A model generated the notes under the pieces. The model searched no databases and was not told the DNA's origin. It saw only the letters and a program-made list of their open reading frames with translations. The translations under genes and the position numbers were made by a program. This document shows, in pieces, positions 1 through 64,000 of a stretch of DNA of 64,000 nt. This DNA is from Microbacterium aurum (GTDB taxonomy: Bacteria; Actinomycetota; Actinomycetes; Actinomycetales; Microbacteriaceae), in contig NZ_JAFBCQ010000001.1 in assembly GCF_016907815.1 (NCBI RefSeq), positions 372,001 through 436,000 of the forward strand, given 5' to 3'. The first letter of the stretch is position 1. Every line of letters starts with the position of its first letter.

Positions 1-549
1 GAACCAGTCGCTACCCTCATAGTCAGCATTGCGAGGCTGCCGTCTGAACGAGTCTGTCAGCCGCACAACCGCGGAGGGGCCGAACGCCTGAGAGTACGCG
101 GCATCGTCCACGTTGTGGTGCACGACCACAAGTACGTCTTGAACCTCGAGCAGGCCGGCAACCATGCTGGCATCAACAGCGCCAGATCGCACAACCACGG
201 TTAGGGCGCCCCCGTCGAAGGTGCGTTCGAAGTCCTCGATTTCAGATCTTCGAGTGTGAGAGTCGATGACCAACGCGGGCCGCACTGACCCGTCACTGAG
301 CTGCGGGCCAGCCATCTCCCACCACGAAGCGCGGGCGGCAGGCACTTGAAAATCACGCAGGGAAGGATTCACCACGACCGAGGCCCCGAAGCCTCCAGTT
401 CCTACAGCCCTCAAAGCCGTGTTGAGTGCCGAAGCGTCAGCCCTGACCGGCTCAATGATGGGATGCAGTGGTCCCTGAAACTCATCGTCGATCAGGTCCC
501 GAAGCGCAAGCAATTCGCTGGCCAGACCGTACAGGTAAGGAAAGTACAT
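1..549 (-). CDS. sce7725-family (Beta-protein-like) protein, 3' part cut by window edge
   Basis: Only the first 183 residues are inside the window; family members are roughly 300 residues, so the C-terminus lies off the left edge. The start codon at 547-549 is preceded by a GAGGGGG ribosome site, and the protein opens MYFPYLYGLASELLALRDL, the typical opening of the sce7725 family (named after a Sorangium protein, related to phage Beta proteins). It lies 50 bp downstream of the sce7726-type gene on the same strand, the standard arrangement of this two-gene module. The pair is common on genomic islands and has been suspected of a defence role, but the activity of this member is unknown. The family call is from memory of the opening motif and the gene pairing. 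Confidence 0.7.
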   Translation of the reverse strand, partial: MYFPYLYGLASELLALRDLIDDEFQGPLHPIIEPVRADASALNTALRAVGTGGFGASVVVNPSLRDFQVPAARASWWEMAGPQLSDGSVRPALVIDSHTRRSEIEDFERTFDGGALTVVVRSGAVDASMVAGLLEVQDVLVVVHHNVDDAAYSQAFGPSAVVRLTDSFRRQPRNADYEGSDWF

Positions 550-599
550 TTGTCCCCCTCAACAGGCTCGCCGCACCCCATTGAAGCGGCGATAAAAGT

Positions 600-1466
600 C
601 TATGGGATTTCAAAGAGTTCTCGAGGAAGTCCTCGAAGTCTCGATACAAGGCGCGCCCGAGCAGACGGATTGAGGTCGGCCCCGTATGCAAGCGCCCTAA
701 GTGAGAGCGGAAACTTATCCTCACCGACCAGACGGGCCGGGGACATCAGGCGCGTGCGAAGTATCCTGACCACTGACGGATAGAGGTCCTCGATCGGAAT
801 GGTCGTAAAAGCTTCGCGCAACGCCCCGGTGCTAGATCCGACCGCGGACACTGCAAGCTCGCGAAGTACCTCGACCCGCTCGGCTTGGCGAAGCGATCCG
901 AACAGTGACGATGCGTAGATGCGGCCAGTACCGCCCGCCGACTCACGTTGCGTCGAGATCCGTCCGCGCTTGTCCACTGTAAGTACGCCGACATGCAGCG
1001 GTGCCATCCGCAGCGCCGCTTCGGCGCGCCGCTGTGATGTAGCGACATACACGTGTTCGGCCACAGTTGAATAGTCAGCAAGCTGATCGTTTAGACGGGC
1101 GAAGCTATCGAGATCAGTCTTGATCTCATAGACCGTGATCGTTCCGTTCACTACAACGACGTCGGCGAAGGAACGACCAATTGGCATCTCAGTCGTTGCG
1201 CCGGCTGTCGTCGGACGGTGGCGCCCGAAGACTAAGCGAGACACAATCGCGTTCTTATAGACGTACTCGGATGCACGAGTGCGCGCGAGACTGTTGAACA
1301 ACTCGTCGAGGACCTCACCCAGGGGAATGTCGGCGTCGACTATGTCGGGAAAAGGTTCGAGCCGCCGTATCGCATCCCACGGTGTCGGAGCAGCGAGCGA
1401 CCGAAGGGTAGCCGTGGTGAAGAGAGTCGCCAGACTGCGCGCCTCCTGCACCCCCAGCTGAACCAC
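600..1466 (-). CDS. sce7726-family protein, PD-(D/E)XK-nuclease-like
   Basis: A 288-residue protein. The central region contains SFADVVVVNGTITVYEIKTD (about residues 98-117), where D101, E114 and K116 fit the D...ExK core of restriction-endonuclease-fold nucleases and match the usual sce7726 pattern (inherited-specificity region, then a 'YELKSD' motif). The flanks carry helical segments. It is the promoter-proximal member of a two-gene minus-strand operon with the sce7725-type gene. Base composition is lower in GC than the core genes on the right, consistent with an acquired island. Nuclease activity is inferred from the fold motif only. Confidence 0.65.
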   Translation of the reverse strand: MVQLGVQEARSLATLFTTATLRSLAAPTPWDAIRRLEPFPDIVDADIPLGEVLDELFNSLARTRASEYVYKNAIVSRLVFGRHRPTTAGATTEMPIGRSFADVVVVNGTITVYEIKTDLDSFARLNDQLADYSTVAEHVYVATSQRRAEAALRMAPLHVGVLTVDKRGRISTQRESAGGTGRIYASSLFGSLRQAERVEVLRELAVSAVGSSTGALREAFTTIPIEDLYPSVVRILRTRLMSPARLVGEDKFPLSLRALAYGADLNPSARARLVSRLRGLPRELFEIP

Positions 1467-1788
1467 GAACGGAAGCCTACCTAAGCCTGGCGCCGGCGTG
1501 GGCTAACCTCGAGCACCTTCTTCCTGCGAGCGACTCATCACGCCGCTGTTAGGTTCGCCCTGTTAGGGCCCGCTCAGTAGCCGTATCGAGTCGCCGAGGT
1601 TGGTGCCTCAGGTATGCCGGCGGCAGGCATGGTGACTCTGAGATGAACGATGCGCTGGACGGCACTCGCGTAGGCTTTGAAGCCTCAAGGATCACCTCGA
1701 CATGAAGGAAAGGCGAAGCAGCAGCTTCCACCGAAGCGATCGACGTCTCGAGACACCACATCGTCTCGAATGTGTAAACGAACGCACG
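1467..1788. other. gene-free stretch
   Basis: A 322-bp gap between the sce7726-type gene and the end of the 5'-nucleotidase gene. Short reading frames exist but none has a ribosome site or recognisable product. It must contain the promoter of the sce7726/sce7725 operon; no convincing -35/-10 pair was picked out. Confidence 0.5.
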
Positions 1789-2712
1789 CTATTCGTTGAT
1801 CACCCCGAACGGAACGTGAACGCTCGGCACTTCATCGGCCGCCCCACGAAGGTGACCGATCTGGTCATCGAAGAAGATGTGGGGTTTCAAGACCCGGAGC
1901 ACTTTCGCCTTCTCAATTCCGCCGAGAAAGAAGGCATCATTGACGCGAACACCGCGCGACTGAAGCGTCTTGACGACGCGCTCATGAGATGGCGCGTTCC
2001 GGGCAGTCACGATTGCGACGTGGACTCGCCGGTCATACCCGGGATCCGCCGATGCCCGCGCCTCTTCGATGTCCTGGATACGGTTGATGCCCCGAAGAAA
2101 ATCTGAGAGCATGCCGTCGGGCAAAGGTTCGTCAATATGCTTCGTCTCATGTGCGTGGAAGGCCGGAAGTCCTTCTTCTTGCATAACGCGCTCCGAAGAG
2201 TCGTCAGCGAGGACACCGTCGAAGTCGAACGCGATTCTGAGGTCCGTTCCTTCTGGATCAGCTGCAGGGGAGCCGATGACCTGCCCCGCCGCGAAGCCCA
2301 TCTCAAGGGCGACACGCACGTCCTTCTCGTTCTGAGAGAGGAATAGCGACATATTGAGTGCACCCATGAATGCGTAGGGGGAGCGACCCTGCATGAAAAT
2401 AGCGCGCGTGATGGGCAACCGATGATCTGAGATCGAGCGCATGACGCGCAAACCGGTCTCCGGGTCATTCCGCGAGAGCACTATCACCTCCACGAGCGGA
2501 GCACCATCCTCGGACAGATCATTCAACGAGAGGAGACGCTTAATGAACGGGAAAGCGACACCTGGTTCAAGCGAGTCCGCAATATGCGTCTCTTGATATT
2601 CACGGTAACGGGCCTCGCCATGCTCGCGGAAAACCCGGTCGGCTTCAGTGAGGTCGAACAACGCGCTAGACGCGACGCCCACAACGAGCATGTGTTCCAG
2701 ATCGTATGCCAT
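1789..2712 (-). CDS. 5'-nucleotidase (PF06189-type, HAD-like)
   Basis: A 307-residue cytoplasmic protein. Motif AFDFDGVLADDSSE (about residue 166) is a HAD-like DxDGVLxD catalytic loop. A TARN-type motif II (VAIVTARNAP) and FFDDQIGHL (motif IV region) follow, in the layout of the PF06189 5'-nucleotidase family. The expected reaction is dephosphorylation of nucleoside 5'-monophosphates. It is the last gene of a minus-strand cassette (radical SAM, thymidylate kinase, EEP protein, this gene), starting 47 bp after the EEP stop. A nucleotidase grouped with a nucleotide kinase suggests a nucleotide-based substrate for the whole cassette, which is inference. Confidence 0.75.
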   Translation of the reverse strand: MAYDLEHMLVVGVASSALFDLTEADRVFREHGEARYREYQETHIADSLEPGVAFPFIKRLLSLNDLSEDGAPLVEVIVLSRNDPETGLRVMRSISDHRLPITRAIFMQGRSPYAFMGALNMSLFLSQNEKDVRVALEMGFAAGQVIGSPAADPEGTDLRIAFDFDGVLADDSSERVMQEEGLPAFHAHETKHIDEPLPDGMLSDFLRGINRIQDIEEARASADPGYDRRVHVAIVTARNAPSHERVVKTLQSRGVRVNDAFFLGGIEKAKVLRVLKPHIFFDDQIGHLRGAADEVPSVHVPFGVINE

Positions 2713-2759
2713 GCTGCTCTCAATTCGTTCGAAAGGATGACTCTGACCCCGAGCGGAGA

Positions 2760-3575
2760 CTAGAAGTCGAAGAGCGTCTGAGCGGAACTATCGCGAAGCC
2801 CCCGTGTTTCTAGACGATCGGCCTTCGCATCAATTTCAAGACGCACCGCGGAATGGTCAGTGAGCTTAGAATCACGCGTGGTGCTGAGATACTCAGAGCT
2901 CTTCACAAGTGGAAGGACTGCGCCGCCAGCATGAAAATAGTCGTACCGATAGCCATCGCCCGTCCTGCCAACCCAGCTATGGGGTTGGTCACCGGGGTGC
3001 AGCGCCATGTGCGTGTCACCAAGTCCGAGTTCGCTCAATGTGTCGAAGAGGTCGTACTCAAACTTAAGGAACGTCGAGTACTTCGGAAGATGGGTTCGCG
3101 ACACGACGTTGTAATCGCCGCCCAGGATGATTGAGCTTCGAGTCACCGCGGGCAGCGCGCGCAAAGCATGCTGAAGCGACTCGAGGAAGGACTTTTTGCG
3201 CTCGACTTTATCTGCCGATGCGTCACGGCTGGGTATATAGAGTCCGACTAGAGAAAGAGCCGGCTGAGTGTCGAGGACCACCGCGGCAGCACGGCACGGG
3301 ATTGTTACGTCCACGAAAGGCGCGAGTTGATCAGTACGGAAAGGGATACGACTGATGATCGCCACGCCGCGTTCAGGACCGAAGTTGCCGTTGGTTGCCA
3401 CTTGGTACCCGGCATCGCGAAAACGATCGAGGAGACGTGCCGTCCCCTCACCACCACTGGCCTCGGTGATGACGTACACGTCATCACCGCGCTCATCGAA
3501 CCAATTGGTGAATTGCTCAGCTCGCTCCTTCGACGTAGCGCCGATATTTATAGTCGTAATGCTAATGGTCATCAT
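2760..3575 (-). CDS. endonuclease/exonuclease/phosphatase-family hydrolase
   Basis: A 271-residue protein with the signature elements of the EEP superfamily: an N-terminal ITTINIGATSKER strand, catalytic Glu in VYVITEASGGEG, GGDYNVVSR (GDxN) near residue 150, and a C-terminal LTDHSAVRLEI (DH) motif. Members cleave phosphodiesters in DNA, RNA, lipids or nucleotides using a metal; the substrate here cannot be read from the sequence. There is no signal peptide, so it is cytoplasmic. It sits between the thymidylate kinase gene (38 bp upstream) and the 5'-nucleotidase gene, probably as one transcript. Confidence 0.8.
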   Translation of the reverse strand: MMTISITTINIGATSKERAEQFTNWFDERGDDVYVITEASGGEGTARLLDRFRDAGYQVATNGNFGPERGVAIISRIPFRTDQLAPFVDVTIPCRAAAVVLDTQPALSLVGLYIPSRDASADKVERKKSFLESLQHALRALPAVTRSSIILGGDYNVVSRTHLPKYSTFLKFEYDLFDTLSELGLGDTHMALHPGDQPHSWVGRTGDGYRYDYFHAGGAVLPLVKSSEYLSTTRDSKLTDHSAVRLEIDAKADRLETRGLRDSSAQTLFDF

Positions 3576-3613
3576 CTAATCCCGTTTGATTTTACCAGAT
3601 TCTAACTGGCGCG

Positions 3614-4204
3614 TCACGCGAAATGCGCGAGGATACGCTGAGCGACTTCCTTCGGGCTGCTCGCAGCGACGTCAATCGCTACAACGTTCCAGCCCAGCGC
3701 CCGCAAGAAGTCTGCCGCCTCTCCATACAGCAGCGTTTGGAGGGCGGGAGTAGATCGCTCCTCGAAGTGTGTCAGCAATGCACGGGCATCTAGTCGCTTA
3801 GAGACGGTTTGAGGATCCGGAACGAGAATCGCGGTTAGCGTAGGCGGCGGTGCGAAAGAGTTGTACCGCCAGATCTCCTCTAGCGAAAGCCCATCAAGTC
3901 GTTGAAGAACTAGCGACGAGGGCACGTATCGGTCAGAGATCACAACGTCGCCCGCCTCAAGCGATGGCCGAATTACGCCGTCAATATGGTTCGCACGGTC
4001 AGCCGCAACGGCAAGCGCGCGACCGCGAGGCGAGAAGGCGGCGTGTTCAGCACGGATGAAGGCACCGAGCGGGGAGTCAGAGGGCTCCCGCGTGGCCCGA
4101 ACGGTCCGACCAGAGGTGCTGCTGACCAGCGCGGCGAGCTCACTGACCAGCGTCGACTTGCCTGCACCGTCCGGACCCTCGATGACTACGAACATGGTCG
4201 TCAC
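3614..4204 (-). CDS. tmk: thymidylate kinase-like nucleoside monophosphate kinase
   Basis: A 196-residue P-loop kinase. Walker A is GPDGAGKST (residues 10-18). ISDRYVPSSLVLQ matches the DRYxxSxxxxQ motif of dTMP kinases, and a short LID region follows. Length is close to stand-alone bacterial Tmk (about 205-215). It overlaps the radical SAM gene by 4 bp (ATGA), so the two are translationally coupled. A housekeeping tmk is not normally found in such a cassette, so this may be a second, specialised kinase feeding a nucleotide or acting on a modified nucleotide. Nucleotide specificity is not proven. Confidence 0.8.
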   Translation of the reverse strand: MTTMFVVIEGPDGAGKSTLVSELAALVSSTSGRTVRATREPSDSPLGAFIRAEHAAFSPRGRALAVAADRANHIDGVIRPSLEAGDVVISDRYVPSSLVLQRLDGLSLEEIWRYNSFAPPPTLTAILVPDPQTVSKRLDARALLTHFEERSTPALQTLLYGEAADFLRALGWNVVAIDVAASSPKEVAQRILAHFA

Positions 4205-5298
4205 ACTGCCCGTAGCGGGAGCAGTTCACGTGTAGCGGAGGGGACCGGGCAGAGCGAATCCACGCTGCCGATGAAGCCGCCGTCAGCGATCACCGCAGCG
4301 GGGCATCCCTTGCCGCAGGTGGTGTTCAGGGAACAGCTCCTACATGCCGAGTTGTTCCCCACGCTGTAGCGTTCGTGAAACCTGTAATCGTCGAGTGCTT
4401 TCGCGACGTCGTCGCTTAAGACATTTCCAACAATAAACTCTGCCGGATCGTGCCGCGAAACAGGATTCCGAGCAGCAAACACCAGATATGGACAAACTGC
4501 GGTTGTGCCGTCAGTGAAAACGTAGATGAGCTTGCCCGCATCGCAGCCGCCGAGTGGGAGCGTGTCGTTTGGAAACCGAATGTCGACGACCTGAAGCTCC
4601 GAAGAGTTGAAGCGAGCGGTGGCTTGCTTGATCTTCCGCATCATTACAGAAGGAGCCTCCAGGCGACCCTTGCTCTTGATGCCGCGACCGAAGGCGGACA
4701 GGGGGTTCATCAGCACGTACTTCGCGCCCACCTCAAGGGCGAACTCGCAAAGGGCAGCGAACTCGTCTGGCGTCGTGAGCGAGTTGGGTGTCGAGAGTAT
4801 TCCCTGAAGTAGGCCGGCAGCCGCAATCTTTCGCGTCGTCTCAAGCGTGGCGGCGAAGGATGCCTGATTGCCACGGAACTTTCCATGGGACTCCGGGCGA
4901 AACCCATCGAAACTGACGTTGATGTGGACGCCGCCGAGAGCCTTTAGCTCATCGATTTGCCAGTCATCCGTTAGGGTGGCATTCGTGCAGACTCCGACCG
5001 GGATACCCTCGGCGATCAGGTGCCGGCAAAATTCGAGGAATTCTGGGTGCTCAAACGGCTCACCGCCGGTGAGTGTGACACGTTCCACACTTGCTGCTCG
5101 CAATTGTGGAATGACGACATCAACAAAGTCGTCGATCGCCATGTCGCGTCCATTTCTCATCGACGAAACGAAGCAGTGAGCGCAATGCAAATTGCATCTT
5201 TCCGTGATCTGCACGAGCGCCTTTCGACTCCCATCATCGACCGAGGTTCGGAAATAGCACGAGTTGGCAGAGCTCTCGACAATCAGGCTGTTCTTCAT
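4201..5298 (-). CDS. radical SAM/SPASM protein
   Basis: A 365-residue enzyme. CNLHCAHC gives the CxxxCxxC cluster motif at C35, C39 and C42. TLTGGEPFEHPEF is the GGE SAM-binding motif. The C-terminal 110 residues carry a SPASM-like set of cysteines (CDAGK, CPYL, CRSCSLNTTCGKGC, LCPV) that should hold auxiliary Fe-S clusters. Proteins with this layout modify peptides or small substrates by radical chemistry. Its immediate partner is a thymidylate kinase. Prokaryotic viperins also pair a radical SAM enzyme with a nucleotide kinase, but viperins lack a SPASM domain, so this is a different type. No precursor peptide gene is evident next to it. Confidence 0.85.
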   Translation of the reverse strand: MKNSLIVESSANSCYFRTSVDDGSRKALVQITERCNLHCAHCFVSSMRNGRDMAIDDFVDVVIPQLRAASVERVTLTGGEPFEHPEFLEFCRHLIAEGIPVGVCTNATLTDDWQIDELKALGGVHINVSFDGFRPESHGKFRGNQASFAATLETTRKIAAAGLLQGILSTPNSLTTPDEFAALCEFALEVGAKYVLMNPLSAFGRGIKSKGRLEAPSVMMRKIKQATARFNSSELQVVDIRFPNDTLPLGGCDAGKLIYVFTDGTTAVCPYLVFAARNPVSRHDPAEFIVGNVLSDDVAKALDDYRFHERYSVGNNSACRSCSLNTTCGKGCPAAVIADGGFIGSVDSLCPVPSATRELLPLRAV

Positions 5299-5337
5299 CG
5301 CCCAAAACTCCCGAGGCTATCCCCGTTTAATTGCAAA

Positions 5338-5565
5338 TCAATCTGACAGCATGGCACCGTCATCCTCCTTCATACCAATGAACGCGTATATTTTCGATAC
5401 CGGCAGTGGGGGTCCGGCCCGAAGGAGGCCGTCCGCTAGCACCTCGCTGAGCCGAAGAAGCGCCGGTTCTCCCAAAAGAGCGCGCATTCGCCGCACCAAA
5501 CTGCTGCCGATGTGCACAGTCGCACCAGCGTTCACCTCGCCAGCGCGCTTGGCGCACATCCCCAT
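5338..5565 (-). CDS. possible short ORF or remnant, unknown
   Basis: A 75-codon frame ending 40 bp before the radical SAM gene on the same strand. The product starts MGMCAKRAGEVNAG and has no domain I recognise. There is no clear ribosome site before the ATG. The frame stays open upstream to a stop at about 5634 without another ATG or GTG, so it could be the 3' part of a decayed gene or a non-coding leader of the cassette. The region 5566-5750 up to the IS shows nothing else. Confidence 0.25.
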   Translation of the reverse strand: MGMCAKRAGEVNAGATVHIGSSLVRRMRALLGEPALLRLSEVLADGLLRAGPPLPVSKIYAFIGMKEDDGAMLSD

Positions 5566-5827
5566 TAATCCGAGCCGCCGCCCACGTTGCGCAGCCGTCC
5601 GCAGCCGGTGAAGGAACAGCCATAAGATGAGCCATCACGGACGCCTCGTCAGCCGATGCTCCAGAGAGACTCCTGCTCTCGGACGATGAGAACAACTCGA
5701 CACAGGCCGTGCGATTTGTGTCCATCGGCAATATCCCGAGAGTTCGCCCTTGAGGTTGCCCCCGAATCCCGGACACTGACCAGGCGGGATCCGCGTGTTC
5801 GCGGGCCTGTCAGGGAGGATGTCCGTG

Positions 5828-6145
5828 ATGGGCACGAGCAAGAAGAGGAAGTCGTATACGCCGGAGTATCGCCGTGAGGCGGCCCGGCTGGTGATCGACA
5901 CGGATCGCACGATCGCGGCGGTCGCCCGCGAGATCGGGGTCGGCGAGGCGCTGCTGGGCCGGTGGGTGCATACCGAGCGTGCCCGGACCGGTGACGGCGA
6001 GGCGGCGCCGCTGGATCTGGACGAGCGGGCCGAGCTGGAACGGCTGCGTCGTGAGGTGCAGGAACTGCGGATGGACAACGAGTTCCTGGGAAAAGCGGCG
6101 GCCTTCTTCGCGTCGAAGCAGAACCCGAGGAGCGGTTCGCGGTGA
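5828..6145 (+). CDS. IS3-family transposase OrfA (copy 1)
   Basis: Helix-turn-helix protein of about 105 residues. The likely start is ATG 5828, 9 nt after GGGAGG; the frame is open from 5795. The HTH is YTPEYRREAARLVIDTD...IAAVAREIGVGEALLGRWV, and a leucine-rich coiled segment follows (LERLRREVQELRMDNEFL) for dimerisation. It recognises the IS ends. An A-AAA-G slippery stretch at 6091-6095 lies where orfB is open in the -1 frame, so an OrfAB fusion transposase could be made by frameshifting. Confidence 0.9.
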   Translation: MGTSKKRKSYTPEYRREAARLVIDTDRTIAAVAREIGVGEALLGRWVHTERARTGDGEAAPLDLDERAELERLRREVQELRMDNEFLGKAAAFFASKQNPRSGSR

Positions 6146-7023
6146 TCGAGGCGGAGAAGGCCGGCAGCACGACGATGACGGTCACCCGGATGTGCCGTCT
6201 GCTGGGGGTGGACCGGCGGCGGTTCTACGAGTGGCGTGCCCGGCAGTCCGCGGGCCCCTCTGCGCGGCAGCAGCGGGACGCGGACCTCACCGTCCAGATC
6301 GCGGCGTTCCACGCCGCATCGGATGGCACCTACGGGGCGCCGCGGATCCACGCCGACTTGCAGGACGCCGGTGTCGCCGTATCGCGGAAGAAGGTCGCCA
6401 GCCTGATGCGGGACAAGAGGATCGCGGGTATCAGCCCCCGCACCTGGCACCCGCCGACCACCGTCCACGGGGATGACCCGTTCCCCGTCCCCGACCTCGT
6501 TGAGCGGCAGTTCGACCAGGGTGAGAGGGACCTGGCTTGGTTCTCGGACATCACCTATCTGCGCACCGGTGAGGGATGGGCATACCTGTGCGTCGTCCGC
6601 GACGGGCACACCCGCCGGGTCCTCGGACGCTGCGTCGCCGACAACATGCACACCGACCTCGTGGAGGCGGCACTGCGGCAAGCAGTCGCGCTCCGCGGTG
6701 CGCTGCCGCGGAAGGTGATCTTCCACGCGGACAGGGGCACCCAGTACACCAGCGGCCAGCTCGCGGACGCCGCGAGGGAGCTTGGGGTGCTCCGGTCGAT
6801 GGGCCGCACCGGCGTGTGCTGGGACAACGCTGCCGCCGAGTCGTTCTGGTCGATCTTCAAGAACGAGTACTACCACCGGCACGTGTTCGCCACGATCGAC
6901 GCTGCTCGCCGCGGCGCATACGCCTGGATCGACGGCTGGTACAACGCCCGCCGACGCCACTCCGGCATCGGCTACCTCAGCCCGCTAGAGTACGAACGCC
7001 GCCAGCTCGCGCTGGCAGCCTGA
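6142..7023 (+). CDS. IS3-family transposase OrfB, DDE integrase (copy 1)
   Basis: 293 residues, GTG start overlapping the orfA stop by 4 bp. An N-terminal HTH_21-like region (GAPRIHADLQDAGVAVSRKK) is followed by the rve catalytic core. The catalytic acidic residues lie in WFSDITYL (D), FHADRGTQYTS (D) and AAAESFWSIFKNE (E). The C-terminus YNARRRHSGIGYLSPLEYE is typical of IS3 OrfB. It catalyses excision and insertion of the element. It appears intact and is identical to the copy at 20443-21324. Confidence 0.95.
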   Translation: MIEAEKAGSTTMTVTRMCRLLGVDRRRFYEWRARQSAGPSARQQRDADLTVQIAAFHAASDGTYGAPRIHADLQDAGVAVSRKKVASLMRDKRIAGISPRTWHPPTTVHGDDPFPVPDLVERQFDQGERDLAWFSDITYLRTGEGWAYLCVVRDGHTRRVLGRCVADNMHTDLVEAALRQAVALRGALPRKVIFHADRGTQYTSGQLADAARELGVLRSMGRTGVCWDNAAAESFWSIFKNEYYHRHVFATIDAARRGAYAWIDGWYNARRRHSGIGYLSPLEYERRQLALAA

Positions 7024-7132
7024 CCAACCAACCACCTGTCCGGGATTCGGGGGCAACCTCACCTCGACTTGGCCACGCCATCGCGGGTCGGAGGATGACC
7101 GTCGAGGGTTCTAGTGACCGCACATCGACCAC

Positions 7133-8197
7133 CTATCGACCCTTCACGTAGTCCCACAACTTGCTCTCGCGAACGGTAGTCGTACCGATCAGTGACCCGA
7201 TCAACGAGCCGACCAACGAGGCAAGAACGATCGCAGCTGTGCGCAGTGCGAGGGTATGCATCTCGGTCGGAATGACGAGCGCGATAACCAGAACGCTCGC
7301 TCCCCACGAGATGACTGCGGCGGCAAGCGCCCATACGCCAGCTTCGGACACCTGCTGAAGGGTCATCACCGTGCGAGATGTGCCTGCGTGAAGGTTTGCT
7401 GCAATCTCAACCCGGCGTGCTCGCACAGCGACAGCTGCGATGATCAGGCCGACGATCAGGGCGACCGCGGGAGCGTAAAGCGTTGGGCGTTTGGCGTACT
7501 CGCGCGCACCTTCGAACGTGGTGCCAAATCTGGTGTTCAGCTGCGACACTTTCGGTTCGTCACTCGACTTCGCGTCCTTCGGAGGTGTCAGAGTCGATAG
7601 CAGCAGTTGCCTGGTGTCCCCCCGCTCCGGCCACACCTGGACCCAACATTCATCGAAGACACCATCCGTGGCATAAGTCGGCACCAACGTTGCCCAGCCA
7701 AAACCTGCACGTCGCCCATCGGAAGGGTAGTTGTACGTGCCCCGCACCGGGATCTCCCGGCCGTCTACAGCGATGGCACCGGTCCCGACGGCCTCGACAA
7801 CTGCGTCGGAGAAGTAGAGCCCTTCGCCGCTATCGCCAGCGCCGAGCACGCGAGCAAATGAGGGGGTACTGGTGTAGTGCTTGATCGGGGAAGCCGGCAG
7901 AACATCCAACACAGTGGCGACCTCTTCCCTCATCGCACCGGATGCAATGACGTCGGGGACAGCAGATAGCTCCTCGCACGCCTGACCATCGATACGACCC
8001 GTCAACGCCAAGGTCGTGATCGATGCTCCCCCAGCCCGGTAGTCGACGCCTTGCTTCACGAAGCCCGCAATCGTCAGAACTTCTAGGAGTATCAGTGCCG
8101 TGAGCAGGGCCGCGGCAAGTCCGGTAAGGACGCCGACGCGTGCGGTGCCCGAGGTCAGGTTGCGTGAAATTTCGCGCAGGAATGTTGTCACTCGCAC
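7133..8197 (-). CDS. FtsX/MacB-like ABC permease of the lactococcin-972-type cluster
   Basis: 354 residues. One N-terminal membrane segment (about 20-45) is followed by a large extracytoplasmic domain, then three C-terminal membrane segments (about 245-265, 285-310, 320-345), the FtsX/MacB-type layout. It is the last gene of the bacteriocin operon, 6 bp after the ATPase stop. With the ATPase and the adaptor it should form a MacAB-like complex for export of the bacteriocin or self-protection; lactococcin 972 clusters characteristically carry such a permease/ATPase pair. Only 71 bp separate its stop from IS copy 1. Confidence 0.75.
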   Translation of the reverse strand: MRVTTFLREISRNLTSGTARVGVLTGLAAALLTALILLEVLTIAGFVKQGVDYRAGGASITTLALTGRIDGQACEELSAVPDVIASGAMREEVATVLDVLPASPIKHYTSTPSFARVLGAGDSGEGLYFSDAVVEAVGTGAIAVDGREIPVRGTYNYPSDGRRAGFGWATLVPTYATDGVFDECWVQVWPERGDTRQLLLSTLTPPKDAKSSDEPKVSQLNTRFGTTFEGAREYAKRPTLYAPAVALIVGLIIAAVAVRARRVEIAANLHAGTSRTVMTLQQVSEAGVWALAAAVISWGASVLVIALVIPTEMHTLALRTAAIVLASLVGSLIGSLIGTTTVRESKLWDYVKGR

Positions 8198-8203
8198 GGA
8201 GAA

Positions 8204-8812
8204 CTAGTTCCCCTTCAGATATGACGTGAGGTCCAGATGCGCGTCACACGCGTCGCGCGTCTCCTCGTCGTGGGTCGCCACGATCACGATCGTTTCAGAA
8301 GAGACCACGTTTGAGAGCACGCGGTTTACAACGCGGGCCGTGGCCCGGTCGAGCTGCGCCGTTGGCTCGTCCACGAGCAGCAGATCCGGCGACACGGCTG
8401 TCGCACGCGCCAGCATCAAGCGCTGGGCCTCTCCCCCAGAGAGGTGCTTGAACTGCCGATCGGCAACGTGACTTAGCTCGAAGTCGTCTAGCAACTGTGC
8501 CGCGCGTTGGTCTGCCTCCTCACCCGTGAATCCCCTCGCGACGAACGGATAAGACACATGATCTACTGCGGTCCTGCGTGGAACACCGAACGGGTTCTGA
8601 AAAACCCAGCTAATTGAATCGACCTCGTCCCGAAGAACTCGACCTTCGGCGGGAGCGATCCATCCCGAAATTATGGCCATCAACGTACTCTTGCCGGATC
8701 CAGAGGCTCCGGTGATTGCGTAGCTGGTTCCGGGAGTGAACGTCCAAGTGAGCTCGTGGAACAGAGAAGCGTCGCCGTAAGCGTGTCCGACGTCCTCTAG
8801 GGCTAACCGCAC
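8204..8812 (-). CDS. ABC transporter ATPase of the bacteriocin cluster
   Basis: 202 residues, a stand-alone nucleotide-binding domain. Walker A is ITGASGSGKST (about 33-43), the Q-loop is SWVFQNPFG, the signature is HLSGGEAQRLMLARA, Walker B is LLLVDEPTAQLD, and the H-loop is IVATHDEET. It resembles MacB/LolD-type ATPases and the ATPases of lactococcin-972-type bacteriocin systems. The start overlaps the adaptor gene by 10 bp and the permease follows after 6 bp, so the three are co-translated. It powers the permease encoded immediately downstream. Confidence 0.9.
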   Translation of the reverse strand: MRLALEDVGHAYGDASLFHELTWTFTPGTSYAITGASGSGKSTLMAIISGWIAPAEGRVLRDEVDSISWVFQNPFGVPRRTAVDHVSYPFVARGFTGEEADQRAAQLLDDFELSHVADRQFKHLSGGEAQRLMLARATAVSPDLLLVDEPTAQLDRATARVVNRVLSNVVSSETIVIVATHDEETRDACDAHLDLTSYLKGN

Positions 8813-9843
8813 TCTTGATGCTCCTTGGGCACGGAGGACAGGACGGACGTCGGAGGTGTGGCATCAGCAAAGAGTACGAATGAGTTGCCGAACTCCGATC
8901 CAACGATCTTGACCGCATATGGCGAAGTGTCAGTGAAGACGCATCCATTGCCGTTGTCCAAGACCTGGACCGCCGTCGCCGGGACCGCCGCCACCTGCAC
9001 GGGCGTAGCTAGAACAGCCGTGCCTTTCAGGGTCACCGACGTGACGTTGTCCGAACCTCCCACAGCCTCCCGAAACAACGGTGACTTGCGTACGAGCCCT
9101 GCTGGCAGGTCCGTTGGCAGCTCGCCAGCGTCACCAAGAGCTAGCGGCTCGCCGAACGCATTGAGAAGCCTCGGCCCCGGGATTCGCCCTTCGGGTAGCG
9201 CCACAGGCGCGACCTCCACATCGGCACTGACCGAGGCGAGGAGTTGACCGGCGCTTACGTTCGATCCGAGGCCTATCTCGCATTTATCAACCTCGACTGC
9301 AGCGGCGGGAAGCCAGACGACCGCATCACGGGGCACCACATCCTTGACGTCTGCTCCCACACTCGAGGCAAGTTTGGAGAAGGCAGCCAGATCGCGGTAG
9401 GAGAGCGTTCCGTTCCCGTCGACGGCGTATCCGAGCCGCGCAAGCTCGGCCTCCAACGCTGACACGTCAGCCCCGTCATCACCCACCGACAAATCCCTCC
9501 ACAGCGGCACTGACGTAGACAGACTCACCAGTGGAACACCATCGAGCGTGACAGCCGACTTACCGGACTCTATCGACTCTCCCGGCCGACAACTCCACGC
9601 GGTGATGATGCCCGACCGTGAGACAGACACACCCTGTGGTGCGCCGACGGAGACCGCGATATCCACTGTGCGAGGGTCCGTGAAATCCTGCATCGTGACC
9701 GGAACGGTGCGCGCAGAACTAGAGGACTGAAGAACTTCCGGAGTGGTCGGCACGAAGAAGGTCAATGCGACCCCGGCGCCGATCGCGAGCCCCGAAACAA
9801 GCGCCACACCAGCGAATGCAAACCCAGATGCTTTAGCCTGCAT
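8803..9843 (-). CDS. membrane-anchored adaptor with peptidoglycan-binding-like domain
   Basis: 346 residues. One N-terminal membrane anchor (about 8-30) is followed by an extracytoplasmic region. Residues about 115-155 (LSVGDDGADVSALEAELARL...) are a peptidoglycan-binding-1-like helical domain, and flanking beta-rich parts resemble the lipoyl/barrel regions of MacA/HlyD-type adaptors (VSVSRSGIITAW, GSNVSAGQLLASV). The ATG overlaps the lipoprotein stop (TAATG), indicating coupling. In monoderms such adaptors work with MacB-like permeases; here the partner would be the downstream ATPase/permease. The function is inferred from architecture and context. Confidence 0.7.
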   Translation of the reverse strand: MQAKASGFAFAGVALVSGLAIGAGVALTFFVPTTPEVLQSSSSARTVPVTMQDFTDPRTVDIAVSVGAPQGVSVSRSGIITAWSCRPGESIESGKSAVTLDGVPLVSLSTSVPLWRDLSVGDDGADVSALEAELARLGYAVDGNGTLSYRDLAAFSKLASSVGADVKDVVPRDAVVWLPAAAVEVDKCEIGLGSNVSAGQLLASVSADVEVAPVALPEGRIPGPRLLNAFGEPLALGDAGELPTDLPAGLVRKSPLFREAVGGSDNVTSVTLKGTAVLATPVQVAAVPATAVQVLDNGNGCVFTDTSPYAVKIVGSEFGNSFVLFADATPPTSVLSSVPKEHQECG

Positions 9844-10502
9844 TAATGCGTGTGAGTGTAGCTAGTGTCTTGGTTGCACAGAGCAAAGGTCTGCTCGCCT
9901 CCTTCATCGATGAATGGAAACTTCATCGTTGGCGCATCCTCGAGGTACTTCTCGACCGTGTATGACTCAGGCACAGCGTGGTTGCGCACCAGGCAGTCGG
10001 TGAGGAGCTGTGTCTCCGGGATATTCTCCGGATTGCTCGTTTGGGCGCGATACAGTCGGCCAATCCACGGCTCGCCGCTCTGAACCTCGCACTTGCCCAT
10101 ACTGGCGTTTGCTGAATCACCGTCAACTTCGCCGACGTTCGACTCGTAGGATCCGTCCTTCTCGTTGTAGCTGGTGACCGTTATCCCCTGGCTGCTCAGG
10201 CAGTCTTTGAGCGACTGGAGCACCTGAGACCACTCCTGGTCAGAGATGTGACCATCCTGAAGAACACCACGGACTGCGTCCGTCTCACTCCGCTGCCATG
10301 CCTCCTGGTACTCGGCAGCAAATGGGCCGCTGAACGAAGGCATCCCCGAGTCGCCGTTCGTCGAAGCGTGCCCATCACCGTCGGTGCTCGCGCATCCACT
10401 TGCAAGCGCAATAGTGATCGCGCCGAGCGCTGCCAAAGACAGCGCTCGGCGCACGGCGGGCCCGGAGATCAATAGACGTACCAATACGCTTCGTTCCCCC
10501 AC
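9843..10502 (-). CDS. lipoprotein of the bacteriocin cluster, candidate immunity factor
   Basis: Up to 219 residues. A hydrophobic signal (ALSLAALGAITIALASGC) ends in a lipobox ASGC, so the mature protein is anchored at the outer face of the membrane. The first 34 bp of the longest frame overlap the bacteriocin gene; a TTG at 10472, overlapping the bacteriocin TGA, is an equally plausible start. The mature domain is acidic with four cysteines and no family I recognise. Its position directly after the bacteriocin precursor and before the transporter suggests self-immunity or maturation, which is inference. A strong hairpin lies within its signal-peptide codons. Confidence 0.7.
   Translation of the reverse strand: MGERSVLVRLLISGPAVRRALSLAALGAITIALASGCASTDGDGHASTNGDSGMPSFSGPFAAEYQEAWQRSETDAVRGVLQDGHISDQEWSQVLQSLKDCLSSQGITVTSYNEKDGSYESNVGEVDGDSANASMGKCEVQSGEPWIGRLYRAQTSNPENIPETQLLTDCLVRNHAVPESYTVEKYLEDAPTMKFPFIDEGGEQTFALCNQDTSYTHTH
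10421..10451 (-). promoter_or_regulatory. intra-operon stem-loop after the bacteriocin gene
   Basis: Perfect 11-bp inverted repeat, CGCCGAGCGCT (10421-10431) and AGCGCTCGGCG (10441-10451), with a 9-nt loop. It lies 18 bp beyond the bacteriocin stop and inside the lipoprotein signal-peptide codons. There is no U-run, so it is not a full terminator; it could stabilise the upstream bacteriocin mRNA or reduce expression of downstream genes. Confidence 0.6.
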
Positions 10503-10834
10503 GCCGTGGCGTTCTGGGTAGCTTGCGCCCAGATTCCCCCACCCTTGTCCCCAGAGCGAATAACCTGCCCAGTCGAGTTCTTGACACTCGAACGGTGCAG
10601 CAAGCTGCCGTGGTAGTAGCTGCTGTCGTTCGCGGTGTCAGACCCATTGATCATGGAGTGCACTCCGTAGTACATGCTCCCCCCGCCGACGGACGATCCA
10701 GTCACGTACGTGTTCGAGGCATAGTGGTTCGGCGCACCGCCGTAACCGTTGTTGTGCGCCGACGCGATGCCCGCGTTCCCCAAGACAAGAACGGCGGCAA
10801 GCACGGTGCCCGCTGCGATTTTGCTGATCTTCAC
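10469..10834 (-). CDS. lactococcin-972-family bacteriocin precursor
   Basis: 121 residues from a GTG at 10834, chosen because GGGAG lies just upstream and because the product then begins with a signal peptide (VKISKIAAGTVLAAVLVLGN, cleavage after AGIASA, about residue 26). The frame is open further upstream to 10927. The mature protein of about 95 residues ends with the family hallmark: YYHGSLLHRSSVKN, then GIWAQAT, then an aromatic C-terminus EAYWYVY. This is parallel to lactococcin 972 (YHHG...HSATV, GVWAKAT, FYYNFW), which binds lipid II and blocks septum formation. It is first in the operon with lipoprotein, adaptor, ATPase and permease. Secretion is expected via Sec. Confidence 0.85.
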   Translation of the reverse strand: MKISKIAAGTVLAAVLVLGNAGIASAHNNGYGGAPNHYASNTYVTGSSVGGGSMYYGVHSMINGSDTANDSSYYHGSLLHRSSVKNSTGQVIRSGDKGGGIWAQATQNATAWGNEAYWYVY

Positions 10835-10874
10835 GTTTCTCCCAACTTTCGGCGCTCGGACATGAAGAACGACT

Positions 10875-10898
10875 GGTTCGACCCACATGCTTCGAACC
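10875..10898. repeat. interrupted palindrome in bacteriocin leader
   Basis: Arms GGTTCGA (10875-10881) and TCGAACC (10892-10898), 7 bp perfect, separated by 10 bp. It lies 41-64 bp upstream of the bacteriocin start and so within the probable 5' leader. It is either a regulator operator or a leader hairpin. Confidence 0.5.
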
Positions 10899-10958
10899 CA
10901 CAAATCGTCGATCCTCAAACGTTGCACCCTCTATGTCGCGCCGGATCGGCACACTCGC

Positions 10959-10992
10959 ACGCTAGCAGCTACTTAGTCGGTGGTCCAACTAA
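10959..10992 (-). promoter_or_regulatory. candidate bacteriocin promoter with overlapping operator palindrome
   Basis: On the minus strand TTGGAC (10988-10983) and TAGCGT (10964-10959) are spaced by 18 bp, a plausible sigma-70-type promoter. A near-perfect palindrome covers the -35 hexamer: plus-strand arms TTAGTCGG (10973-10980) and CCAACTAA (10985-10992), 7 of 8 matches, with a 4-bp centre. A repressor bound there would block initiation; the TetR-type protein encoded upstream is the obvious candidate. The rest of the gap 10993-11280 shows no gene. Confidence 0.45.
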
Positions 10993-11280
10993 ATCGGCCG
11001 AACACTCCTTCTCATTCGGACGCGTCGGCACCACACACGCCGAGCGTCGACTCAAAGTCCAGACCGCCGCAAGGCGCAACCCTGGTTGTACGAGGTCCTG
11101 ACGTCGTAGCGGTTCGCACCATCCCATCGAGCTCGATCCTCAGGGAATCGGGGGCTCTTGAGTGAGCCCGCTCCAGTCGACGTCGGCCCGACTCGAGGCA
11201 TAGGGACGCGTCTTGACGACGCCACACCACGCTCCGAAGACGTCAGATACAGGGAGTCAGTTCACAGCCGCGCGCGTTGT

Positions 11281-11907
11281 CTACGCAGCACCATGCTCGC
11301 GTTGAGGCGACAGCAAGAGTCGAATCATCGGCTCGGCCGCGCGCACGCGGGCCGGCAAGGACGCCCATTTGTCTTCGAGACCAGCAAGCGTTTGCGCCCC
11401 AACAAACACCTCGTTGAGGAACTCCGCCATCTGCCCGATTGGAACATCGCCGCTAACACTCCGGTCCTCAACGCCATCGCGGAGAATCTCGGCAGCGACT
11501 AGCACCCAACTGGCGTAGGGAGTACGCGCTTCGTCTTCAACGTCGATCGCCGGCTGCACAGCTAGCCGAATGCCTGCCTGCACGAGCTCATCCGTCGCAA
11601 CAAGCTCAGCAAGTCCGCTGAACAGTCGGATCAGTCTCTCGAGACCCCGGCGTTCGCTTTCCGTGACTCGCAGCAGTACGCCAGCCATCCGCGCTTGTTG
11701 CTCTTCCAGCACGGCCTTCGCGACATCAGCCTTGTTCCCAAAGTGGAAGTAGAGGGAGCCTTGACTGATTCCCGCCTCGTCCGCGATGTCCTTCAGACGA
11801 GCGTCAGCATAGGGAACTCTGGAGAAGACAGTGCCCGCGGCGACTAACAGGGCCTGCCGGGTCAGCAGTCCGTGCGCGCGTTTCCGCTTCTCATCCGCCT
11901 CCGGCAT
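11281..11907 (-). CDS. TetR-family regulator, gamma-butyrolactone-receptor-like
   Basis: 208 residues. The N-terminal HTH (about 13-60) reads RQALLVAAGTVFSRV...LKDIADEAGISQGSLYFHFGNK, very close in style to the ArpA/ScbR butyrolactone receptors (GALYFHF-SK). The C-terminal ligand domain keeps the receptor-like pattern (LVQAGIRLAVQP, then YASWVLVAAEILRDG, FVGAQTLAGLEDKWASL). It is transcribed divergently from the AfsA-like gene, the classic scbR/scbA arrangement, and GAGGAGG precedes its start. The expected role is a repressor released by a butyrolactone signal, acting on its own promoter, the synthase and possibly the bacteriocin operon. The ligand is inferred. Confidence 0.8.
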   Translation of the reverse strand: MPEADEKRKRAHGLLTRQALLVAAGTVFSRVPYADARLKDIADEAGISQGSLYFHFGNKADVAKAVLEEQQARMAGVLLRVTESERRGLERLIRLFSGLAELVATDELVQAGIRLAVQPAIDVEDEARTPYASWVLVAAEILRDGVEDRSVSGDVPIGQMAEFLNEVFVGAQTLAGLEDKWASLPARVRAAEPMIRLLLSPQREHGAA

Positions 11908-12083
11908 CCCACCTCCTCAATGCCTGCAAGGCTAGCAACTCGCTCCGACGGACTCAGCATCCGGACGCACACGAAGCGAGCATCGCCGCCGAGACCTTCG
12001 ATTCCTCAGCGTGGTGATCCGCCGACTTGCCACCATCGGGACCGACACTTCGGATCCGTCGCGTCAATGTGCCCAGGCAGATT

Positions 12084-12175
12084 CGCAACCTTGACGGTTA
12101 CGCGGCTCCAACGCGAAACTGGCCCGGCTAGCTAGACGCCGACGTGCGGCGGTCTGCCTCAATTCGCATAGCGAA
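12084..12175. promoter_or_regulatory. candidate operators in the tetR/afsA divergent region
   Basis: The 289-bp divergent region contains an imperfect palindrome at 12084-12102 (arms CGCAACC and GGTTACG around TTGAC, one mismatch) and a perfect 5-bp one at 12163-12175 (TTCGC-ATA-GCGAA), 22 bp before the first possible AfsA-like start. Butyrolactone receptors normally bind semi-palindromic sites in this position. Binding is not demonstrated and neither site is a clean match to the published autoregulatory-element consensus as I recall it. Confidence 0.35.
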
Positions 12176-12226
12176 ACAGGACGCAGGGAGAATGATTTGT
12201 ACCCATATCCGCGGGAGTCCCATTTG

Positions 12227-13030
12227 ATGAATGGGGAATCTCCAGCGTCAATCCAACGCGATGTGCACAAGTCACAGCCGACGCATGTATGGATTCACTC
12301 ACCGAGTGAGACCCCACCTCACAAGATGGAGGTGTCATACCGATTGCCCGAGGAACGTGGGCACCCGAGTTTCACGGACCTCATGGAGGTTCAACGGCAG
12401 GCAGGCCTAGCGCAAGTTCATCGGCAGCTCGACATCCCGCACTCGCAGGTGTTCGTGCTCGATCGGATTGAGTTGGGCTTCGCGACCTCGTCGCCATACG
12501 CGCAATATCCGAGCGAAGGACGGGTTGCCGCATTCGTTCGCGCCGAAGAGCGCGCCGCGCGCAAGCCGCGGGCAGCCCAGCAAGAATTCGAGTTCACGGA
12601 CGGAGAAGCGGTGTTTGCCCGCGGTAGTTCAATCGCCAGATTCCTATCGCCGGAGATCTATAGACGTCTTCGCGTAATGGGGTCGAACCTAGATACCTAT
12701 GCCGGCTTCGGCTACTCTAACTCGACGATGCAGTTTCCGGTCATGCCGAACAGGAACGACCCAGCGCTGTACGATCACGAGTCGGACCACATAACTGCGA
12801 TGGCCGTCGTGAGGAGCATCGAAGACACAGTGCGGGGGCTCTCCGAGAGACGCCCACTACTGAGGCGCCTCGCTCTGGCCTTTGAGTCATACCTAGAGCC
12901 GGATCAGACCCCCATTTTGTCGCTGACCCCGAAAATGGATGGCACGTTTTTAGCGTTGGTCGATCAGGGTGGTGTACCACGCGCTAGGGGAACCGTAGAG
13001 CTATTTCTTGAGTCAGGTGGAGGGCAATGA
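12227..13030 (+). CDS. AfsA-like gamma-butyrolactone synthase (A-factor hotdog domains)
   Basis: 267 residues from ATG 12227 (GGGAG nine bp upstream); an in-frame TTG at 12197 with AGGGAG is the alternative start (277 residues). The region LMEVQRQAGLAQVHRQLDIP, followed by FVLDRIELGFA, matches the first hotdog repeat of AfsA/ScbA proteins, whose conserved Glu sits in this (E..RQAG) helix. A second, weaker repeat occupies the C-terminus. AfsA enzymes condense a beta-ketoacyl donor with dihydroxyacetone phosphate in butyrolactone synthesis. It is somewhat shorter than Streptomyces AfsA (about 300). The stop overlaps the next start (ATGA), coupling it to a reductase. Confidence 0.75.
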   Translation: MNGESPASIQRDVHKSQPTHVWIHSPSETPPHKMEVSYRLPEERGHPSFTDLMEVQRQAGLAQVHRQLDIPHSQVFVLDRIELGFATSSPYAQYPSEGRVAAFVRAEERAARKPRAAQQEFEFTDGEAVFARGSSIARFLSPEIYRRLRVMGSNLDTYAGFGYSNSTMQFPVMPNRNDPALYDHESDHITAMAVVRSIEDTVRGLSERRPLLRRLALAFESYLEPDQTPILSLTPKMDGTFLALVDQGGVPRARGTVELFLESGGGQ

Positions 13031-13845
13031 GACCGGCACGTGTTGCGCTCGTCACGGGAGCGTCGGGTGGAATTGGGCGAGCGATCGCCATGCGCCTCGT
13101 CGATGACGGGTACGTGATCCTGGCTCACTACAACCGCGACGCGAACGGCGCAGCGCGGCTGAGTACGGAGCTGAAGGCGAGCGGTGGGGTTCACCACTCG
13201 ATCCAAGCCAACCTGAGCCAACCAAGCGGATTGGCCTCATTGACAAAAGAGGTGCGTCGGTTCCTAGACCGCCACCCCGCATCCGCGCTCAAAGCCATTG
13301 TAAATAACGCGGGCGTAATGGTCGGTCCGAGCTGGGAATCAATCACAGTCGAGGATTACGACCGCTTCCTCGATGTGAACACGCGCGCGCCTTTCTTCCT
13401 CATTCGGGAGCTGGCGCAGTCGATGCCGCGCGGGGGAAGCATCGTCAACATCTCATCGGCGTCCGCTCACATTTCGAGTCCCGCGAACATCGCTTACGCG
13501 ATGAGTAAGGCAGCCCTCGAATCGATGACAAAGAACTTCGCTGCAGCGCTCGCCATTCGCGGCATTCGCGTGAACGCAGTCATTCCCGGCTATACAAACA
13601 ACGGCCACGCGGCATTCAGCGATCCAAGTAGCCTGAAATACATGGCCTCCGCCGCCCCACTCGGTGACGTTGGTTCGCCTGCCGACGTCGCGCACGCTGT
13701 GAGCTTTCTCGTTTCGGACCTCGCTGCGCGCACTACGGGTAGCCTGCTCGATGTCAGCGGCGGTACTACGCTCAGCCCCAGAACCTCGCAGATCGGAAGC
13801 GTATCGGAACTGGCCCCGAGATCTGATGCGAGAGCAACCTCCTAG
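13027..13845 (+). CDS. SDR-family NAD(P)-dependent reductase, butyrolactone biosynthesis candidate
   Basis: 272 residues, classical short-chain dehydrogenase. The cofactor motif is TGASGGIG (about 10-17), the structural motif is NNAGV, and the catalytic Ser (NISSASAH) and YAMSK (Tyr/Lys) are present. A PGYTNNG loop follows, and the C-terminus has the usual SGG pattern (LLDVSGGTT). It is translated from an ATGA overlap with the AfsA-like gene. In Streptomyces a reductase next to afsA/scbA reduces the butenolide or the 6-keto group. A similar role here is inferred from context, since SDR enzymes are otherwise generic. Confidence 0.8.
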   Translation: MRPARVALVTGASGGIGRAIAMRLVDDGYVILAHYNRDANGAARLSTELKASGGVHHSIQANLSQPSGLASLTKEVRRFLDRHPASALKAIVNNAGVMVGPSWESITVEDYDRFLDVNTRAPFFLIRELAQSMPRGGSIVNISSASAHISSPANIAYAMSKAALESMTKNFAAALAIRGIRVNAVIPGYTNNGHAAFSDPSSLKYMASAAPLGDVGSPADVAHAVSFLVSDLAARTTGSLLDVSGGTTLSPRTSQIGSVSELAPRSDARATS

Positions 13846-13937
13846 TCCCCGTAGCCCCTTGAACCTCCGAGTGTCCGGGATACTGCGGATGCACTCGAAG
13901 CGCCACCGGCCGGATCTGCAGGATGACGTGCGGTACC

Positions 13938-14187
13938 TACACATCAGTCAGCTCTGCCTCCAGTTGTCCCGCACTCATCGCAAGCAGTTGCTCGCCCTCC
14001 GCCAGCTTGCCTGCGAGATTGTTGATGATGTATCGAATAGTCCTCCGCCCGATCTCGGCGGCATAAGCGTCCGCATTAGTCACCACGAGAAGCAGATCTC
14101 CTATGTGCCCGAATCCGGTGAAGTCGTCGTCCGTGCGGGGCGTGCTTGGGTTGTAGGCGACGGTGTTCTCGAGATTGATGTCGATTC
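13938..14187 (-). pseudogene. 3' fragment of a lipoprotein gene paralogous to the one at 17931
   Basis: Read on the minus strand, this stretch encodes a segment (NTVAYNPSTPRTDDDFTGFG, then a ...GDLLLVVTN, TIRYIINNLA pattern) that parallels the C-terminal third of the intact lipoprotein at 17931-18692 (DTIAYNSRTPHTDDDFIGFG, GDLLLVVTNTN, TIRYAMNKLADG). An in-frame stop at 14188-14186 and loss of similarity upstream show that the 5' two thirds are missing. The rest of the gene-free region 13846-14420 shows nothing I can identify. Confidence 0.7.
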
Positions 14188-14420
14188 AACATGGCGGCCC
14201 ATTGAGCGTTCGCGGTGGCCAGGCACCCGCACAACTCCGACGAGGCCACGGTCCCTGGCTGCATTGGCCAAGCCCCGGCGGCTGTACCCAGCCTCCGGGT
14301 ACGCATCAGGAGGGCGGCCCTCAACGATCCTGCCAACATCACCTGGTGCCGCGCTTGAGGCCCCGGGTGGCGGCATCCGTCCATATTCAGGAGGCGATCA
14401 CGCAGCACTGCCCGGGGTGG

Positions 14421-14714
14421 CTACTCATCGACAGACGCCGCGGCGGGCCAGACTGAGGACAGAGTCACCCAGCTTCGGCGCGGCGCAAGGAACTGAGCGG
14501 AACGTGTCGAGGCCAATGGCTCGCTCGCAATTGCTGGCCAGCCTCGGCTTGTGTAGTCGAGAATGAGTCGCCGGCCGCGCTTCGGCCGGCGCGACCAGAC
14601 CGCGATGAACTGGCGAAAGCGACGCTTGATGACAACGCGACGCTCGTGCGCAATCTGCGCAGAAAGTCTGTGCCCTTCGGCTTGCCGGTAGGACTCACCT
14701 AGCATCTCTTGCGC
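14421..14714 (-). pseudogene. C-terminal part of a gene split by the IS1634-like element
   Basis: Frame reading AQEMLGESYRQAEGHRLSAQ and onward for 97 codons to a stop at 14421. It has no start of its own that fits. Removing the IS at 14720-16368 with one copy of the CCAGA repeat joins it in frame with 16704-16369, giving a continuous 209-codon gene (see the N-terminal part). The product family is not recognised; this segment is strongly basic. Confidence 0.65.
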
Positions 14715-14719
14715 CCAGA

Positions 14720-16368
14720 CCTGGATCGTGTCACCGTCGGGTGATTTCGCGGGTTGAGGATCGTTGAGGCTTGATTTTCCGGGGGTGTTGGTGCCTCGTG
14801 CGGGGCACTAACGGCGTCGATCTAGACTCGCTCGGTGGGGTGGTTCGTGCGGAAGGTGCGCACCGCGTCGGGTGCGACGGCGGTGCAGATCGCGTCGAAG
14901 ACCCGTGGTGTGCGGACGATCGTGGAGCACCTCGGCTCCGCGCACGACGATGAGCAGCTCGCGGTGCTGGTCGCGATCGCGCGGGAGCGGATCGCGGAGC
15001 TGGCCGGGCATGTCCCGTTCGATCTGGACGGGCTGGGCGCGACGCCGCCGGCCACGACCGCGCCGACGGTGACCGGGTCGAGGTCCAGGTTGTTGTGGGA
15101 TGTCCTCGAGGACGCCTACGCCCGTCTCGGGTTCGACGCGGTCGGCAACGACACATTCAAGAAGCTGGTCCTGGCCCGCGTCGTCGAGCCGACCAGCAAG
15201 GCGGACACGCTGCGGGTGTGGGACGAGCTCGGTGTCCCGGGTGCGCCGTCGCTGTCGACCGTGTGGCGGACCCTCGCCCGCAGCGTTGAGCAGGACTGGC
15301 GGTCGAAGATCGCCGCCGCAGCCTACGCGCATGCGACCCGATCTGGCCCGCTCACCGTCGTGCTCTACGACGTCACCACCCTCTACTTCGAGGCGGAGCG
15401 TGAAGACAAGCTCCGCAAGGTCGGGATGAGCAAAGAGCGCCGCGTCGACCCGCAGATCCTCGTCGGCCTCCTCGTGGACCAGGGCGGGTTCCCCCTCGAA
15501 GTCCACGAGTTCGCGGGCAACAGGGGCGAGACTCTCACCCTGCTGCCCGTCCTCGACCAGTTCCGCGAACGTCACTCCGCGACCGAGGTCGTGGTCGTCG
15601 CGGACGCCGGCATGCTGTCCGCAGCGAACCTGAACCGGCTGGAGGACGCCGGGTTCGGTTTCATCGTCGGCTCCCGCACCTCCTCCGCGCCATACGATCT
15701 CGCCGAGCACTACGCGACCGTCGGGAACATCGTCACCGATGGGGAGACGGTCGAGACCACCCGAACCATGGGTGCGGGTGTGAACGCGCGGGAGCGGCGA
15801 GTGGTGTGGCAGTACTCCCACAAGCGGAAGATCCGCGACAACATCACGTTGAACAAGCAGATCGAACGCGCCGAGCAGATCGCTGCCGGCACCCGCCCGG
15901 CGAAGAAGGACCGGTTCGTCACCCTCGGCACCAAGCCCGGCGTGAACTGGGCAAGAGTCGAGAAGGCCCGCGAATACATCGGCCTCAAGGGGTACGTCAC
16001 CAACCTCAGCACCGCGACGGCTTCCGCTGCAGAGATCGTGGCGGCCTACCATGACCTGTTCCAGGTCGAGGCGACGTTCCGGATGGCAAAGACCGACCTG
16101 CGGGCGAGGCCGATGTTCGCGTCGACCGCGGACTCGATCCACGCGCACCTCACCGTCGTGTTCTGCGCTCTCGCGATCAGCCGGCACCTCTACAAGACCA
16201 CCGGCGTGACGGTCCGCCGTATCGTCCGCGCGCTGCGCCCGCTGCGTGACGTCACGATCACCATCGACGGACACGAACTCACCGCGACCACCCCGCCAAC
16301 GGGGGAAGCCGCCGACATCATCGCCGCACTCCGGCCGGGCGTGGGGCACTAAACTGACACGATCCAGG
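14720..16368 (+). mobile_element. IS1634-like insertion sequence
   Basis: 1649 bp. Terminal inverted repeats are CCTGGATCGTGTCA (14720-14733) and its complement (16355-16368). It is flanked by the 5-bp direct repeat CCAGA (14715-14719 and 16369-16373). One transposase gene occupies nearly all of it. The insertion splits a minus-strand gene. Confidence 0.9.
14835..16352 (+). CDS. IS1634-family transposase
   Basis: 505 residues, GTG start. DDE transposase of the IS4 superfamily, IS1634 type. VLYDVTTLYFEAE carries the first Asp, VVVVADAGMLS the second, and the C-terminal YHDLFQVEATFRMAKTDL has the YREK-like motif (here with Glu) typical of IS4-group enzymes. Length and layout match full-length members (about 500-550), so the enzyme appears intact. 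Confidence 0.9.
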   Translation: MGWFVRKVRTASGATAVQIASKTRGVRTIVEHLGSAHDDEQLAVLVAIARERIAELAGHVPFDLDGLGATPPATTAPTVTGSRSRLLWDVLEDAYARLGFDAVGNDTFKKLVLARVVEPTSKADTLRVWDELGVPGAPSLSTVWRTLARSVEQDWRSKIAAAAYAHATRSGPLTVVLYDVTTLYFEAEREDKLRKVGMSKERRVDPQILVGLLVDQGGFPLEVHEFAGNRGETLTLLPVLDQFRERHSATEVVVVADAGMLSAANLNRLEDAGFGFIVGSRTSSAPYDLAEHYATVGNIVTDGETVETTRTMGAGVNARERRVVWQYSHKRKIRDNITLNKQIERAEQIAAGTRPAKKDRFVTLGTKPGVNWARVEKAREYIGLKGYVTNLSTATASAAEIVAAYHDLFQVEATFRMAKTDLRARPMFASTADSIHAHLTVVFCALAISRHLYKTTGVTVRRIVRALRPLRDVTITIDGHELTATTPPTGEAADIIAALRPGVGH

Positions 16369-16704
16369 CCAGAGCATGAGAATGAGTATCTCCTTCGCAC
16401 CCTCGGCATCAGCAATCTCCTCACACTCCGATCGGAGCCGTCCACTTGCTTCGCGAACTTTGCGTGGTGCAGTTTTGCTGAGCGATTGAAACCAGAGCCG
16501 CAGATTCTCTCGAAGCTGTTCTCGATCTCCACGGAGCGTACGCGCCTTGTCGAAGGTGAATACTCGCCACGCGATGAGGACGGACGTTGCCGCGATGAGG
16601 ACGGCAAGGGCCGCATTGAGGCCGTCCAGCCATGACGGAGAGTTGCTGTCGTCGATTGCCTGCACGAGCGCAGCAGCGCACGAGAGCAGATCTGAACACG
16701 CCAT
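16369..16704 (-). pseudogene. N-terminal part of a membrane protein gene split by the IS1634-like element
   Basis: 112 codons from ATG 16704. There is a predicted membrane segment (AALAVLIAATSVLIAWRVFTF) at about residues 31-51, then a charged, coiled-coil-like helix (RTLRGDREQLRENLRLWFQS...). The reading frame runs into the IS end and then 16 codons of IS sequence. In the uninterrupted arrangement the frame continues MLWAQEMLGES into 14714-14421. The protein would be a small inner-membrane protein of unknown function with a cytoplasmic basic tail. Confidence 0.65.
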
Positions 16705-16733
16705 GAGGCGAACCTATCGGGTCGGACACGCTA

Positions 16734-17866
16734 GTGTGTTGCACCGCTAATTCATTTCTAGTTTTGTAGAATGGAGTATGTCGCGACGAGGACCTGTGCT
16801 TCCCGAGCTGACCCTCTCGGATGTGGAGCGTGATCAGCTGGAGCGGTGGGTGCGTCGCCGCAAGTCGGCGCAGGATCTCGCTCTGCGTTCGAGGATCGTG
16901 CTGGAATGCGCGACGGGCAGCTCCAACTCCGAGGTATCCAGGCGGCTGTTGGTGTCATTGCCCACGGTGCGCAAGTGGCGGACCCGGTTCCTTGAGCAGC
17001 GTCTCGATGGGCTCGTCGACGAGCCGCGGCCGGGACGGCCGCCGCTGATCGGAGTGGACCGGGTTGAGCAGGTCATCGTCGACACTCTGGAATCGACCCC
17101 GAAGAATGCGACGCACTGGTCGAGGGCGAAGATGGCCGAACGTTCCGGGCTGTCGCGCTCGACGGTGGGGCGGATCTGGAAGGCATTCGGACTCAAGCCC
17201 CATCTGGAGGAGGGTTTCAAGCTCTCCAACGACCCATTGTTCACGGAGAAGGTCTACGACATCGTCGGGCTCTACCTGAACCCGCCGGAGTCTGCCGTCG
17301 TGCTCAGCGTCGACGAGAAGAGCCAGGTGCAGGCGTTGGCCCGCTCGCAGCCCGCGTTCCCGCTGATGCCGGGCGTCCCCGAGCGGCGCACGCACGACTA
17401 TGTCCGGCATGGCACGACGAGCCTGTTCGCCGCGATGAACGTCGCCGACGGCACGGTGATCTCCTCGGTGCATCGCAAGCACCGCTCGGTTGAGTTCAAG
17501 AAGTTCCTGACCAAGATCGACAAGAACGTTCCCGAACACCTCGACGTGCACGTCGTCTGCGACAACTACTCCACGCACAAACATCCGACTGTGAAGGCGT
17601 GGCTGGAGAAGCATCCCCGGTTCCACATGCACTTCACCCCGACGTACTCCTCCTGGATCAACCAGGTCGAGCGGCTCTTCGCCGAAGTCACCCGCGACCT
17701 GTTGCAACGCTCCGACCACCGCAACGTTCAGTCCCTGGAGAGAGACCTCCGCGACTGGGTGAAAGCCTGGAACGAGAACCCGAAACCATTCATCTGGACC
17801 AAGACCGCCGAAGACATCCTCGACTCCATCGCCCGATACCTGAAACGAATTAACGGATCAGGACAC
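16734..17866 (+). mobile_element. IS630-family insertion sequence
   Basis: 1133 bp between duplicated TA dinucleotides (16732-16733 and 17867-17868), the target used by IS630/Tc1 elements. Imperfect inverted repeats of about 30 bp begin GTGT at both ends and share TAATTC-TTTC blocks. A single transposase fills it. Confidence 0.88.
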
Positions 17867-17869
17867 TAG
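16778..17869 (+). CDS. IS630-family transposase
   Basis: 363 residues, ATG start. Two N-terminal HTH units (SNSEVSRRLLVSLPTVRKWR and AKMAERSGLSRSTVGRIWKA) are followed by the DDE catalytic domain. The catalytic residues are LSVDEKSQ (D), VVCDNYSTH (D) and SSWINQVERLFAEV (E). The layout is typical of full-length IS630 enzymes. The stop codon TAG is made of the duplicated TA plus the first flanking base, so the IS itself does not encode a stop. Confidence 0.93.
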   Translation: MSRRGPVLPELTLSDVERDQLERWVRRRKSAQDLALRSRIVLECATGSSNSEVSRRLLVSLPTVRKWRTRFLEQRLDGLVDEPRPGRPPLIGVDRVEQVIVDTLESTPKNATHWSRAKMAERSGLSRSTVGRIWKAFGLKPHLEEGFKLSNDPLFTEKVYDIVGLYLNPPESAVVLSVDEKSQVQALARSQPAFPLMPGVPERRTHDYVRHGTTSLFAAMNVADGTVISSVHRKHRSVEFKKFLTKIDKNVPEHLDVHVVCDNYSTHKHPTVKAWLEKHPRFHMHFTPTYSSWINQVERLFAEVTRDLLQRSDHRNVQSLERDLRDWVKAWNENPKPFIWTKTAEDILDSIARYLKRINGSGH

Positions 17870-17930
17870 GCGGCAGCTTCACGTTGAGCTGGCACATATT
17901 CTCGACTCAGCCCTCTAGGGCGCGCGCCGC

Positions 17931-18692
17931 CTATTTATCCCTCGCGACTCCATCGGCGAGTTTATTCATGGCGTATCGGATTGTCTTTGGCCCGACCTCA
18001 GTGGCATCGGCGTTCGTGTTGGTGACTACGAGAAGCAGGTCTCCTCTTCGGCCGAACCCGATGAAGTCGTCGTCCGTGTGAGGCGTGCGCGAGTTGTAGG
18101 CGATCGTGTCCTCAACCTTGACGTCGACCGGCGTGAAGACGGCGGTCCCTTCGTTTTTGGAGCACTCCTTGAGCAGGTTCACTTGGACATCGAAGACGCT
18201 CCGCGCCTCGTCGACGGTGTCGTAGCGAATGAGGGTCGCGAACTCGTCGGTCCCGTTTATGCCGATCTCCTGCGTGGCTGCTTCCTTGATCGTGGCGTCC
18301 ACGGCTCCGGCTGCCTCGAACGCCTTCGCGCAACTCTCGCCGTAGTCAACGGCGCTCACACTGGCGCCGCTGAGACTGAGCCGTCCGTAGAGGTCCTCGG
18401 GAACGAGTGAAGTGGTTGCTCCCCACGAGCGGTCGCCGTTGAAGTCGGCGTACTGCTCGGTGGTGGGCAGGAGCTCGGTGATCGGGGTGCTGGGAAGCAC
18501 CGACGCTTCTTCCTGACTGGTCGTCGCCGCACAGCCCGCGAGGGACGCGGCGATGATCCCACCGGAGAGCGCGACGCGTAGTGCTTTGACGGTTGCCGAT
18601 CGCCGCCTCTCTTTCGTTGGAGTGCGGCAGAGCGCGGTGACGTCGCCGAGCGGTTCGCGTTCGGCCAGGTCTGGTTGCGGCATGGACATCAC
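17931..18692 (-). CDS. secreted lipoprotein, unknown function
   Basis: 253 residues, GTG start. The N-terminal tail is followed by a signal ending SLAGC (lipobox, about residues 50-54; VKALRVALSGGIIAASLAGC), so a start nearer the signal is possible. The mature domain has no family I recognise; it may be a PknH-like sensor fold. A decayed paralogue lies at 13938-14187, so at least two copies once existed in this island. The next IS was inserted only 18 bp upstream of the start, probably separating the gene from its original promoter. Confidence 0.7.
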   Translation of the reverse strand: MMSMPQPDLAEREPLGDVTALCRTPTKERRRSATVKALRVALSGGIIAASLAGCAATTSQEEASVLPSTPITELLPTTEQYADFNGDRSWGATTSLVPEDLYGRLSLSGASVSAVDYGESCAKAFEAAGAVDATIKEAATQEIGINGTDEFATLIRYDTVDEARSVFDVQVNLLKECSKNEGTAVFTPVDVKVEDTIAYNSRTPHTDDDFIGFGRRGDLLLVVTNTNADATEVGPKTIRYAMNKLADGVARDK

Positions 18693-18769
18693 CTCTGTTC
18701 TTGTTGAGCGTGTCGCGCGTCAGACTTTGTGGCAGGACCATTGATTGAGTCCTGAGCGGAGAGTTCGAC

Positions 18770-19087
18770 ATGGGAAGACCACCAGTGATCCCGGTGGAGA
18801 AGAAGACGAGGATCGTGCTGAGCATCCTCGCCGGCGAGATGACGATCGCCGAGGCGGCCAGGCGCGAGAAGGTCAGCGAGCAGTCGATCGGCCGGTGGAA
18901 GGCGGACTTCCTCGAGGCCGGGAAGACGAGTCTCGCGGCGGGCAAGAACGGGCCCTCGACCCGGGAGCAGCAGCTCGAGGCGGAGGTCGCGGAGCTGACC
19001 CAGGCGCTCGGTGAGGCGGCGGTCGAGATCCGGGTATGGAAGAAGTCCGCGGAGGGACGCTTGGGCCCTTCGAGGACCTCGAGGTGA
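18770..19087 (+). CDS. IS3-family transposase OrfA (second type)
   Basis: 105 residues. HTH EKKTRIVLSILAGEMTIAEAARREKVSEQSIGRWKADF is followed by a coiled segment (REQQLEAEVAELTQALGEAA). It binds the ends of this IS. Its 3' end overlaps the OrfB frame by about 50 bp, the usual arrangement for a programmed -1 frameshift. Sequence differs clearly from the OrfA of the flanking IS3 copies. Confidence 0.88.
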   Translation: MGRPPVIPVEKKTRIVLSILAGEMTIAEAARREKVSEQSIGRWKADFLEAGKTSLAAGKNGPSTREQQLEAEVAELTQALGEAAVEIRVWKKSAEGRLGPSRTSR

Positions 19088-20034
19088 TCCGCGTCGAGGC
19101 GGGCATGTCGACCGCGAGGTTCTGCAAGCTGATCGACATGCCCGAACGCACCTGGCGACGCTGGCAGGCCAAGGCGCGGCAGGAACAGCCGCCGAAGGGG
19201 CCGTGGCCGCAGCCGGCGAGGGATGCCGCTCGGCCGCTGGTGGTGAAGCATGCGTTGGCGAAGCCGGCGTGGGGTCACCGGAAGATCTGGGCGATGACGC
19301 GGCACGACGGGCACAAGGTGTCGCAGGCGACGGTGCTGCGGCTGCTGCGTGACGACGGGCTGATCCTGCCGTCGGAGTACCAGAAGCAGCGTCGGGAGTT
19401 GGCGAAGGACCGGAAGGCAGCGTTCGCTCGCAACCCGAACGGACCGAACCAGGTGTGGCAGCTGGACTTCAGCGAGTTCGAGACCACCCAGGGCGGGACC
19501 TGGCGGATCGCGGGGTGTCGGGACTGGTTCTCGAAGCTCGAGTACCCGTTCCATGTGTCGCCGACGGCGAACCAGTACGACGCGATCGCCGCGATCGAAC
19601 TCGCCTTGGCCGAGTACGAGCGTCTGTTCGGGCACCCGCTCGTCGACGAGTGTGAGGTCGATGCGGGCACCGGGGAGCTGCTGCCGGTCCTCACCATCGT
19701 CACGGACAATGGCGGCCCGTTCCGGTCGTTGAACTTCGAGTTGTTCATCATGCGTCACCCCGAGCTTCGGCATGTCCGCACCCGGGTGAAGTCGCCAGGC
19801 CAGAACGGGTCACGCGAACGCGGGTTCGGGACGCTGAAGTACGAGCGGCTGTTCCTCGACGAGATCCCGGACGCCTTGACGCTCATCGAGCGGGCCGAGG
19901 ACTACCGAGTCGAGTACAACACCGAGCGCCCTCATGAGGCGATCGCCTGGAACCGGCCACTGGAGGTGCACCTCGGCCTGGCCGACCCCACCACCCCCAC
20001 CTTTGAAACAGAAGAAATCCTGCCAACTACTTGA
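19036..20034 (+). CDS. IS3-family transposase OrfB, DDE integrase (second type)
   Basis: 332 residues. An HTH region (AKPAWGHRKIWAMTRHDGHKVS) precedes the rve core: QLDFSEFET (D), TIVTDNGGPFRS (D), QNGSRERGFGTLKYERLF (E), and a YNTERPHEAI C-terminal motif. The longest frame starts at ATG 19036 inside orfA; in vivo it may be made as an OrfAB fusion. It appears intact. Confidence 0.9.
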   Translation: MEEVRGGTLGPFEDLEVIRVEAGMSTARFCKLIDMPERTWRRWQAKARQEQPPKGPWPQPARDAARPLVVKHALAKPAWGHRKIWAMTRHDGHKVSQATVLRLLRDDGLILPSEYQKQRRELAKDRKAAFARNPNGPNQVWQLDFSEFETTQGGTWRIAGCRDWFSKLEYPFHVSPTANQYDAIAAIELALAEYERLFGHPLVDECEVDAGTGELLPVLTIVTDNGGPFRSLNFELFIMRHPELRHVRTRVKSPGQNGSRERGFGTLKYERLFLDEIPDALTLIERAEDYRVEYNTERPHEAIAWNRPLEVHLGLADPTTPTFETEEILPTT

Positions 20035-20128
20035 CGCGGGACAAGCGCTCGTGAGGTTGCCCCCGAATCCCGGACACTGACCAGGCGGGATCCGCGTGTT
20101 CGCGGGCCTGTCAGGGAGGATGTCCGTG

Positions 20129-20446
20129 ATGGGCACGAGCAAGAAGAGGAAGTCGTATACGCCGGAGTATCGCCGTGAGGCGGCCCGGCTGGTGATCGAC
20201 ACGGATCGCACGATCGCGGCGGTCGCCCGCGAGATCGGGGTCGGCGAGGCGCTGCTGGGCCGGTGGGTGCATACCGAGCGTGCCCGGACCGGTGACGGCG
20301 AGGCGGCGCCGCTGGATCTGGACGAGCGGGCCGAGCTGGAACGGCTGCGTCGTGAGGTGCAGGAACTGCGGATGGACAACGAGTTCCTGGGAAAAGCGGC
20401 GGCCTTCTTCGCGTCGAAGCAGAACCCGAGGAGCGGTTCGCGGTGA
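20129..20446 (+). CDS. IS3-family transposase OrfA (copy 2)
   Basis: Same product as the OrfA of copy 1: HTH protein of about 105 residues starting MGTSKKRKSYTPEYRREAAR, with a leucine-rich coil at the C-terminus. The same A-AAA-G slippery stretch is present before the stop. Confidence 0.9.
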   Translation: MGTSKKRKSYTPEYRREAARLVIDTDRTIAAVAREIGVGEALLGRWVHTERARTGDGEAAPLDLDERAELERLRREVQELRMDNEFLGKAAAFFASKQNPRSGSR

Positions 20447-21324
20447 TCGAGGCGGAGAAGGCCGGCAGCACGACGATGACGGTCACCCGGATGTGCCGTC
20501 TGCTGGGGGTGGACCGGCGGCGGTTCTACGAGTGGCGTGCCCGGCAGTCCGCGGGCCCCTCTGCGCGGCAGCAGCGGGACGCGGACCTCACCGTCCAGAT
20601 CGCGGCGTTCCACGCCGCATCGGATGGCACCTACGGGGCGCCGCGGATCCACGCCGACTTGCAGGACGCCGGTGTCGCCGTATCGCGGAAGAAGGTCGCC
20701 AGCCTGATGCGGGACAAGAGGATCGCGGGTATCAGCCCCCGCACCTGGCACCCGCCGACCACCGTCCACGGGGATGACCCGTTCCCCGTCCCCGACCTCG
20801 TTGAGCGGCAGTTCGACCAGGGTGAGAGGGACCTGGCTTGGTTCTCGGACATCACCTATCTGCGCACCGGTGAGGGATGGGCATACCTGTGCGTCGTCCG
20901 CGACGGGCACACCCGCCGGGTCCTCGGACGCTGCGTCGCCGACAACATGCACACCGACCTCGTGGAGGCGGCACTGCGGCAAGCAGTCGCGCTCCGCGGT
21001 GCGCTGCCGCGGAAGGTGATCTTCCACGCGGACAGGGGCACCCAGTACACCAGCGGCCAGCTCGCGGACGCCGCGAGGGAGCTTGGGGTGCTCCGGTCGA
21101 TGGGCCGCACCGGCGTGTGCTGGGACAACGCTGCCGCCGAGTCGTTCTGGTCGATCTTCAAGAACGAGTACTACCACCGGCACGTGTTCGCCACGATCGA
21201 CGCTGCTCGCCGCGGCGCATACGCCTGGATCGACGGCTGGTACAACGCCCGCCGACGCCACTCCGGCATCGGCTACCTCAGCCCGCTAGAGTACGAACGC
21301 CGCCAGCTCGCGCTGGCAGCCTGA
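20443..21324 (+). CDS. IS3-family transposase OrfB, DDE integrase (copy 2)
   Basis: 293 residues, identical in predicted sequence to the OrfB of copy 1, with the same three catalytic acidic positions (WFSDITYL, FHADRGTQYTS, AAAESFWSIFKNE) and the same 4-bp overlap with orfA. Apparently functional. Confidence 0.95.
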   Translation: MIEAEKAGSTTMTVTRMCRLLGVDRRRFYEWRARQSAGPSARQQRDADLTVQIAAFHAASDGTYGAPRIHADLQDAGVAVSRKKVASLMRDKRIAGISPRTWHPPTTVHGDDPFPVPDLVERQFDQGERDLAWFSDITYLRTGEGWAYLCVVRDGHTRRVLGRCVADNMHTDLVEAALRQAVALRGALPRKVIFHADRGTQYTSGQLADAARELGVLRSMGRTGVCWDNAAAESFWSIFKNEYYHRHVFATIDAARRGAYAWIDGWYNARRRHSGIGYLSPLEYERRQLALAA

Positions 21325-21376
21325 CCAACCAACCACCTGTCCGGGATTCGGGGGCAACCTCACTCGAGAGGAGCGG

Positions 21377-22165
21377 CTAGTGAGTCGTGTCGTCGAGTGC
21401 GGACTGAATCTTGGCGACCATCTGGCTCAGGTCGTCGGGGTTGATCTGGTCGAGGGATGACCCGTCGCCGTAGACGCTGGCGGTGACGTTGACGAGGAGG
21501 TTGCCGTACGCGAAGCGCCGGACGACGGCGTACTGCGCGGCCGAACCCTCGCCGCTGCTGGCTTTGATGTCGCAGAAGGCTTCCTGGCAGTCGAAGGTGA
21601 GGCTGCGCTGCTTCATCGCCGCAGCCGCTGCCGTCGTGCACGTGGCGTCGCCAGCCGCGTCGACCAGCGCTTGCTGGGAGATGGTGGCGTCCTCGACGCT
21701 GGTGAAGGTGCGGGCTGCGGTGCGATAGCTGACGCTGACCTGTCCGTCGTAGCGTCCCGTCGAGACGCCAGTGATGCGGATGTCCTTTCGCGCGTCGGCA
21801 GCGACGGCGAGGGTGAAGGCGCCGGCGACGGGGATGCACTGCTCGGGGACGCCCGTGGCCGTGAAGTCCGGGACCGGTGTGAGGTCGGAAGCGATGTTGC
21901 CGTTGTAGATGAACGGGTCGCTCAGCATGGTCTCGAGGGAAGCGAAGGCCTGTTGGACCTGTGAGTCGGTGAACATCGCGGCACTGGCGTTGGCAGCTTT
22001 CGGCGCGCTACCCGGAAGCGCGGAGCAGCCGGCGGCCCCGAAGACGACTGACGCCGTCACCACACCCACGCCGACGACGAGCCCGACGCGTCGAAGGATC
22101 CTGCGTGATTCGCTCGAACGCGGCTGGGAGGTGACAGAGCGACGGACTCTGGTGGTCTGGATCAT
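21377..22165 (-). CDS. secreted lipoprotein, unknown function
   Basis: 262 residues from ATG 22165, chosen for the GAGAGA site before it; the frame is open to 22273. A basic N-tail and hydrophobic stretch (LVVGVGVVTASVVFGAAGC) end in a lipobox. The mature domain contains four cysteines (EQCIPV, DATCTTA, TFDCQEAFCDIK) likely to form disulfides and a QYAVVRRFAYGNLLVNVTAS strand pattern. It is similar in type, not clearly in sequence, to the lipoprotein at 17931. It is located immediately beyond IS copy 2, with its 3' end 15 bp from the IS. The function is unknown. Confidence 0.7.
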   Translation of the reverse strand: MIQTTRVRRSVTSQPRSSESRRILRRVGLVVGVGVVTASVVFGAAGCSALPGSAPKAANASAAMFTDSQVQQAFASLETMLSDPFIYNGNIASDLTPVPDFTATGVPEQCIPVAGAFTLAVAADARKDIRITGVSTGRYDGQVSVSYRTAARTFTSVEDATISQQALVDAAGDATCTTAAAAAMKQRSLTFDCQEAFCDIKASSGEGSAAQYAVVRRFAYGNLLVNVTASVYGDGSSLDQINPDDLSQMVAKIQSALDDTTH

Positions 22166-22256
22166 GGATCTCTCTCGATGTGGGGAGGTCATCGCGGCGC
22201 GGCGGGCTCGCCACCCGCTAATCAGCGAATGGTGAGCCCGCACCGCATGGAAGGGC

Positions 22257-23228
22257 TCAGCGGGTGGCAGCACGCCGCGTGCGCCGAGCGAACAGCACCG
22301 ACAGGGTGCCGAGAAGGAGCAGCCCTGCGGATCCCGCAGCCACCGCGCCGGTCGCAGCGCTGTTCAGACCGGTGTCGGGCAGGCGCTTAGTCGTCGTGCT
22401 GGACGCAAGAGACGTCGTAGTGCTCGTCGACGGGTCCGTGCCGCTTCCTGCGCCAATGCTGGTCCCGCTGCCCGTCCCGCCCGTGCTGCCCGTGCCGCTG
22501 TTGTCGACGGCGCACGGAATGCTGACCGGGTACGGGGTCCCGCTGACCGTGTCTTGCCCCTGAATGGCGAGGAAGAAGGTCGCCGCGCCGCACCGGTAGG
22601 CGAAGGAGCCTGTCTGGGTGCCGGAGCCGTCGAAGTGGACGGTCGTCACCGGAGCGTCCGTGATGGCGATGACGACGTCGCCCGCGCCTTCGGTGCCGGC
22701 GTCGTAGGTGATCGTGTACTGCACGGTCGGGACGTTGTTGACCAGCGTGGCGCTGAACGTCGCGGTGGCGGTCGCGGGGGTGACCGTCGGAGTGGTGTCG
22801 CAGCGCTTGATCGTGAAGAAGCCCGAGATGACGGCAGTCTCTTTCGGGTCCGCGGTGCTGTTGAGGTTGGTCACGGTGTAGCTGTAGGTATGCGTGCCGG
22901 CGGGGTAATAGAGGAGGGTGTCCCCGGGGTCGAGGTGACCGTCGATCGTGACGTTGCTGGCCGACTCTCCTTCAGCGACCGAGCCGCTCACGATGTAGAC
23001 GTAGGAGAGGTCGTCGCCTTTGCCGTTCCCGGGTAGCTCGCAGTCGTGGGCGGGGTCGTCGTAGATCGGGCCGTAGACCAGGTTGGTCTTCGGCACCCAC
23101 GGCTCATCTGCAGCGGACGCCGCCGTCGCGAGCGTCGCTGCGGACAGAACCGACAGCGCGGCCACCGCTGCGGCGGCGCCGATGCGGCGAAGGCTTCGGG
23201 AACGGGTGACGGAATATGGGCGGGACAT
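22257..23228 (-). CDS. LPXTG-type cell-wall-anchored surface protein
   Basis: 323 residues from ATG 23228 (GGGGAG upstream). Signal peptide with cleavage near LATAASA-A. The extracellular part is beta-rich with cysteines, followed by a low-complexity Gly/Ser/Thr linker (about 245-290), then LPDTG, a hydrophobic segment and a terminal RRTRRAATR, the complete sortase sorting signal. The only sortase in the window, at 57999, is class E, which usually prefers LAxTG, so the matching sortase probably lies elsewhere. It is divergent from the small XRE regulator and may be controlled by it. Confidence 0.85.
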   Translation of the reverse strand: MSRPYSVTRSRSLRRIGAAAAVAALSVLSAATLATAASAADEPWVPKTNLVYGPIYDDPAHDCELPGNGKGDDLSYVYIVSGSVAEGESASNVTIDGHLDPGDTLLYYPAGTHTYSYTVTNLNSTADPKETAVISGFFTIKRCDTTPTVTPATATATFSATLVNNVPTVQYTITYDAGTEGAGDVVIAITDAPVTTVHFDGSGTQTGSFAYRCGAATFFLAIQGQDTVSGTPYPVSIPCAVDNSGTGSTGGTGSGTSIGAGSGTDPSTSTTTSLASSTTTKRLPDTGLNSAATGAVAAGSAGLLLLGTLSVLFARRTRRAATR

Positions 23229-23313
23229 GGATGGACTCCCCAGAGGTTTCGGTGCATGGCCGGCACTCACCGTGATCGCGAGGGGGCGTGTCCCAGTGGA
23301 GCCGATTGGTCTT

Positions 23314-23359
23314 GCTACTTATCAGTAGCACATAGCACGCCTCAATGCGACTTATAAGT
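23314..23359. promoter_or_regulatory. paired palindromes upstream of the XRE gene
   Basis: GCTACT-TATC-AGTAGC (23314-23329, perfect 6-bp arms) and GACTTATAAGT (23349-23359, containing the 10-bp palindrome ACTTATAAGT), spaced about 32 bp centre to centre, in the divergent gap between the LPXTG gene and the small XRE gene. They resemble the C-boxes bound by restriction-modification controller proteins (GACT...AGTC types). AT-rich content stands out from the surroundings. Confidence 0.6.
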
Positions 23360-23397
23360 ATGTAGACCAATAGGTAGCACCCTGGTGGCCTGGATGG

Positions 23398-23628
23398 GTG
23401 GAAGGTGACCTACAGCGCACGCTCGGCCGCAACCTCCGCGCGCACCGCCAAAAGCTGGGTCTCAGCCAGGAACAGTTCGCCGAACGCCTCGGCTACCACC
23501 GCACCTACGTCGGCGGCATCGAGCAGGGCCTTCGCAACCTCAGCCTCCGCTCACTCGAGCGGCTGGCACTGGATCTCAACATCGATCCGCTTGAGCTTCT
23601 GCGTGAGGCCTCACCAGCGACCGAGTAG
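23398..23628 (+). CDS. small XRE-family HTH regulator, controller-protein-like
   Basis: 76 residues, GTG start. The protein is one HTH_3 domain: LGRNLRAHRQKLGLSQEQFA, ERLGYHRTYVGGIEQGLRN, LSLRSLERLALDLNIDPLEL. Size and sequence style match C proteins of restriction-modification systems and similar stand-alone repressors. No restriction enzyme or methyltransferase gene is adjacent. Palindromes 40-85 bp upstream suggest autoregulation and possible control of the divergent LPXTG gene. Confidence 0.85.
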   Translation: MEGDLQRTLGRNLRAHRQKLGLSQEQFAERLGYHRTYVGGIEQGLRNLSLRSLERLALDLNIDPLELLREASPATE

Positions 23629-23651
23629 GCACACGCGGCGGCGGTCCGTGC

Positions 23652-23990
23652 TCAGCGAACTTCGTCGAGGATCTCCCCCAGCGCCGCGTGAAGCCGAACT
23701 GCGCTTTCTAGAGTCACCTCGATGAACTGACGCTCTCCGACGACGGCAACCCACGCTTGCGAAATCTGACCGACAGGCTGCAACGCAACGACGGCCATCT
23801 CATCAGGTTCGACCGCGCGGTCTGACGAGGCGCTGACATCCTCGACTGTCACACGCTTCGGTACGACGACGGGGACGAGGATCTGTCGGCTCTGATGAAA
23901 CCGATCGTCGGGGTAGCTCTGGTCCTGGTGGTCCGCCCGGCACCACGCTGGGCATGGCTCGGTGAGCCAGGACAGACGTTCTCTTGGCAC
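23652..23990 (-). CDS. small DUF6907-like protein
   Basis: 112 residues. The N-terminal pattern CPAWCRADH...D..FHQS (C13, C17, H21, H32) resembles the Cys/His motif of the DUF6907 proteins widespread in actinobacteria. The remainder is a beta strand-rich region and a terminal helix (LESAVRLHAALGEILDEV). It ends 24 bp from the convergent XRE gene. Function unknown; the family call is from motif memory. Confidence 0.6.
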   Translation of the reverse strand: MPRERLSWLTEPCPAWCRADHQDQSYPDDRFHQSRQILVPVVVPKRVTVEDVSASSDRAVEPDEMAVVALQPVGQISQAWVAVVGERQFIEVTLESAVRLHAALGEILDEVR

Positions 23991-24213
23991 GCCGCGACGC
24001 TCCTCTCGATCTCAGTGCACGGACTGGGCGGAAGCCAGTAAGCCTCATATCCGCGAAGTTGTCGAGGGATTAGATGACACCGGTTTCCTGAATGCGCCGT
24101 AACAAATTGAGAGCCGCGATACACGACTGCTCGGGACTGGACGCTCGTCGCGAGGTGGTACCCGCGACGTGTCGTTGTAGCCTGACGGCCGGCGATGGCT
24201 CGAGGGGGTTGGT

Positions 24214-27200
24214 GTGAAGCTGAAGCTGGTTGTGGAGTCGCCGGAGGCGGCTCCACGCGATGTGGTGGTCACGTGTGATGCGACGGCGACGGTGGGTGAT
24301 GTGGCTCGTCGTCTGGCGGGTGCGGCGCGGTCGACGCCGCTCACCCTGTGGGTCGATGCGGGAGAGGGAGCGGCGCCACGGGTGGTGAATCCGCTGCTGT
24401 CGATCCACGAGTCGGGGGTGCGGTCGGGCGCCCGGGTGGCCGTAGCGGAGCCGGTGGCGGAGATAGTCACCGGCGATGATGCGCGCGCTCGTGTGACGGT
24501 GGTGGAGGGTCCCGATGAGGGGGCGGTGTTCCTGCTGGGTGAGGGTGTGAACTTCATCGGTCGTGACCCGGCGGTGCAGGTGCGGTTGCAGGATGGTTTG
24601 GTGTCGCGTCGGCATGCGAGCGTGACGGTCAGCGGCGAGTCGGCGGTCGTCGACGATCTGAACTCGGCGAACGGCATCGAGGTCAACGGGGCGCGTGCTG
24701 AGCGGGCCGTGTTGACGCCGCGCGATCGGCTGGTGATCGGCGACTCGAAACTGCGCGTCGAGGTGTTGCCGTCTCGGGGTGTGGCGGCAAGCATGGTGTC
24801 GTCGTTCTCGCGGTCGCCGCGGGTGGTCGAGCCGTGGTTGGGGGGTGAGGTCGCCGCGCCCGCGCTGCCCCGGGCGGGTGAGCGGCCCCGCTTGGCGTGG
24901 ATCGCGGTGGTCGCGCCGATCGTGGCGGGCGCGGTGTTGTTCGCGTTGACGCGCAATGCGCTGATGCTGGTGTTCATCGCACTGAGTCCGGTGCTGATGC
25001 TCGCGTCGTGGTGGGACCAGCGGGTGCGGCAGAAGCGACAGTCGCGTGAGGAGCAGAAGCGCTTCGCCGACGGGTTGGAGAGCCTGCGCGCTGAGCTCGC
25101 CGACGGCATAGTCAGGGAGCGGGAGCATCGACTCCGTGAGGCTCCCTCCACGCGAGAAGCGTTGACCGCGGTGGCGGAGCGCTCCTCGCTGGTGTGGACG
25201 CGGATGCCGGAGCACGCGGCGTTCCTGTCGGTGAGACTGGGTCTGGGCGAGCTGCCGTCCCGCACCCGGGTGCAGTTACCGGCGCGCGATCTCGGTGCGA
25301 CCGCGGAGTGGGAACGGCTGCGCTCGCTGGTGGATGAGCACGCCCGGCTCGACGGCGTGCCCGTCGTGGAGCGGTTCGCGGATGCCGGCGCGATCGGCAT
25401 CGCGGCCGAAGACGCGGCGGCGGCGGGGATCGCGCGTGCTCTGCTGTTGCAGGTGACGGCGCTGCACTCCCCGGCCGATGTCGCGGTGTGTGCGCTGGCG
25501 ATGGGTGCGGCGGCCGACGAGTGGTCGTGGATGAAATGGCTGCCGCACGTGGACTCGCCGCACACGCCGGTGTCGACGCCACTGGCCTCCGACGTGCCGG
25601 CGGCATCGCGGCTGCTCGCCGAACTGGAGGAGCTGGTCGCGAAACGCGCCGAGGGTCGCGGTGGGGTGCGCCGGGTGCGGTCGCATCTGCAGGGTGCGAC
25701 GCCCGGCGCGGTGGACGTGTGGGAGCCGGTGCAGAGCGACCCGGTCACCCCGGCGGTGGTGCTGTTCGTCGCCGACGCGGCGGGCGTGGACCGGGGACGG
25801 TTGGTGCAGCTCGCCGAGGACGGCCCGGATGTGGGCGTGTACACGATTTGGCTTGAACGGCATCCGCAGGAGCTTCCGGTGGTGTGCCGGACGTTCGTGT
25901 CGTACGAGTACGGCGCGCCGACCGCGTCATTCGTGCGGCACGGTTCCACCGTGGCGCTCGAGGCCGTCGAGACGGTCGATCGTGAGCGCGCGGTGGCCGC
26001 GGCCCGGTCGCTGGCGCCGCTGGAAGACGACGGGGCGCCGGTGCTCGACGAGTCGGACCTGCCGCGCGCCGTGCGCCTGGTGGACCTGTTCGAGGACGAC
26101 ATCGCCAGTGACCCCGACGCGGTGCGGGGACGTTGGGTGCGTTCCGACTCGCTGACGGCGAGGTGGATGCCGGGGGATGCGAACCGTGAGCCGGCGGGGC
26201 TGACCGCCCTGGTCGGGCAGGGCGCCGCGGGACCGTTGCGCATCGATCTCCGCCGCGACGGGCCGCACGCGCTGGTCGGCGGGACGAGCGGGGCGGGTAA
26301 GAGCGAGTTCCTCCAGACCTGGATCCTCGGCATGGCGGTCGAGCAGTCCCCCGACCGGTTGACGTTCCTCCTGGTGGACTACAAGGGCGGGTCGGCGTTC
26401 GGTGACTGCGTGAGCCTGCCGCACACGGTCGGCCTGGTCACCGACCTCACCCCGCACCTCGTGGCCCGCGCGCTAACGAGCTTGCGCGCGGAGTTGAAGC
26501 GCCGCGAGGAGCTGTTCGCGGAGAAGGGCGCGAAGGATCTCGCGACGCTGGAGGAGCGCGGCGATCCGGACGCGCCGCCCGCGCTGGTGATCGTGATCGA
26601 CGAGTTCGCGGCACTGGTGACGGAGGTTCCCGAGTTCGTCGACGGAGTGATCGACATCGCGCAGCGCGGGCGCTCGCTCGGTTTGCATCTGATCATGGCC
26701 ACGCAGCGGCCGGCCGGTGTCATCAAGGAGTCTCTGCGCGCGAACACGAACCTCCGCGTCGCGCTGCGCGTTGCCGATGAGGCCGATTCGACGGACGTGC
26801 TCGGAACACCGCGCGCCGCCTGGTTCGACGCCGATACCCCGGGACGTGCGGCGGCGAAGCTGGGCGCCGGTCGTGTGCGCGACTTCCAGACCGCCTATGT
26901 CGGCGGGCGGGCATCGGCCGTGACGCCCGATGCGGCCATCCACGTGCGTGACCTGCCGTTCGCCCCCGGTCAGTCCTGGAGCGACCCCGCCCCGCGGCGG
27001 CACCGCTCCGGGCCGCGCGACATCGAACGCATCACCGAGACGATCCGTGCCGCCGCAGCCGATCTCGCTCTGGCCGCGCCGCGCCGGCCGTGGCTCGACC
27101 CGCTGCCCGCGACGCTGGCGCTCGGAGAGCTCACCCAGACCGCGGGCGCGGTGGTCATCGGCATCCAGGACGAACCGGCGCGTCAGCGCCAGAGCCCGTT

Positions 27201-28596
27201 CGGGTGGGAGTGGGATGCCGCCGGCAGCGTGGCCGTGTTCGGCGGCGGCGGCACCGGTAAGACGACGCTGCTGCGCACGGTGGCCGTCGCTGCGGCGTCG
27301 GGACCCGAGCCGGTATGGATCTACGCCGTCGATACGGCGGGTGGTCTGGCGATGCTGCGGGAGTTGCCGCACGTCGGCGCCGTGATCGGCGCAGGCGACA
27401 GCGAGCGAGTCAACCGTCTGCTCAGCTGGCTGAGTGAGGAGGCGCAGACCCGTGCGCGCCGGTTCGCCGACACGGACGCCGCGACCCTCACCGACTACAA
27501 CCGGCAGGCGGCGACACCGCTGCCGCGGATCGTGCTGCTCATCGACGGGATGGCGGCGTTTCGGGCCGAGTACGAGTTCACCGATTCGGGTCGACTCTTC
27601 GACACGTTCGCGCAACTGCTCAGCTCGGGACGCCAGGTCGGCATCCACGTGGTCGTCACGGCCGAACGGTACGCGGCGCTGCCGCAGTCGATCCTCGCGT
27701 CCGTCCCGGAGAGGGTCGTGCTGCGGATGCCGTCGGCCGCCGAAGCCGACATCGCGGGCCTTCCCCGCGACCTCCTCGACGACGCCGAGCCCGGGCGCGC
27801 CTACGCGCACGGCCTCGAAGTGCAGATCGCGCTGCCGGCGGGTACCGCGGAGCTCGCCACGCAGGCTGCGGCGCTGCGAGCAGTGCCGGCTCCGTCGCTG
27901 CCGGCTCCGGCCGTGCGCCGGCTGGAGGAGCACATCGCGTGGTCGTCGCTTCCTGCGACCGTGGGCGCAGCGCCGACCTATGGTGTCGCCGACGACACGC
28001 TGGATGCCGTCGCGATCCCCGACGGTCTGTTCGTCGTGACGGGGCCGTTCGGTTCCGGCCGCACGACAGCGATGCGCACGATCGCCCATGCCACGCACGT
28101 CGCCTTCCCGCACCTGCCCGCGTACCTGATCTCCGGTCGTGCCGGCGAACTCGGTGATGCGCTGCCGTGGACCGAGTCGGCCGTCGACCCCGATGCCGCC
28201 GGCCTTCTCGCGGGCACGCTGACGGCCTTGCTGGGTCGGGCGGACGCGGAACCGATCTTCGTGGTCATCGAGGGAAGTGGTGACTTCGAGGGCACTCCCG
28301 CCGAGTCCGCCGTCGCGCAGCTCATGAAGGCCGCTCGCCGGAGCCCGCGGACGCGGATGCTGGTGGAGACCGACACGGTCACCGCGGGATCGGCGTGGCA
28401 GATCTTCAGCGAGTTGAAGACTGCCCGCGCCGGTATCGTGCTGCAGCCCGAAGAGGCCGACGGGGCGAGTATCTTCCGTGTGCAGTTCCCGCGCTCGACG
28501 CGGGCGGATTTCCCGGTCGGGCGGGGTTTCGCGGTGACGGCGGGGCGTGTGCGGCGGGTTCAGGTGGCGATCGTGTCCCCCGAAAAGGGGACATGA
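24214..28596 (+). CDS. type VII secretion ATPase, EssC/EccC type with N-terminal FHA domain
   Basis: 1460 residues, GTG start after GAGGGGG. There is an N-terminal ubiquitin-like region, then an FHA domain (IGRDP, SRRHASV, NSANGIEVNG; about 108-180) and two membrane segments (about 225-262). Three FtsK/SpoIIIE-type ATPase modules follow, with P-loops GGTSGAGKS (about 689), GGGGTGKTT (about 1010) and GPFGSGRTT (about 1277). The first has a full Walker B (LVIVIDEFAAL), and the third P-loop has Arg in place of Lys and is probably degenerate. This order is typical of EssC-type motors that export WXG100 proteins. It heads the locus; no EccB, EccD or mycosin gene is present here. Confidence 0.92.
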   Translation: MKLKLVVESPEAAPRDVVVTCDATATVGDVARRLAGAARSTPLTLWVDAGEGAAPRVVNPLLSIHESGVRSGARVAVAEPVAEIVTGDDARARVTVVEGPDEGAVFLLGEGVNFIGRDPAVQVRLQDGLVSRRHASVTVSGESAVVDDLNSANGIEVNGARAERAVLTPRDRLVIGDSKLRVEVLPSRGVAASMVSSFSRSPRVVEPWLGGEVAAPALPRAGERPRLAWIAVVAPIVAGAVLFALTRNALMLVFIALSPVLMLASWWDQRVRQKRQSREEQKRFADGLESLRAELADGIVREREHRLREAPSTREALTAVAERSSLVWTRMPEHAAFLSVRLGLGELPSRTRVQLPARDLGATAEWERLRSLVDEHARLDGVPVVERFADAGAIGIAAEDAAAAGIARALLLQVTALHSPADVAVCALAMGAAADEWSWMKWLPHVDSPHTPVSTPLASDVPAASRLLAELEELVAKRAEGRGGVRRVRSHLQGATPGAVDVWEPVQSDPVTPAVVLFVADAAGVDRGRLVQLAEDGPDVGVYTIWLERHPQELPVVCRTFVSYEYGAPTASFVRHGSTVALEAVETVDRERAVAAARSLAPLEDDGAPVLDESDLPRAVRLVDLFEDDIASDPDAVRGRWVRSDSLTARWMPGDANREPAGLTALVGQGAAGPLRIDLRRDGPHALVGGTSGAGKSEFLQTWILGMAVEQSPDRLTFLLVDYKGGSAFGDCVSLPHTVGLVTDLTPHLVARALTSLRAELKRREELFAEKGAKDLATLEERGDPDAPPALVIVIDEFAALVTEVPEFVDGVIDIAQRGRSLGLHLIMATQRPAGVIKESLRANTNLRVALRVADEADSTDVLGTPRAAWFDADTPGRAAAKLGAGRVRDFQTAYVGGRASAVTPDAAIHVRDLPFAPGQSWSDPAPRRHRSGPRDIERITETIRAAAADLALAAPRRPWLDPLPATLALGELTQTAGAVVIGIQDEPARQRQSPFGWEWDAAGSVAVFGGGGTGKTTLLRTVAVAAASGPEPVWIYAVDTAGGLAMLRELPHVGAVIGAGDSERVNRLLSWLSEEAQTRARRFADTDAATLTDYNRQAATPLPRIVLLIDGMAAFRAEYEFTDSGRLFDTFAQLLSSGRQVGIHVVVTAERYAALPQSILASVPERVVLRMPSAAEADIAGLPRDLLDDAEPGRAYAHGLEVQIALPAGTAELATQAAALRAVPAPSLPAPAVRRLEEHIAWSSLPATVGAAPTYGVADDTLDAVAIPDGLFVVTGPFGSGRTTAMRTIAHATHVAFPHLPAYLISGRAGELGDALPWTESAVDPDAAGLLAGTLTALLGRADAEPIFVVIEGSGDFEGTPAESAVAQLMKAARRSPRTRMLVETDTVTAGSAWQIFSELKTARAGIVLQPEEADGASIFRVQFPRSTRADFPVGRGFAVTAGRVRRVQVAIVSPEKGT

Positions 28597-28708
28597 TCCG
28601 GCCATTTCGTCACGAAACCCCGTCATAAAGTGGAAGACGGAACGTCTCATCACATGAGACACACCTTCGCGCGAAGCGAGGGGCAGCAACAACAGAGGGG
28701 GAACTCTG

Positions 28709-29005
28709 ATGGCCAACATGAACGTCACCTACGGTGAAATGACCTCGCGCGCCGATCAGCTCATCGCCGGCCGCGACGAGATCAACACGACCCTGCAGCG
28801 ACTCCAGTCGCAGATCAACGCGCTCGTCGCGCAGGGCTTCGTCACCGACCGTTCCTCGGGTGCCTACCAGGAGGCGTACAACCGGTTCACGTCGGGGGCG
28901 ACGAACACGATCGGTGGCCTTGAGGATCTCGCCGCGTTCCTGCGCACCACGGCGCAGACCCTCCAAGAGGTCGACACGCAGATCGCGTCCCGCATCGGCC
29001 GCTGA
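28709..29005 (+). CDS. WXG100-family (ESAT-6-like) secreted protein
   Basis: 98 residues, strong AGAGGGGG site before the ATG. Two long helices are joined by a short turn (ALVAQGFVTDRSSGAYQEAY), and the length is that of the WXG100 family. The turn lacks the canonical Trp-x-Gly: QGFVTDRSSG occupies its place, as in some EssC-linked actinobacterial variants. It is the expected substrate/co-activator of the ATPase encoded 113 bp upstream. No signal peptide. Confidence 0.85.
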   Translation: MANMNVTYGEMTSRADQLIAGRDEINTTLQRLQSQINALVAQGFVTDRSSGAYQEAYNRFTSGATNTIGGLEDLAAFLRTTAQTLQEVDTQIASRIGR

Positions 29006-29019
29006 CACCCGGAGTCATC

Positions 29020-29301
29020 ATGCAGGGCAACCTGATAGCGGACTACGCCGCTGTCGGCACGGTTGCGACCCACATCAACACCGCCGCGTCACGCTTCGAC
29101 GGGTTGACCGAAATCCGGGACGCATCCTGGACGGGTTCCGCCGCCGTGGCCGGCGCGGTCGTCGAGTCGAGCCGCTTGCGCGCAGCGCGGGTGCGTGTCA
29201 TATCCGATGCGCTCCTCTTGCGGGCCAACGGGGTACGCAACGCGGTGTCAGCGATGATCGACGCCGACACGGCCGCCGCGAACGCCGTGGGGGCGCGATG
29301 A
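29020..29301 (+). CDS. small helical type VII partner protein
   Basis: 93 residues, two-helix protein with a WTGSAA turn (DASWTGSAAVAGAVVESSRL) that is close to a WXG motif, so it may be the heterodimer partner of the preceding WXG100 protein or a chaperone of the large protein that follows. The stop overlaps the next start (ATGA). Alanine-rich; no signal peptide. Confidence 0.75.
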   Translation: MQGNLIADYAAVGTVATHINTAASRFDGLTEIRDASWTGSAAVAGAVVESSRLRAARVRVISDALLLRANGVRNAVSAMIDADTAAANAVGAR

Positions 29302-31010
29302 GCGCGCAGTGGTCCGAGGCCGACCCGGGCGCAGGGAGCCCTGCGGACATTCGAGCGGGCGCGGGCATGAACTCGACCGTCGCCTCACGAGCTGCCGATG
29401 CGCTCGGAGACCTCAGCGCTGCGGGCGCCGCGCGAGAGCAGGGATGGCAGGCGACCGCATCCACCGCTCTCGCGTCCGGCCTCACCTCCGGGTCCGCTGA
29501 GCTACAGCAGATCACCGAGCAGGCCACGGCAGACGCGAACGCGCTGTCCGCGTATGCCACACAGGTCGAGTCGATCAAGATGCGGCAGACGAGCATCACC
29601 AGCCAGATCGACCAAGCGACCTCCCGGATGCGCGTCCTGCGCCGCGACCTCGAACTGTGGGACGACCCGGACCTCATCGAACGCTCCGAGTCCCGTATCG
29701 CCGACACGCAATGGCGTCTACGAGGACTGAACACTCAGCTCGATCAGCTCGCCAATGAACGCGCCGCCGCCGACAACGCCGCCCTCATCGCCCTTGGTGG
29801 CATCACATCTCGCGGAACGCTCGCCGCCTGGTCGACCCCCGGCGCGCCCGCAAGCGTGACTCTCGGACAGCTCGCCGGCATGAGTGAGACCGACATCGCC
29901 ACCCTCCTCGCCGCACACCCCGAACTCATCGACAAGCTCCTCACCGCACAGACCCCCGCACAGACCGCAGCATGGTGGCAGAGCCTCACCCTCGACCAGC
30001 AGCACGCCCTCGTCCTCGGCGGATCCACGCTCATCGGCGCACTCGACGGGCTCCCGCCAGCAATCCGTGTCGCCGCGAACCGCATCAACGCGGCGAATCA
30101 ACTGCCAGACCTGGAACGACGTCAGTTCACCGCTGACTTCGACCACCTTGTGACCGTTAACACAAACTTCGTCGACCCACACTTGGTCAACTACCTCCGC
30201 CGCGTAGCCGACGGAGACGTGCAGCTCTACCTCTGGCGCCCCGAGAAGGGCGCAATCATCGAAATGGCCGGGGACCCACGCACCGCGAAGTCCGCACTGT
30301 TCGTGGTGCCCGGCACGAACGCGAGCATAAGCGAGTTCACCAGCGACAACCCCACAACCCGCTTCGCAAGCTGGCAGGTTGAGAAATCGGCGAGCCACAG
30401 TGTTCTCGCGTTCACCGTGTTGACGGGGCCAATGCCCTACCTCACTCCGGCCCCCGTGGACTTCTGGTCCAACGGGCCACAGAACAACGCCTTCGCTTCC
30501 GCGCGCGCCCCAGAGCTTGCCGCGTTTGAGCGGGGCATCTTCGCCGCCATACCAGCCGTTCCCACCGTGAGTTACGAGCACTCGTACGCCACGGCCGTAG
30601 GGTCTGCCGCGGAGGCATATGGTGGCACACCGACCGCTCGGGTGCTTGCGGGAGGCGTCGGCGCGATGTACGGATACGAACCCGCGGACAATGTCACCCG
30701 CTACGCTATCCAGGCGCCAAACGATGTGAACCGCATCTACGCTGGTCAACAAGCATGGGAAGTAGGATTTGGAGTCGCCCCGGAGTCAATCCGCGGCATA
30801 AACATCCTCGATTCAGGCATGAGTGGACTACCAATAAACCCCACAATCGCTCAGCTCGAGACCGCTGTTGCTGGCCCCCTCGCCGTTGCAGTCCAAGTGC
30901 CCGCGGGCGTGGAAAGTCACATCAACCTCATGAGCGATGATGAAAGCGTCAACGGCACTTCACTCCGAAACGTTCGTCAGATATTGAGTGAGCTGGGGTC
31001 CAGGCGTTGA
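29298..31010 (+). CDS. type VII-associated large protein with alpha/beta-hydrolase (DUF1023-like) domain
   Basis: 570 residues. The N-terminal 190 residues are helical and coiled (LXG/WXG-like delivery region, with SQIDQATSRMRVLRRDLELW). The C-terminal half has an alpha/beta-hydrolase pattern: LFVVPGTNASISEF, then SYEHSYATAVGSAAEAYGG where EHSY replaces the usual GHSY nucleophile elbow of DUF1023 proteins. It is a probable type VII substrate. The first Gly of the elbow is changed, so activity is uncertain. Coupled to the gene before (ATGA) and the lipoprotein gene after (TTGA overlap). Confidence 0.7.
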   Translation: MSAQWSEADPGAGSPADIRAGAGMNSTVASRAADALGDLSAAGAAREQGWQATASTALASGLTSGSAELQQITEQATADANALSAYATQVESIKMRQTSITSQIDQATSRMRVLRRDLELWDDPDLIERSESRIADTQWRLRGLNTQLDQLANERAAADNAALIALGGITSRGTLAAWSTPGAPASVTLGQLAGMSETDIATLLAAHPELIDKLLTAQTPAQTAAWWQSLTLDQQHALVLGGSTLIGALDGLPPAIRVAANRINAANQLPDLERRQFTADFDHLVTVNTNFVDPHLVNYLRRVADGDVQLYLWRPEKGAIIEMAGDPRTAKSALFVVPGTNASISEFTSDNPTTRFASWQVEKSASHSVLAFTVLTGPMPYLTPAPVDFWSNGPQNNAFASARAPELAAFERGIFAAIPAVPTVSYEHSYATAVGSAAEAYGGTPTARVLAGGVGAMYGYEPADNVTRYAIQAPNDVNRIYAGQQAWEVGFGVAPESIRGINILDSGMSGLPINPTIAQLETAVAGPLAVAVQVPAGVESHINLMSDDESVNGTSLRNVRQILSELGSRR

Positions 31011-31486
31011 GCAAGACAAGTTTGAAGATCGCTTCACTCGCGATCGCAGTGCTGGCAGTTGGAGGGTGTTCGACAGTGACCGTAACTCGGTCTTACGACG
31101 AGGTCCGCGACGACACCCTGTCTGCCGTGGGTGAGATCATCGCCACTTTCCCGAGCGATGCGGTCGTTGTCCAACGCCCAGACGGCGAGCCGTATGCCTG
31201 CAAGACGGGCGACTCTTCCAACGCAGGCTACATGTACACCGGCCAGTGGGACATCACATTCCGCGAATCCACTGATATCGCGAAGCTTATCGAAGCTCTT
31301 CCAGCGAGCGCGGGAGCTCAATGGGCGGTGACGAAAGGATCTCTTCCCCGTTCCGCAACGTACGTCGACGTCACAGACTCCGAAAAGCATGTGGGCGCTT
31401 CAGTGACCGATGCGTCGGATCCAGCCTCAGGTCCACGGATCAATATCCTGGCAACCTCTGCATGCGGGAAGAAGTCGTCGGACTAA
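31007..31486 (+). CDS. small lipoprotein, candidate immunity partner
   Basis: 159 residues, TTG start overlapping the stop of the preceding gene by 4 bp. Signal SLAIAVLAVGGC with lipobox; two more cysteines (YACKTG, TSACGK) probably form a disulfide. No known family. A surface-anchored lipoprotein coupled to a large predicted type VII substrate fits an effector/immunity pair, but it could equally be a secretion accessory. Confidence 0.7.
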   Translation: MSKTSLKIASLAIAVLAVGGCSTVTVTRSYDEVRDDTLSAVGEIIATFPSDAVVVQRPDGEPYACKTGDSSNAGYMYTGQWDITFRESTDIAKLIEALPASAGAQWAVTKGSLPRSATYVDVTDSEKHVGASVTDASDPASGPRINILATSACGKKSSD

Positions 31487-31897
31487 GATCGCCGGTCTTA
31501 TTGGGGCTCGCAAGACCACCTTCTACTGCGAGGTGGCCCGCTGCGATCAGGCGAACATTGCTTGCTCCACTCCGGAGTATGAGTCATCGTGAGCTCACTC
31601 GAATTTGCCGCACTCTGGAGAGACGAAGTAGCGCTCGCGTGTCGCGCGTTTCCACCTTGGCCGCGACATCGCAGTCGCTCAAAAAAGCGTCAACGAGCGC
31701 GTGACTTAGCAGATGACCCCGCCTATCTGAGACCCGGCATAACCTCCTGAAGAGCCCCTCAGCCCGATCAGGCTTTGATTCAATTGTCAAGCGTGCTACT
31801 ACTTCCGACATATCTCCTGCATGTGTGACTACAGTGGCTACGAAACAGGTGGACCCGACTACCTATCACCGAACTAACTCTGAGAGAAGCACCCCTC
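31487..31897. other. gene-free stretch before lsr2
   Basis: 411 bp with only short frames lacking ribosome sites. It presumably contains the lsr2 promoter; GAGAGAAGC at 31880-31888 is the probable ribosome site. No terminator of the type VII operon was recognised. The region could mark the left boundary of the integrated element, but I could not find a repeat of the tRNA-Leu 3' end here. Confidence 0.5.
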
Positions 31898-32251
31898 ATG
31901 GCACAGAAAGTCATCGTCGAACTTGTTGACGATCTCGACGGTACCCCCATCAAGGACGGCAAGGGCGGGACGGTGAGTTTCGCGCTGGGCAAGAAGTCCT
32001 ATGACATCGACCTTTCCGACGCGAACCTCGCCAAGCTCGAGAAGGCCCTCGCGCCGTTCATCGACGCCGCACGCCCTTCCTCCAGCGCACCCGCCGCTGG
32101 TGCGCGTCGTGGCACTTCACGTTCGGCCCGCAAGGCTTCAGGTGTCGATCTCGCGGCCGTTCGCGAGTGGGCACGCGCCAATGGCCACACGGTCAGCGAG
32201 CGTGGACGTGTTCCCGCCGCGGTGCTTGAGGCGTACGCCGCCGCGCAGTAA
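31898..32251 (+). CDS. lsr2: nucleoid-associated xenogeneic silencer Lsr2
   Basis: 117 residues. The N-terminal dimerisation domain begins MAQKVIVELVDDLDGTPI and continues with VSFALGKKSYDIDLSDANLAKLEKALAPFI. After a basic linker the C-terminal AT-hook-like DNA-binding domain reads VREWARANGHTVSERGRVPAAVLEAY (RGR core). Complete. Lsr2 coats AT-rich horizontally acquired DNA; here it stands between two foreign islands and could silence them. Confidence 0.95.
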   Translation: MAQKVIVELVDDLDGTPIKDGKGGTVSFALGKKSYDIDLSDANLAKLEKALAPFIDAARPSSSAPAAGARRGTSRSARKASGVDLAAVREWARANGHTVSERGRVPAAVLEAYAAAQ

Positions 32252-32360
32252 TCAGCACGGGCTGCACCGACGGCGAAAGGGCCGATGTGCAAGAAGTGAA
32301 AAGCGGTGGGCGCTGGCAGAGAATGACTTCTCGCCGGCGCCCACCGCTGTGCGGAGGTGG

Positions 32361-32858
32361 CTACTCGCTCTGACTGTCACTGGTGGGAGTGACGCGGACC
32401 TGTAAACCGGGCGCGTACTCCTGAAGCAACGTGGCCCAGATGATCGCTTCGAGATAGTCCTCGTGCACATCCGGCTCGGATCGCCACCGCTTGCTATCCG
32501 GCTCGCGGGTACTGACGTTGCATTCTCCGGCGCCGAGGAGCAGCTTCGAGACCGCAGGTGAAAGGTCGGTGCTATGGCCGGCGGAGTTCACTCCCCCGAC
32601 CAGTACCGCATTGCCGTCAAGTTGAGCGTGGCCACGGCTCGCGGGCACATGAAACCACCAGAGGAACGTCGCACGTCGGTTGAATGGCAGTGCACGAAGC
32701 AGTCCTTCCTCGTTGACGTACATTGTCGCGTCGATGCTCGGGATGTCGACCGCTTCGATCCAGCCGCCGACCACGCGCTGGTAGTCCTCGAGCTTCGCGA
32801 ACTCAACGCCGACCAATGGCTCCGAGTCGGATGCCGGGATGATGATGCCGTGCACCAT
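32361..32858 (-). CDS. DUF3846-like protein
   Basis: 165 residues from ATG 32858 with GGAGG upstream. The opening MVHGIIIPASDSEPLVGVEFAKLEDYQRVVGGWIEAV follows the DUF3846 pattern (short strand, polar loop, 'lq.lVGG.ie.v'), a domain common on actinobacterial phages, plasmids and integrative elements. The C-terminal third is unrelated to anything I know. It is a typical accessory gene of mobile elements and here marks the left part of the element ending at tRNA-Leu. Confidence 0.65.
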   Translation of the reverse strand: MVHGIIIPASDSEPLVGVEFAKLEDYQRVVGGWIEAVDIPSIDATMYVNEEGLLRALPFNRRATFLWWFHVPASRGHAQLDGNAVLVGGVNSAGHSTDLSPAVSKLLLGAGECNVSTREPDSKRWRSEPDVHEDYLEAIIWATLLQEYAPGLQVRVTPTSDSQSE

Positions 32859-32959
32859 GAGATGTCCTCCTTCACACATGCGGCCAGAGAGCGAGGAATG
32901 CTCTCTGTCTGAACCGCTGAATGCGAACGAGACGGTGTTATGAAGATGAAGAGTGGTGC

Positions 32960-33020
32960 GCGGGCGACCGGCGGGAGAGCAACGTCCGTAAGGACGGCTC
33001 TATCCCGACCGGTCGCCCGC
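32960..33020. repeat. large nested stem-loop, possible oriT or structured RNA
   Basis: Outer arms GCGGGCGACCGG (32960-32971) and CCGGTCGCCCGC (33009-33020) are perfect over 12 bp. Inside, CGGGAGAG (32972-32979) pairs with CTCT (32998-33001) and CCCG (33004-33007) across a 2-nt bulge, and an inner GTCC-GTAA-GGAC hairpin sits at the tip (32984-32995). It starts 11 bp after the stop of the RHH gene and has no U-run. Confidence 0.6.
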
Positions 33021-33030
33021 AAGGTGGGCG

Positions 33031-33375
33031 TCAGCCGCTGACTGGTTTCGCGGACCGCGTGGTCTTCGTCGCCGGAGCGGCGTCGAAGATGGCGGCGATC
33101 GCGTCACGCTTGCCGGCAGCCTCGCGTTCGATCTCTTCACGAGCCGCCTCGGCCAGCCGCTGCAGAGCAGGATCTGCCTTGGCGAGCTCGATCCAGGCGT
33201 CGATAGCGAGGCGGACCTCGTCGGTGACATTGCGATCACGCAGTTGAGCGATGATGTCCAGCTGCGTACGGGTGGACTCGTTGAGTCTGACCGCGAGGGG
33301 TTTGATCGGGCCGTAGCCGAGTCCGTTGGCGGACGCAGCAGTGGCCGGTGGGGTGTTGACGTTGGACTCGCTCAT
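33031..33375 (-). CDS. small ribbon-helix-helix-like DNA-binding protein of the mobile element
   Basis: 114 residues. The central part PLAVRLNESTRTQLDIIAQLRDRNVTDEVRLAIDAWIELAK fits a ribbon-helix-helix unit (strand LAVRLNE, two helices), as in MobC/ParG-like accessory proteins. The C-terminal charged helix may mediate oligomerisation. GGAGGTGAC precedes the ATG. The adjacent large stem-loop is a reasonable binding site, so a role in relaxosome assembly or copy/transfer control is possible. Confidence 0.65.
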   Translation of the reverse strand: MSESNVNTPPATAASANGLGYGPIKPLAVRLNESTRTQLDIIAQLRDRNVTDEVRLAIDAWIELAKADPALQRLAEAAREEIEREAAGKRDAIAAIFDAAPATKTTRSAKPVSG

Positions 33376-33694
33376 GTGGGCGGGTCACCTCCTTGACGGG
33401 TGCGGCCGAGAACTCTTCTGGTTCTCTACGAGACCGCAGACCGGCAACGAGCATGGCTACCCTTCCAGTGAACGAGGATGACCACCGAACGACAACCGTC
33501 CGATGGGAGACCGGATGGCGACACTGCGCGCACAGAGCCGCCCTGGCATGTGCTTACAAGAAGCGGCGAAGAGGACTGGTCCTAGGACGAGTACGTCCGC
33601 GATGAATCGCTCTACACATCCTCCACGCCCCCTCGCCAGCGGTCGCCAGCGTCGCAACGAGAGATGTATCCTGAGCCCGGATCATTGGAGCGAA
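33376..33694. other. gene-free stretch between divergent genes
   Basis: 319 bp between the RHH gene and the methyltransferase gene. The methyltransferase frame stays open upstream to 33503, but the MRVDVTELPLLNRMAYDRVA start at 33695 is preferred on content and on the TTGGAG site. Promoters in both directions are expected; none was assigned. Confidence 0.4.
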
Positions 33695-34345
33695 ATGCGG
33701 GTCGACGTTACAGAGTTGCCGCTGCTGAACCGGATGGCGTACGACCGGGTCGCACAGCAGTATGAGACACGAGCTGTTAGCGACGCAATCAATGACGTTC
33801 CGATCGTCGCGGCTGTGATGAGCGCATGGCGTAGCCGTCATGAAGGTACGCCACGGTTGCTGGATGTCGGTTGCGGTGCGGGGGTAAACCTGAGAATGTT
33901 TGCCAACGAAGGTTGCGTGGTGACCGGCATTGACATATCGCCCGAGATGGTCACGATTGCCCAGGAGAACGCTCCGGCCGCGCAAGTGCTTGAGGGTGAT
34001 GTCATGGAAATTGAGAGGCGCGAATCCTTTGACATCGTTTTTGCGAAGGCGTTTCTTCACCTGTACCCGAAGGTGGACGCCTTCAACGTTCTCAATCACC
34101 TAACTTCATTTCTCGTGAACGACGGAATCATCTATATCGCAACGACGGCCCACCAGACCCCTAGCGAAGGATTCGAGAACAAGTCCGATTATGAAGGCTC
34201 GCCTGCGCGATTCCGGAGCCGATGGACGCCGGGTGAATGGCATGAGCTAGCCAAGCAAGCAGGTTTGTCAATAGTTTGCGAATGGCGCAACACCGACCGA
34301 CGTAACAATAAGAACTGGATGAACCTCATCTGCACTCGAGACTAG
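33695..34345 (+). CDS. class I SAM-dependent methyltransferase
   Basis: 216 residues. N-terminal YDRVAQQYETRA is typical of small-molecule methyltransferases; LLDVGCGAGVNLRMFA is the glycine-rich SAM loop (motif I). ITGIDISPEM-type motif II (VVTGIDISPEMVTIAQ) and FDIVFAKAFLHL (motif IV) follow. The substrate is unknown. First gene of a three-gene plus-strand cassette, 10 bp before a two-TM protein and a Gfo/Idh oxidoreductase. The GC content is low for this genome, indicating transfer. Confidence 0.85.
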   Translation: MRVDVTELPLLNRMAYDRVAQQYETRAVSDAINDVPIVAAVMSAWRSRHEGTPRLLDVGCGAGVNLRMFANEGCVVTGIDISPEMVTIAQENAPAAQVLEGDVMEIERRESFDIVFAKAFLHLYPKVDAFNVLNHLTSFLVNDGIIYIATTAHQTPSEGFENKSDYEGSPARFRSRWTPGEWHELAKQAGLSIVCEWRNTDRRNNKNWMNLICTRD

Positions 34346-34355
34346 GAGACCTGTG

Positions 34356-35303
34356 ATGCCCCCACGACTCACGGTGTCGCAACGGCGATTTACTCGTCGA
34401 GCACGCGGAATATTTCGCCGATACTGGGCGATGTTGGTGGCACTAGTCCTCTTAGCCGGAGCACTATGGGTTTTCGCCTGGCTCGTGTACGTCCAGCCCT
34501 GGAACAGTCCACCTGCAGGCAGTGGCGAAAGCTCACAGCCTGTTGGTGGCGCGCAAGGCTTCTACGCAGACCTTTTAGTTGGACTCACCGCGACAGCGAT
34601 CTGGACCATAGTCGCCTTCCTCATTGCGGCGCGATATATACGGAATGTGGACGAGTACTCACGAGTCGACGATTTCCCTTGGAATCGCGAGATACGAACA
34701 GCGAGCCTCATTGAGGTGAGCGTTCACGGGTGGGACGGGCTCTTCACCGGACCTGACGAGAAAGACGCAGCGGGTAAACTGAAGGCCGGCTGGGCGGAAT
34801 CGCCGCGAGCGAAAGCGTGGAAACAGTTCTTCGCAAATGATGGAACATTGACACTGATACTTCCCCGAATTCCTAACGGCGCACAAAGCTCCGAGATAAA
34901 CGAGGTCTCCACCAGGAACCTGGAAGTAATAGCGCGGCGCACCGGTAAGGACCTCGCGAGTCAAGTGTCCGAAATCGAGGCAACCATCAGCCTCGCCGAG
35001 AGTCTTCAGATTGAGGTCGACAAAGGTCGCGTCAATCACCATTACGTGACCGACCTCAGATGGATTTGCTCCGCGCGCTTCGACGACAACCTGATTTTGC
35101 TCTCCACCTACACAACTCAGCGCCGAAAACCCGCGACGATTGGGGGCAAACGAGTCGTTCAGACCGTGAGTGGCGAGTTCCGAGGCCCGGCGTTTTCGAT
35201 GGACCCCATGATCTACAGCTCGGTTCAAGAGTGGATTCACGTCCTTCATCGCCGCGATGTTGAAGAACCAAATTTAGGAATCACGAAAGCCGAGCAGGAA
35301 TAA
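34356..35303 (+). CDS. two-TM membrane protein with cytoplasmic domain, unknown
   Basis: 315 residues (ATG 34356; GTG 34353 also possible, AGGAGA upstream). The N-terminal basic tail, TM1 (about 25-47) and an external loop (PWNSPPAGSGES...) lead to TM2 (about 72-95) and then a soluble domain of 200 residues. The pattern IEVSVHGWDGLF...FFANDGTLTLILPRIPN...STRNLEVIARR recalls effector-type domains that follow TM pairs in some defence operons, but I cannot assign a family. Its stop overlaps the oxidoreductase start (TAATG). Context suggests a membrane sensor or effector working with two enzymes. Confidence 0.7.
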   Translation: MPPRLTVSQRRFTRRARGIFRRYWAMLVALVLLAGALWVFAWLVYVQPWNSPPAGSGESSQPVGGAQGFYADLLVGLTATAIWTIVAFLIAARYIRNVDEYSRVDDFPWNREIRTASLIEVSVHGWDGLFTGPDEKDAAGKLKAGWAESPRAKAWKQFFANDGTLTLILPRIPNGAQSSEINEVSTRNLEVIARRTGKDLASQVSEIEATISLAESLQIEVDKGRVNHHYVTDLRWICSARFDDNLILLSTYTTQRRKPATIGGKRVVQTVSGEFRGPAFSMDPMIYSSVQEWIHVLHRRDVEEPNLGITKAEQE

Positions 35304-36280
35304 TGACGGCGACCAGGATCGGCATAGTCGGATTCGGTGAGCATGTCCGGGAGGCTTTAATTCCGGCCTTGGCGGGAACTCAGGCGTCAGTAGTTCGGGT
35401 GGGTTGCGATCCCGAGAATCGAAGCGCCCTAGAAGCTGCGCAAAGCATACGCATCGTTGATACCTATCGCGACGTAGTACACGCCGGGGACGTGGATGCG
35501 GTGATCGTCGCCGCTACCCCTCAGCTAAACTCATTGGTACTGGACGAATGCCTTGTTGCCGGCAAGCCTGTTTTCGTCGAAAAGCCTATGGCGGTCTCGG
35601 TAGAAGACTCCCAACGGTTCCGCGACGCCACTCGTAACGGTCATATTGTAGGCGTCGGGCACAATTTCAGCTTTAGTCCGGCGATCATGCAATTGAAGCG
35701 GTGGGCAGATGGATCCACATTCGGTGATTTCACGATCGGCTCCCTCTCGTTTCACGCAAGCAAGCCCAACGGTGCAAGGTGGGGCCTAGTGGGCGACCGA
35801 TACTCTTTTCTTCTCTCGCATGCAACGCACGCGCTCGACATTGCAACTCTTATTCTTGGAGCAGAAACTCGGATTGAGCACGCCAATATGCACACCTTGG
35901 GCAATGGAAATCATGCTCTCGTCGCTACACTAGGCGGGTCAGGAGGGGTACTCAATCTGCACGTAACCAATGCCGCTCCGAGATTTTCACTAGATATCTC
36001 GCTCGTTGGATCCGAAAGGAAGCGAGTCTCCTCGCGAGGACTGAGATATGTCGACTATGAAGAGGAATCGAGCGGAGACCGCTACCAGTCAGTCTGGCGC
36101 CCCTCCACCCTTCATGACGACTGGGATCTAGGCGGCTATGTGAATGAGCTGACGGTCTTTCTGCAGTCCGTGGAGAGCGGAGTAGCGAGCAACGAGCTCG
36201 CCGCATCGGTGGATCGCGCTTTGATGGGACTAGAGCTAATTGATCAAATTTCAAAGCAAAGCGGCGTGAATATTGCTTGA
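35303..36280 (+). CDS. Gfo/Idh/MocA-family oxidoreductase
   Basis: 325 residues. N-terminal Rossmann fold with GIVGFGEHVREALIPALAG, then VDAVIVAATPQLNS and the diagnostic VFVEKPMAVSVEDSQ (EKP motif). The C-terminal substrate-binding domain has GVGHNFSFSP and THALDIATLIL. These enzymes oxidise or reduce sugars and related alcohols with NAD(P). Translationally coupled to the membrane protein before it. The substrate is unknown; a nucleotide-sugar or other sugar derivative is the usual choice for the family. Confidence 0.85.
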   Translation: MTATRIGIVGFGEHVREALIPALAGTQASVVRVGCDPENRSALEAAQSIRIVDTYRDVVHAGDVDAVIVAATPQLNSLVLDECLVAGKPVFVEKPMAVSVEDSQRFRDATRNGHIVGVGHNFSFSPAIMQLKRWADGSTFGDFTIGSLSFHASKPNGARWGLVGDRYSFLLSHATHALDIATLILGAETRIEHANMHTLGNGNHALVATLGGSGGVLNLHVTNAAPRFSLDISLVGSERKRVSSRGLRYVDYEEESSGDRYQSVWRPSTLHDDWDLGGYVNELTVFLQSVESGVASNELAASVDRALMGLELIDQISKQSGVNIA

Positions 36281-36515
36281 CTTTAGAAGCGATTAGTAGT
36301 AGAAGTGAGTGAGGGTTGATGTTACGTCTTTGTCGACGTTGACTCCCCAGGGCTTGTGGATGCCAGTTGTCGCGAGGCATCTCGTCTAGCCAACGCGTCC
36401 CCGTTTCCGGTCCCGCCGCAAGCAGCTTGTGGGGTTCTTCATCTTCGTCTGCGAAGTGAGGGGCCCTGCAAGGTGCAGGAAGGTGCGCTGCACTGTGAAT
36501 GGGAAGGACGGGACA

Positions 36516-37037
36516 ATGCACGCAGATCAGGTGTGCTTGAATTTCTTCGCTCCGGACGAGAACGTTGAGCTTGGCCTAAGCGTCACACTCGCTGGGGGGC
36601 AACGGGTGCTGCTAAGACAAGGCGAGTCCGGTCAGCGACTTGAAGTGGATATCGCCTTCCTTTCGGCTCGAATGAGGTCACTACTGCTGAGGTCGACCGT
36701 GGAGGCGTACTGGCTAAGCACCGCAGATCATCGACGCGCAGTCGAAGGCGAGATGCAACTGTCGCGAATACGGCGGTGGAGAATGAGCACACGGACGTTT
36801 AACGGGCTTCTGCTCGGACATTTAAGAGAAAGCATGGTGGCGTGGGTCCCGATCTGGGATCCCCGCGTTAGTCTTGCCGATAACGTCCGATACCGGATTT
36901 ATCTGGGAGGTCCGTTCCGGGTAAGAATCAGGATTCATCACGACTATGCTCGCGATTACCACCTCGCGGACATCGTCAAGTTGGAGATCTGTCCCTTACC
37001 GCTCACGATCGCAACAGAACTGCCGCCGAGACTTTAG
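36516..37037 (+). CDS. hypothetical protein
   Basis: 173 residues from ATG 36516, preceded by GGGAAGGACGGGACA; the frame is open back to a GTG at 36429. Arg-rich soluble protein with alternating strands (SVTLAGGQRVLLRQGESGQR, FRVRIRIHHDYARDYHLADI) and no domain I recognise. Followed by a strong rho-independent terminator, so it closes the plus-strand cargo unit. Probably island cargo. Confidence 0.55.
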   Translation: MHADQVCLNFFAPDENVELGLSVTLAGGQRVLLRQGESGQRLEVDIAFLSARMRSLLLRSTVEAYWLSTADHRRAVEGEMQLSRIRRWRMSTRTFNGLLLGHLRESMVAWVPIWDPRVSLADNVRYRIYLGGPFRVRIRIHHDYARDYHLADIVKLEICPLPLTIATELPPRL

Positions 37038-37059
37038 GCGAGCGGGCCTGTCCCCTCGA

Positions 37060-37090
37060 CCGGGTCGCCCCTACGGGCGACCCGGTTTCA
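37060..37090 (+). terminator. rho-independent terminator
   Basis: Perfect 11-bp stem CCGGGTCGCCC (37060-37070) / GGGCGACCCGG (37075-37085) with loop CTAC, followed by TTTCAATTT. It lies 23 bp after the stop of the preceding gene. Confidence 0.85.
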
Positions 37091-37131
37091 ATTTGGTGAT
37101 GACGCGCAGGTGACTCGCGCCGCAACTCGCA

Positions 37132-37866
37132 TCATTCCGGAAGCGCTCGATGCTTTGAAGGCACAAGTCGTAGAACCAGCTTGTTACCAAGCGACTCGCT
37201 CGTCACATCGGCGCTGGTTCCTTGCCAACGCACGTTGAACTTGGGCCAGAGCTCTCCACGCCAGACAATCACAAGTGACGTCTCGACAGCGTCGTCTGGC
37301 ACGGATATGGACTCGGCAGTGTGCGCGAACTGCCATACTTCCTGATCATTCACAGTCCACTGAAGTGGGAGCTCGTCTTGCAAGTCCCCTCGAAGGGCGG
37401 TGATGAGGACTGGCCGCATCTGAATCACCTGCAGTCGGCCAGACGCGAGATGCAGCTCCCACTTGCCCTGACCGCGAACCGCGATGACCGTGAGGCTGGG
37501 CACAGTTTCGGTGGGCCAGTTGCTCGCGATCAGCCGCGCGAGTAGTCGCACACCTCGGTCTGAGTAGCGCCGCACTTGACGTTGCTCCATACCGATATCC
37601 GCACCGAACGCATCGAGCCGCTTGAGATGCGTGTCTCCCTCGGCGAGCAGACCAAGCGAGGCCGCTGCCGCTTTGACGGCAAGGCCAAGATCTGAGTCAA
37701 GGATCTCGTGACACAGACGCGTATAGGCGACAAACGGATCCCCACCGCCGAGAAGGTCACAAATCACTCGGGTGCCCGCGAGCGCATCAACGGTGACACC
37801 CGAACTCATCTTCCTGAGCGCGAGTAGCTCGGCGAGCACGCGATCCTTTAGCGTCTCAGCTTCCAT
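37132..37866 (-). CDS. hypothetical protein of the mobile element
   Basis: 244 residues. The N-terminal half is helical with a possible DNA-binding helix pair (IGMEQRQVRRYSDRGVRLLA). The C-terminal half is strand-rich (LTVIAVRGQGKWELHLASGR, VIVWRGELWPKFNVRWQG) and could be a ligand- or RNA-binding beta domain. No known family. It lies convergent to the terminator and divergent from the small genes starting at 37967, so it may be a regulator of the element, which is only a guess. Confidence 0.6.
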   Translation of the reverse strand: MEAETLKDRVLAELLALRKMSSGVTVDALAGTRVICDLLGGGDPFVAYTRLCHEILDSDLGLAVKAAAASLGLLAEGDTHLKRLDAFGADIGMEQRQVRRYSDRGVRLLARLIASNWPTETVPSLTVIAVRGQGKWELHLASGRLQVIQMRPVLITALRGDLQDELPLQWTVNDQEVWQFAHTAESISVPDDAVETSLVIVWRGELWPKFNVRWQGTSADVTSESLGNKLVLRLVPSKHRALPE

Positions 37867-37966
37867 CAGCGGGTGTCACTTTCTTGTCACGACCGTGAAC
37901 ATCGCCCTCCGATTCGATGATTCCAGAGATCCGACCGGATCTCTGAACCACGAACGGAGGATCATC

Positions 37967-38272
37967 ATGACCACCACTGAGCTGCTCCCATCCGGGAGCT
38001 TGACGGGTCCCACGCGACTGGGGTCGATGTCGCTGGGTATCCAGCGGCAGACGCGCCGTGAGGTCGAGCAGATCCAGCGACGTGCGGTTGTCGCGAAGCT
38101 CACCGAGGACGGGCGCGCGCTACTCAGCAACGTCGCGTTGGAGCACATCGGTGCACTGACGGCGATGGAGCAGCATCTCATCACGATCGCCCCGCTCGGG
38201 GAGGCCCGCTATCGGGAGATCGTGGACAGCTACACGCTCGGCGCGGCCGCAGCGATCCGGCGGTGGCACTGA
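37967..38272 (+). CDS. small hypothetical protein, first gene of the transfer operon
   Basis: 101 residues. Start ATG 37967 with GGAGG 7 bp upstream. A polar N-terminus is followed by two helices (RQTRREVEQIQRRAVVAKLT, ALEHIGALTAMEQHLITIA). No known domain. The next gene starts 1 bp after its stop, so both are one transcript leading into the methyltransferase and coupling-ATPase genes. Confidence 0.65.
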   Translation: MTTTELLPSGSLTGPTRLGSMSLGIQRQTRREVEQIQRRAVVAKLTEDGRALLSNVALEHIGALTAMEQHLITIAPLGEARYREIVDSYTLGAAAAIRRWH

Positions 38273-38273
38273 C

Positions 38274-38546
38274 ATGGCCGCGCTCGCACTCCTCTCCCTG
38301 CCGATCCTGCTGGTCGGCTGGATCATCAAAGGCGTCACGTACGCCGCGGGATGGCTCATGAACCTGTATGAGCGTTACCGGGCCCGTAAGCGTGCCGCGA
38401 TCGAGGCGGAGCTCGACCGGACGCAGGCGGAGCTGCGCGGCACCATCCTGGGCCTCGCCGATGCGCTCGGGATGGAAGCCCACGAGGCCCGTAAGGCGCT
38501 CATCCGCGAGTCCTACCGCGCTTCGGGCCAACTTCCGGACGCCTGA
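38274..38546 (+). CDS. small membrane protein of the transfer operon
   Basis: 90 residues. One N-terminal hydrophobic segment (ALALLSLPILLVGWIIKGV), then a charged coiled coil (ERYRARKRAAIEAELDRTQA) at the cytoplasmic face. Begins immediately after the preceding gene. Similar small anchored coiled-coil proteins occur in conjugation operons; no specific role can be given. Confidence 0.65.
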   Translation: MAALALLSLPILLVGWIIKGVTYAAGWLMNLYERYRARKRAAIEAELDRTQAELRGTILGLADALGMEAHEARKALIRESYRASGQLPDA

Positions 38547-38646
38547 GCTCAGGCCGGCCGGGGCGGTGCACACCAGCACCGCGACTGCAGCGCACCGCCC
38601 CGGCCCCTTCCCACTCCTTTTCTTCCTCTTCTGCCTGGAGGCATCC

Positions 38647-39633
38647 ATGTCTGCTGTCATCACTCGTGGCGCTCGTCGCCGCGTCACTCTCTCACGTCCA
38701 CCTCTCCGCCCGGATACCGTCGCACCCACCCCACGGAGGCCGCGCATCGGGTCGCGGCCGGTGGGCACTCGCCCGCCGGTTCGGGTGGCGGATCTGTTCG
38801 CCGGTATCGGCGGGTTCCACCTCGCGTTCGAGCAGGCGGGTGGGGAGGTGGTGTTTGCGTCCGAGAACGACCGCCACGCCCGCACCACCTACGAGGCCAA
38901 CTTCCGCTCCCGCACGCCGGGGTTGTTCGATACGAGCCAGTTCGCCGGCGACATCCGCACCGTCGACACGGCCGATGTCCCGGACGTCGATGTGGTGGCT
39001 GGCGGGTTCCCGTGTCAGCCGTTCTCCAACGCCGGTCTGCGGCGTGGGTTCGCCGATGCGCGGGGCACGTTGTTCTTCGACATCGCCCGCATCATCGACG
39101 CGAAGCAGCCGGGGGCGTTCGTGTTGGAGAACGTCCGTGGGCTCACGCACAAGGACCAGCGGCACTCCTTCACCCGCATCCAGCGGATCTTGACCCGTGA
39201 CCTCGGCTACTCGTTCCACTGGAAGGTGCTGCGCGCGTCGGACTACGGCCTCCCCCAGGCGAGGCCTCGGGTCTACATGGTTGGGTTCCGTGATCCGTCG
39301 ACGGAGTTCTCGTTCCCTGAGCCGGTGCCGCTCGAGTTCACCATGAGCGATCTGTTCGGCGGGAAGGTCGACCGCGTCATCGGGCGGACCTTGATGGCCT
39401 CCTGGCACCGCCGACCGCTCAGCGACCCGCACTGCTTCGACGGGTACCTCGTCGACGGCGAGCCCCGCTACCTGAGCATCGAGCAGATGTGTCGGCTGCA
39501 GGGCTTCCCGGACGGGTTCACCTTCCCGGTCTCTGAGGCGCAGGCACGTAAGCAGCTCGGAAACGCGGTCGCCGTGCCGGTCGCGGCGGCCGTTGCCCGC
39601 AGCGTCGTCGCCGCTCTGTCGAGCTGTGGATGA
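38647..39633 (+). CDS. DNA (cytosine-5) methyltransferase, orphan
   Basis: 328 residues, ATG with GGAGG upstream. Motif I VADLFAGIGGFHLAFEQAGG, motif IV GGFPCQPFSNAG with catalytic Cys near residue 123, motif VI VLENVRGL, motif VIII QARPRVYMVG, and C-terminal motif X (QLGNAVAVPV). Transfers a methyl group to C5 of cytosine in a sequence-specific site that cannot be read from the sequence. No restriction endonuclease gene is adjacent; with the MT-A70 enzyme and ArdA-like protein it probably protects the element against host restriction. Confidence 0.93.
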   Translation: MSAVITRGARRRVTLSRPPLRPDTVAPTPRRPRIGSRPVGTRPPVRVADLFAGIGGFHLAFEQAGGEVVFASENDRHARTTYEANFRSRTPGLFDTSQFAGDIRTVDTADVPDVDVVAGGFPCQPFSNAGLRRGFADARGTLFFDIARIIDAKQPGAFVLENVRGLTHKDQRHSFTRIQRILTRDLGYSFHWKVLRASDYGLPQARPRVYMVGFRDPSTEFSFPEPVPLEFTMSDLFGGKVDRVIGRTLMASWHRRPLSDPHCFDGYLVDGEPRYLSIEQMCRLQGFPDGFTFPVSEAQARKQLGNAVAVPVAAAVARSVVAALSSCG

Positions 39634-39829
39634 AGCCGTGTGATTTTTGCAACACCCACCGGACTTGTCCACACCCCACCTCAAGAAGCCTGCCGTCGCT
39701 GCCTGTGCCGTGCGCGATTGGACGGTTGCTGAAACCGGCCTGAGAGCGCATAACCAGGGAGGCAGCCCCGCACGACCGCGATATTCGTCAACCCAGCGGG
39801 CTAAGACCGCTGCGGGAAGGAGCACACAC

Positions 39830-40474
39830 ATGCACACCACCAACACCAACGTCCCCGAGATCCCAGAGAAGGACCCCGAGGGCTCACCACCGGACTGCAT
39901 CCGCCGCTACCGGACAATCCTTGCCGACCCGCCCTGGCAGGCCGGCCAGAAGGGAAAGTACGGCGCCGCCACCCATTACGACCTCATGAGCCTCGAGCGC
40001 ATCAAGGCGATGCCCGTCGCCGAGCTCGCCGACGACAATGCGCACCTCTACCTCTGGTGCTACCCGTCGACCCGGTATGTGGCGGAGGACGTCATGCGCG
40101 AGTGGGGGTTCGAGTTCAAGGACGAGTTCGTCTGGGGGAAAGACCAGATGGGCCTGGGCCAGTACTTCCGCCACGCTCACGAAACCCTCCTGCTCGGCGT
40201 GAAGGGGAAGCTCCCGGTCAAGTTCCGTGGGCAACGCTCCTTCACGATGCTGCCCCGCCAGTCTCACAGTCATAAGCCAGAGGAGGTCCATGTCATGATC
40301 GAGCGCCTCAGCCCCGGCCCGTACGTCGAGCTCTTTGCCCGCCGCCCCATGCAGGGGTGGGACATCTGGGGCAACGAAGTCGAATCCGACATCTCCATCC
40401 CCGGCTACCCCGTCCCCAGCGACGCGCTCCCGCCCCGCACGGCCGGTCCGCGTTCGGAGGTCGACCATGCCTGA
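39830..40474 (+). CDS. MT-A70-family adenine methyltransferase
   Basis: 214 residues from ATG 39830 (GGGAAGGAG upstream). Catalytic DPPW (ILADPPWQAG, about residue 33). YDLMSLERIKAMPV and HLYLWCYPSTRYV follow the MT-A70 pattern, then EFVWGKDQMGLGQYFRHAHE and a C-terminal PYVELFARRPMQGWDIWGNE. N6-adenine methylation of DNA is the usual activity on mobile elements. No cognate nuclease is present. Confidence 0.9.
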   Translation: MHTTNTNVPEIPEKDPEGSPPDCIRRYRTILADPPWQAGQKGKYGAATHYDLMSLERIKAMPVAELADDNAHLYLWCYPSTRYVAEDVMREWGFEFKDEFVWGKDQMGLGQYFRHAHETLLLGVKGKLPVKFRGQRSFTMLPRQSHSHKPEEVHVMIERLSPGPYVELFARRPMQGWDIWGNEVESDISIPGYPVPSDALPPRTAGPRSEVDHA

Positions 40475-40512
40475 CCTGATCCAACTCCCCCTGATCCCTT
40501 CGGAGGTTCCTC

Positions 40513-40713
40513 ATGTCCTCATCCGAGAAGACCGTCCTACAGCGGCTCGTGTCCGTCTGTGCGACCGTCGCGTTCGCCGCCTTCCTGCTGTGGCTCGCCG
40601 TGTGGCTGCTGCAGCAGATCTGGGGCTGGCTGCTCCTGATCCTGCTCATCGCCGCGATCGTGACGGTGGTCGTGATCGTGCTGCGCGGACGCCGCGACCG
40701 GTGGTTTCGGTAG
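40513..40713 (+). CDS. small membrane protein of the transfer operon
   Basis: 66 residues with two adjoining hydrophobic segments (SVCATVAFAAFLLWLAVWLL and WGWLLLILLIAAIVTVVVIV) and a basic end (RGRRDRWFR). ATG preceded by CGGAGG. Position between the methyltransferase and the coupling ATPase suggests a component of the transfer apparatus, but no homologue is recognised. Confidence 0.65.
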   Translation: MSSSEKTVLQRLVSVCATVAFAAFLLWLAVWLLQQIWGWLLLILLIAAIVTVVVIVLRGRRDRWFR

Positions 40714-40723
40714 GAGGCGGCCG

Positions 40724-40951
40724 ATGAGCGGCCCGACCCGCCGCGGTCGGGGCAGGCGCCGGCGCGAGTACCGCATCCGCGTCCGTGGGGAACGCCGTGA
40801 GCACCCGGACTACGACAAGCTCGCCCGCGCGCTCCTGGAGCACGCCGCCATGCAAGAACGCGCCCATCGCGACGCATCGTCCACGCCCGAGAAGTCCGTC
40901 GACGGCGCGGTGACGCCGTCGACCTCGGAGACGGAAGGGAACGCCTCATGA
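40724..40951 (+). CDS. small basic protein of the transfer operon
   Basis: 75 residues. A strongly basic N-terminus (RRGRGRRRREYRIRVRGERR) is followed by a helical part and a Ser/Thr/Glu tail. Its stop overlaps the start of the coupling ATPase by 4 bp (ATGA), so it is co-translated with it. DNA-binding or cofactor role possible; family unknown. Confidence 0.6.
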   Translation: MSGPTRRGRGRRRREYRIRVRGERREHPDYDKLARALLEHAAMQERAHRDASSTPEKSVDGAVTPSTSETEGNAS

Positions 40952-43086
40952 CGACGTGGCGTGAACTCCACTTGTCCGCGGTCGACGAAGCCCACGCCCT
41001 CGGGTTTCTCCGCGCTCTGGCCGCAACCGAAGGGCGAGGCGGCGTCGTCTGGGAGATCCGTACCGAGGCCGGGCGCACCCGCTACCTCGTCGGCGCGGAC
41101 CCGACCGACCTGTCCGCGACGCTCTCCACGCTGCGTCGCCTCATGCCGAACGTCGCCGTCACGACACCGGATCCCCGCCGCGAGGCAGAACGGGCGGGCA
41201 GGGTGCAGATGCGCGGCCGGTACCTGAACCTCGCCCTCGACGCCCGCACCGAAACACTGCGCGCCGTCCTGGCTGCCCTCTCCGGCGCCACCGGCAAGGA
41301 CGACACCCTCGTCCTCCAAGTCGTGCTCGGCCGCGCCCTCGCCCCCGAGCTCCTCCCGACCAGCACCCCCGATCCGAGCGCGTCCCTCGGGAAGGTGCTC
41401 CTGAGCGGGCCGAAGCCGGCGGAGCGGAGCATGCACGCGCGCATGCAGGACAAGCTCGCCCAGTACCGGTTCCGCACCGTCGTGCGCATCGGCGTCACCA
41501 GCCCCTCAACCGTACGCAGGCGTCTGCTCATCCACGGGCTGCTCGCTGCCATACGGACTCTGCAGTCCAGCGGCGTGAAGATCTCCCTCACCACCAAGAA
41601 CCCCGCCAACCTCGACGCCGGCCTCGTCCCACTGCGTCAGCCGCTGCGCCTCACCCCGGAGGAACTGCTCCCCCTGCTGGCGTGGCCGATCGGCGACGAC
41701 GACCTCCCGGGTCTACCGAACCGGCACCCAGCACTTCTGCCGCCGCCGAAGACTTACACGCCGCCGAAGGGTCGGACCTTCGCGACGTCGACGTCCCCCG
41801 GCAACAGCGTCCCCGTCGGGATCGCGATCACCGACGCCCTGCGCCACACCCACCTGTATGGACCGACCGGGGCAGGCAAGAGCACCCTGATGCTGCACCT
41901 CATAAAGGCCGACATCGACGCTGGCCGGTCGGTCGTCGTAGTCGACCCGAAGCGCGACCTCGCCATGGACATCCTCGCCCTCATCCCCGAGCGCCGGACG
42001 AGTGACGTCGCGATTATCGACCCGTCCCTCGAGCGCCCGGCGGGCATCAACCCGTTCGCCGGGCTCGCCGGACCCGACGGCGATGACCACCGCGCGTTGG
42101 TGGCGGAGATCATGCTCGATCTCTTCCGCGGACTCTTCCCGAACGCCTTCGGCCCGCTCACCGCCGACACCCTCCACGCCTCCTTCCTCACCCTGACCTA
42201 CGCCCCCGACGCCTCCCTCGCCGCACTCCCAAGGCTGCTCACCGACGACCGCTACCGGAGAAGGGTCGTCGCGACCATCACCGAACCGTCGCTCTTGCAG
42301 TTCTGGGCCCAATACGAGCAGAAGAGTCCGGGCCAGCAAGCGGCCGCCATCGGCCCGGTCATGACCCGGCTCCGCCAGTTCCTCCTGCGCCCCGGCGTCC
42401 GCGCTGTCCTCGAACAAACCACCCCGGCGTTCCAGCTCGAAGACCTGTTCGTGAAGCCGCGGATCCTGGTGGTCAGCCTCAACAAGGGACTCCTCGGCAC
42501 GCAGACGGCGAGCCTGCTCGGCTCCCTCGTCGTCGCCCAGCTATGGCAACTCATCCTCGCCCGCGCCGCCGTCCCCGCAGATAAGCGGAAACCGGTCAGC
42601 ATCTACATCGACGAGGCGCAGAACTTCCTCCACCTCGGCGACCTCGCCGAAGCCCTCGAACAATCGCGCTCACTCGGAGCCGCCTGGCACCTCGCCCACC
42701 AACACCGCGCACAGATGCCCGACAAGCTCCTCAAAGCCATCGACGCCAACGCGAGAAACAAGATCATCTTCGGCCTCGAAGACGACGAAGCGAAAACAGC
42801 CGCCCGCACGACCGGCCTCGACGCCGAGGACTTCACCCGCCTCCCGCCGTACGAGATCTACGCCAGCCTCCAGAACACAGGCACTCGCACCGGCTGGTTC
42901 TCCGCCCGCGTCCTGCCACCACCGAAGGCCATCTCTTCGGCCGACGCGATCATCGCCGAAGCCCAGGCCCGCTACGGCCCCCACCCCATGGCCTCGACGT
43001 CACCCGCATCATCGAGCGCCGCGCCGAGCGGCGACCTCACAGATGATGACGAACCCATCGGCCGCCAGAAACGGAGCCCGAAATGA
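40948..43086 (+). CDS. TraG/VirD4-like conjugative coupling ATPase
   Basis: 712 residues. An N-terminal 270-residue domain without predicted membrane segments is followed by a RecA-like motor with Walker A LYGPTGAGKST (about 305) and VVVVDPKRDLAMDILAL. The Walker B region is VSIYIDEAQNFLHL (about 549), with a C-terminal sensor Q (WHLAHQHRAQM). The layout resembles HerA/TraG-type conjugation motors of actinobacterial integrative elements that lack a membrane anchor in the same chain. It would couple DNA to the transfer channel. No relaxase is visible in the window. Confidence 0.85.
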   Translation: MTTWRELHLSAVDEAHALGFLRALAATEGRGGVVWEIRTEAGRTRYLVGADPTDLSATLSTLRRLMPNVAVTTPDPRREAERAGRVQMRGRYLNLALDARTETLRAVLAALSGATGKDDTLVLQVVLGRALAPELLPTSTPDPSASLGKVLLSGPKPAERSMHARMQDKLAQYRFRTVVRIGVTSPSTVRRRLLIHGLLAAIRTLQSSGVKISLTTKNPANLDAGLVPLRQPLRLTPEELLPLLAWPIGDDDLPGLPNRHPALLPPPKTYTPPKGRTFATSTSPGNSVPVGIAITDALRHTHLYGPTGAGKSTLMLHLIKADIDAGRSVVVVDPKRDLAMDILALIPERRTSDVAIIDPSLERPAGINPFAGLAGPDGDDHRALVAEIMLDLFRGLFPNAFGPLTADTLHASFLTLTYAPDASLAALPRLLTDDRYRRRVVATITEPSLLQFWAQYEQKSPGQQAAAIGPVMTRLRQFLLRPGVRAVLEQTTPAFQLEDLFVKPRILVVSLNKGLLGTQTASLLGSLVVAQLWQLILARAAVPADKRKPVSIYIDEAQNFLHLGDLAEALEQSRSLGAAWHLAHQHRAQMPDKLLKAIDANARNKIIFGLEDDEAKTAARTTGLDAEDFTRLPPYEIYASLQNTGTRTGWFSARVLPPPKAISSADAIIAEAQARYGPHPMASTSPASSSAAPSGDLTDDDEPIGRQKRSPK

Positions 43087-43196
43087 GTGACTTGCAAGAG
43101 AAGAGAACGTGTCCGGTCGCCCGACCGTTCGATAGCAGAAACCAGCCGAGCACCCCGCGTAACGACGGTACCTTTCGCCGCGTAAGGGAGGGGACT

Positions 43197-43245
43197 GTCC
43201 CGCCCTTGGCGGGACCCCTCTCGCTCGTCGCGAGGGCCGAGAGGG
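43197..43245 (+). promoter_or_regulatory. tandem stem-loops before the replication-relaxation gene
   Basis: First hairpin GTCCCGCC-CTT-GGCGGGAC (43197-43215). The second immediately follows: CCCTCTCG (43216-43223) pairs with CGAGAGGG (43238-43245), with an inner CTCG-TCG-CGAG hairpin (43224-43234). The 3' arm overlaps the ribosome site (GAGGGAG) of the gene starting at 43256, so folding could hide it. The gap 43087-43255 has no gene. Confidence 0.6.
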
Positions 43246-43255
43246 AGACGCGCAG

Positions 43256-44101
43256 ATGAGCGAACACTCCATACCCGCGACGCGCATCAGCGGAAACCAG
43301 ATCGCCGCCCTCCTGAAGCGGCTCTCAAGCCGAGACCTCGCCGTCCTGCGCTTCCTCAGCGCCCAGCGCTACGCCTCCACCGCCCACCTGCAGCGAGTCT
43401 TCTTCACCGACCACGCCACCCCCAGCGCCGCCACGCGCGCCACCGTCCGCGTCCTCGACCGGCTCTTGACGCTCCGACTCATCACCCGAATGGAGCGGAA
43501 GATCGGCGGATCCACCCGCGGCTCCGCGGCCTACATCTGGCACCTCGACTCCGCCGGCGAACGCCTCACCCGCGGACAAAACACACCACGACGCCGCTAC
43601 ACCGAACCCGCCCTCGCATACCTCGACCACACCCTGCAGGTCACCGAGACCGTCGTCGCGCTGCACGAACTCACCCGCGGTGGGGACGCGCACCTCAGCA
43701 GCATCGCCGTAGAGACCGCCGCGTGGCGCAGCTTCCTCACCCGGCACGGCACCACCGCCATCCTCAAGCCCGACCTCTACGTGAAGGTATCGACGGAAAC
43801 CTACGACGACCACTGGTACATCGAAGTCGACCGCGGCACCGAACACCTCCCCGTTCTCCTCGCCAAATGCCGCACCTACGCCGCCTATAAGGCCACCGGC
43901 CGCGCCAAAGCCGAGCACGGCGTGTTCCCCCGAGTCCTCTGGGTCGTGCCCACACAGCGGCGCGTGCAGCGCCTCACCACCGCCATCCACACGAACAAGG
44001 ACCTGCCAGACCGGCTATTCACCGTCATCACGCCGGACCAACTCGAATCGACCATCCGAGACGACGCCGACACCGCAGCAGTCGAAGGGAGGAACCCATG
44101 A
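43256..44101 (+). CDS. replication-relaxation family protein
   Basis: 281 residues. N-terminal winged-helix part: LLKRLSSRDLAVLRFLSAQRYASTAHLQRVFF, then LDRLLTLRLITRMERKIGG and AYIWHLDSAGERL, as in the PF13814 replication-relaxation family of actinobacterial and firmicute mobile elements. The central DLYVKVSTETYDDHWYIEVDRGTE matches the family's nuclease-like core (D...E.D). Probably acts at the element's origin in rolling-circle-type replication or transfer. Its stop overlaps the next gene (ATGA). Confidence 0.85.
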   Translation: MSEHSIPATRISGNQIAALLKRLSSRDLAVLRFLSAQRYASTAHLQRVFFTDHATPSAATRATVRVLDRLLTLRLITRMERKIGGSTRGSAAYIWHLDSAGERLTRGQNTPRRRYTEPALAYLDHTLQVTETVVALHELTRGGDAHLSSIAVETAAWRSFLTRHGTTAILKPDLYVKVSTETYDDHWYIEVDRGTEHLPVLLAKCRTYAAYKATGRAKAEHGVFPRVLWVVPTQRRVQRLTTAIHTNKDLPDRLFTVITPDQLESTIRDDADTAAVEGRNP

Positions 44102-44556
44102 GCCCCGAAGCACCCCCACCACACCAGCGGGAACCCGAGAACGAGCCCTGGCGCCCACACAGCAACCCGCCGTTCGGGCCGGAAGCAGTAGCGTCCGTCG
44201 AACACTCCCTCGCCCAACTGAAAGACCCCGACGACGCCCTCCGCATCCTGAGTGGCGTCGAACAGAACGGCGCCGCGTTCGCCGCCTACCTGATGCTCCA
44301 TGACACCAACCTGGCCGCCGAGAACATCATTGACACCTTCTACGACAGCTACCTCGACGCCTGGCAACACTTCGACCAGTTCCGCACCGTCGTCCTGGAA
44401 AACCTCGGTTGGCTCGACGCCGTGAAGAACGTCATGACCGAGCAAGGCATCACCGCCGACCATCTCGTCTGGAACCGAGGTGCGATCGACGCCCAGATCC
44501 TGGAGACCTACGACGCCGTCCACCTCGACGGCTGGTGGCACATCTTCCAGAAGTAA
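44098..44556 (+). CDS. ArdA-like antirestriction protein
   Basis: 152 residues, acidic. FYDSYLDAWQHFDQFRTVVLENLGWL and the ending IDAQILETYDAVHLDGWWHIFQK follow the ArdA pattern (short acidic repeats mimicking DNA, 'yidyea.ardlf..dy...d.gyvF'). It would bind and block type I restriction enzymes when the element enters a new host. Family resemblance is moderate and was judged by eye. Overlaps the replication-relaxation gene by 4 bp. Confidence 0.6.
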   Translation: MSPEAPPPHQREPENEPWRPHSNPPFGPEAVASVEHSLAQLKDPDDALRILSGVEQNGAAFAAYLMLHDTNLAAENIIDTFYDSYLDAWQHFDQFRTVVLENLGWLDAVKNVMTEQGITADHLVWNRGAIDAQILETYDAVHLDGWWHIFQK

Positions 44557-44673
44557 CGACTTCCATCCCGCCGTCGCGTGGAAGTGGACACAAGCGCACC
44601 CAACAAGAGAAGAACGACAACCAAAGACCGGAGGCACCGACTGGGCCTGCTGATCCGACGAAAGGAGGCGACT

Positions 44674-44853
44674 ATGACCACATCAACTAATCAGCCCGCC
44701 GAGAGGCTGGAACCCCTCTCGGGCACTGACGTGAAGCGGGCGACGATTCCTTCCTTCGCGCCGCGCCTCATCACCTCATCGGCGCGTCGTCCCCCAACGA
44801 TTGCCTTCTGCCGCCCGTCGGCTCATCACAACGGAGTGCCTCATGACGGATAG
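44674..44853 (+). CDS. possible 59-residue protein with perfect Shine-Dalgarno site
   Basis: ATG 44674 is preceded by AAAGGAGG at the ideal distance. The product MTTSTNQPAERLEPLSGTDV... has no known domain and ends overlapping the start of the next gene by 11 bp. It may be a genuine small protein or a leader peptide for the genes that follow. Confidence 0.45.
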   Translation: MTTSTNQPAERLEPLSGTDVKRATIPSFAPRLITSSARRPPTIAFCRPSAHHNGVPHDG

Positions 44854-45181
44854 ACGAAGTCGGCGGCGCTACCGCAAGACGCAGGGGCGCCGGGTATGGG
44901 TGTTCTCCGAACTCAATCACCACCTGCGGCCAGAACACCTCGCCAAGGTCCTGGTTGCCGCCGGTCTAGAACAGGCTCGTCTCGAAGCTGAAGCCCGCGC
45001 CCAACAGACACACTCACTCGGCGACGGAGGCAAAGTTGCGCCTCATCGATGCGAAAAATACATCGATAGCGCGACGGGGGTGGGGAGTTCCGAAGTGTCA
45101 ATCAACGATGTCGAAGCCCTCGACTTTCAAGCCCAATCGAGCGTTAATGCGGAGGACCTAACCGAAGGAGGGAGCCAATGA
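44843..45181 (+). CDS. small basic protein coupled to the recombinase, candidate directionality factor
   Basis: 112 residues from ATG 44843 (CGGAG upstream). Basic N-terminus (TDRRSRRRYRKTQGRRVWVF), then a helical segment (EHLAKVLVAAGLEQARLEAE) and an acidic tail. The stop overlaps the serine recombinase start by 4 bp. Small basic proteins in this position are often excision (directionality) factors or regulators of the integrase, but no homology supports this. Confidence 0.55.
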   Translation: MTDRRSRRRYRKTQGRRVWVFSELNHHLRPEHLAKVLVAAGLEQARLEAEARAQQTHSLGDGGKVAPHRCEKYIDSATGVGSSEVSINDVEALDFQAQSSVNAEDLTEGGSQ

Positions 45182-46896
45182 ACCCGCGCCAAGCAACCAA
45201 CCACCAAGTCTTCGACAATGCCCCACCACCGCTGCGCTACATCGCACCCGTCACCCGAGACGATGAGTACGAGGACTCTGATGAAGTCCGCTCGCTCACG
45301 ACAACAGACGCACCGCGCGGAAGCCGCGCCGTGGTCTATGTGCGCGTGTCCAGTAAGGGCCAGCTCAACACGGACTACGACCCAGAGGGGCTTTCGATTC
45401 CGGCGCAGCGTGCTGCGTGCGCGCGTAAGGCTGACCAGCTCGGCCTGGTCGTCGTCGGCGAGTACGTCGAGCCAGGACGTTCAGCGACCGAGATGACCAA
45501 GCGCGTCGCATTCCAACAAATGCTTGAGCGGATTCGGCGAGAGCGGGACGTCGACTACGTCATCGTGCACAAACTGTCGAGATTTGCGCGCAACCGCCTG
45601 GACGACGCGATCGTCATGGCCGACCTCAAGAAGCGTGGCGTGACGCTGATCTCCGCAACCGAGCAGATCGACAGCACCCCTGAAGGCCAGCTCATGCATG
45701 GCATCCTGGCGACCTTCAACCAGTACCGGTCCGCCGCCGACGGGGCGGACATCGCCTACAAGATGGGCCAGAAGGCCAGGAATGGCGGCACCCTCGGGCG
45801 AGCGCCCATCGGCTATCTGAATACGCTCGACCGCATCGACGGTAGGGAGATTCGTTCGGTCGCGGTCGACGAAGAGCGCGCTCCGTTCGTGAAGCTCGCG
45901 TTCGAACTATATGCATCCGGCACCTACACACTGGACGACGTCACCACGGAGCTCGCTGATCGCGGTCTTCGGTCACGCCCCACCATAGCGCGTCCCGCGG
46001 CTCCGATTGCGGTCTCGAAGGTGCAACGCCTCCTGCGCGATCGCTACTACCTCGGCGAAATCGAATACAAAGGCGAAACCTACGACGGCAGGCATGAACC
46101 TCTGATCGATCCGGAACTCTTCGAGAAGGTCCAAACACTCCTCGACGCACGGAACAAATCTGGCGAACGGCGCATCAAGAATGACCACTACCTGAAGGGC
46201 ACCATCTGGTGCGGCAGGTGCCGCCTCGAAGACCGCGTGATCAAGCGCATGATCATCATGCGCGCCACCGGTCGAAACGGCGGAGAGTACGCCTACTTCT
46301 TCTGCCGCGGCGTCCAAGACCATGTCTGCGACGCGCCCTACTCCAACATGGAGCGCGTTGAGCGTGCCATCGAGGCTCACTACAAGACCATCCGCTTGAG
46401 CACCGAGTTCATCGCAGCGGTCCGCGAGAACCTCGAGTCAGCAGTTGCCGACAAAGTGAAAGCCCAGCAGCTACTCCGAAAGCAGCTGGAAAACCAACTC
46501 CGTCAGCTGGCGGTCAAGGAAGAGAATCTCCTCGACCTCGCCGCCGATGGTGAGCTGCCGACCGCCCGCATCAAGGTCAAACTGCATGAGATTGGCCGCG
46601 ATCGCGCGAAGCTCGCCGCCCAACTTGACGCGGTCGAACTCGACCTGTCCGGAGGACTGGCATACATCAACGCCCACCTCGAGCTACTCGCCGACCCCCA
46701 GGAACTCTACCGCCGCGCATCGGACGAGATGCGTCGTCAACTGAACCAGGCATTCTTCAACCGCATCTACGTCGTGAATGACGAGGTGGTCGGCGACGAG
46801 CTGAATTCACCGCTGGTCGAGTTGTTGGCCGCTGAACGCGGCTGGACGGCCCTAGTTGTACTGACCTCGACCGTTGTTGATGCGGTCGATGGGTGA
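45178..46896 (+). CDS. large serine recombinase (integrase) with C-terminus replaced by IS481
   Basis: 572 residues as it stands. Resolvase catalytic domain with the nucleophile in VVYVRVSSKGQ (Ser58), arginine-rich FARNRLDD, a recombinase domain (GRAPIGYLN...YYLGEIEYKG), a zinc-ribbon-like part (GTIWCGRCR...FFCRG...VCDAP) and a coiled coil (about 405-445). It integrates the element into a specific site; the adjacent tRNA-Leu is the probable target. After L559 (the cctag repeat) the last 13 residues come from the IS481 insertion. Without the IS the frame would continue for 185 more codons through 48478. Confidence 0.88.
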   Translation: MNPRQATNHQVFDNAPPPLRYIAPVTRDDEYEDSDEVRSLTTTDAPRGSRAVVYVRVSSKGQLNTDYDPEGLSIPAQRAACARKADQLGLVVVGEYVEPGRSATEMTKRVAFQQMLERIRRERDVDYVIVHKLSRFARNRLDDAIVMADLKKRGVTLISATEQIDSTPEGQLMHGILATFNQYRSAADGADIAYKMGQKARNGGTLGRAPIGYLNTLDRIDGREIRSVAVDEERAPFVKLAFELYASGTYTLDDVTTELADRGLRSRPTIARPAAPIAVSKVQRLLRDRYYLGEIEYKGETYDGRHEPLIDPELFEKVQTLLDARNKSGERRIKNDHYLKGTIWCGRCRLEDRVIKRMIIMRATGRNGGEYAYFFCRGVQDHVCDAPYSNMERVERAIEAHYKTIRLSTEFIAAVRENLESAVADKVKAQQLLRKQLENQLRQLAVKEENLLDLAADGELPTARIKVKLHEIGRDRAKLAAQLDAVELDLSGGLAYINAHLELLADPQELYRRASDEMRRQLNQAFFNRIYVVNDEVVGDELNSPLVELLAAERGWTALVVLTSTVVDAVDG

Positions 46897-47826
46897 GATG
46901 CCTCCGATGCCGAGGTGGCGCCTGTCTAGGTTGTAGTGGTCGAGCCAGGTCGTCAAGCCGGAGGCCCGGTCCTCGTTCGAGGTCCAGGGTCTCGCGTAGG
47001 CCCACTCGGTCGCGAGGGTCCGGTTCAGGCGTTCGACCTTCCCATTGGTCCAGGGGCAGTGCGGTTTGATGAACCGGTGCTTGATGCCGTGCTGCTCGAT
47101 CACCGCGCGGAACGCGGTCGAGTGGCGGTATGCGAACGCGTTGTCACTGATCACCCGCTCGACCTTCACTCCGAGGGTCGCGTAGAACGCGATCGCCCGC
47201 TCGAGAACACCGGCCGCGGTGGTGCCCTTCTCATCATCGTGGATCTCCGCGTAAGCGACCCGGGAGTGGTCGTCGATGACGGTGTGGACGTAGTCGTAAC
47301 CCAGCCCTCGCTTGCGGGCGGGTCGTTCACCGCGGCCGTGGAGGCGCCACCCGCCGCCGGCGGGGATGCGGCCCAGCTTCTTCACATCGACGTGGATCAA
47401 CGACCCGGGATGGTCGTGCTCGTAGCGCCGTCCCGTCCGGCGGGTCGCGCGGATCACCGTCCCGGTGACCGGGTCCAGCTCCCGCAGCAGCGGGACGTGG
47501 TGGCGGCGCAGCACCCGCCCCACCGTCGAGGGCTGCAGGCCGAGCCGGCCCGCGATGAACACCGGACCGCGACGAGTGACGTGTCGCATGATCCGCACCC
47601 GCGTCTCCACGCATGCCGCCGTCCTACGCGGGTGCGAGTGGGCGACGCTGGAACGATCCTGCAGACCTGCGGAGCCGTGTTCCCGGAACCGACGCCACCA
47701 CCGCCACGCAGTCGTGCGCGAGATCCCCATCTCCGCCGCGACATGCGCGACCGCACGCCCCGACTCGATGCGCTGGACCATGATCAACCTGCCGGCCGGA
47801 GTCAGCCGGGCATTAGCGTGGGACAC
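46852..47826 (-). CDS. IS481-family transposase
   Basis: 324 residues. N-terminal HTH (VAHVAAEMGISRTTAWRWWR) and the rve core: LIHVDVKKLGRI (D), RVISDNAFAYRH (D) and WTNGKVERLNRTLATEWAYA (E), ending LDRRHLGIGGISPIDRI. Complete and apparently active. Its TAG stop lies in the duplicated target sequence, not in the IS. Confidence 0.93.
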   Translation of the reverse strand: MSHANARLTPAGRLIMVQRIESGRAVAHVAAEMGISRTTAWRWWRRFREHGSAGLQDRSSVAHSHPRRTAACVETRVRIMRHVTRRGPVFIAGRLGLQPSTVGRVLRRHHVPLLRELDPVTGTVIRATRRTGRRYEHDHPGSLIHVDVKKLGRIPAGGGWRLHGRGERPARKRGLGYDYVHTVIDDHSRVAYAEIHDDEKGTTAAGVLERAIAFYATLGVKVERVISDNAFAYRHSTAFRAVIEQHGIKHRFIKPHCPWTNGKVERLNRTLATEWAYARPWTSNEDRASGLTTWLDHYNLDRRHLGIGGISPIDRINNGRGQYN

Positions 47827-47916
47827 GAGAGACCTCCGTGGACTCGAGGGAACCTAGACAGCTCCAACTCGACTACGGAGGTCTCTCCTACGTCAACAAC
47901 GATCCGGGTCAGTACA
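46856..47916 (-). mobile_element. IS481-family insertion sequence
   Basis: About 1061 bp. Ends share TGTACTGACC (left 46857) and its complement (47907-47916), with further matching CGTTGTTGA. Flanked by the 5-bp repeat CCTAG (46851-46855 and 47917-47921). It interrupts the 3' end of the serine recombinase gene. Confidence 0.88.
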
Positions 47917-47996
47917 CCTAGAAGCCGGGCAGAGCCTCGAAACGGCCATAGTCGTAGCCAGTGCGGAAGCGGCCCGCAGAAGCCCGGAAACAGCAG

Positions 47997-48024
47997 AAAA
48001 GGCCACCCCGAAGGGTGACCTTTT
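47997..48024. terminator. bidirectional rho-independent terminator
   Basis: AAAAGG..ACCC (47997-48008), loop CGAA, GGGT..CCTTTT (48013-48024), giving a stem with U-runs in both directions. It can end the tRNA-Leu transcript on the minus strand and the recombinase transcript on the plus strand. Confidence 0.8.
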
Positions 48025-48089
48025 CGTTGGAACCGTAGGTGACCTGCTTACCGCCCTGCAAAGCCGGGGCGATTGCAGTAAGCCTCCTA

Positions 48090-48176
48090 TGGTGCGCGAG
48101 GGGGGAGTTGAACCCCCACGCCCTTTCGGGCACTGGCACCTGAAGCCAGCGCGTCTGCCTATTCCGCCACTCGCGC
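48090..48176 (-). tRNA. tRNA-Leu (CAG)
   Basis: 87 nt including an encoded CCA. Acceptor GCGCGAG pairs with CTCGCGC, the anticodon arm is CTGGC-TTCAGGT-GCCAG with anticodon CAG, a long variable arm (TGCCCGAAAGGGCG) marks a class II tRNA, and the T-arm is GGGGGTTCAACTCCCCC. The mobile element abuts its 3' end. Confidence 0.95.
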
Positions 48177-48329
48177 GAGCCGCGGCATCCGAAGATCCCA
48201 CGGACTCAACTTCCCGAGGATATCACGGCGCGCGCGTGGTCCCGAATCCGCGCACCGGCGGGGGTTTCCGTACTCGCTCAGGCTGTACAACTAGCATGTA
48301 CCCACCGGCCCCCGAGCATGAGGAGCCCC

Positions 48330-49079
48330 GTGGGACTACTGGACAGCTTCGAGAAGGGACTCGAGCGCGCGGTCAACAGCGCGTTCGCGAAGTCCTTCCG
48401 CAGCGGCATTCAACCGGTCGAGATCGCCGCCGCCCTGCGCAGCGAACTCGACGCCAAGGCCGCCGTCGTCAGCCGTGACCGCATCCTCGCGCCCAACGCC
48501 TTCGAGGTGCGCCTGGCCCCGGCGGATGCCGAGCGCATGCGCTCACTGGGCTCGACACTCGACGACGAACTGCTGAGCCTCGTCCAGAAGCACGCCAAGG
48601 CGCAGGGCTTCAGCTTCGCCGGGCCCGTCACCGTCTCCCTCGCCACCGACGAGCAACTCTCCACGGGCACCCTGCGCGTCGACTCGCAGACCGCGGCCGG
48701 CCAGGTCGCCTGGCGCGGCGTCGTCGACATCGCCGGCGCCCGGCATCCGCTCGCGAAGGGCCGCACCGTCATCGGCCGCGGCAGCGACGCCGACATCACG
48801 ATCGCGGATGCCGGGACGAGCCGCCGTCACGTCGAGATCCTGTGGGACGGCGAGCGCGCCATGGTCCGCGACCTCGGTTCCACCAACGGCACCGAGCTCG
48901 ACGGCCGCAAGGTCTCCGAAGCCCCCCTGCCGCCCGACTCCGTCATCAAGATCGGGCGCACCGAGATCGTCTTCCGCGTCATCGCCCAAGCCACGCCGCC
49001 CCGCCCGAGCGTGTCGGCCTCCGACGCCACGCGCGCCTTCGGGTTCGACGGTCCCCGCTTCGAGGGGGGCGCCCGGTGA
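48330..49079 (+). CDS. fhaA: FhaA: DUF3662 and FHA domain protein
   Basis: 249 residues from GTG 48330 (GAGGAG upstream). N-terminal DUF3662 (MGLLDSFEKGLERAVNSAFA...VQ/IQPVEIAAALRSELD) and C-terminal FHA domain (TVIGRGSDADITI, SRRHVEI, STNGTELDG). FhaA reads phosphothreonines made by PknA/PknB and links them to peptidoglycan synthesis in actinobacteria. First gene of the operon fhaA-fhaB-pstP-rodA-pbpA-pknA-pknB; its stop overlaps fhaB (GTGA). A TAGCAT -10-like element at 48292-48297 may be its promoter. Confidence 0.95.
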   Translation: MGLLDSFEKGLERAVNSAFAKSFRSGIQPVEIAAALRSELDAKAAVVSRDRILAPNAFEVRLAPADAERMRSLGSTLDDELLSLVQKHAKAQGFSFAGPVTVSLATDEQLSTGTLRVDSQTAAGQVAWRGVVDIAGARHPLAKGRTVIGRGSDADITIADAGTSRRHVEILWDGERAMVRDLGSTNGTELDGRKVSEAPLPPDSVIKIGRTEIVFRVIAQATPPRPSVSASDATRAFGFDGPRFEGGAR

Positions 49080-49618
49080 CGAGCGAACTGACCCTGCTGC
49101 TCCTGCAGATCGGCTTCCTGATCCTGCTGTGGTTCTTCGTCTTCGCGGTCGTCTACTCCCTCCGCGCCGATCTGTTCGGCGTGAAGGTGCGCAAGCTCCC
49201 CGATCCGGCACCGGCGGCGGCCCCGGCCGCCGCCGCGCCCCCGCCCGCGCAGGCGGCGACGGCGCCGATCGCGCCCGCCGCGGCCAGCGCCCCGGCCCCC
49301 TCCAGCCCGCAGAAGGCGACGCGAGACGCCGTCTCGCGCATCGTCATCACGAGCGGCCCCAAGGCGGGGCTCGAACTTCCGCTCGGCACCGACGCCCTCA
49401 CGATCGGCCGCTCCAGCGAGTCGGGCCTCGTCATCCGCGACGACTACACCTCCAGCCACCACGCCCGGCTCCTCCTGTGGGGCGACCAGTGGATGATCCA
49501 GGACCTCGACTCGACCAACGGCACCTGGCACGACGGCCACCGCGTCAGCACCCCGGTGCCCGTGCGCATCGGCGCCCCCATCAAGGTCGGCGCGACGACC
49601 TTCGAGTTGAGGAAGTAG
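49076..49618 (+). CDS. fhaB: FhaB/FipA: membrane-anchored FHA domain protein
   Basis: 180 residues, GTG start overlapping the fhaA stop. One N-terminal membrane segment (LLLLQIGFLILLWFFVFAVV), an Ala/Pro-rich linker (about 45-80) and an FHA domain (TIGRSSESGLVI, SSHHARLLL, STNGTWHDG). It is a phospho-dependent scaffold for the division and cell-wall machinery, substrate and partner of the kinases in this operon. 11 bp before the phosphatase gene. Confidence 0.93.
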   Translation: MTSELTLLLLQIGFLILLWFFVFAVVYSLRADLFGVKVRKLPDPAPAAAPAAAAPPPAQAATAPIAPAAASAPAPSSPQKATRDAVSRIVITSGPKAGLELPLGTDALTIGRSSESGLVIRDDYTSSHHARLLLWGDQWMIQDLDSTNGTWHDGHRVSTPVPVRIGAPIKVGATTFELRK

Positions 49619-49628
49619 CCGGCGCCGC

Positions 49629-50867
49629 ATGGTCTTCGAGGGATCGAGCGTCGCGATCTCCCACACGGGAAAGGTGCGCTCCAACAACCAGGACTCGGGC
49701 TACGCCGGCTCGAACCTGTTCGTCGTCGCCGACGGCATGGGCGGCCATGCCGGCGGTGACGTCGCCTCGAGCCTCGCCGTGCACCGCCTGAAAGAGCTCG
49801 ACCACCCCTTCGCGTCGACCGGCGAGGCCGAGCGCGCGCTGCAGGACGCCATCGGGTCCACGGCATCCGTCCTCATCGACACCGTCGCCCGCCGACCCGA
49901 GCTCGCCGGCATGGGCACCACCGTCAGCGGCCTCATCATGGTCGACGACTACGCCGTCATCGCGCATATCGGCGACTCGCGCATCTATCTGTACCGCGAC
50001 GACGCGCTCACCCAGATCACGACCGACCACACCTTCGTGCAGCGCCTCGTGGACTCGGGTCGCATCACCCCCGAAGAGGCCCGCTACCACCCGCGCCGCT
50101 CCGTGCTCATGCGCGTGCTCGGCGACATGGACCCCGATCCCGAGATCGACACGTTCATCATGCCGACCCAGCCGGGTGACCGCTGGCTGCTGTGCTCCGA
50201 CGGCCTCTCCGGCGTCGTCGACGACGCCCACACCAGCAAGGTGCTGGGGCAGAAGCTCCCGCCGGGGCGCACCGCCGATCTGCTGCTCAAGCAGGCGCTC
50301 GACGCCGGTGCCCCCGACAACGTCACCGTCGTCATCGTCGACGTCGGCGGCAGCCACCCGATGTTCAGCGGCACCCCGACGATCGTCGGCTCGGCGTCGA
50401 ACCCGCAGGGCGTCGACGTGCCCGCCGCCCGGCCCGGCCGCACCAGCTGGCTGCACCCCGCCCGGCAGGCGGCGAACGAGCCGACCCACTTCGAGCCGGC
50501 CGCCGAGTTCCTCGAAGAGCTCATCGAGGAGGATCGCCGCCGCGCCCGCCGCCGGCGCATCTGGTGGGTCGTCGGGTTCGTCGTCATCCTCGCCGCCCTG
50601 GCGGGGGCGCTGTTCGGCGCCTACAGCTGGACGCAGTCGCGCTACTTCGTCGGCGCCGACGACGATTCCGTGGTGATCTACCGCGGGATCCAGCAGGATC
50701 TCGGCCCGATCCCGCTCTCGTCGGTGCACGAAGACACCGGCATCCTGCTGTCGGAACTGCCCTTCTACCAGCGGCTCGCGGTCACCGCGACGATCTCGGC
50801 GCGGTCGCTGGCCGACGCTGAGGCGATCGTGGAGACCCTCCGCGAGACCGTGGAGGACACGCCATGA
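49629..50867 (+). CDS. pstP: PstP: PP2C-family Ser/Thr phosphatase
   Basis: 412 residues. Cytoplasmic PP2C domain (1-235) with metal-binding motifs NNQDSGYAG, VADGMGGHAGGD, IAHIGDSRIYL and LCSDGLSG, APDNVTV. Juxtamembrane linker, one membrane segment (about 315-335) and an extracellular C-terminal domain. It removes phosphates added by PknA/PknB. Its stop overlaps the rodA start (ATGA). Confidence 0.95.
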   Translation: MVFEGSSVAISHTGKVRSNNQDSGYAGSNLFVVADGMGGHAGGDVASSLAVHRLKELDHPFASTGEAERALQDAIGSTASVLIDTVARRPELAGMGTTVSGLIMVDDYAVIAHIGDSRIYLYRDDALTQITTDHTFVQRLVDSGRITPEEARYHPRRSVLMRVLGDMDPDPEIDTFIMPTQPGDRWLLCSDGLSGVVDDAHTSKVLGQKLPPGRTADLLLKQALDAGAPDNVTVVIVDVGGSHPMFSGTPTIVGSASNPQGVDVPAARPGRTSWLHPARQAANEPTHFEPAAEFLEELIEEDRRRARRRRIWWVVGFVVILAALAGALFGAYSWTQSRYFVGADDDSVVIYRGIQQDLGPIPLSSVHEDTGILLSELPFYQRLAVTATISARSLADAEAIVETLRETVEDTP

Positions 50868-52246
50868 CCGCCGTCGACACCGGCCAGGCCGACACCACCG
50901 TCGTGAAGGCACTGCGCAGACTCCGGATGCCGCAGACACAGCGCAACCGTGAGCTCGGCCTGCTGCTGTTCGCGTTCCTCATCAACGGCGCCGCGGTCGC
51001 CCTCGTGCAGCTCGGCGCCCTCGGCCACATCGACTGGACGTTCCTGTACTACTGCGGTGCGCTGACCGCCCTCGTCCTCGGCCTTCACATCGTGCTGCGC
51101 TATCGCGCCCCGCAGGCCGACCCGTTCGTCGTGCCCATCGCGACCGTGCTGTCGGGCCTGGGGCTCGCGATGATCTACCGCATCGACATCGGCCGCAGCA
51201 TCTCGGGATGGGAGGCGCTGTCGACCCGGCAGCTGGTGTGGCTCGGCATCGCGCTGGCCGGCGCCGTCGCCCTCGTGCTGGCGTTGCGCAACTATCGCGT
51301 GCTGTTCCGCTACACCTACGTCTCGGGCCTGGCGGGTGTCGTCCTGCTGCTCCTGCCGTTCGTGCCGGGCTTGGGCGTCGAGGCCGGCGCCGACGTGTGG
51401 ATCTCCATCGGCGGCATCTTCTCCTTCCAGCCGGGCGAGCTCGCGAAGATCTGCCTCGCGATCTTCTTCGCCGGCTACCTCGTGCGCACCCGCGAGGCGC
51501 TCAGCTCGGTGGGCCGGCGGTTCCTCGGGATCACCTGGCCGCGCGCGCGCGACCTCGGCCCGCTGCTGCTCATCTGGTTCGCGTCCCTCGGCATCATCGT
51601 GCTGCAGCGCGACCTCGGCACTGGCATGCTCATCTTCGGCATGTTCATCGCCATGCTCTACACCGCCACCGGCAAGACCAGCTGGGTCTTCCTGGGGCTC
51701 TCGCTGGCGGCGGTCGGTGTCGCGGTGGCGACGCAGATCCTGCCGTATGTGCGCGCCCGGTTCACGAACTGGCTCGACACCTTCAACCCCGACACCATCG
51801 ACGGCTCCAGCATGCAGCTGGCCAGCGGCATCTTCGGCCTCGCGCACGGCGGACTCATCGGCACCGGACTCGGCCGCGGCCGCCCGGGACTGACCCCCCT
51901 GTCGCAGAGCGACTACATCTTCCCGAGTCTCGGCGAGGAACTCGGCCTCATCGGCGTCTTCGCGATCCTCTGCCTCTACATGGTCTTCGCCAGCCGCGGC
52001 GTGCGCATCGGCATCGCCGGTCAGGACGATTTCGGAAAGCTGCTGGCGACGGGACTGTCGTTCACGATCGCGCTGCAGGTGTTCATCATGGTCGGCGGTG
52101 TCACGCGCGTCATCCCGCTGACGGGGCTGACGACGCCGTTCCTCGCCGCGGGCGGTTCGTCGCTCGTGGCGAACTGGATCATCGTCGCCCTGCTGCTGCG
52201 CATCTCCGACGCGGTCCGCTCGAGGCCCCGCGTGGTGATCGGATGA
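50864..52246 (+). CDS. rodA: RodA: SEDS-family peptidoglycan glycosyltransferase
   Basis: 460 residues, about ten to twelve membrane segments, SEDS family (FtsW/RodA/SpoVE). Conserved pieces: QRDLGTGMLIFGMF, SSMQLASGIFGLAHGGLIGTGLGRGRPG, SDYIFPSLGEELGLIG, and LTGLTTPFLAAGGSSLVANW near the end. It polymerises glycan strands from lipid II with the transpeptidase encoded next, PbpA. Operon position between pstP and pbpA identifies it as the RodA member. Confidence 0.93.
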   Translation: MTAVDTGQADTTVVKALRRLRMPQTQRNRELGLLLFAFLINGAAVALVQLGALGHIDWTFLYYCGALTALVLGLHIVLRYRAPQADPFVVPIATVLSGLGLAMIYRIDIGRSISGWEALSTRQLVWLGIALAGAVALVLALRNYRVLFRYTYVSGLAGVVLLLLPFVPGLGVEAGADVWISIGGIFSFQPGELAKICLAIFFAGYLVRTREALSSVGRRFLGITWPRARDLGPLLLIWFASLGIIVLQRDLGTGMLIFGMFIAMLYTATGKTSWVFLGLSLAAVGVAVATQILPYVRARFTNWLDTFNPDTIDGSSMQLASGIFGLAHGGLIGTGLGRGRPGLTPLSQSDYIFPSLGEELGLIGVFAILCLYMVFASRGVRIGIAGQDDFGKLLATGLSFTIALQVFIMVGGVTRVIPLTGLTTPFLAAGGSSLVANWIIVALLLRISDAVRSRPRVVIG

Positions 52247-52259
52247 GGGGGGTGACCAC

Positions 52260-53720
52260 ATGACCAAAGAGCTCCGCCGCCTCAGCTTCATCATGCTGGC
52301 GATGTTCATCGCGCTGTTCGGCGCCACGAGCTGGATCCAGGTCGTCCAAGCCGGCGACCTCGGCGAGAACCCGCACAACAAGCGCGCCCTCTACGACTCG
52401 TTCGAGGTGCAGCGCGGATCGATCATCGCCGGTGACGAGGTGATCGCCACGTCGGTGCCGAGCGACGACATCTACAGCTGGCAGCGGCAGTACGCGGATG
52501 CAACGATGTGGGCGCCGGTGACCGGCTTCATCAATCCACTGCTGCAGTCCGCGACGGGGCTGGAGCGGGCGATGAACCGCGAGTTGTCCGGCACGGCGAG
52601 CTCGCAGTTCCTCGCGGGCATCGAGCGCATCATCACGGGGCAGCCGGCGCGGGGGTCCAACGTCCTGGTGACCCTCGACCCGGCACTGCAGAAAGTGGCG
52701 TTCGACGCCCTCGGCGACGACGAGGGGGCGGTGGTCGCCATGGAGCCGAAGACCGGCCGCATCCTCGCGATGGTGACGAGCCCCAGCTACGACCCGAACA
52801 CGCTCGCCGTGCACAACGCCGCGCAGGTCAACGCGACCTACGACGAGCTCGTCGCGAACGCCCTGAACCCGCTGTGGAACCGCGCGATCGAGGGCAACCT
52901 CAACCCGCCGGGGTCGACGTTCAAGCTCGTCGTGACCTCGGCCGCGCTCTCCTCGGGGAAGTTCACCCCCGACTCGACCTTCCCCAATCCCGCCCGCTAC
53001 ACGCTGCCCGGCACGTCGACCTCGATCAGCAACTTCGACGGCGGCACGTGCGGAGCCGGCGACGAGGTCACCATCGCGACGGCGCTGCGCCTCAGCTGCA
53101 ACATCCCGATGGCCCAGCTGGCCGTGGCCCTCGGCGAGGACGCCATCCGCACCGAGGCGGAGAAGTACGGCTTCAACTCCGGGTTCGACATCCCGCTGGC
53201 CGTCACGCCCTCGGTGTACCCGACCGGGCAGCTCTCCGACGACAAGGTCGCTCTCACCGGCTTCGGGCAGGGCGACGTGCAGGCCACGCCCCTGCAGATC
53301 GCGATGGTCGCCGCCGGCATCGCCAACGACGGCGTCGTGATGAACCCGCGACTGGTCGACCGCGTGGTCGCCCCCGACCTGACGGTGCAGCAGACCTTCG
53401 AGGACAGCGAGTTCGGTCGTGCGCTGAGCACGGCGGATGCCGCGACGATGACCTCTCTCATGGTCGCCAATGTCAGTGACGGCGCGGCGAGCGGTGCAAG
53501 AATAGACGGGGTCGACGTGGCTGGGAAGACCGGTACCGCGGAGCACGGTCCTTCGGATCCGTACACGCTGTGGTTCACCGGATTTGCGCCCGCGGATGAC
53601 CCGCAGGTCGTCGTCGCCGTCATGGTGGAGAACGGCGGAGGACTCGGCCAGCACGGCACGAGCAACGGAATCGCGGCCCCGATCGCGAAGAAAGTCATTG
53701 AGGCGGTGCTGAGCAGATGA
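52260..53720 (+). CDS. pbpA: PbpA: class B penicillin-binding protein
   Basis: 486 residues, ATG after GGGGGGTG. Short cytoplasmic tail, one membrane segment (about 7-25) and extracellular transpeptidase domain. SxxK is GSTFKLV, SxN is SCNIP, KTGT is GKTGTAEH. Cross-links peptide stems in septal/elongation peptidoglycan with the SEDS partner encoded upstream. Its stop overlaps the pknA start (ATGA). Confidence 0.95.
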   Translation: MTKELRRLSFIMLAMFIALFGATSWIQVVQAGDLGENPHNKRALYDSFEVQRGSIIAGDEVIATSVPSDDIYSWQRQYADATMWAPVTGFINPLLQSATGLERAMNRELSGTASSQFLAGIERIITGQPARGSNVLVTLDPALQKVAFDALGDDEGAVVAMEPKTGRILAMVTSPSYDPNTLAVHNAAQVNATYDELVANALNPLWNRAIEGNLNPPGSTFKLVVTSAALSSGKFTPDSTFPNPARYTLPGTSTSISNFDGGTCGAGDEVTIATALRLSCNIPMAQLAVALGEDAIRTEAEKYGFNSGFDIPLAVTPSVYPTGQLSDDKVALTGFGQGDVQATPLQIAMVAAGIANDGVVMNPRLVDRVVAPDLTVQQTFEDSEFGRALSTADAATMTSLMVANVSDGAASGARIDGVDVAGKTGTAEHGPSDPYTLWFTGFAPADDPQVVVAVMVENGGGLGQHGTSNGIAAPIAKKVIEAVLSR

Positions 53721-55432
53721 GACCGACACAGGGTGTGAGCTTCGGCGGGCGCTATGAACTCGACTCGCGAATCGCGATCGGCGGCATGGGCGAGGTCTGG
53801 GAGGCCACCGATCACGTGATCGGCCGCACCGTGGCGATCAAGATCCTCAAGGACGAGTACATGGGCGACCCGGGGTTCCTGGAGCGCTTCCGCGCCGAGG
53901 CCCGCCACGCCGCACTCGTCAACCACGAGGGCATCGCGAGCGTCTTCGACTACGGCGAGGAGAACGGCTCCGCCTTCCTCGTCATGGAGCTCGTCCCCGG
54001 TGAGGCGCTGTCGACGATCCTCGAGCGCGAGGGGTCGCTGTCGACCGACAAGACGCTCGACATCGTCGCGCAGACCGCCGCCGCGCTGCAGGCCGCGCAC
54101 GCGGCCGGCCTCGTCCACCGCGACATCAAGCCCGGGAACCTCCTCATCACCCCCGACGGCCGTGTCAAGATCACCGACTTCGGCATCGCCCGCATCGCCG
54201 ACCAGGTGCCGCTGACGGCAACCGGGCAGGTCATGGGGACCGTGCAGTACCTCTCGCCCGAGCAGGCGTCCGGTCACCCGGCATCCCCCGCCACCGACAT
54301 CTACTCGCTCGGCATCGTCGCCTACGAGTGCCTGGCCGGCAAGCGCCCCTTCACGGGCGAATCGCAGGTCGCGATCGCGATGGCGCAGATCAACGACACC
54401 CCGCCGGCGCTGCCGGCGACGATCGCCGAGCCGGTGCGCAACTTCGTGATGAGCATGATCGCGAAGAAGCCCGAAGACCGCCCGGCCACCGCCTCCGCGG
54501 TGGCGCGCGCGGCGACCGCCCTGCGCCGCGGCGACGTTGCGGGCGCCGCCGCGATCGTGCCGGCGATCGCCGGCAGCGTGCCCGTCGATGAGGTCACGCA
54601 GCTGCTCACTCCGGGTGCTCTCGGCACCGCCGAGGCCACGCGCATCCTGCCGCAGGCCGCGCCCGCCGCGGATGCCGAGGAGCCCGCCCCCGAGAAGAAG
54701 AAGCGGAGTCCCTGGACATGGCCGCTGATCGCGCTCATCGCGATCCTGCTGCTCGTCCTCGGCGGCACGCTGTTCGCCCTCTTCGCCAACCCCGGCGGTG
54801 AGCCGGCACCGTCGTCGTCGACGCCGAGCACGACCCCGACCGAGCCCTCGGACACCCCGACCCCTGAGCCGACGAACATCCCGATCACCAGCCTCGGCTT
54901 CATCGGCAAGACGTGCGACGAGGCGATGACGATCGCGCAGGAGAACGAGCTCACCGGCGTCGTCTGCGAACGCGGCACCCCTGCGCCGACGGCCGGCGAC
55001 GTCGGGAAGATCTACCAGACCAACCCCGCCGCCGGAAACGTGCAGCGGAACACGTCGATCACGCTGACCTTCTACGACGAGCAGTCCGCCATCGACACGC
55101 CGGGCGCCCCCACCGTGGTGAACAACCCGCCCGGATCGTCGTCGTTCACCGTCACCTGGCCGGCCTTCACGTGCCCCGCGGGGTCGTCGCTCACGGCGTT
55201 CAACATGTCGGTGATCAACGGCACGTTCGACGCGAACAACGGCACGACCTACCAGGCGCCGCCGAGCCCGCGCAGCCTCACCGTCACCGCGAACGCCGAT
55301 GCCCAGCCGGGTTCGCTCGTGCTCGTGTCGTACACCGCGCAGTGCGGCGACCGCGAGTCGCCCGCCTCACCGGAAGGCCAGGCGCCGATCCCGACGCAGA
55401 CGACGAGTCCGACACCCGACACCGCCCCCTGA
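53717..55432 (+). CDS. pknA: PknA-type transmembrane Ser/Thr protein kinase
   Basis: 571 residues. Kinase domain about 10-270 (Gly loop IAIGGMGEVW, AIKIL lysine, VHRDIKPGN catalytic loop, ITDFGIA), linker, membrane segment (about 333-355), Pro/Thr-rich spacer, then one PASTA-like repeat (GFIGKTCDEAMTIAQENELT...) and an unusual C-terminal beta domain (VVNNPPGSSSFTVTW...) reminiscent of fibronectin type III. Longer than mycobacterial PknA (about 430). It phosphorylates cell-wall and division proteins, including the FHA proteins of this operon. Confidence 0.92.
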   Translation: MRPTQGVSFGGRYELDSRIAIGGMGEVWEATDHVIGRTVAIKILKDEYMGDPGFLERFRAEARHAALVNHEGIASVFDYGEENGSAFLVMELVPGEALSTILEREGSLSTDKTLDIVAQTAAALQAAHAAGLVHRDIKPGNLLITPDGRVKITDFGIARIADQVPLTATGQVMGTVQYLSPEQASGHPASPATDIYSLGIVAYECLAGKRPFTGESQVAIAMAQINDTPPALPATIAEPVRNFVMSMIAKKPEDRPATASAVARAATALRRGDVAGAAAIVPAIAGSVPVDEVTQLLTPGALGTAEATRILPQAAPAADAEEPAPEKKKRSPWTWPLIALIAILLLVLGGTLFALFANPGGEPAPSSSTPSTTPTEPSDTPTPEPTNIPITSLGFIGKTCDEAMTIAQENELTGVVCERGTPAPTAGDVGKIYQTNPAAGNVQRNTSITLTFYDEQSAIDTPGAPTVVNNPPGSSSFTVTWPAFTCPAGSSLTAFNMSVINGTFDANNGTTYQAPPSPRSLTVTANADAQPGSLVLVSYTAQCGDRESPASPEGQAPIPTQTTSPTPDTAP

Positions 55433-55521
55433 TCGTCGCCGATCGCGCCGGGTTCTCGCCCAGGCCGGTCGGTTAGGCTGGCTGTCGAATCCGCCCCGTT
55501 GGTCAGGGCTTTGGGAGTGAA

Positions 55522-57222
55522 GTGTCTGCAGAGCCACGCGTGCTGTCCGATCGCTACCGCGTCGATGAACTCATCGGCCGCGGCGGCATGGCCAGCGTCT
55601 ACCGAGGGCGCGATCTCAGGCTCGGCCGCGAGGTCGCGATCAAGATCCTCAAGCGCGAACTGGCCGACGACAGCGCGTTCCGCACCCGGTTCCGCCTCGA
55701 GGCGCAGGCGGCCTCCCGCATGTCGCACCCCACCATCGTGCGGGTGTTCGATGCCGGCGAGGACACCGAGACGGATGCCGACGGCACGACCCACTCGGTT
55801 CCGTACATCGTCATGGAGCTCGTCGACGGCACACTGCTGAAGGACATCATCGCGTCGGGTCCGGTGCCGATGACCGACGCCGTCCGCTACCTCGACGGCA
55901 TCCTCGAGGCGCTCGAGTACTCGCACCGCGCCGGGGTCGTCCACCGCGACATCAAGCCCGGCAACGTGATGGTCGCCGGCTCGGGGCAGGTCAAGGTGAT
56001 GGACTTCGGCATCGCGCGCGCGGTGTCGGACTCGTCGTCGACCGTCGCCGAGACGACCGCGATCCTCGGCACCGCCGCCTACTTCTCTCCCGAGCAGGCC
56101 AAGGGCGAGCCGGTCGACGCGCGCGCCGACCTGTATTCGGCGGGCGTCGTGCTCTACGAGCTGCTCACCGGACGCGCGCCGTTCCGCGGCGAGTCGCCGG
56201 TCGCGGTGGCCTACCAGCACGTCAGCGAGACACCGGTCCCGCCCTCCGAGCTCGTCGACACCGTGCCGCGATCGCTGGATGCCGTCGCGCTGCGCGCCCT
56301 GGCGAAGGACCCGTTCCAGCGCTATCAGGACGCCGCATCGTTCCGCGAGGCGCTGGACGCGACGCTGGAGGGGCGCGCCCCGACGAAGAAGCAGCTCGGC
56401 GCCCTGACGAGCGAGCTGTACGGCGCGAACCCGCGTCAGGCGGCCGAGACGGCGCGGTCGCTGCGGCAGCTGACGACCGACACGACGATGCGGCGCACCC
56501 AGTCGGGTCCGCCCGTCGCGTGGATCTGGGCCGGCGTGGCCGTGCTCGCCGTCGTCTTGATCTCGGTGCTCATCTGGGTGATGACCGCCCGGCCCGGCCC
56601 GACTCTGCACCCGAACGCCCGCATCGTGCCGAACATCACGGACATGTCGTGGGAGCGGGCCAACGAGGAGCTCTTCAAGAACGACCTGCAGGCCGATCGG
56701 CTCGAGGAGAGTAGCGATCAGATCGCGGCCGGCAACGTCATCCGCACCGATCCGTCGGCCGGCACCACCGTCGCGCCGGGGCAGATGATCAAGGTGTACG
56801 TGTCCACCGGTCAGCAGATGAGCACCGTGCCGACGCTCACCGGACTGTCGTCGACGGATGCCGAGGCCGCCCTCGCCGAGGCCGGGCTGACGCTCGGGGC
56901 GATCACGACACGCAGCGACCCGGACCTCGCCGCCGGCACCGTCATGTCGGCGGATCAGACGGAGGGGAGCGAGGTGCCCCTGGGAACCACCGTGAACCTC
57001 GTGGTCGCCAGCGGCAAGGTCGCCCTCAACAACGTCGTCGGCTACACCGTCGAGGCGGCGCAGCGGGAGCTTTCCTCCGACGCGCTGAAGCTCAACCCGG
57101 TCGTCATCGAAGACCCCGGCTGCCCCGCGACGGCCGATCGGACCGTGGCCGCGCAGTCGCTCCCGCCGGGCGACGTGCCGATCCACTCCACCGTCGAGCT
57201 GACGGTCTGCACCGGCTCCTAG
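55522..57222 (+). CDS. pknB: PknB: PASTA-domain Ser/Thr protein kinase
   Basis: 566 residues, GTG start with GGGAG upstream. Kinase domain about 11-270 (IGRGGMASVYRG, VAIKIL, VVHRDIKPGNVMV, MDFGIARA), membrane segment (about 333-353) and three extracellular PASTA repeats (NITDMSWERANEELF, LTGLSSTDAEAALAEAG, VVGYTVEAAQRELSS). PASTA repeats sense muropeptides or lipid II and switch the kinase. 89 bp after pknA. It closes the plus-strand operon and converges with the pabA-like gene, sharing the last 4 bp. Confidence 0.96.
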   Translation: MSAEPRVLSDRYRVDELIGRGGMASVYRGRDLRLGREVAIKILKRELADDSAFRTRFRLEAQAASRMSHPTIVRVFDAGEDTETDADGTTHSVPYIVMELVDGTLLKDIIASGPVPMTDAVRYLDGILEALEYSHRAGVVHRDIKPGNVMVAGSGQVKVMDFGIARAVSDSSSTVAETTAILGTAAYFSPEQAKGEPVDARADLYSAGVVLYELLTGRAPFRGESPVAVAYQHVSETPVPPSELVDTVPRSLDAVALRALAKDPFQRYQDAASFREALDATLEGRAPTKKQLGALTSELYGANPRQAAETARSLRQLTTDTTMRRTQSGPPVAWIWAGVAVLAVVLISVLIWVMTARPGPTLHPNARIVPNITDMSWERANEELFKNDLQADRLEESSDQIAAGNVIRTDPSAGTTVAPGQMIKVYVSTGQQMSTVPTLTGLSSTDAEAALAEAGLTLGAITTRSDPDLAAGTVMSADQTEGSEVPLGTTVNLVVASGKVALNNVVGYTVEAAQRELSSDALKLNPVVIEDPGCPATADRTVAAQSLPPGDVPIHSTVELTVCTGS

Positions 57223-57848
57223 AGCTGCCGCAGCGGACTGCGGCGCGCCCCACGGGCCGCCGCGCCGGCCACGCCGGTGCGCTCCAGCCAGGTGCCGAGC
57301 AGCCGGTACCCGCCCTCGGTGAGCACCGCCTCGGGGTGGAACTGCACCCCCCACAGCGGCAGGGTGCGGTGAGCGAGCCCCATGATGACGCCCGCCGCGG
57401 TGCGCGCCGTGACCTCCAGTTCCGGCGGAACGGATGCCGGCACCACCGCGAGGGAGTGGTACCGCGTCGCCGTGAACGGCGACGGCAGACCGAGGAACAG
57501 GCCGCGCCCGTCGTGGTGCACCTGCGACGTCGTGCCGTGACGCAGTTCGGGGGCCTCATCGACGTCTGCGCCGAATGCGACGGCGAGCGCCTGATGCCCG
57601 AGGCAGACCCCGAGCACCGGGATGCCGCGGCCCGCCGCCGCCCGGATGACCCCCACCGACGCGCCGGCCGCCTCGGGCCTCCCGGGTCCGGGGGAGACGA
57701 GCACCCCGGCGACACCGGCGAGCGCGGCCGCCGGGTCTGCCACGGCATCCGCCTCGATCATCGTCGTCGTCGCGCCGAGCTCGTGGAGGTATCCGACGAG
57801 CGTGTAGACGAAGCTGTCGTGGTTGTCGACGACGAGGACGTCAGCCAC
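57219..57848 (-). CDS. class I glutamine amidotransferase (PabA/TrpG type)
   Basis: 209 residues from GTG 57848. ADVLVVDNHDSFVYTLVGYL opening, oxyanion GVLVSPGPGRPE, nucleophile GVCLGHQALAVAFG (Cys about 84) and the C-terminal His/Glu in VQFHPEAVLT. Supplies ammonia from glutamine to aminodeoxychorismate or anthranilate synthase; in actinobacteria the copy beside pknB is usually annotated PabA-like. Overlaps the upstream 52-residue gene by 8 bp. Confidence 0.93.
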   Translation of the reverse strand: MADVLVVDNHDSFVYTLVGYLHELGATTTMIEADAVADPAAALAGVAGVLVSPGPGRPEAAGASVGVIRAAAGRGIPVLGVCLGHQALAVAFGADVDEAPELRHGTTSQVHHDGRGLFLGLPSPFTATRYHSLAVVPASVPPELEVTARTAAGVIMGLAHRTLPLWGVQFHPEAVLTEGGYRLLGTWLERTGVAGAAARGARRSPLRQL

Positions 57849-57999
57849 CGACGGTGGACTCCTGCGGGTTGATGAACTGGCCCGCCCAGGGGAAGACGTA
57901 CCAGAACAGGCCATAGAGCACGGCGGCCAGCAGCACGAGCAGGATCAGCACCCGCACCCACGCCGGGCCGGGCAGAATGCGCCAGAGGGCGGCGTACAT
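57841..57999 (-). CDS. 52-residue single-TM membrane protein
   Basis: Encodes MYAALWRILPGPAWVRVLIL..., with a central hydrophobic segment of about 25 residues and an ending NPQESTVGG. ATG 57999 shares a base with the sortase stop (TGATG), and the stop is 8 bp inside the pabA-like gene. Very similar small proteins occur at this position in other actinobacteria, between sortase and amidotransferase genes. Function unknown; perhaps a partner of the sortase or of the division machinery. Confidence 0.8.
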   Translation of the reverse strand: MYAALWRILPGPAWVRVLILLVLLAAVLYGLFWYVFPWAGQFINPQESTVGG

Positions 58000-58754
58000 C
58001 AGGCGGTCACCCCTTCGGTGAGCGAGGCCGGCGGCCCGTCGGCGGTCGGTGTGAAGCTGTCGAAGACGGCGTACGCGATGATGCGCTCCAGCATGTTGAG
58101 CTTCGGTGCGCAGCTGGTCAGCGTGAGGTAGCGGCCGTTGGCGGCGACACCGACCTGCTGGGGCACCGGCAGCAGCACCTCGACCTGGGTGTCCTGCACG
58201 TACTCGAGGGTGCGGAACCGGTAGGTGTACCAGCCGTCGGGGGTCTGCACGACGATCGCGTCGCCGATCACGAGCTTGTCGATCGGGTCGAAGGGCGCAC
58301 CGGAGGTCCAGCGGTGCGCGGCGTAGACGGTGTTGCCGATGTCGCCGGGCATGGCGGTGTCGACGTAGTGGCCGATCTCGCCCTGGTCGAGGATGTCCTT
58401 GCGCGTCGTGCCACCGGCGATCGTGAACTGCCAGTCGGGTCCGAACCGCGGCACGAACATGACGCCGAACTGCTGGCCGTGCTCGGGCTGGGCGAGCACC
58501 GGGACGATCAGATCGGCGGTGTCGGTGGGCGTCGGCGGCGGGATGCGTGTCGCGGACTCGGTCGGGGCGGTGGTCTGCTGCGTCCAGCTCTGCGAGAGGG
58601 CGCTGGCCTCGTTGTGCTTCTGCGAGCCGATGATCCAGTCACCGATCCACATCTGCCAGGCGACGTAGAGGAGGGCGACGACACCGATGGTGATGAGGAT
58701 CTCGCCGAGGACGCCGATCACCGAGACACGGCGCCGCTGGTGAGCTTCCCCCAT
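57999..58754 (-). CDS. class E sortase
   Basis: 251 residues from ATG 58754. N-terminal membrane segment (VLGEILITIGVVALLYVAWQ), linker rich in Thr/Pro, then the sortase barrel with catalytic His (AAHRWT, about H147) and Cys (LTLTSC, about C215). Class E enzymes of actinobacteria anchor proteins with LAxTG signals to peptidoglycan. The LPXTG-type protein at 22257 has LPDTG and may not be its substrate. Confidence 0.92.
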   Translation of the reverse strand: MGEAHQRRRVSVIGVLGEILITIGVVALLYVAWQMWIGDWIIGSQKHNEASALSQSWTQQTTAPTESATRIPPPTPTDTADLIVPVLAQPEHGQQFGVMFVPRFGPDWQFTIAGGTTRKDILDQGEIGHYVDTAMPGDIGNTVYAAHRWTSGAPFDPIDKLVIGDAIVVQTPDGWYTYRFRTLEYVQDTQVEVLLPVPQQVGVAANGRYLTLTSCAPKLNMLERIIAYAVFDSFTPTADGPPASLTEGVTA

Positions 58755-58795
58755 GGTGCGATTCTTCCACAGCACGGCTGTGACGCCGCTGCCAG

Positions 58796-58801
58796 GTAGA
58801 A
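58796..58801 (+). promoter_or_regulatory. -10 element of a likely leaderless crgA transcript
   Basis: TAGAAT ends 8 nt before the crgA ATG (58810), and there is no Shine-Dalgarno sequence in between. Transcription would start at or next to the ATG. Confidence 0.6.
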
Positions 58802-58809
58802 TCTTCGCC

Positions 58810-59058
58810 ATGGCACGTTCAGGCAAGGATGATGAGCAGCTCGCGGAGTACGGCGAGAGCGAGTCCGCCCCCAACCCGGTGTGGTTCAAGCCCATCATGC
58901 TGGGCCTCATGATCCTCGGCCTGCTGTGGGTGATCGTGTTCTATCTGAGCGGCGGGAACAATGTCGCGTTGCCAATCCCAGGCATCGGCGCATGGAACCT
59001 CGTCATCGGGTTCGCGATCGCGTTCGTCGGCTTCCTCATGACGACCCGCTGGCGCTGA
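58810..59058 (+). CDS. crgA: CrgA cell division protein
   Basis: 82 residues. Short charged N-terminus, two membrane segments (PIMLGLMILGLLWVIVFYL and WNLVIGFAIAFVGFLMTT) and the CrgA hallmarks NPVWFKP and TTRWR end. Recruits septal peptidoglycan synthesis proteins and FtsZ-linked factors in actinobacteria. Divergent from the sortase gene and convergent with the rhomboid gene. Confidence 0.96.
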   Translation: MARSGKDDEQLAEYGESESAPNPVWFKPIMLGLMILGLLWVIVFYLSGGNNVALPIPGIGAWNLVIGFAIAFVGFLMTTRWR

Positions 59059-59133
59059 AAGGAATTACACCGGTGTGATTCATCCCCATGTGTGGATGAA
59101 TCTGTGGATAACTCTCGTGGTCAGCCGGGACGC

Positions 59134-59979
59134 TCACCGGTAGATCAGCAGCGGCACCGCGAGCAGCGTCAGCAGGCCCGCCGCCACCGCGACGAGCAGC
59201 CAGATCTGCGTGCGGCGCTGGCGGATCTTGCGCGTCTTGGCGAAGATGAGGCCGACCAGCGCGCCGACGAGACCGCCGCCGATGTGCGCCTGCCAGGCGA
59301 TGTTCGAGTTCGGCAGGAATGTGATCACGAGGTTCAGTCCCAGGATGATCGCGATCGCGGTGACGTTCGCTCCGAGGTGCCGGCCGATCACGAACATCGC
59401 GCCCAGCAGACCCCACACCGCGCCCGACGCGCCGACCACCGGGGTCGTCGGCGCCAACAGCGCGCCCAGCACCGATCCGCCCAGCGCGCTCAGCAGGTAC
59501 AGACTGAGGAACCGCCACCGGCCGAGCAGGGGCTCAAGGCTGCGGCCCAGCGCCCAGAGCGCGAGCATGTTCAGCGCGACATGCCAGATGCTCGCGTGCA
59601 CGAGGGTGACGGTCAACAGTCGCCACGGCTGCGCGTACGCGAGCGGGGGATAGTAGAACAACCACGACGTGACGACGTCGCCCATTCCGGGGATCAGCCC
59701 GATGAGGAAGAACACGCTCGTCACGACGACCAGCGTGTACGTGACCACCGGCCGGCCGTCGAGGCCCGCGGCGCGACGCCGCGGCATCCGCGTGACCGTC
59801 GCCTTGTGGGCCTTCTGCTGCTCGGCCAGGCACTCCGGACAGATCACCCCGACCGGCAGCGGCGTCTGACACTCCGGGCAAATCATGCGCAGGCATCGCT
59901 GGCAGAGGACGAAACTCTGCCGCTGCGGATGCCGGTAGCAGAAGTTGTCCGGATTGCTGCGGGGGTCGGAGTCGGTCAC
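59134..59979 (-). CDS. rhomboid-family intramembrane serine protease with zinc-ribbon
   Basis: 281 residues. N-terminal B-box/zinc-ribbon-like cysteines (CYRHPQRQSFVLCQRCLRMICPEC...CPEC), then about six or seven membrane segments. Rhomboid motifs: the LALWALGRSLEPLLG helix, GASGAVWGLLG with the catalytic Ser, and AHIGGGLVGALVG with the catalytic His. Cleaves transmembrane substrates within the membrane. Starts 7 bp after the cyclophilin stop. Confidence 0.93.
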   Translation of the reverse strand: MTDSDPRSNPDNFCYRHPQRQSFVLCQRCLRMICPECQTPLPVGVICPECLAEQQKAHKATVTRMPRRRAAGLDGRPVVTYTLVVVTSVFFLIGLIPGMGDVVTSWLFYYPPLAYAQPWRLLTVTLVHASIWHVALNMLALWALGRSLEPLLGRWRFLSLYLLSALGGSVLGALLAPTTPVVGASGAVWGLLGAMFVIGRHLGANVTAIAIILGLNLVITFLPNSNIAWQAHIGGGLVGALVGLIFAKTRKIRQRRTQIWLLVAVAAGLLTLLAVPLLIYR

Positions 59980-59985
59980 GCGTTG

Positions 59986-60543
59986 TCAGACCGCCACGAC
60001 GTCGATCGAACGGATGACGACGGGGTCGATCGGGCGGTCACCGGCCGCGGTCGGCACGGCGGCGATCTCGTCCACGACGGCGCGCGAGGCGTCATCGGCG
60101 ACCTCGCCGAAGATCGTGTGCTTGCCCTGCAGCCACGGCGTCGGGTCGGTCGTGATGAAGAACTGCGAGCCGTTGGTGCCCTCGGCCTTGCCGGTGATGG
60201 CATTGCGGCGAAGACCCGCGTTGGCCATCGCGAGGATGTACGGGCTGTTGAAGTTCAGCTCCGGGTGGATCTCATCGTCGAAGTTGTAGCCCGGTCCGCC
60301 CACGCCCTGCCCGAGCGGGTCGCCGCCCTGGATCATGAAGTTCGGGATGATGCGGTGGAAGATGACGTCGGTGTAGAGCGGTCCCTCACCGGGCTTGCCC
60401 GTCGCGGGGTGCGTCCAGGCCTGCGAGCCGTCGGCGAGGCCGGTGAAGTTCTGCACCGTGCGGGGCGCGTGGTCGCCGAAGAGGTTCACGACGATGTCGC
60501 CGTGGTTGGTGTGGATCGTCGCAACAGCGGTGTGGATCGGCAT
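59986..60543 (-). CDS. cyclophilin-type peptidyl-prolyl cis-trans isomerase
   Basis: 185 residues from ATG 60543 (ATG 60552 also possible). Cyclophilin motifs: TVQNFTGLADG, FHRIIPNFMIQGGDPLGQG, GMANAG-type ILAMANAGLRRNA, GSQFFITTDPTPWLQGKHTIFGEV. Cytoplasmic, no signal. Accelerates proline isomerisation during protein folding. It is the standard neighbour of the rhomboid gene in Microbacteriaceae. Confidence 0.95.
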   Translation of the reverse strand: MPIHTAVATIHTNHGDIVVNLFGDHAPRTVQNFTGLADGSQAWTHPATGKPGEGPLYTDVIFHRIIPNFMIQGGDPLGQGVGGPGYNFDDEIHPELNFNSPYILAMANAGLRRNAITGKAEGTNGSQFFITTDPTPWLQGKHTIFGEVADDASRAVVDEIAAVPTAAGDRPIDPVVIRSIDVVAV

Positions 60544-60656
60544 GCTTAGCATTCTCTCACCTGTCAACCCCTCGCGCCATCGGGCCCGTCTGGCAAGATG
60601 GGGATATTCGTACCGCCGTGATGACGGACATCAGCCGGAACCCCAGGGAGGGCACC

Positions 60657-61235
60657 GTGAGCCTCAGCCGTAAGCGCAAGAAGGAACTCCGCAAGCTCCA
60701 GGAGCAGGCATCGACGCTGTGGGAGTCGCAGCAGGTGCTGCTCGGCCAGGCCGGGCACGTCGCCCGCGAAGCCGGTCGCCAGCTCGGCCACTACAACCGC
60801 GAGCAGGTCGTTCCCACCGTGCAGCACACGTACGAGAAGTACGCCGCCCCGTACGTGAACCAGGGTCTGCAGACCTCCGCACGTGTCTACAACCAGCGCG
60901 TCGCGCCCGCCGTCGGGGCTCTCATCGGCTCGGCGCTGTCGGTGTGGGATGCCGCCAACGAGAAGCGCGAGGCTCTCGCCGCCGGCCGCGGGTTCGGCTC
61001 GATCGACATCGCGAAGCTGCAGAAGGCGGCCGACAAGTACGGGAAGAATGCCGCGAAGAAGCTCGCCGTGTCCGCGCCCGCCCCGGCGAAGAAGGGGATC
61101 GGCGCCGGTGGCGTGATCGCCATCATCCTCGGTGTCGCCGCTGCGGCCGGTGTTCTCTACGCCGCGTGGCAGACGCTCCGCGCCGACGACGAGCTCTGGG
61201 TCGCGGACGACCCGCTGCGCGCCCCCGACGCCTGA
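60657..61235 (+). CDS. conserved actinobacterial membrane-associated protein, unknown
   Basis: 192 residues from GTG 60657 (GGAGGG upstream). Basic N-terminus, long helical region with VAREAGRQLGHYNREQVVPTV and NQGLQTSARVYNQRV, one membrane segment near the end (GVIAIILGVAAAAGVLYAAW) and the tail DDELWVADD. The same pattern recurs in actinobacteria beside the cyclophilin gene. It may be a cell-envelope or DNA-associated protein; no function is established. Confidence 0.75.
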   Translation: MSLSRKRKKELRKLQEQASTLWESQQVLLGQAGHVAREAGRQLGHYNREQVVPTVQHTYEKYAAPYVNQGLQTSARVYNQRVAPAVGALIGSALSVWDAANEKREALAAGRGFGSIDIAKLQKAADKYGKNAAKKLAVSAPAPAKKGIGAGGVIAIILGVAAAAGVLYAAWQTLRADDELWVADDPLRAPDA

Positions 61236-61258
61236 CCCGCCCCGCACCCGCCGCTCCC

Positions 61259-61296
61259 GGTCGTTGAGCGAGCGAGGAACGAGCGAGACGAAACGC
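61259..61296. repeat. short intergenic repeat (GTTGAGCGAGCGA type)
   Basis: GGTCGTTGAGCGAGCGAGG...GAGCGAGACGAAACGC, a repeat form I recognise from many Microbacteriaceae intergenic regions. It abuts the start codon of the ybaK-like gene. Confidence 0.5.
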
Positions 61297-61297
61297 G

Positions 61298-61780
61298 ATG
61301 ACCACCCCTGACGCCCTCGCGCGCGTGCGCTACGCCGCTGCCGCGCGCGGCCTCGAGATTGAGCTGCGCGAGCGACCCGCGGCATCCTCTCTGCACGAGG
61401 CCGCCGCACTGCTGGGTCTCACGCTGGCCGACATCGTCAAGACGCTCGTGGTCAAACGGTCCGACGACAGCTACCTGTTCGCGCTCATCCCGGGGGACCG
61501 GGCGATCTCGTGGCCGAAGCTGCGCGCGCTCGTGGGCGTGAACAAGCTGCGCCTGCCCGAGCCGGAGCTTGCGCTCGCGGCGACCGGATACGAGCGGGGC
61601 ACGATCACCCCGATCGGCAGCGCGCAGGACTGGCCCGTGTACGCGGATGCCTCAATCGCCGGCCGGCGCATCGCGATGGGCGCCGGCGCGCACGGCTACA
61701 GCCTGTTCGTCGATGCCGACGACCTGATCGCGGCCTACCAGGCCGTCGTCGCCGACATCTCACAGCCCGCCGCGCCCTGA
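61298..61780 (+). CDS. YbaK/EbsC-family aminoacyl-tRNA deacylase
   Basis: 160 residues. Motifs: TSLHEAAALLGLTLADIVKTLVVKRSDD, FALIPGDRAISWPKLRAL, GVNKLRLPEPEL, and YERGTITPIG with the invariant GxxxP region. Deacylates mischarged tRNAs (Cys/Ala-tRNA type) in trans. The gene follows directly on a short repeat; there is no clear Shine-Dalgarno other than GAGCGAG. Confidence 0.9.
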   Translation: MTTPDALARVRYAAAARGLEIELRERPAASSLHEAAALLGLTLADIVKTLVVKRSDDSYLFALIPGDRAISWPKLRALVGVNKLRLPEPELALAATGYERGTITPIGSAQDWPVYADASIAGRRIAMGAGAHGYSLFVDADDLIAAYQAVVADISQPAAP

Positions 61781-61793
61781 CGGCCCCCACCCC

Positions 61794-61833
61794 GGTGATC
61801 GAGTAGCCGCGAGGAACGAGCGGCGTACCGAGA
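61794..61833. repeat. short intergenic repeat (GATCGAGTAGCCGCGA type)
   Basis: GTGATCGAGTAGCCGCGAGG...CGGCGTACCGAGATCAG: imperfect inverted arms GATC(G/A)AGTA / TACCGAGATC. A form common between convergent genes in this family, here between the ybaK-like and NUDIX genes; it could end both transcripts. Confidence 0.5.
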
Positions 61834-62256
61834 TCAGAGCCCCGCCATCTCCAGCCCGATGTCGACGAGCTGCACGTGCTGCAGGTCGGCGATCTCGGCG
61901 ACGGGGAACCAGCCCGCGCGGTCGGTGGAGCCGCCCACCTCGTTGCGCAGCCGACCACCGGTGATGCGGGCGCGGTAGAGGATGCGCAGGGTGTGGAGGG
62001 GAGCATCGGCGCCGGGCGTGATGCGCTGTCGCGCGGGGATCACGCGGGAGTGGATGCCGAGGAGATCGCCCAGTTCCACGTGAAACCCGGTCTCTTCCAG
62101 GACCTCGCGGCGCGCGGCATCGGCGGGATCCTCACCGGGCTCGAGTCCGCCGCCCGGCAGCGTCCACGCGGCGCGGCGCCCCTCGTTCCAATGGGCCAGC
62201 AGCACTCGCCCCTCGTCGTCGACGATGACGGCATAGGCCGCGACGCGGAGGTCCAT
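61834..62256 (-). CDS. NUDIX hydrolase
   Basis: 140 residues. Full NUDIX box GGGLEPGEDPADAARREVLEETGF (about 36-59), preceded by VDDEGRVLLAHWNEG. Hydrolyses a nucleoside diphosphate linked to another moiety; substrate not predictable. Stands alone on the minus strand. Confidence 0.93.
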   Translation of the reverse strand: MDLRVAAYAVIVDDEGRVLLAHWNEGRRAAWTLPGGGLEPGEDPADAARREVLEETGFHVELGDLLGIHSRVIPARQRITPGADAPLHTLRILYRARITGGRLRNEVGGSTDRAGWFPVAEIADLQHVQLVDIGLEMAGL

Positions 62257-62309
62257 CCCGCCACCCTACCGAGGTCGCTGGTCCGCGGCGGTCAGGCAGG
62301 ATGGGGGAC

Positions 62310-62702
62310 ATGGACGAGAAGCACCGTGCGTCGAGCTGGTCACTGGCAGGTGCCGAGGGCTCACCGCTCACGGTCTCAGAGATCCGCGCGCTCCTGACCG
62401 ATCGGGCGGCCGCCGGGAGTCTCACCACGGTGCTGCAGTCGGACACCGGCCTGATGCTGCACCTCGTCACGAACCGCCAGCGGGTCATGGTCATGCTCAT
62501 GGGGGCCGACGGGAGCGCCGGGCATGCGATCGACGACGGCGCGCAGGGGACGAGCGGTGGCTACCTGCTCGAGAACGGACAGGAGGACGAGTACGCGGAC
62601 CGTGACACACTCGCGCTCCCGGACGCGCTCTCCGTGGTCGAGTGGATCCTCATCCACGGCGCGGCGCCCGAGATCGGCTGGTCGATCGACGTGCCCGGTT
62701 GA
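62310..62702 (+). CDS. Imm1-like protein, solitary
   Basis: 130 residues from ATG 62310 (GGGGGA upstream; ATG 62301 possible). SEIRALLTDRAAAGSLTTVL, LMLHLVTNRQRVMVMLMG, and the C-terminal ALSVVEWILIHGAAPEIGW fit the Imm1 family of immunity proteins as I remember it. No toxin gene is next to it, so it may be an orphan immunity protein or a housekeeping relative. Function inferred. Confidence 0.55.
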   Translation: MDEKHRASSWSLAGAEGSPLTVSEIRALLTDRAAAGSLTTVLQSDTGLMLHLVTNRQRVMVMLMGADGSAGHAIDDGAQGTSGGYLLENGQEDEYADRDTLALPDALSVVEWILIHGAAPEIGWSIDVPG

Positions 62703-62738
62703 TCCCGCTACCTACTGAGGCCAAGGATCGATGTGATG

Positions 62739-62811
62739 TGGAGCCTAGGAGATTCGAACTCCTGACATCCTGCTTGCAAAGCAGGCGCTCTACCAACTGA
62801 GCTAAGGCCCC
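62739..62811 (-). tRNA. tRNA-Ala (TGC)
   Basis: 73 nt, no encoded CCA. Acceptor GGGGCCT/AGGCTCC (one GU), D-arm GCTC..GAGC, anticodon arm CTGCT-TTGCAAA-GCAG with TGC, T-arm with GTTCGAATC. Lies between the Imm1-like gene and tRNA-Ile. Confidence 0.95.
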
Positions 62812-62834
62812 GGATGTGGTTGTAGGGGAGGAAT

Positions 62835-62911
62835 TGGTGGGGCTACCAGGACTTGAACCTGGGACCTCTTCATTATCAGTGAAGCGCTCTAACCGCCTGA
62901 GCTATAGCCCC
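62835..62911 (-). tRNA. tRNA-Ile (GAT)
   Basis: 77 nt with encoded CCA. Acceptor GGGGCTA/TAGCCCC, anticodon arm CTTCA-CTGATAA-TGAAG with GAT, T-arm with GTTCAAGTC. Downstream of gyrA-DUF3566 on the same strand, the usual place in this group. Confidence 0.96.
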
Positions 62912-62949
62912 GCAACCTCGTAGACTTTACCCGATTCTCGGGCTCAGCC

Positions 62950-63351
62950 CTAATTGGACGTGAAGCCGACCAGCAGTCCGCCGGTCACCTTCACCATGAG
63001 GTTGTAGATCCCCGCGACCACGGCGCCGAGCACCGTGATGACGATGAGGTTGAGGATCGCCACGATCGCGGCGAACGCCATCACCTGCGGCAGGTCGATG
63101 TAGGTGCTCAACGTGAAGTTGTCGTCGAACGCCGTGAACAGCTCATCGAGCTTGCCGATCAGGCCCGTCGTCTTGATGACCATGAAGACGAGGAACACCG
63201 AGACGATCGTCACGATCGCCAGGGCCACCGCCGCGAGGAAGGACAGCTTGACGGCGGACCAGAAGTCCACGTACACCAGGCGCAGGCGCACCTGCTTGGC
63301 GCTGGTCTTGCTCGAGGACTTCTTGGCGAGCTTGTCGGCTACCGTGCTCAT
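62950..63351 (-). CDS. DUF3566 membrane protein
   Basis: 133 residues. Two membrane segments ([20 protein letters not shown] and [20 protein letters not shown]) with [16 protein letters not shown] before the first, the DUF3566 pattern. Start overlaps the gyrA stop by 4 bp. It is nearly always next to gyrA in actinobacteria; function unknown, probably an envelope protein. Confidence 0.93.
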
Positions 63352-64000
63352 GCGTCAGTGTCACTTCCTTCGGGGCTCGCAGTGGAGGGGTCGTCTGCGG
63401 CGTCTGCGGCGTCTGCGTTCTCGGCCGGCTCCTGCTCGTGGCGCAGGGCTCGTTCGCCGTTGCGGGCGATCGCGAGGATGCGGTCATCGTCATCGGGACG
63501 GGCGAACACGACGCCCATGGTGTCGCGGCCCTTGGCGGGCACCTCGGCCACGGCAGAGCGTACCACCTTGCCGCTGGCAAGAACCACCAAGACCTCGTCG
63601 TCCTCCGCGGCGATGAGACCGCCCGCCAGACTGCCCCGATCGTCGTTGAGCTTGGCCACCTTGATGCCCAGGCCCCCGCGTCCCTGCAGCCGGTACTGGT
63701 CGACGGCGGTCCGCTTGGCATAGCCGCCTTCGGTCACGACGAACACGTACCCCTCATCCTTCGCGACCGAGGCCGACAGCAGCGTGTCGCCCTCGCGGAA
63801 GGACATGCCCTTCACGCCCTCGGTGGAGCGGCCCATCGGACGCAGCGAGTCGTCGGTCGCCGTGAACCGCAGCGACATGCCCTGGCGCGAGATGAGCAGG
63901 ATGTCGTCGGTGTCGTCGACCAGCAGCGCGCTGACCAGCTCGTCGCCGCCCTCGGCATCCTCCTGCCCGCGCAGACGGATCGCGATGATCCCGCCCTGGC
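63348..64000 (-). CDS. gyrA: DNA gyrase subunit A, C-terminal part
   Basis: Only the last 216 residues are inside the window. They show the beta-pinwheel repeats of the GyrA C-terminal domain ([64 protein letters not shown]) and an acidic tail ending GSDTDA. This domain wraps DNA and allows negative supercoiling. The pinwheel box itself lies nearer the missing N-terminal side. Confidence 0.97.

Follow-up and report, generated by a model that had tools for sequence, protein, structure and literature searches.

The locus described here raises the question of whether a hormone-like signalling circuit can stand over a secreted protein bacteriocin. In the window, by which we mean the whole 64,000-nucleotide stretch of Microbacterium aurum DNA that was analysed, genes of an AfsA/receptor autoregulator circuit lie directly beside an operon for a lactococcin-972-family protein and its exporter. 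AfsA/ArpA circuits of Streptomyces govern small-molecule antibiotics and differentiation. We consider it probable that the circuit in the window governs the bacteriocin, and our best reading of the wider pattern is that such circuits have been attached recurrently to exporter-coupled secreted bacteriocins.

Among open-licence papers we found no earlier description of a link between an AfsA circuit and a bacteriocin. In Ruegeria pomeroyi DSS-3, an AfsA gene belongs to a cluster on which diffusible killing depends, and most of that cluster needs the gene for its transcription; that system differs from ours in its setting, a roseobacter megaplasmid, and in its predicted biosynthetic proteins, with no lactococcin-972-type protein named in the portion of the account used here (PMC7426152). 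According to a 2016 review, Microbacterium is without quorum-sensing evidence, 'not even bioinformatic' (PMC4748050).

We infer each regulatory step in the window itself. AfsA would condense an acyl-ACP-derived unit with a C3 unit into a diffusible signal of lactone or furan type, the SDR would reduce it, and the ScbR-like TetR would repress the bacteriocin operon, its own module or both until enough signal had bound. After release, the precursor, a lipoprotein that probably serves self-protection and an adaptor-ATPase-permease complex would be made together, and the bacteriocin would be secreted at high density, its density dependence and antibacterial action both being presumed. If the circuit works, it would extend hormone-like control to protein bacteriocins of these actinobacteria, offer a handle for switching on silent bacteriocins, and possibly lead to new signal molecules and secreted-protein families.

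Gene content and setting of the locus

The eight genes of the locus have open and intact reading frames. The features are as follows, with L035 and L036 denoting the nearest lactococcin 972 (Lcn972) operons.

7133..8197, minus strand: exporter permease for the bacteriocin, 354 aa, 49-51% identical to its L035/L036 counterparts
8204..8812, minus strand: exporter ATPase of ABC type, 202 aa, PF00005 at 1.4e-28, 68-71% identical to L035/L036
8803..9843, minus strand: membrane-anchored adaptor, 346 aa, 46-47% identical to L035/L036 (adaptor alignment A3)
9843..10502, minus strand: lipoprotein with a lipobox read from the sequence, 219 aa, possibly the immunity protein, 53-55% identical to L036/L035
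10469..10834, minus strand: lactococcin-972-family precursor (PF09683), 121 aa, GTG start, signal peptide read by eye
10973..10992, no strand assigned: putative operator palindrome TTAGTCGGTGGTCCAACTAA in the upstream region of the precursor
11281..11907, minus strand: ScbR/ArpA-like TetR receptor, 208 aa, from NF041196 score and PDB matches
12227..13030, plus strand: AfsA-family double-hotdog synthase with a variant second site, 267 aa, from PF03756, predicted fold and residues
13027..13845, plus strand: SDR reductase, 272 aa, PF13561 at 1.1e-47, 49-53% identical to the SDRs of sister modules
5751..7062, plus strand: insertion sequence, IS3-type by eye, copy 1, with an apparent 3-bp target duplication, CCT
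20052..21363, plus strand: insertion sequence, IS3-type by eye, copy 2, identical to copy 1, with an apparent 4-bp target duplication, CTCG

This layout bears out most of a preliminary description of the same DNA. The AfsA-like gene is coupled to the SDR gene, whose ATG (13027) overlaps the AfsA stop codon, and the two match PF03756 and PF13561; the bacteriocin operon runs from the PF09683 precursor through the lipoprotein, adaptor, ATPase and permease genes. The same description had placed the locus on an IS-bracketed island, and as a mobile unit this island did not survive. The IS copies are 100% identical over 1312 bp, and because the flanks of each show an apparent target duplication of its own, we see no support for a mobile IS-bracketed unit. 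The outer flanks do not match, a composite transposon bounded by the two copies was rejected, and the copies look like independent insertions. A plasmid search returned no match to the region, to AfsA or to the precursor. The GC content of the region is 0.58-0.62, against 0.67 for positions 22000-64000.

The synthase, its receptor and the nature of the signal

The proposed assignment of the 12227 protein to the A-factor hotdog family is supported by PF03756 (37.5 bits, cut-off 24), while its score against the ScbA/BarX family NF041195 is far under the cut-off (65.1 bits, cut-off 200). Its AlphaFold model (pLDDT 91, pTM 0.90) finds its best PDB matches among acyl-ACP thioesterases, at a TM of about 0.6, and these enzymes have a double hotdog fold. 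Among the linked relatives introduced below, the tested AfsA proteins of L155 (207.8) and L222 (215.6) pass NF041195, and those of L042 (131.5), L243 (124.1) and L244 (144.6) miss it. The TetR had been proposed as receptor-like, and this reading is well founded: it scores 144.2 bits against the ScbR family NF041196, 6 below the cut-off of 150, with the next family at 46 bits, and its best PDB matches include A-factor and butenolide receptors that align along almost the entire protein (CprB 1ui5, 2.7e-19; AvaR1, 1.6e-16). NF041196 is passed by the TetRs of L155 (both copies), L154, L042 and L244.

The window thus resembles the Streptomyces AfsA/ArpA-type circuits (ScbA/ScbR, AvaR1, SfbR/SfbR2) in its synthase family, its receptor family and the neighbourhood of the two genes, and some of its relatives carry the same ARE operator. 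It differs in that the neighbour is a secreted-protein bacteriocin with an exporter, in the variant second site of its AfsA, and in that no ARE was found in its promoters.

This second site bears on what the signal may be. The first hotdog keeps its ExxRQ motif (EVQRQ), but the second, DHESDHITAMAVVRSIEDT, is missing two residues that usually come after DHxxDH, a Glu and an Arg, a pair that we take to be catalytic. The signal therefore need not be a classical butyrolactone, and of the earlier label 'butyrolactone-type' the synthase family stands, whereas the product class is an assumption. A real if minority possibility is that the same logic operates with another signal, such that the product of the trio-type AfsA (that of the window and of seven relatives, L023-L029) is neither a classical butyrolactone nor a butenolide and has its own receptor and a different operator. 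In all eight trio-type proteins both residues are absent and a Glu occupies the Arg position, a substitution found otherwise only in L044/L144 (Leucobacter chinensis) among 114 rows, duplicates aside. In an AfsA tree with long branches and an unsettled bootstrap, a 97/100 branch separates them, along with P0002-P0004, L044 and the long-branched L158, from the remaining sequences, and the trio-type operator, CAATGTG..C..CTTGA, is unlike the ARE. Against this, the first-site ExxRQ is retained in 114/114 rows, and variation at the second site is common: the Glu/Arg pair is present in 72 of the 108 non-duplicate rows, and the exact pair is missing in 28 of the 100 outside the trio type, including the NF041195-passing L155, in which Glu is kept and Lys replaces Arg.

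Recurrent linkage and operators

It is unlikely, in our view, that the two modules are mere neighbours in an acquired, IS-rich region, with the receptor controlling its own module only. The low GC content, the nearby IS copies and a window without a shared operator would fit such hitch-hiking, as would the trio-type modules with no adaptor in the stretch (L024, L027, L029). The pairing recurs, however. Ten further loci, spread over nine genomes, have an AfsA gene beside a related exporter operon (L023, L025, L028, L042, L154, L155 in two copies, L222, L243 and L244), and sometimes both belong to one operon. In L243, where no precursor was recognised, the start codon of AfsA overlaps the stop codon of the permease (ATGA). 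In L244 AfsA comes after the permease, and the receptor and precursor genes diverge.

Among the matches listed for Microbacteriaceae, window excluded, 9 of 42 AfsA loci lie within 10 kb of an exporter adaptor of at least 150 bits, where 0.19 would be expected under random placement, the sole null used (P 1.3e-13). The 42 comprise 18 loci in the genus, the window's own locus excluded, and 24 in other genera; two G256 rows were merged, G272 counts as seven, G701 was dropped since its genome lay outside the adaptor search, G239 (a 5.4-kb contig) was kept as unlinked, and L042 falls outside the count. Adaptor counts are lower bounds, drawn from the best rows among at most 5-6 scored candidates per genome. 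Because linked loci made up part of the adaptor model's training set, the enrichment was repeated outside the training genomes, and 3 of 29 AfsA loci were linked (expected 0.064, P 3e-5). The co-occurrence of the two modules elsewhere, on which the earlier proposal depended, is thus far above random placement. A co-occurrence search by precursor sequence found both precursor and AfsA in the window genome alone; this search misleads, because the linked precursors that were tested belong to other families.

Also on the side of hitch-hiking, most strong adaptors in the genus (54 of 61 among the matches listed) are not near an AfsA that was found. No AfsA match occurs in the fetched stretches around the four nearest Lcn972 operons (L035-L038). 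We take these observations to mean that the bacteriocin can do without the circuit.

Operators in some relatives argue further for a functional connection. ARE consensus patterns were taken from passages of PMC5744401 and PMC7480387, and these published Streptomyces patterns occur in bacteriocin or AfsA promoters of four linked genomes. A palindrome found de novo in the promoters of L155, L154 and L222 scored above all shuffles and agrees with the published AvaR1 consensus. With at most one mismatch, this consensus has 6 matches in L155 (3 distinct sites, 0.23 matches expected), 5 in L222 (4 distinct sites, 0.33 expected) and 4 in L154 (3 distinct sites, 0.17 expected). Two of the 10 distinct sites (L222 17843 and L154 11138) are away from the circuit, and another (L222 10171) is inside the called AfsA frame, upstream of the family match. 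Ranking with one locus left out at a time was good and imperfect: an off-circuit site took the top rank in L154 and L222, and the second rank in L155. The SfbR consensus is matched in L244 between the receptor domain and the precursor, by a repeat that falls within the longest TetR frame called, upstream of its family match. Of two control operons, L036, which has no AfsA, holds one ARE-like site near its precursor, matched in 29 of 200 shuffles, and L035 holds none.

The Microbacterium-type operator stands in the precursor intergenic region of L023 (M. oxydans), between two bacteriocin-like genes, where it scores 23.3 against 13.0 for the next site under a model trained on regulator promoters only; it is also found in front of the L030 TetR. 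Three picked sites, including one in L023 itself, supplied its consensus, and the held-out hits are therefore only L023 4075 and L030. The precursor and AfsA regions of L023 share 17/20 and 19/24 positions (0/100 shuffles); among eight further region pairs, only L042 fell below 0.05, at 24 columns (0.04). An initial de novo search for motifs covered 14 trio-type regions; motifs of 20, 22 and 24 columns beat six shuffles each, the last narrowly, and 18 columns did not exceed the shuffles. We give more weight to the model trained on regulator promoters. Operator pattern searches gave no support in L028, L042 or L243, or for the L025 precursor. The receptor-type operators in the bacteriocin promoters of relatives lead us to predict a direct link there, and this part of the proposed regulatory connection is strengthened.

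In the window itself no operator was recovered. No AvaR1-type ARE occurs in the window promoters at up to 2 mismatches, SfbR-type matches are at chance level across the window, the Microbacterium-type operator does not stand out in its promoters, and the precursor and TetR-AfsA promoter regions have no significant element in common. The regions upstream of the precursor and of AfsA agree at 14/16 positions near 11060 (P 0.06, 100 shuffles), a resemblance that we do not claim as a shared element. The candidate palindrome TTAGTCGGTGGTCCAACTAA is the sole match to its pattern within the window at up to 3 mismatches and does not recur between the TetR and AfsA genes, and palindromes in the precursor upstream region exceed shuffles weakly (16 of 200 shuffles had as many).

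It is tempting to speculate more broadly, at somewhat less than an even chance, that Microbacteriaceae and their kin have repeatedly recruited AfsA/receptor circuits as switches for a large and mostly undescribed set of exporter-coupled bacteriocins, with operators in the toxin promoters, and also that the Microbacterium lineage, including the window, uses a new class of signal, with a rebuilt AfsA second site and an operator of its own.

The secreted protein

The precursor had been assigned to the lactococcin 972 family, and PF09683 upholds this (30.8 bits, gathering cut-off 22); TIGR01653 is missed (18.0 bits, cut-off 32.1). The match to lactococcin 972 itself (PDB 2lgn) is weak, at E 0.011 over 50 residues, and a structure prediction intended for comparison with the 2lgn fold reached a pLDDT of only 37. 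All seven database relatives of the precursor (P0005-P0011) belong to PF09683. The exporter ATPase scores 115 bits against TIGR03608, the Lcn972 exporter family, below its cut-off of 255. For the lipoprotein, adaptor and permease, neither Pfam nor NCBIfam gave a hit above cut-off; these three are 43-58% identical to their counterparts in L035 and L036. The locus is therefore like the lactococcin 972 family in its precursor family by Pfam and in the dedicated ABC exporter nearby, and unlike it in missing the TIGR01653 and TIGR03608 cut-offs and in having a circuit alongside, since the stretches around L035-L038 are without an AfsA/receptor neighbour (a weak TetR match occurs in L037 alone).

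That the secreted protein is not antibacterial, but for example a signal, an adhesin or a surface protein, such that the circuit would not control competition, seems to us quite improbable: the missed TIGR01653 cut-off, the weak likeness to lactococcin 972 and the small secreted proteins tested beside other AfsA modules, which have no Pfam match above cut-off (8 in L023, L025, L028 and L029; 5 in L155, L244, L222 and L042), are outweighed by a precursor that exceeds the PF09683 cut-off, is 75% identical to a protein that NCBI names 'lactococcin 972 family bacteriocin [Microbacterium sp.]', and shares its operon with a lipoprotein and a dedicated exporter.

AfsA genes beside bacteriocin exporters

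Computational evidence from relatives gives good support to the reading that, in this family, secreted bacteriocins coupled to exporters are under the control of AfsA/receptor circuits. The preliminary description had proposed, as a check, to see whether the AfsA and bacteriocin modules lie together in other genomes; apart from the window, they do so at ten loci spread over nine genomes. A search with the precursor sequence suggested no overlap of AfsA and bacteriocin loci, but the neighbourhoods showed otherwise. The linked loci, with AfsA near an exporter-adaptor gene, include:

L023, L025 and L028 (Microbacterium): small secreted proteins and lipoprotein, adaptor, ATPase and permease genes adjoin TetR-AfsA-SDR
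L042 (Cellulomonas MAG): linked
L154: linked
L155: linked, two tandem copies
L222: linked; no TetR match in it
L243: linked; neither TetR match nor precursor recognised
L244: linked

No precursor tested at the other loci matched a Pfam family above cut-off: one type of exporter recurs, with differing cargo. The permease stop of L243 is overlapped by the AfsA start codon; in L244 AfsA comes after the permease, and the receptor is divergent from the precursor. Adjoining both of these AfsA-bearing operons are a response regulator (Pfam-supported in L243) and, by eye, a sensor kinase (L243 12734-14607, L244 4509-6418). Lsr2-type DNA silencer genes adjoin the AfsA module in two species (L023 8501-8941, L025 6579-6932). 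Two small secreted proteins are divergent from the TetR-AfsA-SDR genes of another Microbacterium relative (L029 7463-8235), with no exporter found nearby. In L154 (9961-10935) a transposase-like frame extends into the beginning of the AfsA frame, and by eye this AfsA looks interrupted.

AfsA is rare in the genus, found in 8 of 295 genomes by the window-protein query and in 13 of 313 by an alignment query, own genome counted in each. Among AfsA loci of this and other genera, at least 9 of 42 (own excluded) lie within the linkage distance of 10 kb of an adaptor scoring at least 150 bits among the matches listed, where random placement expects 0.19 (P 1.3e-13). The adaptor model was partly learnt from linked loci; outside the genomes that trained it, at least 3 of 29 AfsA loci are linked against 0.064 expected (P 3e-5). 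Random placement is a generous null because islands cluster, yet gene overlap and shared promoters argue for more than mere clustering. Strong genus adaptors (among the matches listed) lie near an AfsA gene from the two genus queries in 7 of 61 cases, and no AfsA lies in the DNA examined on either side of the four nearest Lcn operons. At one of these, L037, the interval between two Lcn972-type operons without AfsA has a weak match to TetR (45.6 bits, 4971-5546).

A search of genome contigs gave 80 loci, 79 of which were scanned for the adaptor (L084 was too short). Five matched, strongly in L039, L041 and L042 and weakly in L076 and L097, so the pairing was observed in Microbacteriaceae, in Cellulomonas and, as a weak case, in L097 (Candidatus Lumbricidophila); none of the Streptomyces loci examined showed it. 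Near the weak adaptor, ATPase and AfsA genes of L076 (Frigoribacterium, 4780-5121) and L097 (11309-11647) lie small secreted proteins, which by eye we take to resemble beta/gamma-crystallin-type inhibitors. Passages of PMC12823222 give Frigoribacterium Leaf186 two RiPP-like clusters and a butyrolactone cluster, and draw no link between them.

Predicted operators

Among the loci, L155 is the most canonical. Both TetRs pass the curated model, as does the second-copy AfsA, the one tested; precursor and AfsA are divergent, and the intergenic DNA between them holds predicted AREs, receptor operators of Streptomyces type. AfsA of the first tandem copy (3237-4129) is split over two frames and the copy looks broken; the second is open.

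An unbiased palindrome search of nine regions of L155, L154 and L222 returned AAACCGTTCGAACGGTAT (18 columns), with a score of 114 against at most 65 in each of eight shuffles. In our own reading its palindrome fits the AvaR1 consensus in a passage of PMC5744401 and, save one base, the SfbR consensus in a passage of PMC7480387. The AvaR1 pattern, from an outside source, was scanned alone at one mismatch with 200 shuffles per locus. It matched six, five and four times over two strands in L155, L222 and L154 (expected 0.23, 0.33 and 0.17), at three, four and three distinct sites, and the observed counts were reached by 0 of 200 shuffles in each. Eight of the ten sites lie within or adjoin bacteriocin or AfsA promoters.

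In L244 the DNA between receptor domain and precursor contains an inverted repeat that is one mismatch away from the SfbR pattern; as many matches occurred in 5 of 200 shuffles. A site model of the Microbacterium trio lineage, trained on three regulator promoters, describes a site different from the ARE; it recurs between two divergent precursors in L023, which has two matches, one being a training site (none of 200 shuffles gives two), and stands upstream of the L030 TetR (9 of 200 shuffles). No operator support was found at L243, at L028 or the L025 precursor, or with the AvaR1 pattern at L042, where a weak shared element has P 0.04-0.08. ARE-like sites scoring 17.7-24.4 occur in seven Arthrobacter/Pseudarthrobacter AfsA loci (L066, L092, L081, L106, L054, L073 and L089).

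The window locus

All eight genes of the preliminary description are present with intact reading frames. Its AfsA assignment (12227-13030) holds at family level (37.5 bits, Pfam cut-off 24); with the ScbA/BarX equivalog model the protein scores 65 bits, far under the cut-off of 200. The fold is predicted with confidence (pLDDT 91), and acyl-ACP thioesterases are the top PDB matches. This AfsA is the only copy that the window-protein query finds in the host genome, and its stop is overlapped by the SDR start. The TetR protein gets 144 bits from the ScbR receptor model, whose cut-off is 150, and 46 from the next family; CprB and AvaR1 are among its best solved relatives. The precursor passes Pfam Lactococcin_972 (30.8 bits, cut-off 22), misses the TIGR01653 cut-off and matches solved lactococcin 972 weakly (E 0.011).

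The proposed regulatory link stands in part: predicted receptor-type operators lie at bacteriocin genes of some relatives, but the window has no operator support. By analogy, control of the bacteriocin by the AfsA/receptor circuit is the best reading of the window. We infer that this circuit would depend on density, and likewise the identity of its signal; the secreted protein would presumably kill. The abstract of PMC9964109 has lactococcin 972 bind lipid II, the nearest precedent found is AfsA-dependent killing in Ruegeria (passages of PMC7426152), and a passage of PMC4748050 has Microbacterium, as of 2016, without quorum-sensing evidence.

GC of the region is low relative to window 22000-64000. 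Two flanking stretches were also noted:

600-5298, minus strand: radical SAM (PADLOC pVip, 1.9e-15), thymidylate-kinase-like, exo/endonuclease-phosphatase and 5'-nucleotidase (PDC-S08) genes, and one whose DUF5787 match is below cut-off; the run may be a viperin-like defence locus
14835-20034, between two identical IS3-type copies: more transposase-like genes (by eye)

AfsA active site and tree

AfsA enzymes couple a C3 unit with a beta-ketoacyl chain. The alignment has 114 rows, 6 of them duplicates from loci fetched twice; E-x-x-R-Q of the first hotdog is kept in all 114, and the Glu/Arg pair after DHxxDHxPGM in the second hotdog in 72 of the 108 non-duplicate rows. Both residues of this pair are missing from the eight Microbacterium trio-type proteins (window and L023-L029), which have Glu in place of the Arg; outside this group only L044 (Leucobacter chinensis) has that Glu. 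Another 28 non-duplicate rows are without the pair, including the L155 AfsA that passes the curated model, so the second-site change alone says little about product.

In the tree, built without the later-found L243 and L244, a 97/100 branch separates the trio-type proteins, along with P0002-P0004, L044 and the long-branched L158, from the rest. Linked genes occupy three places (the trio clade; L042; L222/L154/L155), and the starred branches force six changes between linked and unlinked labels; gains or losses of linkage were therefore repeated.
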